The position numbers and the translations under genes are program-made. Positions 1-56,220 of a stretch of DNA of 56,220 nt are shown here, in pieces. The stretch lies in assembly GCA_023544645.1 (NCBI GenBank), contig JAMJFO010000019.1:1-56220 (forward strand), given 5' to 3'. The stretch's first letter is position 1, and each line of letters begins with the position of its first letter. The DNA comes from Desulfobulbaceae bacterium. Lineage in GTDB: Bacteria > Desulfobacterota > Desulfobulbia > Desulfobulbales > Desulfobulbaceae. The notes under the pieces were generated by a model. It had not been told where the DNA came from, did not search any database, and saw only the letters and a program-made list of their open reading frames with translations.

Positions 1-1218
1 CCCCTGACCGCCGCTTATGCCCAGGGAAAATTCAAATTGCAAGAAGGCGCCGCCGGTGCAATCTGCCTGGACTGTCACGAAGGTCTGCAGGAAAAAATGA
101 AAAAACCGTTTGTCCACTCACCATTGGCGGATGGTGACTGTATCGGCTGCCATAACCCCCATACTTCGAACTTTGATATGCTGATGGCAGCCCCTGCCGA
201 CAGTATATGCTATACTTGCCACGACAGCGTAGTGCCTGAAGACGCGCGGAGTGTTCACCAGGTGGTGGTCGACGGTCAATGCACCTTGTGCCACGATCCG
301 CATGCCTCTGAAAATGAATTCAACCTGCTGAAAAAGGATAGTGAGCTGTGTTATGAATGCCATCAGGAGATGGCGGATAAAGTAGAAAAAAATAAGTATA
401 CCCATCCTCCGGTCAGGGAGGACTGCCTGGGCTGTCATAATGCCCATTCATCGGATAAAAACAACAGCCTGCTGACCGACAATTCGCCCACGCTCTGCCT
501 GCAGTGCCACGAGACGGATAAAGAGACCTTTAAAAGCCTGCACCGGGAGTACCCGGTGGAAAAGGCAGACTGCACTTCCTGCCATGATCCACATGGCTCC
601 AACACCGCGGCCATGCTCTACGACAACGTCCATGAGCCGGTCGCCAAGCGAAACTGCGAGCAGTGTCATGTGGCGCCAAATTCGGCAGAGCCTTTTTCCC
701 TGAAAGCCGCAGGGCATGAAACCTGCATGGCGTGTCATTATGAGATGATCACCGATGCCCTGAACCAGACCAATTTACACTGGCCCCTGATTGACGGCAA
801 GAGCTGCATGAACTGTCACAGCCCGCATGCCTCAACAGAGAAGAATCTGATCAGCCAGCCCATGCTGGAGATGTGCGGCAAGTGCCATGCCGACACGATT
901 GCACGGCAGGAAAGATCCGCAACTCCCCATCCCCCCATCGCGGAAGGAGAGTGCGGCGAGTGCCATTCTCCCCACAGCTCCGATTACCAGTTCCTGCGGA
1001 AAGAGGAGTCGGTTATCGAACTGTGTGCGGATTGCCATGAATGGCAGACCCATACCACCCACCCCATCGGGGAAGACTATGTTGATCCGAGAAACCCGAA
1101 CCTTACCCTGCAGTGCGCGAGCTGTCACAGGACGCACGGCACCGAGTACAAGCAATTTCTCTATTTCTCAACAGCCAACGAGTTATGCGTTCAATGTCAT
1201 GCCCGTTTCCGGAGGTAA
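1..1218 (+). CDS. Multihaem c-type cytochrome (16 CXXCH), 5' end outside window
   Basis: Periplasmic or extracellular electron-transfer protein of the doubled-CXXCH cytochrome class. The visible 406 codons hold 16 CXXCH haem-attachment motifs (for example CLDCH, CIGCH, CYTCH, CVQCH), many followed by xPH/xAH as in doubled-CXXCH domains. The reading frame is open back to base 1 and no signal peptide is visible. A TTG at 37 is a possible but unlikely start, so the gene most likely begins upstream. It ends at 1218, with a GGAGG ribosome-binding site for the next gene at 1211-1215 overlapping its last codons, so the two genes are translationally close. The pairing with a secreted beta-propeller protein suggests an exported redox complex (inference). 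The class assignment is secure; the redox partner is unknown. Confidence 0.93.
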   Translation, partial: PLTAAYAQGKFKLQEGAAGAICLDCHEGLQEKMKKPFVHSPLADGDCIGCHNPHTSNFDMLMAAPADSICYTCHDSVVPEDARSVHQVVVDGQCTLCHDPHASENEFNLLKKDSELCYECHQEMADKVEKNKYTHPPVREDCLGCHNAHSSDKNNSLLTDNSPTLCLQCHETDKETFKSLHREYPVEKADCTSCHDPHGSNTAAMLYDNVHEPVAKRNCEQCHVAPNSAEPFSLKAAGHETCMACHYEMITDALNQTNLHWPLIDGKSCMNCHSPHASTEKNLISQPMLEMCGKCHADTIARQERSATPHPPIAEGECGECHSPHSSDYQFLRKEESVIELCADCHEWQTHTTHPIGEDYVDPRNPNLTLQCASCHRTHGTEYKQFLYFSTANELCVQCHARFRR

Positions 1219-1222
1219 TATA

Positions 1223-2113
1223 ATGCGAATATCACTCCTCACCATATTGATTATATTTTTATTCAGCGCAACGTCCTTTGCCGCGAGTCCGGTAAGAATA
1301 AAATTCGTGCAGTCGGTCTATGACGATGGCAAAGAAACCGGTCTGAAACATCCAGAAGGAGCGGCATGCGGTGCTGATTATTTTATTGTTGCTGATACTG
1401 GAAACAACAGGCTGGTAAAATATACGCTTTCAGACAGGGTCGCGAAAGCGGTAGAACCTGAAATGCCGATTATTACTCCGATTGCTGTCCAGGTGAACAC
1501 CAGGGGTGAAATCTATGCCCTGGACAGCCGGGACAGGCGTATTGCGATGTTCAATGCCAATGGAACGGAAAAGGGATATCTTTCCCCCAAGGGTTCTCCG
1601 GTGGCACGGAAAATGATACCGCGAAATTTCAAGATCGACCGCAACGATAAAATTTACATTCTCGACCTTTCCGATGACTTGGTTCTGATTCTCGATCCTG
1701 ATGGCAACTACCTCAGACATATCCCCTTGCCCGAGCAGGCTGGTTCCTTTTCCGATCTTGCCGTGGACAGCCGGGGAACTGTTTTTGTGGTCGTCAGTAC
1801 GAAAGTTGCCGTGTATTCGGCTGCGCCTGACGCTGATACTTTTTCCCTGCTGTCCCAGGGAATACGTGAGTACGCAAACTTTCCGACAAGCATAGCCCTC
1901 GACAAAAGCGGCATAATTTACCTGGTGGACAAACACGGCGGCAGCCTCATCATGTTGAACCCGGACGGTTCTTTTCTGGGACATAAATTCGGCTACGGCT
2001 GGAAAGAATCCCAGTTTTATTATCCTACCGACTTATGCATCAGCGAAAGTGGCAATTTTATAATTGCCGACCGCGGCAACAGCCGCATTCAGATATTTGC
2101 ATCGGAAGAATGA
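1223..2113 (+). CDS. Secreted NHL-repeat beta-propeller protein
   Basis: A 296-residue protein starting at ATG 1223, 7 bases after a strong GGAGG site. The frame is open further upstream, but that part only shadows the cytochrome gene. Residues 1-22 form a Sec signal peptide (MRISLLTILIIFLFSATSFA). The rest holds NHL-type blades: repeated G-x-x-F/I-V-A-D-x-G/N-N-R segments such as YFIVADTGNNRLVKY near residue 55, YALDSRDRRIAMF and FIIADRGNSRIQIF at the C terminus. NHL propellers are usually ligand- or protein-binding scaffolds, and no catalytic residues were recognised. It lies 4 bases after the 16-haem cytochrome, so it is probably co-transcribed and may be its structural partner (inference). 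Confidence 0.88.
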   Translation: MRISLLTILIIFLFSATSFAASPVRIKFVQSVYDDGKETGLKHPEGAACGADYFIVADTGNNRLVKYTLSDRVAKAVEPEMPIITPIAVQVNTRGEIYALDSRDRRIAMFNANGTEKGYLSPKGSPVARKMIPRNFKIDRNDKIYILDLSDDLVLILDPDGNYLRHIPLPEQAGSFSDLAVDSRGTVFVVVSTKVAVYSAAPDADTFSLLSQGIREYANFPTSIALDKSGIIYLVDKHGGSLIMLNPDGSFLGHKFGYGWKESQFYYPTDLCISESGNFIIADRGNSRIQIFASEE

Positions 2114-2116
2114 AAT

Positions 2117-2160
2117 CAGGCTGAAGGCGCTATCAGGCTGTAGGGGTTCAGGCTGAAGGC
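2117..2160. repeat. Short direct repeats after the NHL gene
   Basis: CAGGCTGAAGGC occurs at 2117-2128 and 2149-2160, with a partial copy (TCAGGCTG) at 2133-2140, giving a period of about 16 bases. It lies just past the stop codon of the NHL gene. Nothing else was seen in 2114-2353; no clear hairpin terminator was found. Confidence 0.5.
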
Positions 2161-2353
2161 TGTTAGGTTCAAGACTGGAGGACAATAGGTTGAAAGTATG
2201 AGTTCGGAGTTGTGAATTTCGATCATGTCCAGGTACAAAGGCAAGGCCCCTGTTGCTTCCGGCCACGCAGGCGCACTGGAGCAGCTTGCAAAAAATCAAA
2301 AACATTACCGGCAGGCAAGGTGCTTTGTTCCAGCTACGCTGGAGTAATTGCTG

Positions 2354-2947
2354 TTACCCCTGTGGGAGATTGAAAAGTTCCCGGGTAATGCGGTCAGGCT
2401 CCCCCTTGCATGCCAGGGCATCAATTTCGAAATTTCCCGTCATGCTGTATATTTTCAAAAAGCCGGCTTTTTGCAGTGCTTTCAAAAGCGATTTTTGGGT
2501 AAAACCGGTTTTATGGGCAAAAAAATCCTGGCCGCTTTGCTCAATCTCGATGCTATAACCATACAATACATCGAGAACCATAATCGACCCGGCAGGTGAT
2601 TGGTAAAGTACGTCATCGATATCCAGATCCCGCTGAATTGCGACTCGCATCACTTCATGGATGTCTGGTACCCGTATTTGGGCAAACCCGCCATCCTTGA
2701 GAACATGTAAAAAACCAGCCAGGACCCTTTTCACTTCGTGCCGGTAGTAGTGCTCAAGGTTATGCGAACAATAAACCGCGTCAAACTGTCCGGCGTCAAG
2801 TTCTGCAAGATTACGTGCATCACAAACAATATCCGGCGAGCCTTTCGGGTCGATATCGAGTAATACATGCTCGAACTCCGCATACTGAGGCGGCAGTGAA
2901 ATTGTTTTACTATTCCCTCCGACGTTTAAAACCTTTTTCATGTGCAT
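2354..2947 (-). CDS. Class I SAM-dependent methyltransferase
   Basis: A 197-residue small methyltransferase. An N-terminal VLNVGGNSKTISLP segment stands at the motif I (SAM-binding) position. LLDIDPKGSPDIVCDARNL carries the acidic ribose-binding and motif II region, and FDAVYCSHNLEHYYRHE is the typical Methyltransf_11 'SHxLEH' motif, followed by LKDGGFAQIRVPD. The substrate is not evident. It is the last gene in the direction of transcription of the TPR-enzyme island, 57 bases after the TPR-glycosyltransferase, so it may act on the same target (inference). The motif I glycine pattern is slightly unusual (NVGGNS instead of DxGxGxG), but the later motifs are clear. The start is ATG 2947; an in-frame ATG two codons later is equally possible. 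Confidence 0.8.
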   Translation of the reverse strand: MHMKKVLNVGGNSKTISLPPQYAEFEHVLLDIDPKGSPDIVCDARNLAELDAGQFDAVYCSHNLEHYYRHEVKRVLAGFLHVLKDGGFAQIRVPDIHEVMRVAIQRDLDIDDVLYQSPAGSIMVLDVLYGYSIEIEQSGQDFFAHKTGFTQKSLLKALQKAGFLKIYSMTGNFEIDALACKGEPDRITRELFNLPQG

Positions 2948-3004
2948 TCCTTCCTGTTATCTGAAATGAAATTTTTTTCAGCCTGACCAGCATATGAACA
3001 TGTT

Positions 3005-5068
3005 TCATCGTTTTTCCTCTAAACTTCTCCACATTCCCCACAGTGCCGCTTCGAAATTCCGAGCAAACCGGGTGCTGTCGCATAAGGGTGAGGCCAGCAA
3101 CTGCTCTCGTAATCCGGCCCGAAGGCGGGCCAGTTTTTCCAGGTCAGCCGCATGGGTAAGGGCTTTCCCCACATAATCCGCATCATTTTCTGCAATCCAG
3201 TCAGCCAGGCTTGCACAGGTAAGCATGCCCGCACCCTGACGGGCAACCATCGTATTTCCAGCAAGAGTCAGGGTAGGCACCCCCATCCATAACGCTTCAC
3301 AGGTAGTTGTCCCCCCGGTAAAGGGAAATGTATCAAGAATAATATCAATATCGGCATGGGCTGCCAGATATTCCACCCGTGGGACGGATTGTTCCAGAAT
3401 TACCCGTTCAGGGGCAATGTTGTTTTGCGTCAAACGCTGTAGCAACTGCTCCCGGACAGTCGGGGAGGAAAGCTGCCGGTTCTGCAGCCGCAGCCTCGCC
3501 TGCGGCATTTCCTGAAAAATCCGTCCCCATGCTGACAACACTTGATCATTTATCTTGGATAAACTCTGGAAGCTCCCGAAAATGACGTAACCGTTTCGCA
3601 ATGCCGGTAATGGGGATAACATCAAATCTGCACTCACCGCTGGCGGAGAGAAGCAAAACCTTGTTTCAGGGAGGTACCATACCTTCTCAGTAAATTGCGC
3701 CTGGTGCAACTCCGGAACGGATATTGGGTCAGTTAACAGATAATCTATTTCGGCCATGCCGGTGGAGGAGAAATACCCCAGCCAGGCAACCTGGACCGGC
3801 GCCGGCTTCCAGGCGAAAACCGGCAAACGGTTGTGCCTGGTGTGTCCGGCAAGATCGAACAGGATATGCACGCCGTGGTCATGGATCAGCCCGGCGGCGG
3901 CTTCGTCGTCTAAATCCGTCAAGGGTTTCCAGGAAGCAAAGCGAGGACGGATGCGGGCGGTAAGTTCATCCTCATGGTTTTGGGTCGGATAGGCAACCAG
4001 TTCGATCTGCGATGAGTCAATGTTTGCCAGCAGATTTTCCAGGAAATATCCTACCGGGTGGTTCCGCAGATCGCCTGACACCATGCCAATCCGAAGGCGC
4101 CCAGGTTTGGTGGAACAGGTCCAGTCTGCAAAACGTTTACTGACCTTTTTTGCAGCATTTCTCCCAAAGCGACGGGCTTCATTGAGGTATTCGACAATAG
4201 ACAGGCGAGGAAGATAATTCAGGCACATCAGAAGGTTGCTGTGCGTCTCGGGATAACCCGGTTTCAAGACAATCGCCCGGCGAAAGCAGGCAACCGCCTC
4301 TTCCAGCCGGCCTTGTTCCCTGAGGATAATCCCCAGATTATTGAGGGCTTCGGCAAGGTCCGGTTTCAATGTAAGGGCCTGGCGGTAGCAGGCAGCCGCC
4401 TCGTCCGGATAACCCTGTTCGTTGAGGATGATCCCCAGGTTGTAGTGTGCTTCGGCATAATCAGGCTTTGCGGTGAGCACCTGGCGGAAGCATGCTGCCG
4501 CCTTCTCCAGCCTGCCCAGATCCTTCAAAGTAATTCCCAGATTGAAGTGCACCTGCACAGAATCGGGTTTCAAGTCGAGCGCCTGCTGGTAGCAGGCAAC
4601 TGCCTCGTTCAGCCTGCCCATATCATAAAGGGCAATCCCCAGGTTGTTGTGCGCTTCGGCATAATCAGGGCTCAATTCAAGCACCCGGCGGAAACTTCCA
4701 GCCGCCTCGTCCAGCCTGTTCTGCTCGAAGAGGATCTTTCCCATATTGAAATGTGCCTGGACGTAATCGGGTCTGACGCGAACTGCCCTGCCGATCAGGT
4801 CAACACCGATCCCGCTCTGCCCGCTTTGATGCGCAAGCAGGCCCAAAAAATGTAACGCTTCCGGGTGATTTGGTTCAGTTTGGAGTATCTGTCTGTACAG
4901 GGCTTCCGCCTCGGGCAGGCGTCCAACTCTATGAAAGGCCAATGCCTGTTGCATTGCCCTTTGGTGTAAGGATATTTCCTGCTGCCCAGTCGCCTTTTTG
5001 CTTTTCTTTGGCTTAACTGATTTATGTTTGAGTTTTTTATTTTTTTTAGCCATTACAAGAGCGTTCAT
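3005..5068 (-). CDS. TPR protein with O-GlcNAc-transferase-like (GT41/SPINDLY) domain
   Basis: A 687-residue protein. A lysine-rich leader (about residues 6-27) is followed by about eight TPR units (about 30-290; repeats such as YAEAHNNLGIALYDMGRLNEA). The C-terminal GT41 domain starts near 320 (LRIGMVSGDLRNHPVGYFL). GT41 marks are visible: NHP after the first strand, DLAGHTRHNRL (the position of a catalytic-site histidine in OGT), SLSKIN with the UDP-contact lysine, and LDTFPFTGGTTTCEALWMG. The family transfers GlcNAc or fucose from nucleotide sugars to Ser/Thr of proteins bound by the TPR arm; the sugar and target here are unknown. The first ATG (5068) is used; the ATG five codons later, MAKKNKKLK, is at least as likely. 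It belongs to a minus-strand series of TPR enzymes, separated from the next upstream member by repeats and an IS stub. Confidence 0.9.
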   Translation of the reverse strand: MNALVMAKKNKKLKHKSVKPKKSKKATGQQEISLHQRAMQQALAFHRVGRLPEAEALYRQILQTEPNHPEALHFLGLLAHQSGQSGIGVDLIGRAVRVRPDYVQAHFNMGKILFEQNRLDEAAGSFRRVLELSPDYAEAHNNLGIALYDMGRLNEAVACYQQALDLKPDSVQVHFNLGITLKDLGRLEKAAACFRQVLTAKPDYAEAHYNLGIILNEQGYPDEAAACYRQALTLKPDLAEALNNLGIILREQGRLEEAVACFRRAIVLKPGYPETHSNLLMCLNYLPRLSIVEYLNEARRFGRNAAKKVSKRFADWTCSTKPGRLRIGMVSGDLRNHPVGYFLENLLANIDSSQIELVAYPTQNHEDELTARIRPRFASWKPLTDLDDEAAAGLIHDHGVHILFDLAGHTRHNRLPVFAWKPAPVQVAWLGYFSSTGMAEIDYLLTDPISVPELHQAQFTEKVWYLPETRFCFSPPAVSADLMLSPLPALRNGYVIFGSFQSLSKINDQVLSAWGRIFQEMPQARLRLQNRQLSSPTVREQLLQRLTQNNIAPERVILEQSVPRVEYLAAHADIDIILDTFPFTGGTTTCEALWMGVPTLTLAGNTMVARQGAGMLTCASLADWIAENDADYVGKALTHAADLEKLARLRAGLREQLLASPLCDSTRFARNFEAALWGMWRSLEEKR

Positions 5069-5173
5069 GAAATAATTTGATGAGCATCATTCCTCAACCA
5101 TTTTGTTTTGTGGTTACCAACAACCCTCAGCTTCAAAATTTCCATGGTTTGTATCCGACGGATTTGGGTGTTT

Positions 5174-5264
5174 CTGTCATTTCGACCGCAGGGAGAAATC
5201 TTGATCCGTTGAGGGAAAGATCTCTCACATACGTTTATGCCCTTAAGGGTATTCGAGATGACAG
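5174..5264. repeat. MITE-like inverted-repeat element, copy 1
   Basis: Begins CTGTCATTTCGA (5174-5185) and ends TCGAGATGACAG (5253-5264), which is the same 12 bases inverted with one mismatch. Inside are GAGAAATC and GATCTCTC arms, so the whole could fold. About 53 bases separate it from copy 2, in the same orientation. It has no coding capacity. Confidence 0.7.
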
Positions 5265-5316
5265 TGGCCATTGTCACCTGTGCTTTGAAGTAATGTCTAT
5301 TTTTGCCTCCGGCTTC

Positions 5317-5409
5317 CTGTCATTTCGACCGCGCAGAGAAATATCTTGATGCACAGAGAAAAAGATTTCTCACAGGATTTTATACTCATTAGGGTGTTCG
5401 AAATGACAG
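5317..5409. repeat. MITE-like inverted-repeat element, copy 2
   Basis: Begins CTGTCATTTCGA (5317-5328) and ends TCGAAATGACAG (5398-5409), a perfect 12-base terminal inverted repeat. It is about 93 bases long, like copy 1, and shares the internal GAGAAATA/GATTTCTC arms. It directly abuts the transposase stub that follows. Confidence 0.75.
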
Positions 5410-5429
5410 CGTTTTTCCAGGCGCTGGCA

Positions 5430-5597
5430 ATATACAAGCTGCACTGCCAGACGGTGGAGCCGGTGTTTGGGCAAATCAAATCGATCATCAACTTTCGGCA
5501 ATTCCTCCGGCAAGGGTTAAAGGATGAGCAGAATGAGTGGTCATTGATCTGTTTCTGTTCCAACTTGCTCAAACCGCACCGGGCAACATTCGGATAA
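5430..5597 (+). pseudogene. C-terminal stub of an IS1182-type DDE transposase
   Basis: The last about 55 codons of a transposase: YKLHCQTVEPVFGQIK, then INFRQFLRQGLKDEQNEWSL and a terminal NLLK segment, ending TAA at 5597. The order VEPVFGQIK, FRxFLxRGL and EWSLxCxxxNLLK is the conserved C terminus of IS1182/IS4-like transposases, including the region with the catalytic glutamate (VEPVFG). The N-terminal two-thirds are missing; the copy-2 repeat lies immediately upstream. It is a dead remnant inside the TPR-enzyme island, and nothing else was seen in 5598-5741. Confidence 0.7.
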
Positions 5598-5741
5598 AAT
5601 CAGCAAAAACAACAAGATAGAACAAAACAAGGAAAAATGCCTGATATCATTGAATCCTTCGCGCATCAACAAAGGGCAGCAGCCCACTCGAAAGTACCCC
5701 CGAGGTGGGTTTCCGCGGGAGGGGCAAACACTACCCACAGT

Positions 5742-8429
5742 TCATCCGCCATCTCCCTCACTATCGGCTGAGTAGGCGAACCCCTGTGCCTGAATAGAAT
5801 CGATAAGCATACATTTCCTGGCCCGGCCCCTGGAGCGGTCCTCAATCCAATTGGTTAACCTGTCTAAATTGTGTTTCACTGTCTTATCAGGGAAGGCTTG
5901 ACAAGCTTTTTCCAAATAATGAAGAGCTTTATCTATCTGGTTTCGGGCGAGGCAAATACATGCATGCTGGTTAAGCAGCATATTGTTGATCGGGAAGCCT
6001 AAATCTTCGGCGCGGTATAATGCTGCCGCAGCTTTATCCAATTGACCATGACGAAAATATGCATTTGCAAGTTCTACATGAACAATGGGCAATTCCGGCA
6101 AATGGGCCAGAACAGTTTCCCGTTCCTCTATTGTATATTCAAAGCCATAAATATTTCCAATGCCGCAAAGTACATAATGAAAAACAGTTTCAAAATCTTT
6201 ATCGCGCCCTTTTACTACAGATAGTTCATAACAATCGTTTCTGAATAATATATCCGCAGTCAACCCCTGGTTTCTGCAAACATGCTCCCAGTCTTCCGTT
6301 CCCGGCAGAAATTGCAGTGGAGTGAGGTCGTAGCTGTTGGGCCGGCCGGACCGGATCAGGTCAATGCTCTGGTTTATTGAATCCGGGGTTTCACCCCGAT
6401 TACCGAGTATCATGAAGTAATGAATATGCATGCCATACTTTCTGGCAGCACGTGTCAACTGCAGGACCATTGCCGGAGTAGTTTTTTTATGCATCATATC
6501 CAGTATTTCCTGCGATCCTGATTCCACCCCGATGAATATTGTCTGGCAGCCTGCCAGCCTCATTTTGCGCAGCATTCCATCATCCAAAGCATCTGCACGG
6601 GTGTGGCAGTCCCAAAGGAAGTTCATTTTATTATCAATGATCGCGTCGCATATCTTCACTGCCCGTTTTTGATGCGCGGTAAACGTATCATCTGCTACCA
6701 TAAGGTATGGCACCGGCAGCCGGGCCAATGCTTTCTCGATAGTGCTCAGGCAATATTCAGGAGAATAAAAACGCAGCCTCTTTCGCCACAAAACGGGATT
6801 AGCGCAAAACGTGCACTTGGACGGGCAGCCACGCGAAGTCATAACAAAAGCACTACTATAATAGTCAAAGGGCGATACCAGCGTGTCAAGGTCATTGACA
6901 AAGGGGCGACATGGTCCGATTGTGACATCTTCATCCTTTCGCCAGGCCGTACCCGGTATTCCAATGGCGGGCCGGTTGGAACCTACATGTTCCAGCAGCT
7001 CCATGAAAGTCTCTTCGCCTTCCCCGATAACCACGGTGTCGATTTCACGGTAGTATCGTAATGTTTCAAGGGGCAGAATTGTCGCGAAAGGACCGCCGAC
7101 GGTAATATGGGCTTTTGGATGATGTTTCCTGATGGCCGCACAAACCGCGCCTGTACCCCGCCGGTTGGAATCGTAAGCGGAAATTCCATACACGTCGGCT
7201 TTGGTTGCACCAATCAGTGAAACTACATCTATCCAGGGAGCATCAGAGAGGTTGTATACGCTTACCGTATGCCCTCCATTTTCTGCCTGAGCAGCGATGG
7301 ACAGTAAACCTTGCGAGATAGTTTTACGCTCTTCGGTAACGTCGAGAGATCCGAAAGTGCTGGCGGGCGGACCAAACGGCATACCCCTTTGTATATCCAG
7401 GTCAGCAGATGGTATTTGCCAGGGAGGGGGATAAATGAAAACAATGCGCAGTTTTTTTGCCGCACTTTGAGCTGCATTACCAGAAGAATCATTTTCAGAA
7501 GACGATGCAAGGGGAGCGGAAGGTATTACATACTTTTTCTCAAGCAGCTCTGCATACGACGACTCCAGAGGCAACTTTATTCTGTGCTTCAGGGATTGGA
7601 CCTGCTCTTCGGTAAAGTCGGCTGCAGGATACTTGGGCCCGCGTACCAGATCGGAATCTATCAGTAAGGGATGAGTCACCCGTTTCAATGCTTCCTGCCA
7701 ATCCTTATATTTGAGTGACAGTTTCCAGTTTGCCAGCGCCTCATTCAAATAACCACGTTCTTTAAAAATGTTGCCCAGGTTCTCGTATGCTTCTGCATAT
7801 TGTGGCCTGATTTCCAGGGCGCGGCGATAACAGTTTTCCGCTTCATCCAGACGGCCGAGCATTTGCAATGCATGACCAAGGTTATAGTGTGCCGCAGCTA
7901 CATTCGGATTGAGATCTATGGCCCGGCGGAAACTTGCTTCCGCTTCATCCAGACGACCCTGCGCCTGGAAAATATTACCAAGATTGTTATGGGCGATGAC
8001 ATCATCAGGCCTATATTTCAATGCAAGGCGGCAATGGTTTTCCGCCTTTTCATAACTGGCCATCTCAGAGTAAATCAGGCCCAGATTACTGTGCAGCACC
8101 GGATCTTCCGGTAACAGGCTTACTGCTTTCAGCAGAGAGTCTAACGCTTCTTCTTTTCGTCCCTGCAACAGGACAGCAGTGCCCAGTATCTTCCAGGCAA
8201 AACCAGAGTCAGGGAAACGCTCTGTAATTTTCCGCGCACGAGTTGCTGCGTCCGCGTAGCACCCCTGTTGCATCAATATCACCAACTGCTGAATCCTTTC
8301 AGGAGATGGCTCTGCAGGCGGGTGGGCAGCCATTGACCCGGGCAGATTTGCGGATTGCCCATGATTGTTCCCGGCCCCTTGTTGCGTTCGGGCTGTTGAT
8401 GATTTTCTTTGTAATGATTTTTTTTTCAA
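5742..8429 (-). CDS. TPR / B12-binding / radical SAM protein with C-terminal TPR
   Basis: An 895-residue protein if started at TTG 8429 (MKKKSLQRKSS), which has AAGAGGT 5 bases upstream and restores the lysine-rich leader seen in the neighbouring TPR enzymes. The frame extends to an ATG at 8549 (935 aa), but those 40 residues look non-coding. Order: leader; TPR units about 45-235; cobalamin-binding Rossmann domain about 330-470 (ISAYDSNRRGTGAV, ITVGGPFAT, IGEGEETF); radical SAM core from about 510 with the cluster motif RGCPSKCTFCANP (CxxxCxxC); then more TPR-like helices about 780-870. B12-dependent radical SAM enzymes typically methylate unreactive carbon or phosphorus; the substrate here is unknown. 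Placement between two TPR-glycosyltransferases suggests a shared protein or glycan target (inference). Confidence 0.88.
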   Translation of the reverse strand: MKKKSLQRKSSTARTQQGAGNNHGQSANLPGSMAAHPPAEPSPERIQQLVILMQQGCYADAATRARKITERFPDSGFAWKILGTAVLLQGRKEEALDSLLKAVSLLPEDPVLHSNLGLIYSEMASYEKAENHCRLALKYRPDDVIAHNNLGNIFQAQGRLDEAEASFRRAIDLNPNVAAAHYNLGHALQMLGRLDEAENCYRRALEIRPQYAEAYENLGNIFKERGYLNEALANWKLSLKYKDWQEALKRVTHPLLIDSDLVRGPKYPAADFTEEQVQSLKHRIKLPLESSYAELLEKKYVIPSAPLASSSENDSSGNAAQSAAKKLRIVFIYPPPWQIPSADLDIQRGMPFGPPASTFGSLDVTEERKTISQGLLSIAAQAENGGHTVSVYNLSDAPWIDVVSLIGATKADVYGISAYDSNRRGTGAVCAAIRKHHPKAHITVGGPFATILPLETLRYYREIDTVVIGEGEETFMELLEHVGSNRPAIGIPGTAWRKDEDVTIGPCRPFVNDLDTLVSPFDYYSSAFVMTSRGCPSKCTFCANPVLWRKRLRFYSPEYCLSTIEKALARLPVPYLMVADDTFTAHQKRAVKICDAIIDNKMNFLWDCHTRADALDDGMLRKMRLAGCQTIFIGVESGSQEILDMMHKKTTPAMVLQLTRAARKYGMHIHYFMILGNRGETPDSINQSIDLIRSGRPNSYDLTPLQFLPGTEDWEHVCRNQGLTADILFRNDCYELSVVKGRDKDFETVFHYVLCGIGNIYGFEYTIEERETVLAHLPELPIVHVELANAYFRHGQLDKAAAALYRAEDLGFPINNMLLNQHACICLARNQIDKALHYLEKACQAFPDKTVKHNLDRLTNWIEDRSRGRARKCMLIDSIQAQGFAYSADSEGDGG

Positions 8430-8754
8430 AGTCTTACCTCTTATGCCGGCATGGATAAAGTTGTTTATCCCGGTTCCCCAGCAGAATCTGTGGATAATCT
8501 TTGGTTCCGGTAAATCACCAGACGTACCATACAGGGCGAATTTCAACACCTCAGAGCCCGGTGAAAAACTATGGTAAAATTATCAGCTTATTTCATTGTA
8601 TCTACGTAATTATATTTAAACAACCAATATCAACACTCGTGCTCACAGCAATCTTTCAGCGTCCTGTTGATTCCCGTGATTGCTGCTGTTTCCTAAACAA
8701 TTTATACCCTTCCCTGACAGCCTGCCTCCTCAAATTAATGATAAAAAAACCAAT

Positions 8755-10722
8755 TCAACCCTGCCATGTCTTCCACATCCGGCCATAGGCAGTTTCCAAG
8801 TCCTTTGTGAAACCAGGCACATCACAAATCGGGGAGTTTATCATCCGCTGCCGCATGGAAAGGCGTAAATTATTCAGTTTTTCTCTCTTATCTGCCAGAC
8901 TGGTCGCAATGTTAACATATTCCTCCCAGGTTTCTGCCGCCAGCTCAGGCAGGCCGATATTTTTGACAATTGCATATCCCATACGGGAAGCAAATGTTTC
9001 GCCCATTCTGGTCACCACAGGCACCCCAAGCCACAAAGCATCGCAGGTGGTCGTTCCCCCGTTGTAAGAGAAGGAATCAAAGGCAATGTCAATATCACTA
9101 TGAAAAGCCCAGTATGCGGCCAGGGCCATTTTTCCGTGAATGACCAGACGTTCCTTGCCTATGCCGTTGTCAATAAATTCGGCAAGGAGAGCGGACCGGG
9201 CAGACCCTCCTGGCACCCCTGCCATGGCAAGCCGTGATCCGGGTGTCTTTTTGAGGATTTCTATCATTATTGCAATCAGTTCAGGGGTGATCTTCGCGAA
9301 ATTGTTCGTGTAGCCGAAAGTTATGCAATTGTTGGCAAACGCGGGAGAAGGCTGCACATCAGGCATATCTGCCTGGGGGCGATAGCACCACCATAGATGA
9401 TCTGTAAAACGGTACAATTTTTCAGTAAAGTAGTTCTCACTGCCAGGAGGGCTGGCATCGATGCTCGTCAGGCGATAGTCCATGGTTTTCAAGCCTGTGG
9501 TCGCAATATCACCGAGCCAGCTCACCTGTAGAGGGGCAGGCTTTCGGGCAAAGACAAGAAGCCGGTTGCCGGCGGTATGTCCTGAAAGATCAACAAGGAT
9601 ATCAATCCGGTCGCTGCGTATGCGTTCGGCAAGTGCATTGTCCGACATTTTTTCGCACTGCAGCCAATGATCGCTCAATGCTTCACATTGTCTTGATATT
9701 TCATCATAATACTGACGGGAATAGTAACAGAAAATCTCAACCTTCGTCCTGTCATGGGCCTCAAGCACGGGCAGCATGAAAGAGGCAACAGGATGCGTAT
9801 TGAAATCCGCTGATACATAACCGATTCTCAATTTGCGTTCAGCCTCTTTCCTTTGAATTTTCAATCGAGGACAGGGAGGAACTGAGGTGTGTCTTCTTGC
9901 CCACTCACATGATTCCCGGTAGATTTCCTGTGGTGAAATATCCGGCAGATAATTCAAGGCAAATACTAAACCGGTATGCGCATCATAATTACCCGAATCA
10001 GCAGCAAGCGCCTCGCGATAGCAGGCAATTGCTTTTTCCTGTTCTCCCATAAGGGTATAAACATTAGCCATATTGGTATAGGCCTTTGAATAGCCTGGAT
10101 AAAGGGAGACAGCCCTGCGAAACATCTCCAGCGCTTCATCAAGTTTCAGCTGTTTTACCAAGGCATTGCCCAGGTTATTAAAACCTTCATATAAACCGGG
10201 ACTTAACTCTACAGCCTTATTGAGAAAAAAGAGGGCCTCATCAAGCTTTTCTTTTTTTGTCAAAGCGTTGCCAAGATTGTTGTAGGCAGAGGCAAAATCC
10301 GGCGCCGATTCTATGGCTTTTTGAAAACAGGCAATTGCTGCATCAAGCCTGCCCATTTCATCGTAAGCTGAGCCGAGATTCAAGTATGCCTGAGCATAGC
10401 CCGGGCGGAGATCTATACTTTTTTGATAAGACAGGGATGCCTTTTCAGGTTTTTTCTGATCAAGAAAGATGTTACCCAGGCTCAAATGGTAGACGGCAAA
10501 ATCCGGCCTGATGCGGATAGCCTTTCTGATCAGTTTCAATCCGGTTTCATGTTGACCAGTCTGATGGTAGAGTACCCCAAGAAGGTGATTGGCATCCGGA
10601 TGGTCCGGATGCGATTTGAGAATCCGCATGTAGATATCCATGGCTTCATTTAATCTGCCGTTTTTATGATGGCTGACTGCTATCTGAAGGAAATGGGGGA
10701 TTTCATTCTTTTGGTTCGACAT
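8755..10722 (-). CDS. TPR protein with O-GlcNAc-transferase-like (GT41/SPINDLY) domain
   Basis: A 655-residue second GT41-type enzyme. About seven TPR units cover residues 8-265. The catalytic part runs from LRIGYVSADFNTHPVASFM (about 290) through DLSGHTAGNRLLVF, FGYTNNFAKITPE (UDP-contact lysine position) and FDSFSYNGGTTTCDALWLG near 565. It differs from the copy at 3005-5068 in the N terminus (MSNQKNEIPHF, no poly-lysine leader), in its TPRs and in most catalytic-loop residues, so it is a paralogue rather than a recent duplicate and may use another acceptor. The start ATG has a modest CAGG site about 8 bases upstream. It follows the TPR-PRMT gene by 38 bases, consistent with an operon. The 325 bases to the next gene (8430-8754) show no gene or hairpin. 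Confidence 0.9.
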   Translation of the reverse strand: MSNQKNEIPHFLQIAVSHHKNGRLNEAMDIYMRILKSHPDHPDANHLLGVLYHQTGQHETGLKLIRKAIRIRPDFAVYHLSLGNIFLDQKKPEKASLSYQKSIDLRPGYAQAYLNLGSAYDEMGRLDAAIACFQKAIESAPDFASAYNNLGNALTKKEKLDEALFFLNKAVELSPGLYEGFNNLGNALVKQLKLDEALEMFRRAVSLYPGYSKAYTNMANVYTLMGEQEKAIACYREALAADSGNYDAHTGLVFALNYLPDISPQEIYRESCEWARRHTSVPPCPRLKIQRKEAERKLRIGYVSADFNTHPVASFMLPVLEAHDRTKVEIFCYYSRQYYDEISRQCEALSDHWLQCEKMSDNALAERIRSDRIDILVDLSGHTAGNRLLVFARKPAPLQVSWLGDIATTGLKTMDYRLTSIDASPPGSENYFTEKLYRFTDHLWWCYRPQADMPDVQPSPAFANNCITFGYTNNFAKITPELIAIMIEILKKTPGSRLAMAGVPGGSARSALLAEFIDNGIGKERLVIHGKMALAAYWAFHSDIDIAFDSFSYNGGTTTCDALWLGVPVVTRMGETFASRMGYAIVKNIGLPELAAETWEEYVNIATSLADKREKLNNLRLSMRQRMINSPICDVPGFTKDLETAYGRMWKTWQG

Positions 10723-10760
10723 GGGAAACCTGAAATAGCGATGAAAAAGAAGGTTGAGAT

Positions 10761-12479
10761 CTACTTTGCTTCAGAACTCAGAAAGAACCAGGGGGTGATG
10801 CGGTTGTGGGCAGCAGTGATCTGGATAACCTGTCCCGGTGTGACATCCATTGCATCGGGAAAAATATACAGGCAATGTGACCAGGCCTGGGCCGGATTTT
10901 TCACTGATGGATGGTTCTCAAAAACAACCGTGTCATCCATCTCCAGCCTGATCCACTGGATTATGCCGTAGCACCGTCCGGTTTTGCGCACCGGCACGTC
11001 TATGTTTTTTTTCTCTTGTGAGGGGATTCGCTCGGGTTCAGCAAAATCAAAGAAAAAAGCGCAGGTCTCATCAGACAGCATCTCGATGTTGAGATCATTC
11101 CTGAAGAGAATCTGTTTCCTGCTGACCATCGTATTGAATCTGCCCAGGTCAAAACCGTATACCTGGTCAACCCGGATATTCTTCTCGATGTCTGATCCGC
11201 CGAACAGGGCAAACTGAATGGAGCCGCGGGCCGGGATGATTCGACCTCCCGGTTTCAGAAGTCTCCGCCTGGCATCCTCGATGCTGGGCAGGACCCCCTC
11301 ACCGAGAAACTCACTGGATAATATCTCGGAAACCAGCAGATCGGCCCGTTCATCCATGTCTTTGCCGACTTCCAGTTTAGTGGACATCTTGTTGATTACG
11401 GTGACCGGCGGGGTGAAGCCGTTGTCAGCCACTATGGCCTGGGCAATCCCGGCAATTTCGGCAACCGCCTCGCAGGTTGTCACCTGCCGCGCTCCGAGCC
11501 GGGCGGACATCATGGCCAGCAGACCGGAGCCGGTGCCGATTTCCAGGACATGGGTATCGGGGGTAATCGCATTTTGCAGGGCGGCAAAGTAGGCGTCGTT
11601 TCTCGGAGAGTCGTTCATCATGGGCACATGCCACGAAGGAACCAGATGACCGAGCGCCTTGTTGAGGCCGTCGTGCGCCTTGATCCACATGGGGTCCAGG
11701 TCAAGGCATTGACGGTAGCTGGCGATGGCCTCGCTCAACCTTCCGCGCTTGAGCAGGGTATCCCCCAGACCGTTATGCGCCTGGGGGTAATCCGGTTTGA
11801 GCTTCACCGCCTGGCGAAAGCTTTCCTCAGCCTCGCCGGGGCGTTTAAGTTCCAGCAGAACAAAGCCGAGGTTAGAGTGCGCCTCGGCAAATCCCGAGTT
11901 GAAGACAACAGCCTGTCGATAGGCGGTTTCCGCTTCTTCAGTCCGTCCGAGTTCCTTGAGGGCATTGCCGAGATTGTTGTGGGCTTCGGCAAAATCCGGC
12001 TTGATAGTTATGGCTTTCCGGTAGGCGGCCACAGCTTCTTCAAAACGGCCGTATTCCAGCATGGTAATGCCGAGATTATTATGCGCCTGAACATAGTCAG
12101 GCTTGAGTGCTACTGCCTGGCGAAAGCCAGCTTCCGCCTCTTCCAGGCGCCTGAGCCCCAGGAAGGCGCTGCCGAGATTGTTGAGCGTCTGGGCATCGTC
12201 GGGGACCAACCGGAGGCACCGCGTAAAAGGCTCCACGGCTTCTTTATGCTTTCCCTGCATGAGTAAAAGGTTGCCCAGGGCTTTCCAGCCCAGGGGGTGA
12301 TCAGGCCAGCGCCGGACAGCTTCCCTGGCCTTCCGCTCAAAAAGATCCCATTTACCGGCTTGCATCAGGGCTGTCATTTCCTGCATGAATATGTTTGGTG
12401 GTCCCTGGTCAACCTTGATTTTTTGCCGGGACAGTCCGGATCGACGGGGGGAGGATACGAGTTTTTTCTTTTTTTTCAT
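10761..12479 (-). CDS. TPR protein fused to a PRMT7/PRMT9-like protein arginine methyltransferase domain
   Basis: A 572-residue protein: a basic leader MKKKKKLVSS, about seven TPR units (about 30-275), then a class I methyltransferase. Motif I is VLEIGTGSGLLAMMSAR (311-327). SEILSSEFLGEG (384-395) matches the double-E loop of protein arginine methyltransferases in its PRMT7-type form, followed by LPSIEDARRRLLKPGGRIIPA. The C-terminal part has AFFFDF, RKTGRCYGIIQWIRLEMD and, at the THW-loop position, AWSHCLYIFPD, again as in PRMT7. PRMTs methylate arginine guanidino nitrogens using SAM. The TPR-plus-PRMT arrangement recalls eukaryotic PRMT9 and is unusual for bacteria. It is the first gene in the direction of transcription of the minus-strand TPR island. 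Domain calls rest on motifs read by eye; the activity is inferred. Confidence 0.85.
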   Translation of the reverse strand: MKKKKKLVSSPRRSGLSRQKIKVDQGPPNIFMQEMTALMQAGKWDLFERKAREAVRRWPDHPLGWKALGNLLLMQGKHKEAVEPFTRCLRLVPDDAQTLNNLGSAFLGLRRLEEAEAGFRQAVALKPDYVQAHNNLGITMLEYGRFEEAVAAYRKAITIKPDFAEAHNNLGNALKELGRTEEAETAYRQAVVFNSGFAEAHSNLGFVLLELKRPGEAEESFRQAVKLKPDYPQAHNGLGDTLLKRGRLSEAIASYRQCLDLDPMWIKAHDGLNKALGHLVPSWHVPMMNDSPRNDAYFAALQNAITPDTHVLEIGTGSGLLAMMSARLGARQVTTCEAVAEIAGIAQAIVADNGFTPPVTVINKMSTKLEVGKDMDERADLLVSEILSSEFLGEGVLPSIEDARRRLLKPGGRIIPARGSIQFALFGGSDIEKNIRVDQVYGFDLGRFNTMVSRKQILFRNDLNIEMLSDETCAFFFDFAEPERIPSQEKKNIDVPVRKTGRCYGIIQWIRLEMDDTVVFENHPSVKNPAQAWSHCLYIFPDAMDVTPGQVIQITAAHNRITPWFFLSSEAK

Positions 12480-12624
12480 TTCCGGAATCCTTCACGGGAA
12501 GAGTAAATACCTTTGTTTTGTATTCCGTCAAAGAGAGCCTTGTCAATATTTTAAGAAAAGTTCTTCTTATTCTTTGCTCATAAATACACTGACTGCGCAG
12601 TTAATAGCAAAAAACCGGCAAACA

Positions 12625-12662
12625 ATAAAAAAAAGGCCGGCGGAACAATTGTCCCGCCGGCC
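12625..12662 (-). terminator. Rho-independent terminator of the hexahaem cytochrome
   Basis: Perfect 9-base stem GGCCGGCGG/CCGCCGGCC (12635-12643 with 12654-12662) and a 10-base loop. On the minus strand it is followed by a run of eight T. It lies 56 bases past the cytochrome stop and insulates it from the TPR island. Confidence 0.9.
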
Positions 12663-12718
12663 CTCTCGCACTCAGTGCGGTTTCAGACTGCTGTAGGCTT
12701 ATGCTAAGCTAACAGACA

Positions 12719-13885
12719 TCAGTCCTGAACGTGGCACTTGTTACACAGCGAACGCTGGGCTTCGCCGTACTTGGCGACTACGTCGACGGCCACACCGTCA
12801 CCGTAGTAGGCGACACCGGTTGCAGAGATGTCAGTTGAATTGATCGATGATGAATGAGCAAGGAACTCGGTCTCAAAGTCCCAGCGGCCCATGTTGTTGA
12901 AGGCCGAGGCATGGGCGCGATGACAGCTCAGGCACATGACCTGCGAGGCCGCGTCGGCGCCGGCGGTGCTGGTTACGCCTGCCGTAACCAGGGTAGCCTG
13001 GTCAGCTGAACCGGTCTCAAAGGGGACCAGCGGGTCAAAGGCCGTTGCAGCGGTACCGGTAAAGTCGCCGGTGGCAACATAAGAGTTGTAGTTAACATCA
13101 TAGCCGTCCTTGCTCAGCAGTACCGCAGTGGGATGCTTGCCGAGCATGGAGTCGGGATCGGTAACCAGGTAATCGGTATGGCAGTTGGCGCACCACTCGG
13201 ACATGCCGGAGCCGTAGCGGACCTGGTAGCCGTTGTAATGATTGGACAGGGCGACGGGAGCGCCATTGGTGAAGGCAAAGCCGTCATTAATGTTGTGGCC
13301 GGCCTCGTACAGGGAGTCACCGAGGAGGCGGTAGTTGCCCTTGATGGTGCCGGCAGGGGCATCAGCAGAATAGGAGCCGGAAGCGCCGACCGGCAGAGAT
13401 CCGCCGGCAGTACCGTCAAGAACCTGGCCATGGGCGTCATGACAGCTGGTGCAGCCAAGCAGGGTGGCGTCATAGGTGCCGCCGGGCGCTGCTGTCAGGG
13501 TTGCGTCCGCGGCCATACCGAAGTCAGTGGCCACGATGTTATGACCGGCATTGTCGCCGGCATGAGTTGTGGTGACACGACCGGCAACCGTATACTCGTT
13601 GACCAGCCAGCCAAAGTCGCCGCCGCCGTTCAGGTTGGAGCCGTCGGTGCTGCTGATGTGATAGCCGCCTGAGCCAGCATGGCAGTTCAGGCAGGTGGAA
13701 CTGGCATCGGAACCTTTCATCAGGGCCTCGTTCGGGGTACCTGAAATCGGGTTTTCCGGCGAGTTATGCATGGAGTGACAACCGTCACAATGCGCGACAC
13801 CGCCGCCATGGAAGGCAAAGGCAGAAGTTGCTGCCATTGAGAACATGCCGACTGCGGCGATTAAAAAATACTGTTTCCCTTTCAT
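12719..13885 (-). CDS. Secreted hexahaem c-type cytochrome
   Basis: A 388-residue exported cytochrome. Residues 1-24 are a Sec signal peptide (MKGKQYFLIAAVGMFSMAAT, then SAFA). Six CXXCH motifs occur: CDGCH, CLNCH, CTSCH, CANCH, CLSCH and a C-terminal CNKCH, with following SMH/DAH/RAH histidines as in doubled-CXXCH domains. Long linkers rich in Gly, Ala, Ser and Thr separate the haems, more than in compact cytochromes c3. ATG 13885 has a strong GGAGG site 7 bases upstream. A near-consensus sigma-54 promoter lies about 130 bases upstream and a strong terminator follows, so it is a single-gene, tightly regulated unit. The physiological partner is unknown. The low-complexity linkers could be acceptors for the neighbouring TPR glycosyltransferases, but compartment mismatch makes that speculative. 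Confidence 0.93.
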   Translation of the reverse strand: MKGKQYFLIAAVGMFSMAATSAFAFHGGGVAHCDGCHSMHNSPENPISGTPNEALMKGSDASSTCLNCHAGSGGYHISSTDGSNLNGGGDFGWLVNEYTVAGRVTTTHAGDNAGHNIVATDFGMAADATLTAAPGGTYDATLLGCTSCHDAHGQVLDGTAGGSLPVGASGSYSADAPAGTIKGNYRLLGDSLYEAGHNINDGFAFTNGAPVALSNHYNGYQVRYGSGMSEWCANCHTDYLVTDPDSMLGKHPTAVLLSKDGYDVNYNSYVATGDFTGTAATAFDPLVPFETGSADQATLVTAGVTSTAGADAASQVMCLSCHRAHASAFNNMGRWDFETEFLAHSSSINSTDISATGVAYYGDGVAVDVVAKYGEAQRSLCNKCHVQD

Positions 13886-14012
13886 TGAATTTCCTCCAAG
13901 AAAAAATTGTTTTCCTCACCTCTCGGCGAGTCTCCTCGTTTTTGGTTTCCCAGATCAATTGCGTTTACTGAGATCTCAAGTCATGCCATATCGGCACCAT
14001 TGGCCTCTATAA

Positions 14013-14029
14013 GGCAAGACCCGTGCCAG
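14013..14029 (-). promoter_or_regulatory. Sigma-54 (-24/-12) promoter
   Basis: On the minus strand, positions 14029 to 14013 read CTGGCACGGGTCTTGCC. This matches the RpoN consensus YTGGCACGRNNNTTGCW at every defined position except the last. It points at the hexahaem cytochrome, giving a leader of about 115 bases. An NtrC-family activator gene lies 1.7 kb away. Confidence 0.85.
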
Positions 14030-14118
14030 AATAGAAAACTCATTACTTTCACAATAAATTCATATAGTTGTTAAAACGACCACCTTGAAGAAAGATTTCT
14101 TTTTTCTCGGTATATGGG

Positions 14119-14151
14119 GATTTCACCAGATCACCATTGGGTATTTCACCA
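14119..14151. promoter_or_regulatory. Candidate activator-binding direct repeats upstream of the sigma-54 promoter
   Basis: ATTTCACCA occurs at 14120-14128 and 14143-14151, 23 bases apart, about 95-125 bases upstream of the -24 element. This is the usual distance for enhancer sites of NtrC-type activators. The link to the nearby regulator is inference only. Confidence 0.35.
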
Positions 14152-14651
14152 ACACCAAGGAGCCAAATGAGAAAAAAGATCATGCTTGGAACAGCTTCCT
14201 GTTTTTCATTTCTCAATTTGATATTGTTTTGCCAAGGTCTCTAAATTTCCATCCTGCGTTTCAGGGGTAATCATATTTTCCATATGGGACGGCTTTGGGG
14301 TTTTCACCTGCCGAAGTAGCCAAATAACCAGACCAACGCCTTTTCCCAGCCAAACAACCTGTTTATTAAAAATTCATTTTATACCTGTTAACAGGCGCAT
14401 ACCCGTCAAATAAACTTTAAATCACCTCAGGTTTACTTTTTGCAGGACCAAAGCAGGAATGAAAAAAATGTACCTTCACTTGATGAGTGAAACAATTCGC
14501 TCTCATCGCTGTAAATCAGCGTCAAGGAGATACGAGAATTTTTTTTACCTGTTGAATAATTTTGCGCCCCTGCGCCTTGACCGAGAAGAGCCTGCAGGGT
14601 ATAATTATAAAAAATTTAATTACCACCTGTATTTACACAGATGAGAGAAGA
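14152..14651. other. AT-rich intergenic region without a recognised gene
   Basis: About 500 bases between the divergent cytochrome and REC-PilZ genes. Only short ORFs without convincing start sites or similarity were seen. It probably holds the promoter of the REC-PilZ gene, but no clear -35/-10 pair was found. Confidence 0.5.
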
Positions 14652-15341
14652 GTGAAAAAGCTTCTTATAATTGATGATGGACAACTTCTGTGCTATGGCC
14701 TGAGACGGGCATTGCATCAAGACCAGATGCAGGTTGACACGGTATCTTCTGTTAAAGAAGCTATAAGAACTCTTGATTCAAACAGTTACGATTTGTGCCT
14801 GGTTGATATTCGTTTTCCCGACGAAAGCGGATTCGAAACGGTAAAAACGATCAGGGACCGCTGGCCGGACATAAAAATCCTGCTCATGACTGCATGCGAC
14901 ATCACCCTTTATGAAAATTTTACTGAACTTATCGATATAGCCAGGAGCAACGGGGCCTGTCATTTATTATGCAAACCATTTGATTTGAAGCAGCTCAGAG
15001 AAGTAATCTCCCATGCATTGTGCGAGGACGGCCATGACGACTGGTGCGAGGAAAGTTTCATAATAAATGATGCCAGACGAAGCTCAACACGGAAGAAATG
15101 GTGCAAAAAATTCAATTTTTCCATGAGCGAAATCAAGGACGGGGAAGTCAAACGCAGCATCTTTCCGGCAGAATCCATCAATATAAATAGTGACGGGGTG
15201 GTGATAATAACATCCTGCTCCTTGAAACCAATGCAGGTCATCAGTTTTGATGAAGCGCTGGATCAAAAATCAGGCGTGGTTGTCTGGAGCAGCCTGCTTG
15301 AGGATAACCGGTACAAGGCCGGGGTACGTTTCGCCTACTAG
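14652..15341 (+). CDS. Response regulator with C-terminal PilZ-like domain
   Basis: A 229-residue protein from GTG 14652 (MKKLLIIDDG); the open frame upstream encodes no receiver residues. The receiver domain (1-120) has the acidic pair IDD, the phospho-acceptor aspartate in LCLVDIRFPD, a LLMTA segment and the lysine in CKPFD. Residues about 150-229 form a PilZ-like beta-barrel ending YKAGVRFAY, but the RxxxR motif that binds cyclic di-GMP is not clear, so nucleotide binding is uncertain. The gene converges on the NtrC-type regulator. Its TAG stop lies in the target-site duplication of the MITE that follows. It may link the local phosphorelay to motility or surface attachment (inference). Confidence 0.85.
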   Translation: MKKLLIIDDGQLLCYGLRRALHQDQMQVDTVSSVKEAIRTLDSNSYDLCLVDIRFPDESGFETVKTIRDRWPDIKILLMTACDITLYENFTELIDIARSNGACHLLCKPFDLKQLREVISHALCEDGHDDWCEESFIINDARRSSTRKKWCKKFNFSMSEIKDGEVKRSIFPAESININSDGVVIITSCSLKPMQVISFDEALDQKSGVVVWSSLLEDNRYKAGVRFAY

Positions 15342-15578
15342 ACAGTGTCCATCCAGAAATAAGGATTTTTGTTCGAGGTCAGGTAAGCGAGGAACGAGAC
15401 TCCGAGGCATGCGAAAAAAATTACCGCAGGCATATGTTTGATATCGGAGTCTACGCTTACCCCCGAGGATAATTTTTTAAGCATAACGAGGTAAGCGAGC
15501 TCGCGAGACTCCGGGAGATCGGGCAGGTAAGCGAGCCTGCGAGACTCCGAAAAGACCATTTCTGGATGGGCACTAGAC
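15337..15578. mobile_element. MITE-like element flanked by ACTAGAC
   Basis: Terminal inverted repeats AGTGTCCATCCAGAAAT (15344-15360) and ATTTCTGGATGGGCACT (15558-15574) match with one difference. The sequence ACTAGAC is present at both edges (15337-15343 and 15572-15578), as expected of a target-site duplication. Inside are three direct copies and one inverted copy of a module reading AGGTAAGCGAG...CGAGACTCCG. There is no coding capacity. Both neighbouring genes end inside the duplicated ACTAGAC. Confidence 0.8.
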
Positions 15579-16940
15579 AAGGTCATACTTCTTTACCTGA
15601 TAGCGAAGAGTATCATAGGTTATCCCCAGGAGTTTAGCCGCTTTTGTCTGATTATGATCCGCCATCTCCATTGCCTGCCTGATCAGATCCTTTTCCACCT
15701 CCTCCAGCGATAACCCTGTTTCCGGAAGGACAATAAAACGAGAATTGCGCCGTTCCGTATCCGGAGCAGTCAGTTTCGTTTCCATGCTCTCCAGTACGAC
15801 GAAACGTTCCAGGACATTGCGCAATTCCCGGACATTCCCCGGCCAGGCATATGAATAAAACTCTTTTTCCTTGTCCTTGGGGAGATCGCGGATATTTTTC
15901 TTGAAATATTTTGCCGCAAAAAGCCTGATAAAATGGCGCGTCAGCAACGGAATATCCTCCGGCCTCTCACGCAGGGGAGGAATCTGCAGATGAAAAGCGC
16001 TGAGCCGGAAATACAAATCCTCCCTGAACTCCTTGGCCTCCACGGCAGCTGAAAGATCCTTGTTGGTGGTGGCAATAACGGTCACATCGATGGGAAGATC
16101 AACCTTGCCCCCCAGTCTCCGGACCTTCCTTTCCTCCAGAACGCGCAGGAGCTTGCTCTGCAGATCGATGCGCATGTCTCCGATCTCGTCAAGAAGAATA
16201 GTGCCGCCGTTGGCCAACTCAAACATGCCCTTCTTGTCCGTTTTGGCGTCGGTAAAGGAATATTTGACATGTCCGAACAGTTCGCTTTCAATCAGGTTGT
16301 CCGGCAGGGCCGTGCAGTTTACCGTAATGTACGGTATGTAATCAGCATCCGTCGGTTGGCTGAGATAACGCATGTTATAGATGTAGCGGGCCAGCACTTC
16401 CTTACCGGTTCCCGACTCCCCGGTTATGAGGATGGTATCGGCCCCTGCCGCTGCCAGCTTATCCGCCTTGTCCAGAATATCCTTGATTGCCTGAGAATTG
16501 CCCACCATGTCCTGTTCGGCACAGGATGCCTCTGTTTTGCGGAGGTACTCAACCTCTTCCCGGAGTTTCGTTTTCTCCAGGATACGGTTGATGACCATCT
16601 TCACCTCATCAACATTGAAAGGCTTGGTAAGATAGTCGGCAGCGCCGAGTTTCATTGCCTTGATGGCGGATTCAGCGGTATCGTCAGCGGTCAGCATGAC
16701 CACCGGTGAAGCAAATTTTTCCTCTTTGAGCTGCTGCAGGACATCAATCCCGTTTATATCATTATCAAGATGAATATCCAGCAGCACCAGGTCGGGAAGC
16801 CACTCGATGATTTTCGGCACAATTCCCTTTGCGCTGCTGTGCACCTGGGTCTCATACCCTTCCTTTTTCAAGGACCTGGAAAGCATGGAGACTATGAGCT
16901 TGTCGTCATCAAGAAGAAAAATCCTTCCCTTGTTTTTCAT
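15573..16940 (-). CDS. Sigma-54-dependent NtrC-family response regulator
   Basis: A 455-residue activator: receiver (1-125; FLLDDD acidic residues, phospho-Asp in LVLLDIHLD, lysine in LTKPFN), AAA+ domain (about 145-375; Walker A GESGTGKE, Walker B ILLDEIGD, arginine-rich PPLRERPEDIPLL) and a Fis-type helix-turn-helix at the C terminus (TKAAKLLGITYDTLRYQVKK). The loop that contacts sigma-54, normally GAFTGA, reads YSFTDA, keeping the key Phe and Thr. The start ATG overlaps the end of the kinase gene by 4 bases (ATGA), showing a translationally coupled kinase/regulator pair. The sigma-54 promoter of the nearby cytochrome is the obvious candidate target (inference). Confidence 0.93.
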   Translation of the reverse strand: MKNKGRIFLLDDDKLIVSMLSRSLKKEGYETQVHSSAKGIVPKIIEWLPDLVLLDIHLDNDINGIDVLQQLKEEKFASPVVMLTADDTAESAIKAMKLGAADYLTKPFNVDEVKMVINRILEKTKLREEVEYLRKTEASCAEQDMVGNSQAIKDILDKADKLAAAGADTILITGESGTGKEVLARYIYNMRYLSQPTDADYIPYITVNCTALPDNLIESELFGHVKYSFTDAKTDKKGMFELANGGTILLDEIGDMRIDLQSKLLRVLEERKVRRLGGKVDLPIDVTVIATTNKDLSAAVEAKEFREDLYFRLSAFHLQIPPLRERPEDIPLLTRHFIRLFAAKYFKKNIRDLPKDKEKEFYSYAWPGNVRELRNVLERFVVLESMETKLTAPDTERRNSRFIVLPETGLSLEEVEKDLIRQAMEMADHNQTKAAKLLGITYDTLRYQVKKYDLV

Positions 16941-18403
16941 CGTGCAATAACCTCGTTTACTGGTTCAACCGGCAAAGTGATGGTAAATGTCACTCCCGCC
17001 CCTTCCGGGTTGTTCGCCGCCGTAATGGTGCCGCCGCTGTGCTGTTGGATCAACCTCCTGCAGATGGCCAGGCCGAGACCGGTGCCATGGGACTTGGTGG
17101 TGAAAAAAGGCTTGAATATCTGATCCAGCTCCGCGCTGTCTATTCCCTTGCCGGTATCGGAAAAAGTTATCTCAATAGTTTCGTTGGAAATTTTTCTCGT
17201 CCGTATGGTTATGGTGCCCTGTTCAGCAATTGCATCCCCGGAATTCAGCAGCAGGTTCAGAAACACCTGCTGCAACTGACCGGGATCGGCAACTATTCCT
17301 TGCACTTCAGGACTGAAATCCCTGACAAATTCAATGTCCTTCCGGTCTTCTTCGGGCGGATTTTTCAACGAATACTGCGCGGATTTGATGGTCGCGTCCA
17401 ACACCTGATGAACATCAAAGAATACGGATTGCGGTTTGGGCGGGCGGGCATAGTTAAGCAGGCTTTTCAGCAGAGCGTTAATCCTGTCGATTTCGTTGAT
17501 AACCTGCAGAAAAACTTCCTTGTCCTCCTGTTCAAGGTCCAGATCGTGGCTCAAAACTTCCATGGAAACCTTGATTCCGGCCAGGGGATTTTTGATTTCA
17601 TGGGCCATGCCCGCCGCCAGTTCGCCCACCACGGCCAACCGTTCGGTCTCCTGCAGTAAATCACACTGCTCCTGCAGGGATGCGGACATCTCATTGAAGG
17701 ATGAAGCCAGCTGGCCAAATTCATCCTGGAGTTTTTCCTCAATCCGGAATTGCAGCTTTCCCGATTTGATTTTGCCGGTTGCCTCGGTCAGGACAGAGAG
17801 AGAATGGGTAAACCGCTTGACAAAAAAGAAGGAGATAAGGAGAAAGAGAAAAGGACCGATTGTCACCAGCAGGATGAGGATCTTTTTCGCGTCAGCAATA
17901 CTGTAATTGGCAATCGATACCTCATCGGACATGGTCAAACTGGAGGCGGCAATTATACTCTCCACCTTATCAGCAAGTTGGTTGCCGGCGGCAAAGGCAT
18001 TATCAAGCTCCTGCAGCAGCCGCTGCCGGTCTGCCTTCAAGGTATACACCCTGCTCAACTTATGCTGATATTTTTTAATATCCTCTTCCAGTGATTCGAT
18101 GCGCGTTGTTATCTCTGGAGCATGATGACAAGTTGTACACACCTGGACTTCATGCTCCATTTGCTGCACATGCTGTATGAAGACATTGATATTTATGGCA
18201 TGCGGACTGTCCTTAACGAGAAGATCCGTCTGAACAGTTTCAATTTTGTTCAAAAGTGTCCTTTTCTGGATCTCCATTTTCTGAAGGGTTATGATATTAT
18301 GCAGTATGCCGGTAATTTGATTAAAGCTATTGGTTAAATACAATCCTCCCGCAGTAAAAAAAATCATTACAAATATAAGTCCAATAAAGAATTTCTTTTT
18401 CAT
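16937..18403 (-). CDS. Membrane histidine kinase with a periplasmic haem-binding motif
   Basis: A 488-residue sensor kinase. TM1 is about residues 5-24, followed by a helical periplasmic domain with CTTCH at 89-93, the c-type haem-attachment motif. TM2 is about 173-195, then HAMP (about 195-250). HisKA has the H-box GMAHEIKNPLAG and the HATPase domain has LLLNSGDAI, FSDTGKGI and GTGLGLAICRR. The periplasmic haem motif suggests redox or gas sensing; covalent haem attachment is inferred from the motif alone. It sits between a PhnD-like binding lipoprotein (17 bases upstream) and the NtrC regulator (4-base overlap), so the three form one signalling operon. The binding protein may deliver a ligand signal to the kinase, as known for other periplasmic-protein/kinase pairs. 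Confidence 0.92.
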   Translation of the reverse strand: MKKKFFIGLIFVMIFFTAGGLYLTNSFNQITGILHNIITLQKMEIQKRTLLNKIETVQTDLLVKDSPHAININVFIQHVQQMEHEVQVCTTCHHAPEITTRIESLEEDIKKYQHKLSRVYTLKADRQRLLQELDNAFAAGNQLADKVESIIAASSLTMSDEVSIANYSIADAKKILILLVTIGPFLFLLISFFFVKRFTHSLSVLTEATGKIKSGKLQFRIEEKLQDEFGQLASSFNEMSASLQEQCDLLQETERLAVVGELAAGMAHEIKNPLAGIKVSMEVLSHDLDLEQEDKEVFLQVINEIDRINALLKSLLNYARPPKPQSVFFDVHQVLDATIKSAQYSLKNPPEEDRKDIEFVRDFSPEVQGIVADPGQLQQVFLNLLLNSGDAIAEQGTITIRTRKISNETIEITFSDTGKGIDSAELDQIFKPFFTTKSHGTGLGLAICRRLIQQHSGGTITAANNPEGAGVTFTITLPVEPVNEVIAR

Positions 18404-18420
18404 AAATGCGTACGCTGGAT

Positions 18421-19380
18421 TTATCTATCGCTTGGTGTATTTACGGATGGGCTCTCATTTTCATACAAGGCAAAATCCAGTCCGATTTCCTCGGCATATT
18501 GAAAAACAGGTTGAAAATCCTGTTCCGCTGTTGCAATAAATTTTGCCGCCCCAAGATCATGCAGCGCCTTTCGCCCTTCCTCGTTACGATGCATGGCCAG
18601 AAGGGTTTCCCGGAGTATTTCCTTTGTCTTCTGCTCAATATCCTGACAGATGAACAACGTGTTGGAGGGAACCGGAGGAGAAGCTGTCAGGATAGTTAAT
18701 TCGTTGATTATCCTGGGATTTTTTTCTGCCATACCATAAAAGACGGTATTCTTTGCCGCGCCGATATCCGCCCTCTTGTCCAGTACATCAAGGATGGCAT
18801 CCTCATGGGTGCCGGTAAAATATATTTCAGCGAACCAGGCCGAAGGATCATCAATCCGGTGTTCTTTAAAATAGTGCAACGGCAGGAGCCAGCCGGCAGT
18901 GGTTGCTTTATCTACAAGAGCGAATCTTTTGCCTTTCATATCCTGGACAGTGTTGATGCCGCTGTCTTTCCTGGTAAATATCAGGCCATGGTAGGTGGAC
19001 GAACCGTCAAAATGTTGCGGCCGGACCAGGGGTTGAGCTTCCAGCTTTACCAGAACGAGAGCTCCGGTAAAACTGCCGAGAAAAGCTGCATCCAGGTCCC
19101 TGGTTTGAATGCTGTCGATAATATTTTCATAGGACAGCAGGCTCAGCAGCTCGACTTTCAAGCCGGTCTTTTGCGAAAGATATTCAGCAAAAGGCGCATA
19201 CCTCTCCTTTTGCCTGAAAATGCTCTTTTCAGGCACAATCCCGATTTTCAGCGTTTGCGACGCGGGGGAATCCGTAACCTCGGAGGTGCTTGTCCGCTGG
19301 TCCCGGCAGCCAATGACCACCAGACAGAGGAGAGCTGCCAGGATCAGAGTTGCAGCTGAATGCGAATATCTATTTACCAT
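18421..19380 (-). CDS. PhnD-like periplasmic substrate-binding lipoprotein
   Basis: A 319-residue protein of the phosphate/phosphonate-binding (PhnD) class. The N terminus carries a lipoprotein signal with lipobox LVVIGC (about 20-25), so it should be anchored to a membrane in the periplasm. Family marks: LKIGIVPEKSIFRQKERYAP, TRDLDAAFLGSFT, MKGKRFALVDKATTAGWLLP and DVLDKRADIGAAKN. No ABC permease or ATPase genes are adjacent. The partner is a histidine kinase, so a sensing rather than an uptake role is likely (inference). It is the first gene of a three-gene operon. The ligand cannot be read from sequence. Confidence 0.9.
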   Translation of the reverse strand: MVNRYSHSAATLILAALLCLVVIGCRDQRTSTSEVTDSPASQTLKIGIVPEKSIFRQKERYAPFAEYLSQKTGLKVELLSLLSYENIIDSIQTRDLDAAFLGSFTGALVLVKLEAQPLVRPQHFDGSSTYHGLIFTRKDSGINTVQDMKGKRFALVDKATTAGWLLPLHYFKEHRIDDPSAWFAEIYFTGTHEDAILDVLDKRADIGAAKNTVFYGMAEKNPRIINELTILTASPPVPSNTLFICQDIEQKTKEILRETLLAMHRNEEGRKALHDLGAAKFIATAEQDFQPVFQYAEEIGLDFALYENESPSVNTPSDR

Positions 19381-19395
19381 GTTTCTACCCGAATC

Positions 19396-19425
19396 ATTTT
19401 ACCACAAGTTGGTTAAAAGAGCCAA
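19396..19425 (-). promoter_or_regulatory. Possible sigma-70-type promoter of the binding-protein/kinase operon
   Basis: On the minus strand TTGGCT (19425-19420) and TAAAAT (19401-19396) are 18 bases apart and 16 bases from the start codon. This is a weak match, and the leader would be very short. Confidence 0.3.
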
Positions 19426-19572
19426 TCCCGGTCAATTCCTGCTTAGCATTGCCTCACGCCGGGAATCACCGCACTGGCCGGGCAGCAACGTATACATCTT
19501 CTCACGCACTCCAGCTGTTCCATTCCTTCTAAGAAAAACCAGGGTGTATTGCGGGTGGAAACCACAGCAACC

Positions 19573-19704
19573 TGACCCGGCATTGAACAAATTCATCATC
19601 TCATTGACAACGGCAGTCGGGGGATCAGTCGCAGTGGCGCTGGTCTTGCGGGGTGATGCTGATGGATGACGGGCTGCTGAACCGCGTTTTCTTTTTTTGG
19701 TCAT
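19573..19704 (-). pseudogene. N-terminal remnant of a TPR-enzyme gene
   Basis: ATG 19704 begins a basic leader MTKKRKRGSAAR, then about residues 27-43 read DPPTAVVNEMMNLFNAG. This parallels the leader and first TPR helix of the TPR-PRMT protein in this window (MKKKKKLVSS, then GPPNIFMQEMTALMQAG). After residue 44 the similarity stops and no TPR follows, so the gene appears truncated. It suggests the TPR enzymes once extended to, or were copied to, this place. The match is short and based on reading by eye. Confidence 0.4.
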
Positions 19705-19879
19705 CTCAGGAAACTCCGCGCAGGCATGCAAGGCAAGTACAAAAATGTTATTTACTGGCCGGCAATACCCGGGCCCTACCGAATCATCCTGCTTCAGGAC
19801 GATACATTAGGGGTCACGGTGTAGGATGTCAAGTTTATCAACAATGCGGGGGGATGATCATAGTTTTCCGGGAATCATC

Positions 19880-20059
19880 TAGCCCGCATTTCTCACAAGG
19901 GTTGTCGCGAGAAGTCGTAAAGTGCCGTGGATACAAGGCGCTGTACCGAAAACACTCGCAGGCATACTGTACGTATGTCGAGAATGTTTTCTGTGCTGCA
20001 ACGCCGTAGACATGGTGCTTTCCTGGTTCGCAGCAGATTCTGGCGAGAAATGCGGGCTA
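19880..20059. repeat. MITE-like element with 15-base perfect inverted repeats
   Basis: TAGCCCGCATTTCTC (19880-19894) is repeated exactly inverted at 20045-20059, bounding 180 bases with no credible ORF. A palindrome around CATACTGTACGTATG lies inside. No clear target-site duplication was seen. Outside it, 19705-19879 shows no gene. Confidence 0.65.
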
Positions 20060-20119
20060 AAAGGCTCAGACAAGGTCAAAAATAACCTTTCGCATAGATA
20101 TCGCCTGGAAAGTAAAACT

Positions 20120-20144
20120 GGGACGCCCGTGCCGGCGGCGTCCC
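20120..20144 (-). terminator. Hairpin downstream of the first twin secreted protein
   Basis: Perfect 8-base stem GGGACGCC/GGCGTCCC (20120-20127 with 20137-20144), 22 bases past the stop. On the minus strand a short T-rich stretch (AGTTTTAC) follows, so termination may be only partial. Confidence 0.6.
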
Positions 20145-20165
20145 TGAGAGAGAAGTCGTTTTTCG

Positions 20166-20972
20166 TCAATATGCCGGGGGGACCTGCATGTCATCCAGGA
20201 CAATGGTGTCCCCGGCATTGACCGTAATCGGCCCCATGGCCCAGCCTGTGCTGCTGCGATTGCCGGACATCTCGACATGCTTGTCACCCAGGGTCTTTGA
20301 CTCAATTATATAGTATGTCCCGGGTTCCCGTAACAGCAGGGTATATCTGCCCTGATCGTCCGTTCTTCGTTGAGCCATATATTTCTCCGGCCCGCAACGG
20401 TTGCTGTCGACCCAGTCAGCAGCATTGAAGCTGGAATAATCAGCTTCAATACACGGTTCAGGCTGCGCCCGGACATAACGGCCAACCAGCGGGACACCGT
20501 TTGAGCTGTTCACTACGACGCCGGTAATGGTTATGGGCTTACTGAAGAAATCGGCATACTTGGTACCCAGGTCTGTGACGCCGTCGGCGGTCACGGTGAT
20601 CACATTATAATCAGTCCAGGTATAATCACCCGCCTCCGGCGGCCCCAGGGGTTGAGCCACTTTGTCCAGCGGCTCTCTCCTGGTGAGCCTGACATAATAG
20701 GTCCCCTCCGGAACACTTGCGTTTATCCGCCCGGCGCCGTCCGAAGGCCCGAAGATATAATCCGCATTCCTGAAGGATTTTTCCAGGGGTGGAGGCTCAG
20801 CGCCGTCACGCAGATAAAGATAGGCCGAAGAAAGGGGCTGTTCAACCCCGGCGGCGTCTTTGTGCTTGAACGTCACCTTGACGGTGCCGTTTGCGGCCTC
20901 GGCTGTGCCGCCGCCCAACATGGCCATAGCGCTTAATAAAATAATTACCGCCAGAATGTTTCGCGAATTCAT
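20166..20972 (-). CDS. Secreted carboxypeptidase-regulatory-like protein, twin A
   Basis: A 268-residue exported protein with a signal peptide at 1-26 (hydrophobic VIILLSAMAMLGG, cleavage near AEA/AN). Mature segments have beta-sandwich character: GTVKVTFKHKDAAG..., VPEGTYYVRLTRREPLD, ITITGVVVNSSNGVPLVG, and TYYIIESKTLGD. The ITG-VV-N-GxPLxG pattern is typical of carboxypeptidase regulatory-like (CNA-B/transthyretin-type) folds, which are structural or adhesive. Two cysteines (EPCIEA and NRCGPE) are conserved with twin B and may form a disulfide. There is no catalytic motif. Twin B, of identical length, lies 410 bases upstream with its own promoter, so the pair arose by tandem duplication. 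The function is unknown. Confidence 0.8.
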   Translation of the reverse strand: MNSRNILAVIILLSAMAMLGGGTAEAANGTVKVTFKHKDAAGVEQPLSSAYLYLRDGAEPPPLEKSFRNADYIFGPSDGAGRINASVPEGTYYVRLTRREPLDKVAQPLGPPEAGDYTWTDYNVITVTADGVTDLGTKYADFFSKPITITGVVVNSSNGVPLVGRYVRAQPEPCIEADYSSFNAADWVDSNRCGPEKYMAQRRTDDQGRYTLLLREPGTYYIIESKTLGDKHVEMSGNRSSTGWAMGPITVNAGDTIVLDDMQVPPAY

Positions 20973-21108
20973 GAGTTCTCTCCCGATTATCTTCCTGCTT
21001 GATGATCCGGATCTTTTTCTCCATCCCTGTAGAGCGTAAATTCTGCTCGCTCATTACAGAGCCATGCTTAAAGAGGATAAAAAATGATCCTTAGGCTTAT
21101 ATTGAGAA

Positions 21109-21136
21109 ATTATATTAGGGTATTTTTTTTTGTCAA
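21109..21136 (-). promoter_or_regulatory. Consensus sigma-70-type promoter of twin A
   Basis: On the minus strand TTGACA (21136-21131), a 16-base spacer and TATAAT (21114-21109): perfect matches to both boxes. It lies about 137 bases upstream of the twin A start. The rest of 20973-21332 is leader and spacer without a gene. Confidence 0.8.
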
Positions 21137-21332
21137 ATTAAGCTGGATAACCCTTTCCTTTCCCGGATGGACTGTGGCGACATTATCCTTCTGCATGCAA
21201 GGCCCTGCCGTCAATACTAAGAAACTCGGAGTTTGGAAAAAAACTCTGCCGCAAACCTTCTGTCCGGAAAACGATGGACGACGGCAGTTGAGAGATTCTG
21301 GAAGAATATTGAGCGGAGGAGTGAATAAACAC

Positions 21333-21366
21333 AAAAGGGACGCCCGGCTGGCGTGGCGCCCCTTTT
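21333..21366 (-). terminator. Terminator of twin B
   Basis: An A-rich/T-rich hairpin AAAAGGG...CCCTTTT with inner GCC/GGC pairs around 21341-21359, ending 16 bases past the twin B stop. The T-run lies on both strands. It separates twin B from the promoter of twin A. Confidence 0.65.
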
Positions 21367-21382
21367 ATAAAAACCGTTCAAA

Positions 21383-22189
21383 TTAATATGGCATGGGCAC
21401 CTGCATGTCATCCAAGACAATGGAATCCCCGGCATTGACCGTAATAGGCCCCATGGCCCAGCCAGTGCTGCCGCGATTGCCTTGATACTGTCTGTGATGA
21501 TCACCCAGGGTCTTTGATTCTACAATGTAGTAGGTTCCCGGTTCCTGCAGGAAAAGGGTGTATTGCCCCTGCGCGTCAGTCTTCTGCTGGGCCAGGTATT
21601 TCACTGGTCCGCAATTGTTGCTGTCAACCCATTCAGCAGGATCCCAGCTGGAGTAATCCGCTTCTATACAGGGTTCGGGCTGCGCCCTGACATACCGATC
21701 GACCAGGGGAGCGCCGGAATTACGATCCACTATGGCGCCGGTAATGGTTATCGGTTGGCTGAAGGTGACAGCGTACCTGGTACCCAGGTCAGTAACGCCC
21801 CCACCAATCACGGTGATCTGTTTATAATCGGTCCAGGTGTAATCGCCCTTTTCGGGTGGACCCAGCGGGCGAGCCACTTGATCAAGCGGTTCTCTCCTGG
21901 TGAGCCGGACATAATAGTTCCCTTCCGGAACACTTGCGCTGATCACCCCGTTGACATTGGAAGGGCCGAAAATATAATCCGCGTTCTTGAAATACTTTTC
22001 CAGTGGCGGCGCGTCAGCTCCATCACGCAGATAAAGATACGCATTGGAAAGGGGCTGTTCGACCCCGCTGCCGACTTGATACTTGAAAGTCACAGTTACC
22101 GTGCCATTTGCGGCCAGGGCTGCCCCGCTGAATAACATGACCATTGCCAATAACAAAGTACTTCCAGTTGAAATGCGTTGCCAATTCAT
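21383..22189 (-). CDS. Secreted carboxypeptidase-regulatory-like protein, twin B
   Basis: A 268-residue paralogue of twin A, colinear over its whole length. The signal peptide (about 1-27, hydrophobic LLLAMVMLFSGAALA) is divergent, but the mature parts share many identical stretches: AYLYLRDGA, NADYIFGPS, YYVRLTRREPLD, VRAQPEPCIEADYSS, GSTGWAMGPITVNAGD. Both cysteines are kept. The shared fold suggests an extracytoplasmic beta-sandwich protein of structural, adhesive or carbohydrate-binding type (inference). It has its own promoter and terminator, so the twins can be regulated separately. The divergent neighbour at 22554 belongs to the same general fold class. Confidence 0.8.
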   Translation of the reverse strand: MNWQRISTGSTLLLAMVMLFSGAALAANGTVTVTFKYQVGSGVEQPLSNAYLYLRDGADAPPLEKYFKNADYIFGPSNVNGVISASVPEGNYYVRLTRREPLDQVARPLGPPEKGDYTWTDYKQITVIGGGVTDLGTRYAVTFSQPITITGAIVDRNSGAPLVDRYVRAQPEPCIEADYSSWDPAEWVDSNNCGPVKYLAQQKTDAQGQYTLFLQEPGTYYIVESKTLGDHHRQYQGNRGSTGWAMGPITVNAGDSIVLDDMQVPMPY

Positions 22190-22319
22190 AGTTCCCCCTT
22201 TTGTCTGTTCTCTTTCCAGGCCGCAGCGCAGGATTGTTCCCCCATTCTCGCGTGCTGTTCCTCCTTGAGCGTGAACCGGTGGAATAATACAAAAACCCTA
22301 TTCACTGCTTGTATTATAT

Positions 22320-22348
22320 ATTATATTATTGTAATTTTTTTTTGTAAA
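22320..22348 (-). promoter_or_regulatory. Sigma-70-type promoter of twin B
   Basis: On the minus strand TTTACA (22348-22343), 17 bases, then TATAAT (22325-22320), about 131 bases from the twin B start. It shares the A-tract spacer of the twin A promoter, which supports duplication of gene plus promoter. Confidence 0.7.
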
Positions 22349-22369
22349 TGAATAAAATTTCGGTTTATT

Positions 22370-22397
22370 TTGCAATTCGATAATCGATCAATATAAA
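22370..22397 (+). promoter_or_regulatory. Candidate promoter of the divergent secreted protein
   Basis: TTGCAA (22370-22375), 16 bases, TATAAA (22392-22397), about 157 bases before the start at 22554. It sits back to back with the twin B promoter in a very AT-rich intergenic stretch (22190-22553) that has no other gene. Confidence 0.5.
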
Positions 22398-22553
22398 AAT
22401 TTTTTAACCCATGATCATCATATTGCTGGATACCGTTCTATACCGCCTTTTGCGAAATAACAACCTGCATCTGCAAAAGAATTTTAGCGAAACGGTCGTC
22501 GCTCATAATAGCAAATACAGCAAATAAAAAAAGTGATACAGGTGAATACCCTT

Positions 22554-23426
22554 ATGTTCCGGCAAATTATAGTTTTACTTTCAACAGCTTTTATCGCTTT
22601 TACTGCAATTACTTCGATCGCCGAAATCAGGCAGGGACCGCTGATCATGGAGAATAGCAGTTCGGTCAGCGGCCGAATCCTCATTGACGGCAAAGAACCG
22701 ATGCCGGGCGGGATAGCAGCCTTTTTCAATGCGAATCTGGAATATCCCCCTAAATTCGGCAGTCTGCGGCGTGTTCCGGACCGGGTCGCCCCAGTGGACC
22801 CGGATGGCGAATTCAACGTTGCGCTGCCGGCCGGCCGATATTACCTGGGAGTTATCAACAGAAATGATCCCGAGGAGACAGGGCCGCCCGGTCTTGAGGA
22901 AAAAGGTTTTTCGGCGGTGGACGAGGCCGGCGCCAGAAAAATTTTCGAAATCACAGGCAGCGGTGCGACAAAAGATCTTGGTACGGTATCCGTCTCCACC
23001 ATGGAGCGCACCTGGGAATCTGCCGACTTATTTACCATCCGGGGCAAGGTAATCAACAAAGACGGGCAGCCCTTTGAAAACGCCAGGATACTGATCAAAC
23101 GAAATCCTGATGCAAAACGGCCTGACTTCATCTCCCAGAAAGTCGGCAAAACCGGACGGTTTGAGCTGCAACTGCCGGCAGGCAGACCTTATTTTCTGCT
23201 GGCCAAGGATGAATCGGGCGCCGGACGGCCCCAATCCGGCGGGCATGTGGGAGCGTATACCGGCGCCGATCCAGTGTTCAACCAGTATATGCCGGAACCG
23301 AAGCCCGCTCCCCTTTCCGCAGAGGCGGGACAAATTGTCAGTGACATCATCATTCTGATGATCGAGGTTCCTGACAACGAAACACGCGAGGAATATCTGC
23401 AGGGACGGATGATCAAAAAACCATGA
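22554..23426 (+). CDS. Secreted protein with carboxypeptidase-regulatory-like repeats
   Basis: A 290-residue protein from ATG 22554, with AGGTGA about 9 bases upstream; a GTG at 22533 would add seven residues without a ribosome-binding site. The signal peptide is residues 1-23 or so (MFRQIIVLLSTAFIAFTAIT). Two beta-sandwich-like segments follow: VSGRILIDGKEPMPGGIAAFF with DGEFNVALPAGRYYLGVI, then FTIRGKVINKDGQPFENARI with GRFELQLPAGRPYFLLA. This GxVxxxxGxPxxxA...G-x-F-x-L-PAG-x-Y layout is that of carboxypeptidase regulatory-like domains. There are no catalytic residues. It is divergent from the twins and probably functions at the same place, the periplasm or cell surface (inference). Confidence 0.75.
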   Translation: MFRQIIVLLSTAFIAFTAITSIAEIRQGPLIMENSSSVSGRILIDGKEPMPGGIAAFFNANLEYPPKFGSLRRVPDRVAPVDPDGEFNVALPAGRYYLGVINRNDPEETGPPGLEEKGFSAVDEAGARKIFEITGSGATKDLGTVSVSTMERTWESADLFTIRGKVINKDGQPFENARILIKRNPDAKRPDFISQKVGKTGRFELQLPAGRPYFLLAKDESGAGRPQSGGHVGAYTGADPVFNQYMPEPKPAPLSAEAGQIVSDIIILMIEVPDNETREEYLQGRMIKKP

Positions 23427-23479
23427 TGGCCTGCCGCGCCCGAACACCGCCCCGGTTTGACGGAACCGGAGAGAATAAC

Positions 23480-23572
23480 ATGGACAGAGAACAGGTAATC
23501 CTATTCAGTGTTCTTGCCGCAACACTCATTCTGTTTGTGCTGATTGTGGCAAGTAGTGTCAGTGTCCGCTGA
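23480..23572 (+). CDS. Possible 30-residue membrane peptide or truncated permease start
   Basis: ATG 23480 with GGAGAG 6 bases upstream encodes 30 residues: MDREQVILFSVLAATLILF followed by LIVASSVSVR, one strong transmembrane helix. It resembles the first helix of SLC13-type permeases, which often begin with a similar xxEQVLxLxIL...LF segment, so it may be a leftover of a lost transporter. It could equally be a genuine small membrane protein. No further transporter sequence follows before the RND operon. Confidence 0.35.
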   Translation: MDREQVILFSVLAATLILFVLIVASSVSVR

Positions 23573-23785
23573 TCCTGTGGTTCTGGCCATTGTAGGAGTG
23601 TATTCACTAACATGAATGGGGCCGGGTCAACCGGAGAAGCCAACCGCCCGAAAAACAAATATACCTGTCACGCCTGCCCCCGATCAACCTTCTTGCCTTT
23701 TATCAATAATTTATGCTAAATTATTCAGGTCTCTGAATTTGTGTCCGAAGCGCATTTATTATCCCACTTGCGAGGTTGTGCCATT

Positions 23786-24993
23786 ATGGCCATGAAATAT
23801 TCCAACCGCATCATTGCCAGAACAGTTACGGTCGGTATGGCGCTGAGCCTGATCCTGTTGGCGGCATCATGCGATACACAGGATGAGCGGAGAAGCGACG
23901 CCGGCCAGAGGCGGGCCGCTCCGGTGGAGGCAGCCCTCATTGACTCCGGGTCCATTGAGCTGCGCCGCACCTTCAGCGGCACTCTGGAGGCCAGTGCCGA
24001 ATTTGTCGTCGCCCCGAAGATAAGCGGCCATATCGAGCATCTCAATGTCCGCCTGGCCGATGCGGTCCGGCGGGGGCAGATTGTTGCCGAGCTGGATGAT
24101 GATGAATATGTCCAGGCCGTCAATCAGGCAAAAGCGGATCTGGCAGTGGCCAGCGCCAACCGGGTTGAGGCGGAAAGCGCTCTGGAGATCGCGGCCCGGG
24201 AGTTTGAACGGATCAAAACCCTGCACCAGCGCGGCGTTGCCTCGGCCTCCCAGCTGGATGAAGCAATGGCCGCCAAATCGGCCGGCCGGGCTCGCCTGGA
24301 AGTGGCCGTGGCCCAGGTGACCAGGGCGGAAGCCGCAGTTGAAACAGCCAATATCAGGCTCGGATACACCCGGATCAAGGCCGACTGGACCGGCGGCGCC
24401 GACAGCCGGGTGGTGGCCGAACGTTTTGTTGACGAGGGTCAGACCGTGACTGCCAATGCCGAACTCCTGCGTATCGTGGAACTTGATCCCATCACCGGGG
24501 TCATCTTTGTTTCGGAAAAAGACTATGCCCGGCTGCGCCCCGGCCAGGACGTAACGTTGAGCACCGATGCCTATCCCCGGGAACAGTTTCACGGGGAGAT
24601 CGAGCGCATTTCCCCCATCTTCCGGCAGGCCACCCGGCAGGCCAGGGTGGAGCTGACCATTGACAATCCCGAACTGCGCCTCAAACCGGGTATGTTTGTC
24701 CGGACCACCGTGGTTCTTGAACGGATTCCACAGGCAACCATTGTGCCGGGACAGGCCCTCACCCTGCGCGACAGGCAGACCGGCGTTTTTGTGGTCAACG
24801 AGGAAGATATGACCGCTGCCTGGCGTCCGGTGGAGGTGGGCATTCGCGAAGGCGACCGGGTGCAGGTAACCGGCGAAGGCCTGCAGGGCCGGGTGGTGGT
24901 CCTGGGCCAGCAGATTCTGGACGACGGCTCGCCGGTCATCATCCCGGAATCAGGCCGTACCCGAAAGTCCTCGGACAGCAGGGAAGGACAGAA

Positions 24994-24997
<4 letters not shown>
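23786..24997 (+). CDS. RND efflux periplasmic adaptor (membrane fusion) lipoprotein
   Basis: A 403-residue adaptor. The start ATG 23786 has GAGG about 10 bases upstream; an in-frame GTG at 23741 is less likely. A lipoprotein signal ends in LILLAASC (about residues 22-29). HlyD/AcrA-type layout: barrel-sandwich ([37 protein letters not shown]), an alpha-hairpin coiled coil (about 100-175, Ala/Glu-rich) and beta-barrel ([50 protein letters not shown]). It bridges the inner-membrane pump and the outer-membrane channel encoded next. The stop overlaps the pump start by 4 bases (ATGA). The substrate cannot be read. Confidence 0.93.
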
Positions 24998-28070
<3,073 letters not shown>

Positions 28071-28074
<4 letters not shown>

Positions 28075-29720
28075 AATGGAAAATTCTCCCGGCATGGTCA
28101 GCGGCGGCTCTCCTGCCGGCAACGATTATTGTCCTGGCCGGCGGCTGTGTCCAACCGGATCGCCTGGCAGTTTTTGAGCAATACCCCGATGCTGACAACT
28201 ATCCGCAGGCCCGCAGCATGGAGCTTCCCCAACAGTTGCAGCCCCAACTGCCCGACCAGCCGGCCATGGAGATGCCGGATGACGGCTTCCTGCGCATATC
28301 GGTGGAGCAGGCGGTTATCCTGGCCCTTCGTCATAACCGCGACCTCCAGGTACAGCAGTACAATCCGGTTATTGCCGGAACCTTTGCCCGGATCGAACGG
28401 GGGATCTATGATCCGGAGCTGTTCGGAGAACTCTACTACAGTGAGGAGCAGGCCACTGAAACCGCCCGCTCCACCGGCACCCAGTTCAGTGTTGAAAGCA
28501 CCGATGCCGGCGGCATCGCCGGCATCCGCCAGCAGCTTCCCACCGGCACCGGCATTGAAGCGACAATCGAACAGGAGCGTTCGGTTTCCAACCGGGCGCC
28601 TGAACAACAGGATGCCAGGGTGGGCCTCACGGTTACCCAGGCCCTGCTGCGCGGTTTCGGACCGGCAGCCAATCTGGTGGACATCCGGCAGGCCGAACTG
28701 GAAACCGCGGCCAGTGTTTATGAACTGCGGGGATTCACCGAGGCTCTCCTGGCCGAGACCGAGATCGCCTACTGGAACTATGTGCTGGCGAAGCAGGAAA
28801 TAACCATTTTTGAACGCTCTCTGGCCATTGCCCAACAGCAGCTGGACGACATAAAGCAGCGAATCGAGGTGGGCACCCTGCCCTCCATCGAATCCGCGGC
28901 CGCCAAAACCGAAGTGGCCCGCCGCGAACAGGCTTTAATCTCTGCCCGAAGCATGCTCGAAGAAAGACGATTGCGCCTCTTGCGGCTGCTTGGCCCGGGT
29001 TTTACCGAAAGAGAGGACCTGCTGATCAATGCCACCAGTGATCCGGACATTCCCGCCCAGCCTGTAAGCGACCTTGCCGATCGCCTGCAGCTTGCCGTGC
29101 AGTCGCGTGCCGATCTCCAGGAAGCCACCCTGCGGCTCAGGCAGAACAGACTGGAAACAATCTTCACCCGCAACGGCCTGCTGCCCAAACTGGATCTTTT
29201 CATTACCCTGGGCAAGACCGGTTTTGCCAATACCTTTGCCGACTCCTTCAAAGAGATGGAAGGCTCCACCTATGATCTGACCGCCGGAGTCCGTTTAAGC
29301 CATTATCTCGGCAACCGCGCCGCAGAAGCCAGGCATCTCGCAGCCCGGGCAAGCCGCAGCCAGGCGTTGGCGGCGGTGCGCAACCTTGAAGAACTGATAG
29401 CCTTTGATGTTCGTCTGGCAGTCAACGATGTCGAGCGTTCCCGCCGGCAGATTTCTGCCAGCCGCATTACCCGCGAACTCCAGGAGCAGACACTCAGCGC
29501 CGAAAAACAACGTTTTGATGTCGGCGCCAGCACGGCTCTGCTGGTGGCCCAGGCCCAGCGTGATTATCTGGCCAGCCAGATTATTGAAGTGGAGGCGGTG
29601 ATCAATTACCGCATCGCCATGGTGCGGCTCTATCTTGCCGAAGGAAGCCTTCTCGAGCGCCGCGGCATCAGGCTCGACCCCGTGGAAGCGGCGCAGATTC
29701 TCACTCGCCGCTCCCCGTGA
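28071..29720 (+). CDS. TolC-family outer-membrane efflux channel lipoprotein
   Basis: A 549-residue outer-membrane factor. The N terminus has a hydrophobic segment ending LAGGC (about residues 22-26), a lipobox as in OprM-type channels. [21 protein letters not shown] starts the first OEP repeat, and the second repeat region has [20 protein letters not shown] and long Ala/Glu-rich helices. A coupled start (ATGA overlap) makes it the third component of the RND system. The region 29721-29979 downstream has no gene or clear terminator hairpin. Confidence 0.9.
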
Positions 29721-29979
29721 AGAACAGGTAAGGCCCGATCTCCGGGACAGTTGTTCAGCGCCTGTTCATCAACGTCTCTTTCCGCCATCTCTGCGCGTGC
29801 GAAAAACCAGGCCTTTCGACTTTTTATTGATCCAGCAGGACATGGGCAATTGACAGGAATGACTGGAATTTGTATATCTGGAAAAATGAAAAATTACAGT
29901 GACCGATACTGCTGTAATTTTATGGACCCCGGATAAGCGTTGCCGGTCCCATTGTTCATCTTTTCAAACAGGCGGTATA

Positions 29980-30480
29980 ATGAACGGCTTGCCTGCTCTA
30001 TTTCTCAAAAACACCCGGTTACTCCTTGCCCCTGCTTTCTTCATTGCCGCCGTCCTCCACTTCGCGGTATCCCTTGGCGCTCAGGAAAACAGCCCTCCGC
30101 GCTATGTCGGTTCCGCTGCCTGTGAGCCCTGCCACCAGGAAGAATATGCAAGCTTCATCCAGTACGCAAAAAAAAGTAAATCATTCCAAAGCATTGAACG
30201 TCTGCAGCATGGCCTGAGCCGGGAAGACCTGAAAAAATGCTACACCTGCCATACAACAGGCTATGGCCGACCCGGTGGTTTTACCAGTGTCGAAGAAACC
30301 CCGGAACTGAAGAACGCCGGGTGCGAAGTCTGCCACGGCCCGGGTGAAATCCATATTGAATCCGGAGATATTGATGCTGTAAAAAGGGAGGTGACCAGAG
30401 AAGATTGCGAAGCCTGCCATATTTCGGAACGGGTCAAAGCCTTCAGGTACAAGCCCCTTATTCATGGCGGGGGGCATTGA
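29980..30480 (+). CDS. Secreted tetrahaem cytochrome c
   Basis: A 166-residue protein from ATG 29980 (AGGCGG about 5 bases upstream); an upstream in-frame start adds 27 unlikely residues. The signal segment is residues 13-35 (LLAPAFFIAAVLHFAVSLGA). Four CXXCH motifs occur: CEPCH, CYTCH, CEVCH and CEACH, in the spacing of cytochrome c554-like 'GSxxCxxCHxxxY' proteins (YVGSAACEPCHQEEYASF). It ends with a TGA one base before the start of a hybrid kinase gene, so the two are translationally linked. It could feed electrons or haem state to the kinase, which also has a haem motif (inference). Confidence 0.87.
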   Translation: MNGLPALFLKNTRLLLAPAFFIAAVLHFAVSLGAQENSPPRYVGSAACEPCHQEEYASFIQYAKKSKSFQSIERLQHGLSREDLKKCYTCHTTGYGRPGGFTSVEETPELKNAGCEVCHGPGEIHIESGDIDAVKREVTREDCEACHISERVKAFRYKPLIHGGGH

Positions 30481-30481
30481 C

Positions 30482-33400
30482 ATGTATTCTCTTCCGGACC
30501 TGATCAGAAAACACCTGGACCTGAAAATCCTGATCGTCCTCACCATTGCCGTGGCCCTGGTGATGGGAGCCGTCATCAGCCTCAGCATCAAAAACCAGCG
30601 CCAACAGATCCGCAAGACAATGACCGAATACGGTCACGAGCTCAAATCCCTCGCCTATGCGGGGATCAAGAATCCCATGTCGGTGGGAGACAGCGCTTCG
30701 GTGGAACAGCAGCTTCTCGATATCAGGGATCAACTGCATGGCACCGAAATAGTGATCTGCGACTTCAAGCAGCGGATTGTCTTTGCCACCCATGCCGATA
30801 GAATCAACACCCCGGTTTCGCAATTCCTTCACAACCCGCAAGCTGTGGAGGCCCTTGACAACCTTCTCCAAACCGGAGACCCTGCCTTTGAGTTTCCATT
30901 CGAGGAGGAGGTGGACGGCAGACAATACCTGATTACCATCCACAGCATCCTCAATGAGAAAGAATGCCATCACTGCCACGGAGAAAGCAGAAAGGTGCTG
31001 GGCGGTCTGCTGACCAGGCATTCCACGGACAGCACCTACGCCACCATCGCCACACTGCGGAACAGGACCATTGCCGTCAGCGTTGCCGGCATCGGGGTCA
31101 TTATCCTTCTCGTCTACGTTATGCTTTCCAGGCTGGTTACCAGACCGGTGACCGAACTGGCAGCCAAGGCGGAACAGCTTGCCCAGGGCGATCTTGCCGT
31201 ATCCGTTCCCGTGCGGACCAGTGATGCCATCGGCATCCTCGGCAACTCCTTCAACTCCATGGTGCTTAGCATCCGGGACCAGATCGAGTTTGCCAACAGC
31301 CTGAAAGAAGCAATCGTCGATCCCCTGTTCATTGTCGATCTCGATATGGTTGTTGTCTATATGAATGAAGCATGTGCCCAGCTCACCGGCTTCACCCAGG
31401 AAGAAACAGCAGGAAAGCTGACCTGCCGTGAAATTTTTCATAGCGATATCTGTGATATAAACTGCCCTGTTCAGCACTGTTTCAGCGATGGAAACCCTGT
31501 AAAAGGCATCACGACAACAATTGTCGCCAGGAACGGGGAAGAGATTCCCATCATGACCAGCGCCAGCGCCCTGAAAGATGCCGGCGGCAGGATTGTCGGC
31601 GCCGTGGAAGTCTGCAAGGACATAAGCAGTGTTCTTGAGGCCGAGAGGCTGCAGTATGTCAGGAAAACCGCCGAACATGAGGAAGAACAGCGCAAATATC
31701 TGGAAAAGAGAGCAGCAGCCCTGCTGGATGTCCTTGCCCGGGCTTCCGAGGGCAACCTCAAGGTGCGGGTCGAACCCGCCGGCCAAGAAGGGGTAATGGA
31801 CAAACTTGCCCATCACACCAACCACATGCTGGACAACCTGGAAAAACTCTACGACAAAATATCCTCTTTCAGCAGGGAACTGGAACTCGAAGTGGCCAAA
31901 CGCACCATGATGCTCCGGGAGCGTACGCTCCTGCTGGAAAAGGCCAACCGGGACCTGAGGGAGCTTGACCGGCTCAAATCATCGTTCCTTGCCAACATGT
32001 CGCATGAACTGCGCACACCGATGAATTCGATTATCGGCTACACCGACCTCCTGCTGGACCGTGTGGACGGCGATATCAACGAGGAGCAGGAAAAAAGTCT
32101 GCAGAAGGTCGCCAACAATTCCAAACACCTGCTGCAACTTATCAATGATATCCTTGATATGTCGAAAATTGAATCAGGTAAAATCGAACTGGCTCCCCAG
32201 GAGACGGATATCAGGCAACTGATTGAAACCACTGCTACCACCTTCAAACCGGCCATTGAAAAGAAAAATCTGACCCTGACCTTTAATTTCAACGATGACC
32301 TGCAGCCGGTTTTCGTTGATGATGACAAAACCCGGCAGATTCTCAACAATCTGCTGTCCAATGCTGTCAAGTTCACCGACCAAGGCGGCATAACCATCCA
32401 TGCCCGCCCCTCCGTACTGGGTATTAAACCTGGCGAGCAGCCCCTGTTTATGGAGATCTGTGTTGAAGATACCGGGATCGGCATCAAGCAGGAGGACAGG
32501 GACAAGCTTTTTGACAAGTTCAGCCAGATTGATGTTTCCAGTATCCGTCAGTATGAGGGCACCGGCCTGGGGCTCAGCATCGCCAGAGGCCTGGTTGTCC
32601 TGCACAAGGGCGTCATCTGGGTGCAAAGCGAGTTTGGCAAAGGCACCAGGATGTGCTTCACCCTGCCGGTGAAAAAAGAGCTCTTTGACAAGCCGGCCCG
32701 GCCGGTGCTGGAACCGGTCATGGCGGAAAAACTGGCCGAGTACTTCAATAAACCGGAGGAAACCTTTCTTGATGAACCAACCTACGGAGGCAAATCAATC
32801 CACTGCTGGGAATACACTCACTGCGGCCAGACAAGCTGTCCCGCGTATGAAAGCGATGAGCATCGATGCTGGCTGATACCCGGTACGCACTGCAAGGGAA
32901 CCTCTGTGGCTACATGTCCGGAAAAAGTCGAATTCTGCAAAGCGTGCGAGGTGATTGAACAGTTGATCCTCGGTGAGGATGATGCGCAGGCAGAGCTTAT
33001 CCCGGACACCAATATACAAAATCCGGGACAGAAATCCGTGCTGGTGATTGATGATAATCCCGAGGTGATTGAGCTGATACGCAAGAACATCGGTGAGGAT
33101 TATAACGTCATTGGCCTGCTGAACAGCGAAGAAGCCGTTGACCGGGCCCTTGAAATCCGTCCCGATATCATCACCCTGGACATCATGATGCCCCGCAGAA
33201 ACGGATGGCAGGTTTTACGGGATTTGAAGAATACTCAGGAAATCCAGGATATCCCGGTGATCATTCTCTCAATTGTTGATGAAAAGAATATTGGTTTCAG
33301 CCTGGGGGCGACGGAATACATTGTCAAGCCGTTCGATAAAACAATTTTGCTGCACAAGCTGAAAAACCTGGAAAAACTTGCCAGGATCAAAAAGGTTCTT

Positions 33401-33760
33401 GTCGTTGACCATGAGGAAGCAACCAGGGACCTCATGGACGATGTTCTCAGCAAAGCCGGATGCGATACGACCGTCAAGGCTGACAGCGCTCAAGCCCTTG
33501 CCGCGATCAATGACGAAAAATTTGATCTTATTATCCTCAACCTCATCACGCCTGATCCGGGCGCTGAATTTGATCTCATCGGACAGATCAAAACAAATGA
33601 AAAGACAAAGGATATTCCCTTTATCCTGATAACGGAGGGGGATTTGAGCCCGGAGGAAATCGCCAGGCTGAACGGCGGCATCCAGGCGATACTCAACAAG
33701 GGACTGCTGACCGAGGCAGATCTCCTGGAAGAACTTAAAAAAATAATCGGTAAAATGTAA
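30482..33760 (+). CDS. Hybrid histidine kinase with periplasmic haem motif, PAS, Cys-rich module and two receivers
   Basis: A 1092-residue protein from ATG 30482; ATG 30464 would add six residues and overlap the cytochrome gene. Order: TM1 about 13-36; periplasmic domain with CHHCH at 162-166 (haem-attachment motif); TM2 about 197-215; HAMP; PAS about 280-390 with cysteines (CREIFHSDICDINCPVQHC); coiled coil; HisKA (FLANMSHELRTPMNSIIGY); HATPase (DTGIGI, GTGLGLSIARG). A cysteine-rich module about 780-835 (HCWEYTHCGQTSCPAYES, GTHCKGTS) resembles the 'two-CW' domain. Two receivers follow; the first has ITLDIMMPRRNGW, while the second has Asn in place of the phospho-Asp (IILNLITPD) and is probably inactive. 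It should sense periplasmic redox or gas through haem (inference). Confidence 0.9.
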   Translation: MYSLPDLIRKHLDLKILIVLTIAVALVMGAVISLSIKNQRQQIRKTMTEYGHELKSLAYAGIKNPMSVGDSASVEQQLLDIRDQLHGTEIVICDFKQRIVFATHADRINTPVSQFLHNPQAVEALDNLLQTGDPAFEFPFEEEVDGRQYLITIHSILNEKECHHCHGESRKVLGGLLTRHSTDSTYATIATLRNRTIAVSVAGIGVIILLVYVMLSRLVTRPVTELAAKAEQLAQGDLAVSVPVRTSDAIGILGNSFNSMVLSIRDQIEFANSLKEAIVDPLFIVDLDMVVVYMNEACAQLTGFTQEETAGKLTCREIFHSDICDINCPVQHCFSDGNPVKGITTTIVARNGEEIPIMTSASALKDAGGRIVGAVEVCKDISSVLEAERLQYVRKTAEHEEEQRKYLEKRAAALLDVLARASEGNLKVRVEPAGQEGVMDKLAHHTNHMLDNLEKLYDKISSFSRELELEVAKRTMMLRERTLLLEKANRDLRELDRLKSSFLANMSHELRTPMNSIIGYTDLLLDRVDGDINEEQEKSLQKVANNSKHLLQLINDILDMSKIESGKIELAPQETDIRQLIETTATTFKPAIEKKNLTLTFNFNDDLQPVFVDDDKTRQILNNLLSNAVKFTDQGGITIHARPSVLGIKPGEQPLFMEICVEDTGIGIKQEDRDKLFDKFSQIDVSSIRQYEGTGLGLSIARGLVVLHKGVIWVQSEFGKGTRMCFTLPVKKELFDKPARPVLEPVMAEKLAEYFNKPEETFLDEPTYGGKSIHCWEYTHCGQTSCPAYESDEHRCWLIPGTHCKGTSVATCPEKVEFCKACEVIEQLILGEDDAQAELIPDTNIQNPGQKSVLVIDDNPEVIELIRKNIGEDYNVIGLLNSEEAVDRALEIRPDIITLDIMMPRRNGWQVLRDLKNTQEIQDIPVIILSIVDEKNIGFSLGATEYIVKPFDKTILLHKLKNLEKLARIKKVLVVDHEEATRDLMDDVLSKAGCDTTVKADSAQALAAINDEKFDLIILNLITPDPGAEFDLIGQIKTNEKTKDIPFILITEGDLSPEEIARLNGGIQAILNKGLLTEADLLEELKKIIGKM

Positions 33761-33771
33761 GAAGCAACGCA

Positions 33772-34173
33772 ATGGAAGAAAAAAAAGAAAACTTGAAAAA
33801 GATCCTGATAGTCGACGACAACAGGGACAGCCGCGAACTAGTGATAAAAATTTTGCAGGGGAAAGGGCATCAGCTCTGTGAAGCCGTTGACGGGGAGGAC
33901 GCCCTGGAAAAAGTCGCAGCAGAGCAGCCGGACCTCATCCTGATGGATATTTCACTCCCCAAAATGGATGGATATGAAGCGACCCGCCGGCTGAAAAGTG
34001 ACGAGAGATTTGCCTCGATCCCGGTCATTGCCCTCACGGCCCATGCCATGAAAGGCGACAGGGAGAAGGCGCTCGCGGCCGGTTGTGAAGACTATATCTC
34101 CAAGCCAATCAATGTGCGTGAGTTTTATGACCGTATAAGGGTTTTTCTGGTGAATCCTGCTGAAAACCATTAA
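33772..34173 (+). CDS. CheY-like single-domain response regulator
   Basis: A 133-residue stand-alone receiver. ILIVDDNRDS gives the acidic pair, ILMDISLPKMDGYEA the phospho-acceptor Asp, VIALTAHAM the Thr switch and YISKPIN the lysine. There is no output domain, so it likely shuttles phosphate or acts by protein contact. It follows the hybrid kinase by 11 bases and precedes another receiver-kinase by about 45 bases, so it fits as a middle step of the same phosphorelay (inference). Confidence 0.92.
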   Translation: MEEKKENLKKILIVDDNRDSRELVIKILQGKGHQLCEAVDGEDALEKVAAEQPDLILMDISLPKMDGYEATRRLKSDERFASIPVIALTAHAMKGDREKALAAGCEDYISKPINVREFYDRIRVFLVNPAENH

Positions 34174-34217
34174 ACGGTTTTAATGGCAAAGAATTGTCCG
34201 CATCCGGGATCGTGCCT

Positions 34218-35300
34218 GTGGAAAAGAAAATAAAAATTATGATCGTCGACGACAATGTTGACACGGTCGAACTGCTGACAAAACGATTTACGGCCCAGGG
34301 ATACGATACCGCCGCCGCCTATGACGGGGAGCAGGCCCTGAAAATGGTACGGGAATGCCTGCCTGATCTTATCATCCTGGACATAATGATGCCGAAAATC
34401 GACGGCTACGAGGTTTGCCGGCAGCTCAAGGAGGATGAGAGCACGAAACATATTCCCATCCTGATGCTGACCGCAAAGAGTCAGGTTCCGGAAAAGGTCA
34501 AGGGCCTGGACACCGGCGCCGACGGATACCTTACCAAGCCCTTTGATTATAATGAACTGGCGGCAAGGGTAAGATCACAGCTTGCCCGAAAAGACGCCAG
34601 CATGCAGCTGGCACAGAAGGAAAAACTCGCGGCATTGGACCAGATGGTGGACGAGGTCTCCCATGAGGTCCGCAATCCCCTTGTAACCATAGGCGGCCTG
34701 GTGCGGCGTATGGCTAAAAATCTGGCGGAAGATGATCCGAACCGGAAATATATCGCCATTATCCTGGAAAATGTCGCTTCCCTGGAAAAAATGGTCAGCC
34801 AGCTGGTCGCCCTGAAGACTTCTGTTGCCTCAACCCCTCGGCCGGCGGATATGAATGAAATCGTCAGTCTGGCCCTGGCCCGCTTCGAAGAACAAATACA
34901 AGCAAACAGGATCAGCGTTACCACCCGTTTCATGGAAAAACCGCCCTTGATTCCGGTTGATCATGCCAATCTCGTTACTGCCATCGCCAACATTATTGAA
35001 AACAGTATCGAGGCCATGGAAAACAGTTCCCGGAAAGAGCTCTCCATTGCCACCCGAACGGACACCAATTTTTTTGTAATAGAAATCGCCGATTCCGGCC
35101 GAGGAATTGCCCACGATACCATGAACAGCATTTATGATCCTTTTTTTACTTCCAAAACATATGGTCCGGGTCTCGGGTTAACCTTTGCCCTGAAAACCAT
35201 ACAGAGCCACAACGGCACGATTTCCTCGCAAAGCGAGGTGGACGAAGGCACCTCTTTTACAATCCGCCTCCCCCTGAAATCCGGGATTTCCGCAATATGA
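34218..35300 (+). CDS. Receiver-histidine kinase (REC-HisKA-HATPase), cytoplasmic
   Basis: A 360-residue protein from GTG 34218 (MEKKIKIMIVDD; GGGA 8 bases upstream); TTG 34194 and GTG 34212 are alternative in-frame starts. The receiver (about 1-120) has IMIVDDN, LIILDIMMPKIDGYE and YLTKPFDY. A short coiled linker precedes HisKA with VDEVSHEVRNPLVTIGGLV, then HATPase with NIIENSIEAME, DSGRGI and GPGLGLTFALK. There are no transmembrane segments. Kinases that begin with a receiver are usually controlled by an upstream kinase, here probably the haem-motif hybrid kinase two genes before. No DNA-binding partner is encoded nearby. The 129 bases after it hold nothing notable. Confidence 0.9.
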   Translation: MEKKIKIMIVDDNVDTVELLTKRFTAQGYDTAAAYDGEQALKMVRECLPDLIILDIMMPKIDGYEVCRQLKEDESTKHIPILMLTAKSQVPEKVKGLDTGADGYLTKPFDYNELAARVRSQLARKDASMQLAQKEKLAALDQMVDEVSHEVRNPLVTIGGLVRRMAKNLAEDDPNRKYIAIILENVASLEKMVSQLVALKTSVASTPRPADMNEIVSLALARFEEQIQANRISVTTRFMEKPPLIPVDHANLVTAIANIIENSIEAMENSSRKELSIATRTDTNFFVIEIADSGRGIAHDTMNSIYDPFFTSKTYGPGLGLTFALKTIQSHNGTISSQSEVDEGTSFTIRLPLKSGISAI

Positions 35301-35429
35301 TCTATTAAACAATTCGTCATCCATACTTCCTGCGGGATTGAATCTTTTCAGAAACTTGAGTAGTTATAGAGTGTTGAGCCTATTCCCGAAAATTCGGGCA
35401 TTCAATAACCAGCCGACTGGAAATGATAT

Positions 35430-36311
35430 ATGATTCTGCAACCGATGGAGAATGGGAAAAGATGCCGAGCGGCGTTACTGGAGAACGACGCGGAAACGGT
35501 GTATGACGTTACTTTTGATGTCTGTGCCAACCCCACCTGCACCTGCAATGTAGTGCATATAAACCTGACTCCCATACCGGATGGACACGGGATGGGTGAA
35601 CCGGCCCCGACTCGGACGGTGCCGGTTGATGTCGAGCGGAGAAAACCGGCGGACAAGGGTGAAGTGAAAAAACGCGGACCGGCGCGGGATTTTGCCAAGA
35701 AACTCATCAAACTGATGGACGAGGAGGATTTCCAGTTTCTGCTCACTCGGTACCTCGCCGCCAAAAAACACCGGACCGACACGGCCCGGCCGGAAGATAT
35801 CAACGCCTGGTTCGAGTATGACAAAATCGAGGAAGAGGGATTGCTGACCGCCTACAAGGACATCCTCCCCTATGCGGAACTGTTTCTGGTGTCCCTGGAT
35901 GGCGAAGAGTGCGCGGTCCTTGATCTGTATTGCCTCAAAAACGGCTGTTCCTGTACCGAAACCGGCCTGAATATTTATCGGATCAAACCTGGGGGGGCGG
36001 CACTCGGTCGGGAGATCGTCTGCTTTTTTGTCGATTACCGGAAAAAAAAGTGGCAGCCCGCCGATTCGATCGGCACCGGAAAAGGATGGATCGATCAGCA
36101 AACGGCCCGGCAGGCCATCGAGGAGCAGATTCCGTCAATCTACGCGCGGATGAAAGAGCGGCATGGCAGGCTGACAAAGATTTACAGCCATTGCCGCCGT
36201 AAACAACTGGGCATCGGGGACGGACCGGCACAGGCCGTCAAGATCGGCCGGAACGCCCCCTGCCCATGCGGCAGCGGCCGGAAATACAAGAAATGCTGCC
36301 AGGGAAAGTAA
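35430..36311 (+). CDS. SEC-C motif protein of unknown function
   Basis: A 293-residue soluble protein. The C terminus IGRNAPCPCGSGRKYKKCC is a textbook SEC-C zinc-binding motif, as at the end of SecA and many uncharacterised proteins. The N-terminal part has a second cysteine group (CANPTCTCNVVHINL) and the middle another (LKNGCSCTET), so a larger metal-binding fold is possible. The central part has no recognised catalytic motif. It stands alone between the phosphorelay genes and a run of gene remnants. Function unknown. Confidence 0.8.
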   Translation: MILQPMENGKRCRAALLENDAETVYDVTFDVCANPTCTCNVVHINLTPIPDGHGMGEPAPTRTVPVDVERRKPADKGEVKKRGPARDFAKKLIKLMDEEDFQFLLTRYLAAKKHRTDTARPEDINAWFEYDKIEEEGLLTAYKDILPYAELFLVSLDGEECAVLDLYCLKNGCSCTETGLNIYRIKPGGAALGREIVCFFVDYRKKKWQPADSIGTGKGWIDQQTARQAIEEQIPSIYARMKERHGRLTKIYSHCRRKQLGIGDGPAQAVKIGRNAPCPCGSGRKYKKCCQGK

Positions 36312-36347
36312 TTGATGACCAAGGAGTTTGTTTTATGAGCGAGACCC

Positions 36348-36515
36348 GTGTTGGAGAACCATGGATATCTGTCATGGTTTGCCTGCTTCCGCAAAGATCC
36401 GCCATTTGAGCCGCTCCCGGTCAAAAAGAAGAACAAGGCGCAGAAGAAAAAGGAAAAAAAGAACCGCACCAGAAACAAGCTGGCGAACAAAATCCGTAAG
36501 AAAAACCGGCGGTGA
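36348..36515 (+). CDS. Possible small basic protein, maybe frameshifted
   Basis: From GTG 36348 the frame encodes 55 residues: MLENHGYLSWFACFRKDPPF, then a Lys/Arg-rich tail ending KKNRR. Just upstream, AAGGAG at 36321-36326 serves an ATG at 36335 in another frame, and ATG 36315 begins MTKEFVL in the frame of the 55-residue ORF before a TGA. Small indels near 36334-36350 would join these into one protein of about 68 residues. Either a decayed or a mis-assembled small gene, or chance. It is not recognised. Confidence 0.3.
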   Translation: MLENHGYLSWFACFRKDPPFEPLPVKKKNKAQKKKEKKNRTRNKLANKIRKKNRR

Positions 36516-36625
36516 TTTGACCGACAAGCCGGAAGGCAAGAATTTTTTTTCACGCGAAGGCGCGAAGTTTTGAAAAATCCGGCTTAAACCCTTCGCGGGC
36601 ATCGCATGACATGAGGTTGGCCTAA

Positions 36626-36919
36626 AAGGGAGATTTCCGGATTCATTACAGCGCCACGGAATCATACGAGCCGGACTTTGTGGTTGAGACAGAAAACGGA
36701 AAGCTCCTGTGCGAACCCAAGCGGCGAAGCGAGATGGATGACAAGACGGTGCTTGCCAAGGCCGAGGCAGCAGCAGTCTGGTGTGAACACGCCTCCAGAC
36801 ATGCCGAGGATATTGACGGAAAGAAATGGCAATATCTTCTCATCCCTCACGATGTTATATCGGTACAGATGACCGTGGACGGCTTGATTGCGGGTTGTCT
36901 GTTTGCAGGGACTATGTAG
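36626..36919 (+). pseudogene. C-terminal remnant of a type III restriction endonuclease subunit (Res-like)
   Basis: The frame from 36626 reads RIHYSATESYEPDFVVET, LCEPKRRSEMDDKTVLAKAE, AAVWCEHAS and WQYLLIPHDVIS, ending TAG 36919. The order YEPDFVVET, EPKRRxEMxDxxVxAKAxAAxxWC and YLLIPHxxI is typical of the end of type III restriction (Res) and related DEAD-box proteins; PDF...E..K is the PD-(D/E)XK-like nuclease core. Helicase domains are absent, so only the last about 95 codons survive. No Mod partner is present. Confidence 0.65.
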
Positions 36920-37313
36920 GAGTCAGAAGTTAACTTGAATTTGTCAGCCGGTTCACCGGGGTCGGGCATGACTGGCAAGAAACCAGTTTAAGGAATCAAG
37001 GCAAGCTATCACAGGCACCGAATCTGCTTTGTCAGAGGCCAGTGCGTGTACCTGTGAACGCCTACAGACTCTGGTGCAAGACCAAAACGTGGTTACTTCG
37101 CCCCCTCTTTTTTTGACTATCCGTTCTTTAATCCTGTATAATAATATAGTTAGCCTTTCTTGAAAGAGGAAGAGACTACAGCCAAATCAGCGTAAAGGCA
37201 GATGCGTAAAGCTGCGAGTCTTCTTCAGACAAGCGGGTTGTCGCATTACTTTTTCTCAACAGCCGGCGGCAGGGATATGACAGCCTGTTTCCGCTAATGG
37301 CGAAGGCGCGCAT
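36920..37313. other. Intergenic region without a recognised gene
   Basis: About 390 bases between the restriction remnant and the ATP-grasp gene. No ORF with a credible start, no hairpin terminator and no similarity was seen. A TTGACT...TATAAT-like pair around 37111-37145 could be a promoter, but the spacing is poor. Confidence 0.4.
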
Positions 37314-38642
37314 ATGCACATGCACCTGAACAATAACAAGAACATCTTTGTTATCGGTCTTGACCCCTATAATCTGCGGAAACTGAAGGGTATTAGCGGG
37401 AGTGAGCACTATAATTTCCATGCTCTGCTGGCCTACGAGGACGTGGTCAAACCCCTCGACTACCCTTATGAATTGATGCTGAAAAATGCTGAAAACCAGC
37501 TGCGGCAGTTTCCTGGCACTATCGATGCCATCATCAGTTATTGGGATTTTCCCGCCGACACCATGATGCCTATACTGTGCCGGAAATTCAGCTTACCGTC
37601 TCCCCCGCTCGAAACCATCTTGAAGTGTGCGCATAAGTACTGGGCACGCCTGGAGCAACAGAAAATCATCCCCGAGCATATCCCCGCCTTCCGCGCTTTC
37701 GATCCCTTTGATGACGATCCACTGGCGGAGATCGACCTGCCTTTTCCCTTCTGGGTAAAACCTGTCAAATCCTTCGGCTCCTTCCTCGGTTTTTTTATCG
37801 ACAGCGAACAGACCTTCCATCGGCACCTGCCGACGATCCGCAGCAATATTCCGCGCATCGGCAAGGCCTTTAACGAGGCGCTGAAACACGCCGAACTCCC
37901 TCCCGAAGTGCAAGGAATCGATGGGAACCATTGCATTGCCGAGGAGATTATTCAAGGTTACCGGCAGAACGGGCCGGAAGGCTATGTCTATAACGGCGAA
38001 GTACATATCAACGGTATTACCGATTCAGTGAAGGATAAAGCAGGCAGGAGTTTCACCAGCTACGAATACCCCTCAGTCTGGCCGCAGCACATGCAGGACA
38101 AGAGTATCGAGGTTACCAGGCGACTCCTCTCTCGCCTCGGATTGGACAACAGCGCTTTCAATCTTGAATTCATCTGGGACGAGTCCACTGACGATCTCAA
38201 GCTCATCGAAATCAATCCGCGCATCTCACAATCCCTCAGCGATATGTTCGAAAAGGTCCACGGCACATCCAACCATGAGGTTATCGTGGACCTGGCGCTG
38301 GAGAAAAAACCTGACTATCCGCGTGATACAGGACGGTTCAATTGTGCAGCCAAATTCATGTGGCGCTATTATGAAGATGCCCTGGTCACACGTTCACCAA
38401 GCCTCGAAGAGATTGCACGGGTGCAGCAGGAATTTCCCGGCACCGAAGTCTATATTGAAGCCAGGGAGGGAAATCTGCTTTCCGAACTGCGGGACCAGGA
38501 CAGTTACAGCTATGAAATTGCCATTATTCTGCTGGGCGCCGACAACCATCAACAGTTGTTGCAACGATTTGCGCGCTGTAAAGAAATCCTTACCTTCGAG
38601 TTCGCCGACCCCCGGATTCGTCAAACCGCAAAACAGGCATGA
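37314..38642 (+). CDS. ATP-grasp ligase-like protein
   Basis: A 442-residue protein with an ATP-grasp fold of the carboxylate-amine ligase type. Visible parts: N-terminal Rossmann-like FVIGLDPYNLRKL; PFPFWVKPVKSFGS (ATP-binding Lys with a following Ser/Gly loop, about 140-155); CIAEEIIQGY (hinge acidic residues); FNLEFIWDES and LKLIEINPRISQSLSD, with the Glu and Asn that hold Mg-ATP. Such enzymes join a carboxylate to an amine or thiol via an acyl phosphate. ATG 37314 or 37320 may be the start; GAAGG is about 10 bases upstream. Its end overlaps the start of a CocE-type hydrolase by 4 bases (ATGA), so the two act together, perhaps making and opening an amide or ester (inference). The substrate is unknown. 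Confidence 0.85.
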   Translation: MHMHLNNNKNIFVIGLDPYNLRKLKGISGSEHYNFHALLAYEDVVKPLDYPYELMLKNAENQLRQFPGTIDAIISYWDFPADTMMPILCRKFSLPSPPLETILKCAHKYWARLEQQKIIPEHIPAFRAFDPFDDDPLAEIDLPFPFWVKPVKSFGSFLGFFIDSEQTFHRHLPTIRSNIPRIGKAFNEALKHAELPPEVQGIDGNHCIAEEIIQGYRQNGPEGYVYNGEVHINGITDSVKDKAGRSFTSYEYPSVWPQHMQDKSIEVTRRLLSRLGLDNSAFNLEFIWDESTDDLKLIEINPRISQSLSDMFEKVHGTSNHEVIVDLALEKKPDYPRDTGRFNCAAKFMWRYYEDALVTRSPSLEEIARVQQEFPGTEVYIEAREGNLLSELRDQDSYSYEIAIILLGADNHQQLLQRFARCKEILTFEFADPRIRQTAKQA

Positions 38643-40663
38643 AATTCCTCGACTCCTTCCCCAATGAGATAATCGAATTCGAACACATCCTCATCACCAT
38701 GCCGGACGGCGCCCGGCTGGCAGCCCGGTTATGGCTCCCCGACGGGGCCGAAAAAAAGCCTGTTCCGGCTCTATTGGAATATATTCCCTACCGCAAGCGC
38801 GACCTCACCCGCCGCCGGGACGACATCACCCACCGCTACCTGGCAGGCCACGGCTACGCCTGCATCCGGGTTGACCTGCGCGGTTCAGGCGATTCGGACG
38901 GAATATTGGTCGACCAGTACCGTCAACAGGAAATAGATGACGGGGTGGCTGTTATCCGCTGGCTTACCGAACAGCCCTGGTGCAATGGACGGGTGGGCAT
39001 GATGGGCATCTCCTGGGGCGGTTTCAATAGCCTGCAGATTGCCGCAATGCACCCACCAGGCCTCAAAGCGATCATCACCGTCTGCTCCACTGACGATCTC
39101 TACCTTGACAACATGCATTACATGGGGGGATGCCTGCTCACCGACAATCTTTCCGAATCAACCACCATGTTTTCCGTGAACACCTGCCCGCCCGACCCGC
39201 AACTGGTGGGAGAGCGGTGGCGCGAAATGTGGCTCGAGCGCCTTTCCGGCAGCGGCTTGTGGCTGGACATCTGGCTGCGTCACCAGCGCCGCAGTGAATA
39301 CTGGCAACACGGATCGGTGTGCGAGGACTACGCTGCTATCCGCTGTCCGGTGATGGCAGTCGGCGGATGGACGGACGGGTACACCAACGCCATCTTCCGC
39401 CTGCTTGAACACCTGGAGGTTCCTCGAATGGGGCTGATCGGACCATGGGGGCACAAGTACCCTCACCTCGGCATCCCCGGCCCCGCCATCGGCTTTTTGC
39501 AGGAGAGCCTGCGCTGGTGGGACTACTGGCTCAAGGACCGCGAAACAGGAATCATGCGTGAACCGATGTTGCGAGCCTGGATGCAGCACAGCGTTCCCCC
39601 CACAACCAGCTACCAACAACGCCCCGGCAGGTGGATTTCTGAACAGCAATGGCCTCCGACCGATATCAGGTGGAAATCCTACCCGTTGACGCCTTTTCGT
39701 CTTGCCGCAGAAGCTGCGCAGCGCCGCAGGGATGATGCTACCCAAACCCTGCAATCACCCCTCAGCGTCGGACTTTTCGCCGGCAAATGGTGCTCGTACA
39801 CCGCCGCACCCGACCTGCCCCATGACCAGCGCGAGGAGGATGGCGGAGCCCTGGTCTATGACAGCGCACCTCTGGAGCAGCCCCTGGAGATTCTCGGATC
39901 GCCGCAGGTCGAATTAGAGTTATCTTCCAACCGCCCTCTGGCCATGATCGCAGTACGCCTCTCCGATGTGGCGCCAGACGACAAAGCCACTCGCATCACC
40001 TACGCACTGCTCAATCTCACCCATTACAACGGTCATGCAATACCGGAACCCCTTGTGCCGGGCCGCCGGTACAGGGTCCGGATAAACATGAGATACATCG
40101 CTCAGCAGTTCCCGGCCGGTCACCGCCTGCGCCTCTCCCTCTCGACCTCTTACTGGCCCCTGGCCTGGCCGCCCCCGAAACCTGTCCGACTGACCATCTA
40201 TACCAGACAGAGCGCTCTGAAATTACCCGTCCGCCCTCCTCGGCCCGAAGACAATGTTATACAATTCAAGAAACCGGAAGGAGCGCGGCCGTCACCAATT
40301 GAACAAATTGAGCTTGCGCACCACAACTGGCTGGTCCACCGCGATCTGGCAAATGACATCTCAACACTTGAAGTCATCAAGGACGAAGGGATTTGCCGCA
40401 TCAAGGCGATTGACATGGAGATCGGTGACCGCACCTGGGACTACTACACCTATCAGGGGGACAACTTCACTTCGGTGAGGGGGGAAACACGCACCGAACG
40501 CACCTTTCAGCGGGGCAGCTGGTCAGTGCGCACGACAACCCGTACCGTTCTCACCTCTGATACCACTCATTTCCACATTCATGCCGAACTTGATGCCTAC
40601 GAAGGTGATACGCGCATCTACTCCGCGAACTGGCAACGGACCATTCCACGCGATGGAGTGTAA
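38639..40663 (+). CDS. CocE/NonD-family alpha/beta hydrolase (X-Pro dipeptidyl-peptidase-like)
   Basis: A 674-residue hydrolase. The N-terminal alpha/beta domain has the oxyanion strand LEYIPYRKRD, RVDLRGSGDSDG, the nucleophile elbow MMGISWGGFNS (Ser), VGGWTDGYTNA (Asp region) and GPWGHKYPH (His). This completes the Ser-Asp-His triad of CocE, amino-ester hydrolases and PepX. The C-terminal jelly-roll (about 370-540) is present with LRLSLSTSYWPLAWPPP. About 120 extra residues at the C terminus go beyond the usual CocE length of about 575. No signal peptide, so it is cytoplasmic. Coupled to the ATP-grasp gene upstream. The family hydrolyses acyl esters and peptides; the true substrate is unknown. 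Confidence 0.9.
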   Translation: MKFLDSFPNEIIEFEHILITMPDGARLAARLWLPDGAEKKPVPALLEYIPYRKRDLTRRRDDITHRYLAGHGYACIRVDLRGSGDSDGILVDQYRQQEIDDGVAVIRWLTEQPWCNGRVGMMGISWGGFNSLQIAAMHPPGLKAIITVCSTDDLYLDNMHYMGGCLLTDNLSESTTMFSVNTCPPDPQLVGERWREMWLERLSGSGLWLDIWLRHQRRSEYWQHGSVCEDYAAIRCPVMAVGGWTDGYTNAIFRLLEHLEVPRMGLIGPWGHKYPHLGIPGPAIGFLQESLRWWDYWLKDRETGIMREPMLRAWMQHSVPPTTSYQQRPGRWISEQQWPPTDIRWKSYPLTPFRLAAEAAQRRRDDATQTLQSPLSVGLFAGKWCSYTAAPDLPHDQREEDGGALVYDSAPLEQPLEILGSPQVELELSSNRPLAMIAVRLSDVAPDDKATRITYALLNLTHYNGHAIPEPLVPGRRYRVRINMRYIAQQFPAGHRLRLSLSTSYWPLAWPPPKPVRLTIYTRQSALKLPVRPPRPEDNVIQFKKPEGARPSPIEQIELAHHNWLVHRDLANDISTLEVIKDEGICRIKAIDMEIGDRTWDYYTYQGDNFTSVRGETRTERTFQRGSWSVRTTTRTVLTSDTTHFHIHAELDAYEGDTRIYSANWQRTIPRDGV

Positions 40664-40796
40664 AGGAAAAGGCAATGGCCACGGCATTACGCAGCATTGC
40701 CTCCCCGCCTCCTGACTGATACAGGGAATAGCCGTCCGCCACTTCCCGGTAAAAAAGAGACAGTTCATCTTCCGTATAACCGTCACCGTTATGGTA

Positions 40797-40990
40797 GTAT
40801 TCAACGATGGTGGCGGCAAACTCGTCGCGCAACTTTTTCATCAGCTCAATAACCCGGTGGGCCGTTTTATAGTCGAAGTTAAAGGTAGGCTCGTCGGCCA
40901 GCAGAAGACTGGGATTGGTGACCAGAACCCGGGCAATGACAGAATCCACCCCGCGGATAGACTTGTCCTTGACCTGACCGGGAGAAAAAG
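40797..40990 (-). pseudogene. Remnant of an ABC transporter ATPase (LolD/MacB-like)
   Basis: The minus frame reads FSPGQVKDKS, VIARVLVTNPSLLLADEPTF, NFDYKTAHRVIELMKKL, then AATIV. This is the signature-to-Walker B region of LolD/MacB-type ATPases (LSGGQ...ARALVxxPxLLLADEPTGNLD). The signature is broken (FSPGQ) and the Walker B follow-up TGNLD reads TFNFD. The Walker A half and the permease are absent. Nothing else was recognised in 40664-41131. Confidence 0.65.
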
Positions 40991-41131
40991 CGATAATTTC
41001 AATATACCCGTAGTAAAATTGAACCCGATGCCGCTGTTGCGTTGGGGTGCAAGTAATGTCCGGCAACAGATTGTTTCGGCTTCGCCAACAAAATCCCTCT
41101 CTGTGATGGAGACCTCTCTTTGCGTGGACAG

Positions 41132-42169
41132 ATGGCGGACATATTTATCCCTGGTAAAAATAAAAATACCATGAAGCTGATGTCATTTGTGTCGAAATTT
41201 CTTTGCTCGGGCAGACGGTTAAACCAGGCACACGAGCAGCTCCTGATTGTGTTCAACAGTCTTGATGCCATAGTCTACGTTGCTGATATGAACACCTATG
41301 AAATTCTGTTCATTAACAAATACACCGAAAAAATATTTGGCGATATTGTCGGAAAAAAATGCTGGCAAACCCTCCAGTCCAACCAGACCGGCCCCTGCCC
41401 GTTCTGCACAAATGACAAGCTTGTGGACAGGGATGGACGTCCCACCGGGATGTATAACTGGGAGTGGCTAAATACGGTTAATAACTGCTGGTATGAATGC
41501 CGGGATCGGGCAATAACCTGGATTGACGGCCGGATAGTGCGTATGGAAATCGCAACTGATATCACTGATCGGAAAGAGTTCCTGGAAAAATTATCGAAAA
41601 GCGAAGAACGTTTCCGGATGGTGGCGGATTATGCCTATGATTGGGAATATTGGCGGGACAAAGAAGGCAACTGGCTCTACATATCCCCCTCCTGTGAAAC
41701 AATAACAGGTTACAGCCCGGAAGAGATGTACAACGACAAGGATATACTGAAAAAAATAATTCATCCGCAAGACAGGGAACAGTGGCAGACGCACGCCCAT
41801 GACATGCTCGAAGGAGGGGAAGTTGAGCCCATGGAGTTTCGGATTATCGCCAAAAACGGCGAGACCCGCTGGATACATCATGTCTGCCGGAGGGTATTCA
41901 GCAAGGACGGCAGGGATCTCGGCGTGCGCGGCAGCAACAGGGATATCACGAAACGAATGCTGTTGAAGGAAGAAATCAAAGTGCTTCGGGGCTTTCTGCC
42001 GATATGCGCCTCATGTAAAAAAATACGCGATGATAAAGGATACTGGAACCAGATTGAATCCTATATCCGCGACCATTCGGAAGCCCAGTTCAGCCATAGC
42101 ATCTGTCCTGATTGTGCCAGAAAACTGTATCCGAACATGTTCAAAGAGGAAGACAAGGACAACGAATAG
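41132..42169 (+). CDS. Two-PAS sensor protein with C-terminal Cys-rich CxxC module
   Basis: A 345-residue cytoplasmic protein from ATG 41132 (ATG 41171 and TTG 41120 are other possible starts). PAS 1 (about 20-135) contains NSLDAIVYVADMNTYEILFI and a CPFC pair in its loop; PAS 2 (about 150-270) has WLYISPSCETITGYSPEEM and ends ITKR. The C terminus FLPICASCKKIRDDKGYWNQ...SICPDCARKLYP is a module seen at the end of many PAS and receiver proteins; its paired CxxC groups may bind zinc. There is no kinase, cyclase or phosphodiesterase domain, so the output must be by protein contact. No regulator gene is adjacent. Confidence 0.85.
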   Translation: MADIFIPGKNKNTMKLMSFVSKFLCSGRRLNQAHEQLLIVFNSLDAIVYVADMNTYEILFINKYTEKIFGDIVGKKCWQTLQSNQTGPCPFCTNDKLVDRDGRPTGMYNWEWLNTVNNCWYECRDRAITWIDGRIVRMEIATDITDRKEFLEKLSKSEERFRMVADYAYDWEYWRDKEGNWLYISPSCETITGYSPEEMYNDKDILKKIIHPQDREQWQTHAHDMLEGGEVEPMEFRIIAKNGETRWIHHVCRRVFSKDGRDLGVRGSNRDITKRMLLKEEIKVLRGFLPICASCKKIRDDKGYWNQIESYIRDHSEAQFSHSICPDCARKLYPNMFKEEDKDNE

Positions 42170-42292
42170 ACATGCCTGGGTTATAGTTTATCTTTGTGCT
42201 TTCCAGCAAATGTTGCACAGCAATGTTTGATATCCCGGAAAGCAGATCAACCCCGCAGCCGGGTGATTTCACTTGACAATGGGTGATGCGCG

Positions 42293-42685
42293 ATGAAACA
42301 CTTCAACCTGGAAGATGCCAGCCAGATCATGATCGGAGCATTCGCCCTGGCCGTGCCTGTTTCTTTTTCAGAGGAGGCATGGAGCATTGGAGAGTCATTG
42401 CCCTTGATCAACCTGGCAATGCTGTTCGCCCTTTCCATGCTGTTCCTTACTTTTTTTGCCTATGGGAGCGTTTTCCAGGGAAACATCAGGCAAAGAGCGC
42501 TCGCGTTTGTCGCCCGTCTTTTCCTGGCGTATTTTATCGCTGCCGTGGTGGTGGCATTACTGCTGGTGGCCCTCGATAAATTTCCCCTGGCTTCCGAGCC
42601 GGCAACGGCCCTGAAGAGGTTGATCGTCATAACCATGCCCGCTTCAATGGGCGCAATTATCGTCGACAGTTTTGACAAGGAATAA
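42293..42685 (+). CDS. DUF2391-like integral membrane protein
   Basis: A 130-residue hydrophobic protein with four predicted membrane segments (about 12-27, 36-58, 68-93 and 105-123). DASQIMIGAFALAVPVSFSEE at the start and ITMPASMGAIIVDSF at the end resemble the TIGR02587/DUF2391 membrane protein family, whose function is unknown. A GTGATG-rich stretch stands in place of a clear ribosome-binding site. It stands alone, followed by a hairpin terminator. Confidence 0.7.
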   Translation: MKHFNLEDASQIMIGAFALAVPVSFSEEAWSIGESLPLINLAMLFALSMLFLTFFAYGSVFQGNIRQRALAFVARLFLAYFIAAVVVALLLVALDKFPLASEPATALKRLIVITMPASMGAIIVDSFDKE

Positions 42686-42704
42686 TCATCCGGCAAGTCA
42701 ATAA

Positions 42705-42731
42705 AAATCCGAGCCCAGAGGGCCCGGATTT
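42705..42731. terminator. Bidirectional hairpin terminator
   Basis: A 12-base stem AAATCCGAGCCC/GGGCCCGGATTT with one mismatch and a 3-base loop, between convergent genes (DUF2391 and asd). Short A/T runs on both sides allow it to serve both, though the T-runs are weak. Confidence 0.7.
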
Positions 42732-42802
42732 ATCTGATTGAACAAAGGCCGCCCCACAGTTCTCTCACCTTGAACAGCCGCGTTCCCGATTTAGCCGTCT
42801 GC

Positions 42803-43921
42803 CTATCCTAGATGTTCCAGGACAATCTTCAGCATCCGGCGGACAGGTTCAACCGCACCCCAGAGAAGTTGATCGCCGACGCTGAAGACGGTGAGGTACT
42901 CGGGCCCCATATTAAGCTTGCGTACCCGGCCGACCGGTATATCAAGGGTGCCGGTAACTCTGGCCGGGGTCAGTTCCCTGAGCGTATCCTCTTTACTGTT
43001 CTCAACCAGATAGACCCATTGATTATGACCGGCGATGGCTGACCTGATATCCTCCAAGGGCACATCCCGGTTCAACTTGATGGTAAAGGCCTGGCTGTGG
43101 CAGCGCATCGCCCCGATCCGGACACAACAGCCGTCCACCGGCACCGGGCTGTTTTGCCGGTCGAGGATCTTGTTGCTCTCGGCCATGCCCTTCCATTCCT
43201 CCCGGGTCTGGCCGTTGTCCATGGCCCGGTCGATCCACGGGATAAGACTGGCAGCCAGGGGGGCGCCGAAATTGTCCACCGGATGGGAACCGTCCCGCAG
43301 GGTGTCGGTCACCTTACGGTCCAGATCAAGGATAGCGGCGGCGGGATCATCAAGCAGCGATGCGGCCGAGCTGCCTATATGGCGCATCTGGTCTACCAGC
43401 TCCCGCATGTTTTTAGCGCCGGCGCCGGATGCCGCCTGGTAGGTCATGGAGGTGATCCACTCCACCCAGCCTTTCTCAAACAGTCCGCCGAGCGCCATGA
43501 GCATCAGGGAAACCGTGCAGTTGCCGCCGATGTAATCTTTGATGCCGTCTGCCAGGGCCTTGTCGATGACCGCCCGGTTGACCGGATCAAGCACGATGAC
43601 CGAATCGGATTCCATCCGCAGGGTGGAGGCCGCGTCGATCCAGTATCCGCCCCAGCCTTTGCCGCGCAGGGCGGGATAAACCGCCGTGGTATAGCCGCCG
43701 CCCTGGCAGGAAAGGATTATGTCCATGTCCGCCAGCAGGCCGGTGTCGTTGGCATCAAGGAGTTGATAGATACTGCCGTCTATTTCCGGGCCCTGCTGTC
43801 CTGCCTGGGACGTGGAAAAAAAGAAGACCTCGTACCCCTGAAAATCGTTCTCCTGGCGCATCCTCTCCATGAGGACCGAACCAACCATTCCTCTCCAACC
43901 AATAATTCCTACTTTACGCAT
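42803..43921 (-). CDS. asd: Aspartate-semialdehyde dehydrogenase
   Basis: A 372-residue NADP-dependent enzyme that reduces aspartyl phosphate to aspartate semialdehyde, on the way to Lys, Met, Thr and diaminopimelate. It belongs to the Escherichia coli-type branch (about 367 aa): N-terminal [18 protein letters not shown] nucleotide loop, [18 protein letters not shown] with the active-site Cys, and [14 protein letters not shown]. The His/Arg region is [16 protein letters not shown]. It follows the PRPP-synthetase homologue by 18 bases in the minus-strand group leuB-prs-asd. Confidence 0.96.
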
Positions 43922-43939
43922 TGTCTCTCACCTTGTGTA

Positions 43940-44866
43940 TTAATTATCCTGAATTCGCAAATAATGGATTAATTCCTCGGCAATCAGGGGGGCCACCGAA
44001 AAGAGGTCCAGCAGTTCATCGCTCTCGCGGCCCGGATAGGAATCCGAGCCGATGATTCTTATCCCCTTCTCGCGAAACTTCGGCCTCGCCTCTTCCGGCA
44101 GGACCAGGTGGGTTGCCATGACCATGACCCTGACCGCCCCTGCCTGGTAGCAGCGATCAACGGTCTGGAGCATGGATCCGCCGGTGCGGATCATGTCATC
44201 GCAGATGATCGCCGTCTTGCCCTTGACCGCGCTTGAAAGCTGGCCGATGATCGTCCTGTCCACATCATACCGGTCCTTGTTGGCTGCGGTATGCGGGCAG
44301 CCAAGCAGGTTTGCCAGCCGGGAAACCCGCTTGCTGAAACCGTAATCCGGCGACACCAGCACGTAATCGTCGACATCCAGTTCATTGATCTTTCGAGCGG
44401 CGATGGTTTCCGTCCACAGATGCCGTGTCCTGATTTCACCGGTGTGGGCATGCAGGACAGCCTCGGAATGAAGATCGATAAAGGCGACGAAATCAGGCCG
44501 GGCCCGATAAATCTGCCGAACCCTGGTCACCCCCTTGGGGATTTCGCCTGACTCGGGCTTGGCCCTCTCCATGGTGGAATAGCCCAGATAGGGGACCACC
44601 ACATTGACCGATCGGCTGTTCCAGTAACGGCAGCCCGCAATCAGGTCGATCAACTCCTGATGGGCGGAATCATCCGGAGTTGCCGCTACAATGACAATAT
44701 CCATGCCGGATATATCGCAGGGGAAGGCATGATACAGTTCACCGTCGGCAAAACGCTTCATGATCATGTCGGTCAGCGGGATGTTCAGCTCATCCGCAAC
44801 CTTGCGCGCCAGTTCCCGGCTGGACTGGTTGGAGATCAGCAGTATATTGTTACGCGGCGTCATCAT
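43940..44866 (-). CDS. Ribose-phosphate pyrophosphokinase homologue, divergent
   Basis: A 308-residue protein of the PRPP-synthetase family, which forms PRPP from ribose 5-phosphate and ATP. Start ATG 44866 (MMTPRNNILLISN); earlier in-frame codons overlap leuB and lack similarity. Visible: FADGELYHAF (early pyrophosphate loop region), VVPYLGYSTMERAKPESGE (normally VIPYFGYARQDRK, flexible ATP loop) and IDLHS. The PRPP-binding loop reads ICDDMIRTGGSM where canonical enzymes have DDMIDTGG. These changes mark a divergent branch, so enzyme activity on ribose 5-phosphate is likely but not certain. It is flanked by leuB (10-base gap) and asd. Confidence 0.85.
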   Translation of the reverse strand: MMTPRNNILLISNQSSRELARKVADELNIPLTDMIMKRFADGELYHAFPCDISGMDIVIVAATPDDSAHQELIDLIAGCRYWNSRSVNVVVPYLGYSTMERAKPESGEIPKGVTRVRQIYRARPDFVAFIDLHSEAVLHAHTGEIRTRHLWTETIAARKINELDVDDYVLVSPDYGFSKRVSRLANLLGCPHTAANKDRYDVDRTIIGQLSSAVKGKTAIICDDMIRTGGSMLQTVDRCYQAGAVRVMVMATHLVLPEEARPKFREKGIRIIGSDSYPGRESDELLDLFSVAPLIAEELIHYLRIQDN

Positions 44867-44876
44867 CTCGGTATGG

Positions 44877-45989
<1,113 letters not shown>

Positions 45990-46058
45990 TCATTAACAAA
46001 AATTATAATATATAACAAATTCTGCCGAATTTAACCAGTGCTACTCGCGGATCAGGAC

Positions 46059-46733
46059 TCAGGATTTTTTCCTGAAAATCAGGATAAAACGGTTGGCCCC
46101 GCTGAAAGGCAGGCGTATACGCTCAACCGCGACCCGGTCAAATCGCGGATTATTCTTTTCCTTTTCCCACTGTTCTTCTCCCGAAGCCCCCTGCATGCAG
46201 ATCACCAGGGCGCCGTTGCCGGCCAGGTCGTCGACCATTTCCAGGAACGAGGTTACATCGGCAACCGCCCGGCTGGTGATGACCGCAAAATGCATGTCGG
46301 GCAGCGCATCTTGTTCATCTGTCCGGTGCGGGACAACCTCAATGGTCGAAAGAGCCAGGAGACGGATGACATGCCGGAGAAAGGCCACCCGGCGCTGACG
46401 GGGTTCAAGCAGCACCACGGGCCGTCGGGGACAGGCAATTTTGATGACCAGGCCGGGAAAACCGGCGCCGCTGCCGACATCAAGGAGAATTCCGTGCTCC
46501 GGCGCATGGGCGGCCAGCACAGGGACAAGGGTCAGCGAATCGAGAAAATGTTTTTCAACCACGTCTTCCAGGGAGGTGTTCCTGGCAACGAGGTTGACCT
46601 TCCTGTTCCACTTGATCAGTTCCTGGATGTATCGGGCCAGCCCGGTTATTGACTGGGCAGCGGTTTCAATACCCAGCCGGGCCAGCCCTTTATGCAGCAG
46701 ATGAGCAGCTTTATCAGCCCCATGATCGTTCAC
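46059..46733 (-). CDS. rsmG: 16S rRNA (guanine-527-N7)-methyltransferase
   Basis: A 224-residue RsmG (GidB). The frame is open to 46949 inside hisD, but the start chosen is GTG 46733 (MNDHGADKAA), 5 bases after GGAG and 13 bases past the hisD stop. GTG 46736 and ATG 46793 are alternatives. Motifs: LIKWNRKVNLVARNTSLEDV, HFLDSLTLVPVL, LLDVGSGAGFPGLVIKIACP (SAM loop), LLEPRQRRVAFLRHV and ITSRAVADVTSFLEM. It methylates 16S rRNA and is normally found near chromosome-replication genes; here it follows hisD. Confidence 0.93.
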   Translation of the reverse strand: MNDHGADKAAHLLHKGLARLGIETAAQSITGLARYIQELIKWNRKVNLVARNTSLEDVVEKHFLDSLTLVPVLAAHAPEHGILLDVGSGAGFPGLVIKIACPRRPVVLLEPRQRRVAFLRHVIRLLALSTIEVVPHRTDEQDALPDMHFAVITSRAVADVTSFLEMVDDLAGNGALVICMQGASGEEQWEKEKNNPRFDRVAVERIRLPFSGANRFILIFRKKS

Positions 46734-46746
46734 CACAGCTCCGGAG

Positions 46747-48066
46747 TCAGTTGCTGCCCTTTCCGGCAAGGCGCACAGTGACGGAGTTTTCATGCGCGGA
46801 CAGCCCTTCCAGAGAGGCCAGCCTCCGGATATGATCAGCGTCATTTTGCAGAGACTGACGGGAATAGGAAATGATGGAGCTCTTTTTGAGAAATGTTTCC
46901 ACCCCAAGGGCCGAGGAAATGCGGGCAGTGCCCATGGTCGGCAGGACATGGTTGGGCCCGGCGAGATAGTCGCCTGCCGCTTCCGGGGTGTTGTGGCCGA
47001 GGAACACGGCCCCGGCGTGACGGATCATGGGCAGCCATTGCCAGGGCTGGTCCACCTGCAGCTCAAGGTGCTCGATGGCGATACGGTTGGCAAGCTCCAC
47101 GGCCTGGTCCAGGGTGGCGGCAATGAGAACCGCCCCCTTTTCCAGCAGCGATGTCCGGGCGATCTCCTGCCTGCCGAGCTGCCGGACCTGTTTTTCCAAT
47201 TCGACAACTGCCTGATCGGCGACGGCTTCGCTGGTAGTGATGAGTATGGCAAGGGCCTGTGGATCGTGCTCGGCCTGGGCCAGCATGTCTGCCGCAATAT
47301 AGGACGGATTTGCGCTCTGGTCGGCAACGATCAGCACCTCGCTGGGCCCGGCGATCATATCAATGCGGACCCGTCCCATGACCTGGCGTTTGGCCTCGGC
47401 AACATACTGGTTGCCCGGCCCGACAATGACATCCACCGGCGCCATGGAGGCGGTGCCATAGGCCAGGGCGGCAATGGCCCAGGCAGAGCCGGTCTTGTAG
47501 ATTTCCGTAATGCCGATTTCCCGGGCCGCCGCCAGCAGAACAGGACTGACGCTTCCATCAGCGGACGGCGGCGTCACCATGACCCGCCGGTGAACGCCCG
47601 CGATGGCCGCCGGAATACCATTCATCAGGACCGACGAGACCAAGGGTGTTGAACCTCCCTGCCCACCCGGCACATAGAGGCCCGCGGAATCCACGGGCCG
47701 TACCAGACGCCCGGTCACTGCTCCGTCATCACGGGTCAAGAACCATGAATCCTCCATCTCCCGTTCGTGAAAGGTTCGGATACGCTCGACAGCGAGACGC
47801 AGGGTGACGAGAAATTCTTCATCGACCGCCGCCGCGGCCGCGGCAAGTTCATCCTCACTGACCCGCAATGCATCAAGGGTCAGGTTCGGGGCATCAAACT
47901 TCCTGGTGTATTCCAGAACAGCCTCATCACCCCTGGCCCGAACCTCGGCGATGATTTTGGCCACCGATTCACTACAGCTGTTGTCGCCAAAGGAGAATCT
48001 GTCGAGCAGGCCGGCAACATATTTTTTGCCGGCAGCCGAATCAACCTGATATTTCCGGATTTTCAT
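46747..48066 (-). CDS. hisD: Histidinol dehydrogenase
   Basis: A 439-residue NAD-dependent zinc enzyme catalysing the last two oxidations to histidine. Motifs: YVPGGQGGSTPLVSSVLMN, GPGNQYVAEAKRQVMGRVRI, DMIAGPSEVLIVAD, AEHDPQALAILIT, LGHNTPEAAGDYLAGPNHVL and the C-terminal LEGLSAHENSVTVRL. Length is canonical. No other his genes are adjacent; it lies 42 bases after the SNF2 helicase and just before rsmG, probably in one transcript. Confidence 0.97.
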   Translation of the reverse strand: MKIRKYQVDSAAGKKYVAGLLDRFSFGDNSCSESVAKIIAEVRARGDEAVLEYTRKFDAPNLTLDALRVSEDELAAAAAAVDEEFLVTLRLAVERIRTFHEREMEDSWFLTRDDGAVTGRLVRPVDSAGLYVPGGQGGSTPLVSSVLMNGIPAAIAGVHRRVMVTPPSADGSVSPVLLAAAREIGITEIYKTGSAWAIAALAYGTASMAPVDVIVGPGNQYVAEAKRQVMGRVRIDMIAGPSEVLIVADQSANPSYIAADMLAQAEHDPQALAILITTSEAVADQAVVELEKQVRQLGRQEIARTSLLEKGAVLIAATLDQAVELANRIAIEHLELQVDQPWQWLPMIRHAGAVFLGHNTPEAAGDYLAGPNHVLPTMGTARISSALGVETFLKKSSIISYSRQSLQNDADHIRRLASLEGLSAHENSVTVRLAGKGSN

Positions 48067-48108
48067 TGGTACTCCCGAATAGTATACAGTGCCGCGTAAA
48101 ACCGCTTA

Positions 48109-51100
48109 TCAGGCTTCCCGGATAAGCTCCAGCAGTTCATCCGCGCTGATGCGCGCGCTGACATGGGTTCCCTCGAGCAGCGAGTTTGCCAGGTCACGCT
48201 TTTCCTGGTGCAGCCTGACGATTTTTTCCTCAATGGTGTTGGCGGTGACCAGCCTGTACACCGTCACCGGTCTTTTCTGGCCGATGCGGTGGGCCCGGTC
48301 GGCTGCCTGATCCTCTACTGCCGGGTTCCACCAGGGATCCATGTGAATAACGTAATCCGCGGCAGTCAGGTTCAGTCCCAGTCCTCCGGCCTTGAGGCTG
48401 ATGAGGAACAGGTCTCCGTCTCCTTCCTGGAACGACTCGACCTGACGCTGGCGTTCCCGGGCCGGGGTGGTTCCGTCAAGATACTTGTAGATGATCTTTT
48501 TTTCATCAAGGTATTCCCGGATCAGGGCAAGATGTCCGGTGAACTGGCTGAAGACCAGCGCCTTATGGCGGCTGCCGAGCAGCTCGTCGATAACGGCGGC
48601 GAAAACCTCCATCTTGGTGGACGAAATTTCGGTGTCCGGCAATATAAGCCTGGGATTGCAGCAGGCGCGGCGCAGTTTCATAATCTCCGCCAGTATCTGC
48701 AGATGACGGCCGGATTTTTCCGCGCTGCTCTCGATGTTTTCCAGGGCCTGCTGCCTGAGCGCCTCATAGAATTTGACCTCCTCGGGCTTCATTTCAACCC
48801 TGAGCGTCACTTCGGTCCGCGGCGGCAGTTCATCCAGGACCTGTGATTTGATCCTGCGCAGCATGAACGGTCGGATGATTTTTTTCAGCTTGATCCGCGC
48901 ATCCCGGTCATGGTGCTTTTCGATGGGAATGCCGAACCGGGCGTTAAACTGCTTGAACGAACCGAGCAGGCCGGGATTGATAAACCGGAACAGGTTCCAC
49001 AACTCCCCCAGATGGTTTTCAATGGGCGTGCCGGTGGTGATCAACCGAAACCGCGCCTGGAGGCGCATGGCGGCCCGCGAACGCTTGGTGCCGGCGTTCT
49101 TGATTGCCTGGGCCTCGTCAAGAACCACGGTCTGCCAGTCAACGGTTTCAAAGAGGCCGGCCTCCTGCTGCAGCAGGGTATAGCTGGTGATCAGGATGTC
49201 GAACTTGCCCAGTGATTTGATCTTGGTTTTGCGGCCGGTGCCGCTCAGCATATGTATCTTGAGGGTGGGTGCAAAACGGAGGATCTCCTGCTCCCAGTTC
49301 ATGCAGACCGAGGTGGGAGCAACCACCAGACTGGGGCCGTTACGGGTAAAGAAGAGGATAACCGCCAGGGCCTGCAGGGTTTTGCCAAGGCCCATGTCGT
49401 CCGCCAGGCAGGCGCCGACGCCGAGATGCGCCAGGCGGGCCATCCAGACAAATCCTTCGATCTGGTAATCGCGCAGTTCGGCCTGCAGGGTTGACGGTAC
49501 TTCCGGGACCAGATCCTGGGCTTCCTTGATCATTTTCAGCTGTTTTTTCCAGCCCTTGTCCGCCGAGGTTTTCGCCTCCTGGGTCAGATCGTCCAGGGCT
49601 AGCGCGGCCAGGGGATGAATATAGATCTCATTGTCTTTTTCCCCGACCTTGCTGTCCGAGTAGAGGATCAACTCCTCAATGCGTTTACGGAATTCCTGGG
49701 TAAGCGCCAGGAACTGGCCTTCACCGATGGGAATAAAGCGGCTGCGCGCATTCTGCACTTTTTCCAGCAGCGTTTTCAGTTCAATGACCTCGTCCTGGTT
49801 GATCTCCAGTTTGCCGCTCAGGCCGAACCAGTCCTGCTGGCTCGTCCTGATATTGAGATTGAGCTGGTTCACACCGGCCTGACGCCGCACTGCCAGCTTC
49901 CCCCCTTCCGGCCACTCAAGGATTATCTTGTCACGGATTTCTTCCAGTTCCAGCAGGGCCTGCAGGCATTCCTCCGGGTCCAGGAGGTGCCATTCCCGTT
50001 CATTTTCCTGTTCCAGGTCTATGGCCAGGTCAAGGATGGGGCAGCTTTCCTCAATCTCCCGGGCCTTTTCCTCTTCAAGCCGCAGATTCCGCCGGGTTTT
50101 CAGCCTCCGTCCATTGACTTCGGCCATGATATTGGCCACCCCGACGCCCGGCTTCAGATAGGGTCCGCCCTGAACAAAAGGCCGGACAAACATCTCCAGG
50201 CGAAAACCGCTGCCATAGGGAATGAAGTGAAGATGGATGGTCGGGTCGGCTTCCACAAGTTCGACATTCTGATTCTCGATGTCTACGCCAACCGAGGAAT
50301 GAACGGTCATGAAGGAGGCAATTTTACCGATGGCGTCGAGAACCTGACGGCTGGCGGACAGAGGAACACGAAGTCCTTTACGGCCGGTTATGCCGGCAAC
50401 TCGTCGATGATTATCACCGATGCGGATTACCTTGAAGCGCACCGGCGTTTCCTGCCAGACCGCGATGTTTCCTTCACCGATGTCCTGAGTAAAGGCAATA
50501 TAGAGAAAATCGTCCTGCTGCTCCACCAGCAGTTCCGGTTCGCCGGCAACGATCTCGACAGGAGTTTTGGGTGATTTCTCCAGAAATACCAGGGGATGGC
50601 CGACCAAAGCAGGCAGGGCTTCTTCCGGATCAAAGACATAGCCGCCGTTCCTGCCGGCGGGATCTCCAACCTGTTGCAGGGCGGCGCATATTCGACGATC
50701 CTGTTCGGTCAGATAATCGATGTCACCTGATTCGGCGAGACGGCTCAACGAGACGGTTCTGCCCTTGCTCCAGCTCCCGGATGCCTTTTTCTTCTGTTCC
50801 TTGGGAAGAAGGTGCAGGCTGTCGCCCTTGAAGTGAACCAGCCAGACCAACCGGACGTTCTTTTCCTGCTCCCGGACGGTGCTGCTGATGCTGATCAGCT
50901 CCTGGAGGCTGTGTTTCCAGGAATTTTCCGGCTCAACAATGGAAACAATGGAGCGGCCGCTGATCTGCGCGCGAATATTCTCCGCCGCCGGACCATATTT
51001 TTCCGTTTCCACCCCCAGGGCTTCCAGAAGAAAAGCGGACTCCATGGCCAGCCACAAAAATCCGTCGGCAGCGGCATGATCATGCATGCGGGCAAGCTCC

Positions 51101-52269
51101 CTGGTAAAATCCGCCGGCACTTCAACACCCATCCAGTACAGACAGAGCACGGCAAGAAACCTTGTCAGGCTCCGGTTATCCGCCTTCAAATGTTCGGTCA
51201 GCACACCCATATCCGGAAGCTCATTATCCAGCGCCCCGACCATCACCTGAATGAACAAATACGGCACCTCTTCCTGGCTGCCCTTGAACCGGGCCAGCGC
51301 TGCTGCGATATAACGCTGGATGGCTTCCCTGTCCCCCGGATGATTTCTTTCAAGCAGGGAAAAAACACAGAACAGGCCGGGCAGCCCGAAAAAAAAGGCA
51401 TCCTGGCCGCCAAAAAAATCATGGAGCTGATCCATGTCCTTTTCGTACAGGATGAACGCGCTATCACAGTCGTTCCGCAGAAAGGCAAGTGTTCCGGCAA
51501 AACCGGAGGCCTTGAAGGAGTCCTCATGACGTGCCAGCAGGTTTCCCAGGTCGCCAAAACGCCCCTGCATAATATAATATCCGGCCAGCAACCGATGAAA
51601 GGGAACCTGCTCATCGGGCGAGACCGTGAGATTTTTTTCGTCCTCAAGGTAGGCAATGACCGGCTGGTAGTGAGTCAGCGTGGCAGTGCTGTAGCGGAGC
51701 ACCCGGTCAAGGAGATAAAACTGCAGGGAGCCGGGAAGACCTCCGAACCAGTCGGGATCAAAAGCTTCCGCCGCCACCAGGACCGCCGGCGACTTATTGC
51801 CGAGCCGCTGCAGGCAATGCTCTTCAAGAAATGCCTGCGACTCGTCGATCCGGTCAAAATCCCGGCTGTAGATGCCGAACCGGAACTGCCGCATGGCCCG
51901 CCAGCAACGGGTATTCCATTTCCCGTACAAAAAAGAAACCGGGGCCTCGCGCTCGATGAGAGAAGCCAGGTCGGAAAAAATGCCCAGGTCAATGGCCTTT
52001 CTGGTCAGGTCCTCCACCAGCGGCCGGGGGCAGCAGTTTTTTTCGTCCAGCAGACCGTTTTTCCGCAAACGGTTGAGAACAGCCTCCAATTCCTCTTTTG
52101 CCGGACGTTTGAGCGCGGGAACAAATGCTTCTGCCTTAGGCAGGAGATTCAATAGAAATGCCCGAGAAACAGGCTCATAAATAATTGACAGCAGCAGCAG
52201 CAGGGACTTCTCAAACGTGTTCAGGTTCTGAAGGGCGGAGATTTCCTGTTGTTCTTGTTCAGAAGTCAT
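48109..52269 (-). CDS. SNF2-family DEAD/DEAH-box helicase with large N-terminal extension
   Basis: A 1386-residue protein. The C-terminal SNF2 motor runs from about 930: Walker A CLADDMGLGKTLQALAVIL, DEAQ box VVLDEAQAIKNAGTKRSR, TGTPIENHLGELWNLF, then the second RecA lobe LVFSQFTGHLALIREYL, FLISLKAGGLGLNLTAADYV and DQAADRAHRIGQKRPV. The first about 900 residues are largely helical repeats (about 1-480, TPR/HEAT-like), then a SWIM-less beta-rich segment. SNF2 proteins translocate on double-stranded DNA and remodel complexes, and bacterial members often take part in repair or transcription. No adjacent nuclease or methylase was seen, so a defence role is not supported. It precedes hisD by 42 bases. 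Confidence 0.92.
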   Translation of the reverse strand: MTSEQEQQEISALQNLNTFEKSLLLLLSIIYEPVSRAFLLNLLPKAEAFVPALKRPAKEELEAVLNRLRKNGLLDEKNCCPRPLVEDLTRKAIDLGIFSDLASLIEREAPVSFLYGKWNTRCWRAMRQFRFGIYSRDFDRIDESQAFLEEHCLQRLGNKSPAVLVAAEAFDPDWFGGLPGSLQFYLLDRVLRYSTATLTHYQPVIAYLEDEKNLTVSPDEQVPFHRLLAGYYIMQGRFGDLGNLLARHEDSFKASGFAGTLAFLRNDCDSAFILYEKDMDQLHDFFGGQDAFFFGLPGLFCVFSLLERNHPGDREAIQRYIAAALARFKGSQEEVPYLFIQVMVGALDNELPDMGVLTEHLKADNRSLTRFLAVLCLYWMGVEVPADFTRELARMHDHAAADGFLWLAMESAFLLEALGVETEKYGPAAENIRAQISGRSIVSIVEPENSWKHSLQELISISSTVREQEKNVRLVWLVHFKGDSLHLLPKEQKKKASGSWSKGRTVSLSRLAESGDIDYLTEQDRRICAALQQVGDPAGRNGGYVFDPEEALPALVGHPLVFLEKSPKTPVEIVAGEPELLVEQQDDFLYIAFTQDIGEGNIAVWQETPVRFKVIRIGDNHRRVAGITGRKGLRVPLSASRQVLDAIGKIASFMTVHSSVGVDIENQNVELVEADPTIHLHFIPYGSGFRLEMFVRPFVQGGPYLKPGVGVANIMAEVNGRRLKTRRNLRLEEEKAREIEESCPILDLAIDLEQENEREWHLLDPEECLQALLELEEIRDKIILEWPEGGKLAVRRQAGVNQLNLNIRTSQQDWFGLSGKLEINQDEVIELKTLLEKVQNARSRFIPIGEGQFLALTQEFRKRIEELILYSDSKVGEKDNEIYIHPLAALALDDLTQEAKTSADKGWKKQLKMIKEAQDLVPEVPSTLQAELRDYQIEGFVWMARLAHLGVGACLADDMGLGKTLQALAVILFFTRNGPSLVVAPTSVCMNWEQEILRFAPTLKIHMLSGTGRKTKIKSLGKFDILITSYTLLQQEAGLFETVDWQTVVLDEAQAIKNAGTKRSRAAMRLQARFRLITTGTPIENHLGELWNLFRFINPGLLGSFKQFNARFGIPIEKHHDRDARIKLKKIIRPFMLRRIKSQVLDELPPRTEVTLRVEMKPEEVKFYEALRQQALENIESSAEKSGRHLQILAEIMKLRRACCNPRLILPDTEISSTKMEVFAAVIDELLGSRHKALVFSQFTGHLALIREYLDEKKIIYKYLDGTTPARERQRQVESFQEGDGDLFLISLKAGGLGLNLTAADYVIHMDPWWNPAVEDQAADRAHRIGQKRPVTVYRLVTANTIEEKIVRLHQEKRDLANSLLEGTHVSARISADELLELIREA

Positions 52270-52380
52270 GAATGTCCCGGAAAATAAAATTCGTAAATAT
52301 ATTTAAAGTGTTAATCCTACCACGAACAAAGCTTTTCTTTAACCAAAAAACATCATCATGGTTTTGGTTGATAAAAGAAA

Positions 52381-52418
52381 CGGCCTGCTTTCCACCAATG
52401 AGAATGGAGAACAGGCCG
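52381..52418 (-). terminator. Terminator of the PpiD-like gene
   Basis: A 7-base stem CGGCCTG/CAGGCCG (52381-52387 with 52412-52418) and a long partly paired loop. On the minus strand it is followed by TTTCTTTT. It begins 23 bases past the stop. Confidence 0.6.
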
Positions 52419-52440
52419 GTTCGGGATTTGATGGGGATTC

Positions 52441-54333
52441 TTACTGCAATATCTGTTGGTTGATCCAGATATCCGCCTTGCTCTGCCTCCACGCCAGCCA
52501 ATCCGTCAGCAGCCTGTTCTGCGCCGACTGGGTGAGCTGCTCCGCCAGCACCTGACGCCTGGTTTCATCGAGAGACTCGTCCCCCTGCCCCTTTTCCAGC
52601 AGTTGGAACACGTAAAATGTTTCGCCCTGATGCAAAGGCTGCTCAGGAAACGGCTGCTGCAAGGTGAGTTCAAAACCTTTCTGGACGACCTGTGCCGGGA
52701 GGTCGCCCGCATCAGCAGGATCAGTCCTTTTGATGGAAGGTGACTGCTGCAGAACAGCCCCGCCGAGATTTTCAGCGGCAAGAGCTCCGTTCGCCGACGC
52801 CTCTTCCAGCGCGGCCTCGGCCGCCTCACCAGCCAGCTCAATACTGCGGGCGGCAATATAATCAGCGACAACCTCTTCCCGAACAGCTTCCAGTTCCGGA
52901 ACCTCGGGAGGCGCAATATCGTCGATGAATATAATTGCATAGCCGCTGTCAGTGGGTACGATGGAGCTGAGCTCCCCTTTTTTCAGCTTAAAAGCGATAT
53001 CGAGAAACCGGGGATCGGATACCGGAGGACCGGGTGGGGAATCCTTGGCGAAATAATCCGTCTCCATCACCTCATTGTTTGCGCTTTCCGCGTATCTGTC
53101 AAGGTTGCCGGAACGGATGATGTCTTCGTATGCCTGCCTGGCCCGGTCCATGGTTACGCCCTTGACCACTTCTTTTTGCATTTCTGCGGCTATGGAGTCC
53201 TGAACATCCTCAAACTCCCTGGTGACCTTCGGTCGTATTGCTTCCAGCTGGATAATATGATACCCGAAAACGGTTTCAACAATCTCGCTGATCTCACCCG
53301 GCTCCATCTGGAAAACAACGTCATCAAACTGTTTGACCATTGCTCCCCGGTTGAAAAACCCGAGATCTCCGCCGCTCGGTCCGGTGGGTCCCTCGGAATA
53401 TTGTTTGGCCAGCTCTGCAAAATCCTGCCCCGCACGGGCCTTCTCCAGAACTTCTTCCGCTTTGTTTTTCTTGTCGATCCGCGTCTGAGCGTCATCGCTT
53501 TCGTCGACCTTGAACAGGATATGGCGGGCATGCCGCTGTTCAGGGGTAGTATATTTCTCGAGATTCGCTTCATATCGGGCACGAAGCTCTTCCTCACCGG
53601 GAGTTACCTGCTCCAGGTCATCATTGTAGGCAAAATACAAATACCTGAGCCGTATCTGCGGTTCAGTGAGATAGTTATTTTTCTGCTGGTCAAACCAGGC
53701 AGCCAGGCTGTCCTCTTCAACCACGACCTGATCGGCAAAATCAGCGCTCCTGAAGGCGGCGTAGGCAAGCCTGATCTGCTCATTGGCAAAATCATAGCGG
53801 GACTGGATCGCGCTTTCAGGCAGGATGGCGAACTTCTCGATCGCCTCGGTCACCCTTCTGGTCAGCAGGTCATTCTGCAGGCCGGCCTCGAATGTTGCCG
53901 GAGTCATCCTGTTCTGGGACAGAATCTGTTTGTAGCGGTCCAGATCAAACCGGCCGTTCTGTTGAAAGACCTCCATCGACCTGATCTCATCCTGGGTTTC
54001 CCGGCGGCTGACATTAATCCCCATATCCCTGCCTCCCTGGCGGAGGATCTCCGCCTGAACCAGCTGGTTAATGACCTGCTGTTTCATGCCCAGCCCGTCA
54101 AGGAGACCCTGGGGAATGGAACCGCCGAACTGGATGCGTAAATTATCAATAGCCGTATCATAGGTTCGCTGATAATCCTCATACGGTATTTCTTCGCCAT
54201 TCACAGTCGCCAGAGCATTGCGTTTGGTGCCGAGATTGGTGCCCACCCCCCAGAAAACAAAAACAATGGCGATAATCAGAACAAGTATCTGGATAACCGT
54301 TGACTGAGCCTGTTTCCGCAATAAATTCAACAT
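52441..54333 (-). CDS. PpiD-like membrane-anchored periplasmic chaperone/prolyl isomerase
   Basis: A 630-residue PpiD/SurA-type protein. The N terminus MLNLLRKQAQSTVIQILVLI continues into one transmembrane helix (about 13-32, VFVFWGVG), with the rest periplasmic. SurA-N-like domain about 36-180 (TVNGEEIPYEDYQRTYD, VNQLVQAEILRQGGRDMGI). Parvulin rotamase domain about 265-365 (RHARHILFKVDE, FAELAKQYSEGPTGPSGGDL, YHIIQLEAIRP) and a second degenerate rotamase-like part about 430-480. It helps newly exported proteins fold at the inner membrane. Length matches PpiD (about 620). It is divergent from dsrC. Confidence 0.9.
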   Translation of the reverse strand: MLNLLRKQAQSTVIQILVLIIAIVFVFWGVGTNLGTKRNALATVNGEEIPYEDYQRTYDTAIDNLRIQFGGSIPQGLLDGLGMKQQVINQLVQAEILRQGGRDMGINVSRRETQDEIRSMEVFQQNGRFDLDRYKQILSQNRMTPATFEAGLQNDLLTRRVTEAIEKFAILPESAIQSRYDFANEQIRLAYAAFRSADFADQVVVEEDSLAAWFDQQKNNYLTEPQIRLRYLYFAYNDDLEQVTPGEEELRARYEANLEKYTTPEQRHARHILFKVDESDDAQTRIDKKNKAEEVLEKARAGQDFAELAKQYSEGPTGPSGGDLGFFNRGAMVKQFDDVVFQMEPGEISEIVETVFGYHIIQLEAIRPKVTREFEDVQDSIAAEMQKEVVKGVTMDRARQAYEDIIRSGNLDRYAESANNEVMETDYFAKDSPPGPPVSDPRFLDIAFKLKKGELSSIVPTDSGYAIIFIDDIAPPEVPELEAVREEVVADYIAARSIELAGEAAEAALEEASANGALAAENLGGAVLQQSPSIKRTDPADAGDLPAQVVQKGFELTLQQPFPEQPLHQGETFYVFQLLEKGQGDESLDETRRQVLAEQLTQSAQNRLLTDWLAWRQSKADIWINQQILQ

Positions 54334-54500
54334 GTTTAAGCCGTTCCTCCGCTATATGAATTACAAGATCAAAAAGCTGTTTTTCACTGACACAATATAT
54401 ATAAATACTCTAAAATCCATTGAATTTACCAGTGAAAAATGCACTGGCCCCGCATCAAAAAATGACTGGGCATTCATTCAAAAAAAATGAAGTTGTTTAC

Positions 54501-54529
54501 TTGACAAAGGGAATGCCCTATAGTAAATC
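54501..54529 (+). promoter_or_regulatory. Candidate promoter of dsrC
   Basis: TTGACA (54501-54506), a 17-base spacer, then TAAATC (54524-54529): a perfect -35 and a fair -10. It lies about 70 bases before the dsrC start. The intergenic stretch 54334-54597 has no other gene. Confidence 0.55.
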
Positions 54530-54597
54530 ATTGCTACTTAAGACACTGGGTATATAAATCAGTTTGTACGTTAATACTTTGCCGCAAGGAGGATAAC

Positions 54598-54918
54598 ATG
54601 GCAACAATCGAGCACAATGGTAAGTCCTATAATGTTGATGAAGACGGCTTCCTCGCCAATGGTATGGATGAGTGGGATGACAACTGGGTTGACTATGTCA
54701 AGACTGTTGAGGGTATTTCCGAGTTGACCGATGAGCATCAGAAAGTCATCGACGCACTGCAGGAATACTACAAAAAGAATGGTATCGCCCCGATGGTACG
54801 TATTCTGTCCAAGACCACCGGCTTCCCGCTGAAAAGAATCTATGAGCTGTTCCCGAGCGGACCGGGTAAAGGAGCCTGTAAAATGGCTGGCCTGCCCAAA
54901 CCGACCGGTTGCGTCTGA
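54598..54918 (+). CDS. dsrC: DsrC sulfur-carrier protein
   Basis: A 106-residue small protein, partner of dissimilatory sulfite reductase. It carries sulfur as a trisulfide between two C-terminal cysteines, which links sulfite reduction to the membrane. Both are present: Cys94 (GACKMAG) and the penultimate Cys105 (PTGCV), 11 residues apart. This separates true DsrC from TusE, which keeps only the last. Other marks: DEDGFLANGMDEWDDNWVDY and YYKKNGIAPMVRILSK. AAGGAGG lies about 7 bases upstream. It is a single-gene unit with a consensus-like promoter and strong terminator, as expected of an abundant protein. No dsrAB is within the window. Confidence 0.97.
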   Translation: MATIEHNGKSYNVDEDGFLANGMDEWDDNWVDYVKTVEGISELTDEHQKVIDALQEYYKKNGIAPMVRILSKTTGFPLKRIYELFPSGPGKGACKMAGLPKPTGCV

Positions 54919-54939
54919 TTCGCAGTACGCAATGTAAGC

Positions 54940-54981
54940 AAAAAAAAAGGAAGACTGCCGAGCAGTTTTCCTTTTTTTTTG
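54940..54981 (+). terminator. Rho-independent terminator of dsrC
   Basis: Stem AAGGAAGACTGC/GCAGTTTTCCTT with a 3-base loop, flanked by A- and T-runs so it works in both directions, and a T9 run on the plus strand. It is 22 bases past the dsrC stop and may also end the minus-strand ATP-grasp transcript. Confidence 0.9.
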
Positions 54982-55029
54982 TTTTTTTGGTCGTCCGGCC
55001 ATCAGACAGCCACATCCCTGACACGGCTA

Positions 55030-55812
55030 TTATCCCCTGATTTTCCCTGCCCCTGCAAGTAAACCGGCCACTATATCCCCATGAACCTGCTCAACAGCTT
55101 CAAGATAATCCTGCTGCGACATCGTTGACCCGCGCATTCCTCCTCGAAGATTTATTTCGGAAAGCCAGGTGTTGCCGTCAGGATCAAGGAGCAGGTCAAT
55201 ATGAGCATAAGGAAACCCCCCTCTGCTCATCGCCTCCCGGCACAGCTGCATCTGATCCGCGGCCGGCTCATACGGAGAACTATCGCCGCCGCAATGCAGA
55301 TTATGACGGAAATTATCGGAGTTATGCCTGGCGTAGGCATCAACACGCTCGCCCAGCAGGACTACCCGCACATCCCGGCCGTTCTGGACAAAAGGCTGGA
55401 CAACAAAAGGAAACCGCAGTGTCTCAAGAACACCACAGGTGTAGACTTCCTCCACGGAATTGAACAGCAGAATACCCTGTCCCGCGTTGGCCCTGTCCAA
55501 CTTGCAAACGACTTTGCCGACACCTCTTTGCCCATAGTCATTCACCAGCGCCAGTATATCATGCCGATCGTACACTACAGCGGTGCCGGGAACCATGTAT
55601 CTGCCGAGAATTCTAGCCTGGAAGACCTTGGACCTGCAGCACAGCTGGGAAACAGCCGACGGGACAAGTGTCACCTGCCGGGCAAGCAGATCCAGTAGAA
55701 CATGTTCTTCACCCGGCCTCAGGCGGACCCGGCCGACAAATATATCCCCGGCTGACAGATTCTCATACTGGTCAGCCAGGGTTGCATTGTCTTTTACTAT
55801 CCGGGGCGACAT
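55030..55812 (-). CDS. RimK/glutathione-synthase-like ATP-grasp protein
   Basis: A 260-residue protein from ATG 55812 (MSPRIVKD); TTG 55818 would overlap the upstream gene. ATP-grasp parts: GVGKVVCKLDRANAGQGILL (ATP lysine and glycine loop, about 100-120), FPFVVQPFVQNGRDVRVVLLG, AYARHNSDNFRHNLHCGG, and YAHIDLLLDPDGNTWLSEINLRGG with the metal-binding Asp/Glu/Asn. The family joins an amino acid or thiol to a carboxylate, as in RimK or GshB. It lacks the longer N-terminal domain of GshB (total about 315). The 2-base gap to the zinc-ribbon gene upstream shows an operon. The substrate is unknown. Confidence 0.85.
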   Translation of the reverse strand: MSPRIVKDNATLADQYENLSAGDIFVGRVRLRPGEEHVLLDLLARQVTLVPSAVSQLCCRSKVFQARILGRYMVPGTAVVYDRHDILALVNDYGQRGVGKVVCKLDRANAGQGILLFNSVEEVYTCGVLETLRFPFVVQPFVQNGRDVRVVLLGERVDAYARHNSDNFRHNLHCGGDSSPYEPAADQMQLCREAMSRGGFPYAHIDLLLDPDGNTWLSEINLRGGMRGSTMSQQDYLEAVEQVHGDIVAGLLAGAGKIRG

Positions 55813-55814
55813 GC

Positions 55815-56066
55815 TCAAAAGATCATTTCCATGAGATGATTGTGGAAGAAACTGATATCAGTGTCACACTGGCTGCAGTACAGTCCCACCTTTCCGAGGA
55901 CCTCACTGTCACTCTCCTGCGGAGTGAAACTGCCGTCATCATTCTGCACATAACGGGTCGTGACAATTACATCGCGGGCAAGTTCGATAAATTCCCGATC
56001 GTTGCCGCACTGCGGACAGACAATACGCCCCAGCGGCTTGCCCGTTGACACCTGAACTTTTTTCAT
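55815..56066 (-). CDS. Small zinc-ribbon protein
   Basis: An 83-residue protein. Two CxxC pairs, VCPQCGND (about 16-23) and YCSQCDTD (about 63-70), form a likely zinc ribbon. Between them lies a beta-rich middle (VIVTTRYVQNDDGSFTPQ). It has no catalytic motif and no close family was recognised. It ends 2 bases before the ATP-grasp start, so the two are coupled; it may be a regulator or carrier protein for that enzyme (inference). The ribosome-binding site is weak. Confidence 0.7.
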   Translation of the reverse strand: MKKVQVSTGKPLGRIVCPQCGNDREFIELARDVIVTTRYVQNDDGSFTPQESDSEVLGKVGLYCSQCDTDISFFHNHLMEMIF

Positions 56067-56109
56067 AATAATAGTTAGTTACTGCCGGTTCCCCGGAGAT
56101 AATAATATT

Positions 56110-56220
56110 TCAATAACGGATATTGAACCCCCCAGGTTCATCACGGGGCTCCTCCTCTTGTATATCGACTGCTGAGACATCGGACTGCGGCGATCCTCGG
56201 TACAGCCATTCTACCATGGC
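56110..56220 (-). CDS. 3' end of a further gene, cut by the window edge
   Basis: The minus frame is open from the window end (A-MVEWLYRGSPQSDVSAVDI, then acidic EEEPRDEP, ending NIRY) to a TGA at 56110-56112. The codon use is coding-like and the gap to the zinc-ribbon start is 43 bases, so it probably belongs to the same operon. An ATG at 56217 could be an internal Met or a start of a 35-residue peptide. It is not recognised. Confidence 0.45.
   Translation of the reverse strand, partial: AMVEWLYRGSPQSDVSAVDIQEEEPRDEPGGFNIRY

Follow-up and report, generated by a model that had tools for sequence, protein, structure and literature searches.

The closest described systems each share part of the arrangement reported here. 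FlmG, the flagellin O-glycosyltransferase of Caulobacter, is a cytoplasmic TPR-glycosyltransferase whose TPR domain binds flagellin, which is modified before export (PMC7591256), and HMW1C is a GT41 enzyme that modifies a secreted adhesin (PMC3012730). For extracellular cytochromes, cryo-EM has revealed surface glycans on OmcS and OmcE filaments that are thought to insulate them (PMC9473688); the literature searched contained no enzyme named for this glycosylation, and a dedicated search on glycosyltransferases of nanowires brought up no specific work. What cytochrome filaments do physiologically is itself debated (PMC11077965). OmcS ortholog identity across genera is hard to prove, and some OmcS-type paralogs are not established as wires (PMC12977616).

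This study analyzed a 56,220-nucleotide stretch of DNA (hereafter the window), which is contig 64 of a 3.85 Mb Desulfobulbaceae genome, using evidence that is comparative throughout. The glycosyltransferases encoded in the window resemble FlmG in that they are predicted to be soluble and cytoplasmic, with N-terminal TPRs and a C-terminal GT-B domain, and GT41 genes of this order also adjoin flagellin genes; here, however, the candidate substrate is a Sec-exported multiheme cytochrome rather than flagellin, and a methyltransferase joins the set. As with HMW1C and the soluble N-glycosyltransferases, a GT41 enzyme would act in the cytoplasm on a secreted surface protein, but HMW1C has no comparably long array of TPRs, and its substrates are two-partner-secretion adhesins. 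SPINDLY, OGT and 5DJS share the TPR superhelix and the GT41 catalytic core with conserved motifs, whereas the modification performed by SPINDLY and OGT is eukaryotic, nucleocytoplasmic and regulatory. The arginine methyltransferase of the window has the TPR and PRMT architecture of PRMT9 and a PRMT7-like core with a double-E loop, but it is bacterial, has one catalytic module and a longer TPR arm, and is tied to an OmcS locus. Finally, the OmcS/OmcE nanowires of Geobacter have family members both in the window, where the neighbour is OmcS-family, and in relatives, where TPR enzymes adjoin OmcE-family genes; filaments have been seen in Geobacter, whereas filament formation in this order is a prediction from the genes.

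Gene content and catalytic domains

All five minus-strand genes that the initial annotation had described between positions 2354 and 12479 were recovered with the domains assigned to them, at E-values far beyond chance and in the order listed in Table 1. These genes do not make up a single tight operon, the row being divided by the ~670 bp gap between the GT41a and radical SAM genes, which holds a decayed transposase end (DDE_Tnp_1_6, E=7e-8) on the plus strand at ~5346-5597 together with GTCATTTCGA hairpin repeats. A RiPP precursor was considered and rejected, given this content of the gap, and no convincing precursor ORF was found there or in the other intergenic stretches.

Table 1. Features of the window that make up the TPR gene row and the surrounding cytochrome locus.
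Feature	Coordinates	Strand	Basis
Multiheme c-type cytochrome, truncated by contig start	37..1218	+	Doubled CXXCH; ~58% identical to 16-heme gene of conserved OmcS locus
NHL beta-propeller gene of OmcS locus	1220..2113 (ORF listed 887-2113)	+	41-42% identical counterparts, same position
Small class I methyltransferase (Methyltransf_11)	2354..2947	-	Pfam; without TPR
TPR-GT41a	3005..5068	-	Pfam TPR + Glyco_transf_41
Non-coding gap: degraded IS transposase fragment and GTCATTTCGA inverted repeats	5069..5741	.	
TPR-B12-binding-radical SAM protein	5742..8549	-	Pfam TPR + B12-binding + Radical_SAM
TPR-GT41b	8755..10722	-	Pfam TPR + Glyco_transf_41
TPR-PRMT (predicted PRMT7/PRMT9-like protein arginine methyltransferase)	10761..12479	-	Pfam TPR + PrmA/PRMT_C-type methyltransferase
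Strong intrinsic terminator, between OmcS-family gene and TPR block	12630..12667	-	
OmcS-family hexaheme outer-surface cytochrome, candidate nanowire subunit and candidate substrate	12719..13885	-	PDB 6EF8, E=8e-70
Response regulator of OmcS locus	14562..15341	+	
Sigma-54-dependent response regulator of OmcS locus	15573..16940	-	
Sensor histidine kinase of OmcS locus	16937..18403	-	
PhnD-like periplasmic binding lipoprotein of OmcS locus	18421..19380	-	

The two GT41 proteins, which are the only ones encoded in the whole genome, score 178 and 190 bits against Glyco_transf_41 (cut-off 25), and among solved structures their catalytic domains hit SPINDLY and the bacterial OGT 5DJS with E-values of 1e-70 or below. 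The NHP/THP histidine, the SKI/AKI lysine and the GGTTTC loop, which are catalytic and donor-site residues in OGT/SPY, are conserved in alignments to 7Y4I and 5DJS; both proteins are predicted GT41-family (OGT/SPY-like) glycosyltransferases with intact catalytic motifs. An origin by tandem duplication was rejected since the tree places the two in different lineages. The partner of GT41a in the tree is a GT41 from a different family (58% identity, support 100/100), its nearest relatives being GT41s of genome G116 (55-58% identical), one of which sits in a TMTC/GT2 glycosylation cluster (L208). GT41b, on a long branch, is placed among the GT41s that other OmcS loci encode (47% identity, support 88/93), and its similarity to HMW1C is weak (E about 1e-6).

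For the TPR-PRMT, the methyltransferase domain matches Trypanosoma brucei PRMT7 among solved structures (3.5e-35), and an AlphaFold model (pLDDT 91) comprises a full long TPR superhelix, a Rossmann methyltransferase and a PRMT beta-barrel, with PRMT9 (8RBK), itself a TPR-PRMT, as top solved match and 4M36 also matched. SAM motif I (LEIGTGSG) and the double-E loop (SEILSSEFLGEG), including both of its glutamates, align to TbPRMT7, and the alignment is weak near AWSHCLY, a putative equivalent of the THW loop, which fixes product type. The modeled protein is a predicted PRMT7/PRMT9-like protein arginine methyltransferase with intact catalytic motifs. A literature search on bacterial PRMTs gave nothing specific.

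The radical SAM protein (PF02310 and PF04055) carries its CxxxCxxC cluster motif as CPSKCTFC. The classical B12-binding motif is DxHxxG, which is also missing from many radical SAM relatives; because the window protein reads DSNRRG at this position, without the histidine, and many relatives are likewise without the motif, it was not classed as a methyltransferase. Its annotated GTG start is probably too early, with the true start near 8435, since the Lys-rich stretch typical of the starts of such enzymes begins ~38 codons in. A single-sequence structure model of this protein reached a pLDDT of 45 and was discarded.

The surrounding OmcS-type locus

The gene right upstream of the TPR block, which lies outside the interval that the initial annotation covered and was not reported there, has OmcS as its sole solved-structure match (residues 25-388) and contains six CXXCH motifs. 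Its product belongs to the OmcS family by its six hemes and full-length homology, filament formation being predicted, and it is the most informative neighbour of the TPR block. The strong terminator that separates the two means that co-transcription is not implied.

In relatives, where gene calls are ORF heuristics, the canonical OmcS locus runs from a PhnD-like lipoprotein, histidine kinase, sigma-54 regulator, response regulator and NHL propeller through one to three OmcS genes, a second propeller protein, an outer-membrane barrel candidate, a lipoprotein and a prolyl isomerase to 26- and 16-heme cytochromes and a second NHL protein. This locus is kept within and beyond the order, and both of its ends are present in the window, at 37-2113 and 12719-19380, on either side of the TPR genes. 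The accessory enzyme complement of OmcS loci varies between genomes; three loci (G078, G128 and G436) encode membrane proteins with C-terminal TPRs that appear TMTC-like, a label that is our own reading of their sequences.

Linkage of TPR enzymes to filament-cytochrome genes

Among the accessory genes that OmcS loci of the order carry, the TPR-PRMT is the most constant. It occurs in 9 of 146 genomes, each of which belongs to the 14 that encode a strong OmcS homolog (Fisher 3e-11), representing four families (f1, f3, f5 and f15) of related genomes. The two genes share a contig within about 21 kb in eight of these genomes, and the ninth case lies where a contig ends. Across 84,980 species scanned, the Desulfobacterota TPR-PRMTs form a single clade (support 100/98), and their genes lie in the OmcS locus, next to the regulators of that locus or at contig ends. 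Additionally, a TPR-GT41 gene is the immediate neighbour of the PRMT gene in the OmcS locus of genomes G000, G050, G109 and G130, three of the four pairs being from one genus, and in G128 a TPR-GT41 gene sits beside OmcS without a PRMT. Counted by genome, where sampling is partly redundant within genera, the co-occurrence of PRMT and GT41 is borderline (5/9 vs 39/146, p=0.057) and that of OmcS and GT41 reaches p=0.011. The filament-cytochrome genes are a stronger link than the enzymes are among themselves, a connection that the initial annotation had missed. Outside the order, GT41 is missing from 12 of 14 OmcS-bearing genomes and PRMT from most; therefore, these enzymes are not universal OmcS modifiers, and other enzymes must act there if the filaments are glycosylated.

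The pattern extends to other surface filaments. Among 50 GT41 loci of the order, 18 include a cytochrome of at least four hemes and 10 others a flagellin, compared with 3 and 0 of 19 control stretches, respectively (p=0.0025 for either); the cytochrome enrichment taken alone is weak (18/50 vs 3/19, p=0.09). Many of these neighbours are four-heme cytochromes, and the two tested are homologs of OmcE (PDB 7TFS, 7e-15 and 8e-16; 7TFS is described as OmcE in PMC12954529). Conversely, a TPR ORF lies within 3 kb of 12 of the 18 OmcE-type genes counted at E<1e-40, against a background expectation of 0.067 each (p about 7e-11, for genomes that are not independent). These TPR neighbours comprise GT41s, several TPR-sulfotransferases (PF13469), one TPR protein with a weakly GDSL-lipase-like C-terminus and one TPR-only ORF. 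Family f6 has a second GT41 gene that shares its strand with a 12-heme cytochrome gene and either overlaps it or lies almost directly against it. An FlmG-type arrangement, in which a TPR-glycosyltransferase gene adjoins a filament-subunit gene, was thus found in the order for OmcS-type, OmcE-type and flagellin genes.

Proposed role of the TPR genes

On the comparative evidence there is about an even chance that the TPR block serves as an accessory cassette for protein modification within a conserved locus for OmcS-type extracellular cytochromes, and that its TPR arms would recruit filament or conduit proteins before export. Each enzyme would be soluble and cytoplasmic, as judged from the lack of a visible signal peptide, and its N-terminal TPR superhelix would bind a new, unfolded, heme-free subunit, either an OmcS-family cytochrome or another exported conduit protein, which the C-terminal domain would modify ahead of Sec export, heme attachment and filament assembly. 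A sugar on Ser/Thr or Asn may come from GT41b and perhaps also from GT41a, and the PRMT may methylate arginine, either of that exported protein too or of a partner in the cytoplasm. A role of the GT41 enzymes in modifying filament or conduit proteins is, as a prediction from sequence, fairly well supported. We infer by analogy which substrates and which sugar are involved and what the modification would do for the filament, be it surface insulation, solubility or stability.

Alternative explanations

The clustering could be coincidental, with TPR repeats and mobile elements driving recombination so that the locus is a landing site for enzymes that serve unrelated processes. The IS remnant and repeats within the row are what such a history would leave, the enzyme complement differs from genome to genome, and in the Beta- and Alphaproteobacteria the PRMT family is widespread, mostly as solo genes elsewhere without cytochrome neighbours. 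Chance placement does not readily account, however, for an association of PRMT and OmcS across four families within a single PRMT clade, nor for GT41s and other TPR proteins beside OmcE-type genes far above background, and we consider this explanation improbable.

A cassette acting on exported proteins must also be weighed against one acting on the cytoplasmic regulators of the locus, in which modification of the response regulator or the sigma-54 regulator would tune conduit expression and leave the exported cytochromes unmarked. All of the enzymes appear cytoplasmic, and in a tenth genome (G005) the TPR-PRMT gene is directly beside the PhnD-HK-sigma54 genes with OmcS on another contig. Additionally, a comparison of OmcS proteins from PRMT-bearing and other genomes yielded no PRMT-specific conserved arginine that the window OmcS shares: one column has Arg in 65% of the proteins from PRMT-bearing genomes vs 4% of the others, and the window protein has Thr. 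OmcS is therefore not supported as the PRMT substrate, and marking of OmcS by the PRMT was rejected. Nevertheless, many OmcS loci have the same regulators without PRMT or GT41, and the GT41s and TPR-sulfotransferases that adjoin OmcE-type genes and flagellins do so where these regulators were not seen, which makes regulator modification distinctly unlikely; the exported-protein cassette remains our preferred reading.

The initial annotation had also suggested that the TPR arms are of shared origin. Scores among the four arrays of the window are indeed higher (105-190 bits pairwise, 36-39% identity) than those against ten further TPR proteins encoded in this genome, where the maximum is 97 bits. 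The PRMT array, however, is closest to the arrays of its own orthologs (58-66% identical), so that each array descends together with its enzyme; recent exchange between neighbours was rejected on this ground. The window arrays are thus one broad array type, inherited with the enzymes. Most of the TPR enzymes also have a Lys/Arg-rich N-terminal tail, with a median Lys+Arg fraction of 0.44 (n=35) vs 0.25 in controls (n=109; p=8e-15) in the densest 16-residue stretch within the first 60 residues, GT41b being an exception at 0.31.

The remaining members of the row have a different distribution. No ortholog of the radical SAM protein was found in 146 genomes of the order, its best relative being 34% identical, and it was rejected as a conserved partner on this basis; neither it nor the small methyltransferase has a counterpart in the related OmcS loci examined. 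Both look like private, late, lineage-specific additions, and would enter the proposed cassette as such. Separately, a locus in Sulfuritalea (L050) has a radical SAM gene that overlaps a TPR-PRMT gene, with three GT41 genes nearby.

These comparisons bear on the original proposal of a self-contained island, in which four TPR-armed enzymes act in succession on a single common protein or peptide, adding sugar, methyl and arginine-methyl groups. The genes are adjacent on a common strand, their arrays are alike and mostly preceded by basic tails, PRMT recurs with GT41 in four genomes and Sulfuritalea independently shows a comparable grouping, but the radical SAM and small methyltransferase genes missing from related loci, the separate GT41 lineages, the IS remnant that splits the row and the inheritance of arrays with their enzymes make a closed set of this kind quite unlikely. 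What survives of that proposal is the domain-level prediction of TPR-armed protein modifiers and the partial recurrence of PRMT with GT41; a fixed four-chemistry system is not supported, given the restriction of the radical SAM protein to this genome among those compared, the unrelated GT41 lineages and the borderline PRMT-GT41 co-occurrence.

Implications

Read as an accessory cassette of the cytochrome locus, the TPR enzymes stand repeatedly beside wire genes in relatives and are therefore candidates for the enzymes that decorate bacterial nanowires. More tentatively, the cytochrome nanowires of the order could be decorated by swappable TPR-armed cytoplasmic enzymes that add GT41 sugar, sulfate, arginine-methyl and possibly acyl and B12-radical modifications, with a shared basic-tailed arm and interchangeable chemistries that set insulation and surface properties. 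For nanowire glycosylation, the comparison provides named candidate genes that adjoin wire genes in several genomes, with FlmG as an experimentally tested precedent for the mechanism. If the TPR-PRMT acts on the OmcS locus, extracellular electron transfer would be linked to a PRMT9-like system of arginine methylation in bacteria.

TPR proteins in the window, at cytochrome genes and elsewhere

Within the window, two of the three secreted proteins tabulated below are paralogs, and the trio is placed past the regulators of the OmcS locus, the conserved extracellular-cytochrome gene set. The combination described in the initial annotation occurs a second time, free of cytochromes, in Sulfuritalea: TPR-PRMT is accompanied by several TPR-GT41 genes in L050 and L056, and in L050 additionally by a radical SAM gene that overlaps the PRMT gene.

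OmcE-type tetraheme cytochrome genes adjoin or neighbour TPR-sulfotransferases in the five loci tabulated for these enzymes, two of which also contain TPR-GT41. In family f6 of the order, a TPR-GT41 gene is overlapped or nearly abutted by a 12-heme cytochrome gene on the same strand (loci L211, L221, L224, L228, L241, L244, L249 and L250), and two GT41 genes, one at each cytochrome, are frequent in the OmcE-type loci of this family. Tandem GT41 domains, several per frame, were also seen in open frames of giant size (about 2,000-3,900 aa), several of which have flagellin genes nearby.

Features in the window, its own genome (G000) and other loci (L) or genome contigs (G:C)
Feature	Location	Remark
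Gap between GT41a and radical SAM gene	window 5069-5741	degraded IS transposase end, GTCATTTCGA hairpin repeats
Three secreted proteins	window 20166-20972, 21383-22189, 22533-23426	weak carboxypeptidase-regulatory-like domain matches
Further OmcS-like gene	G000:C29:3698-4069	partial
Distant OmcE-like gene	G000:C123:15738-16334	42% identity
TPR-PRMT, several TPR-GT41 genes	L050:1602-10923	Sulfuritalea
TPR-PRMT, several TPR-GT41 genes	L056:9422-16790	Sulfuritalea
TPR-sulfotransferase	L282:5196-6665	PF13469
TPR-sulfotransferase	L285:3159-4922	PF13469
TPR-sulfotransferase	L287:10350-12071	PF13469
TPR-sulfotransferase	L210:11451-13523	PF13469
TPR-sulfotransferases (two)	L216:2688-4328, L216:14793-16910	PF13469
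TPR protein, C-terminus weakly GDSL/SGNH-like	L288:10879-12435	adjoins OmcE-type gene
Giant multi-GT41 open frames	G143:C107, G065:C79, G158:C9, G086:C40, G115:C1	
TMTC-like protein	L139:6256-8400	within OmcS locus
TMTC-like protein	L152:12229-14355	within OmcS locus
TMTC-like protein	L165:4256	within OmcS locus

The TMTC-like proteins of the OmcS loci, which are multi-pass membrane proteins with C-terminal TPR, point to possible glycosylation on the periplasmic side.
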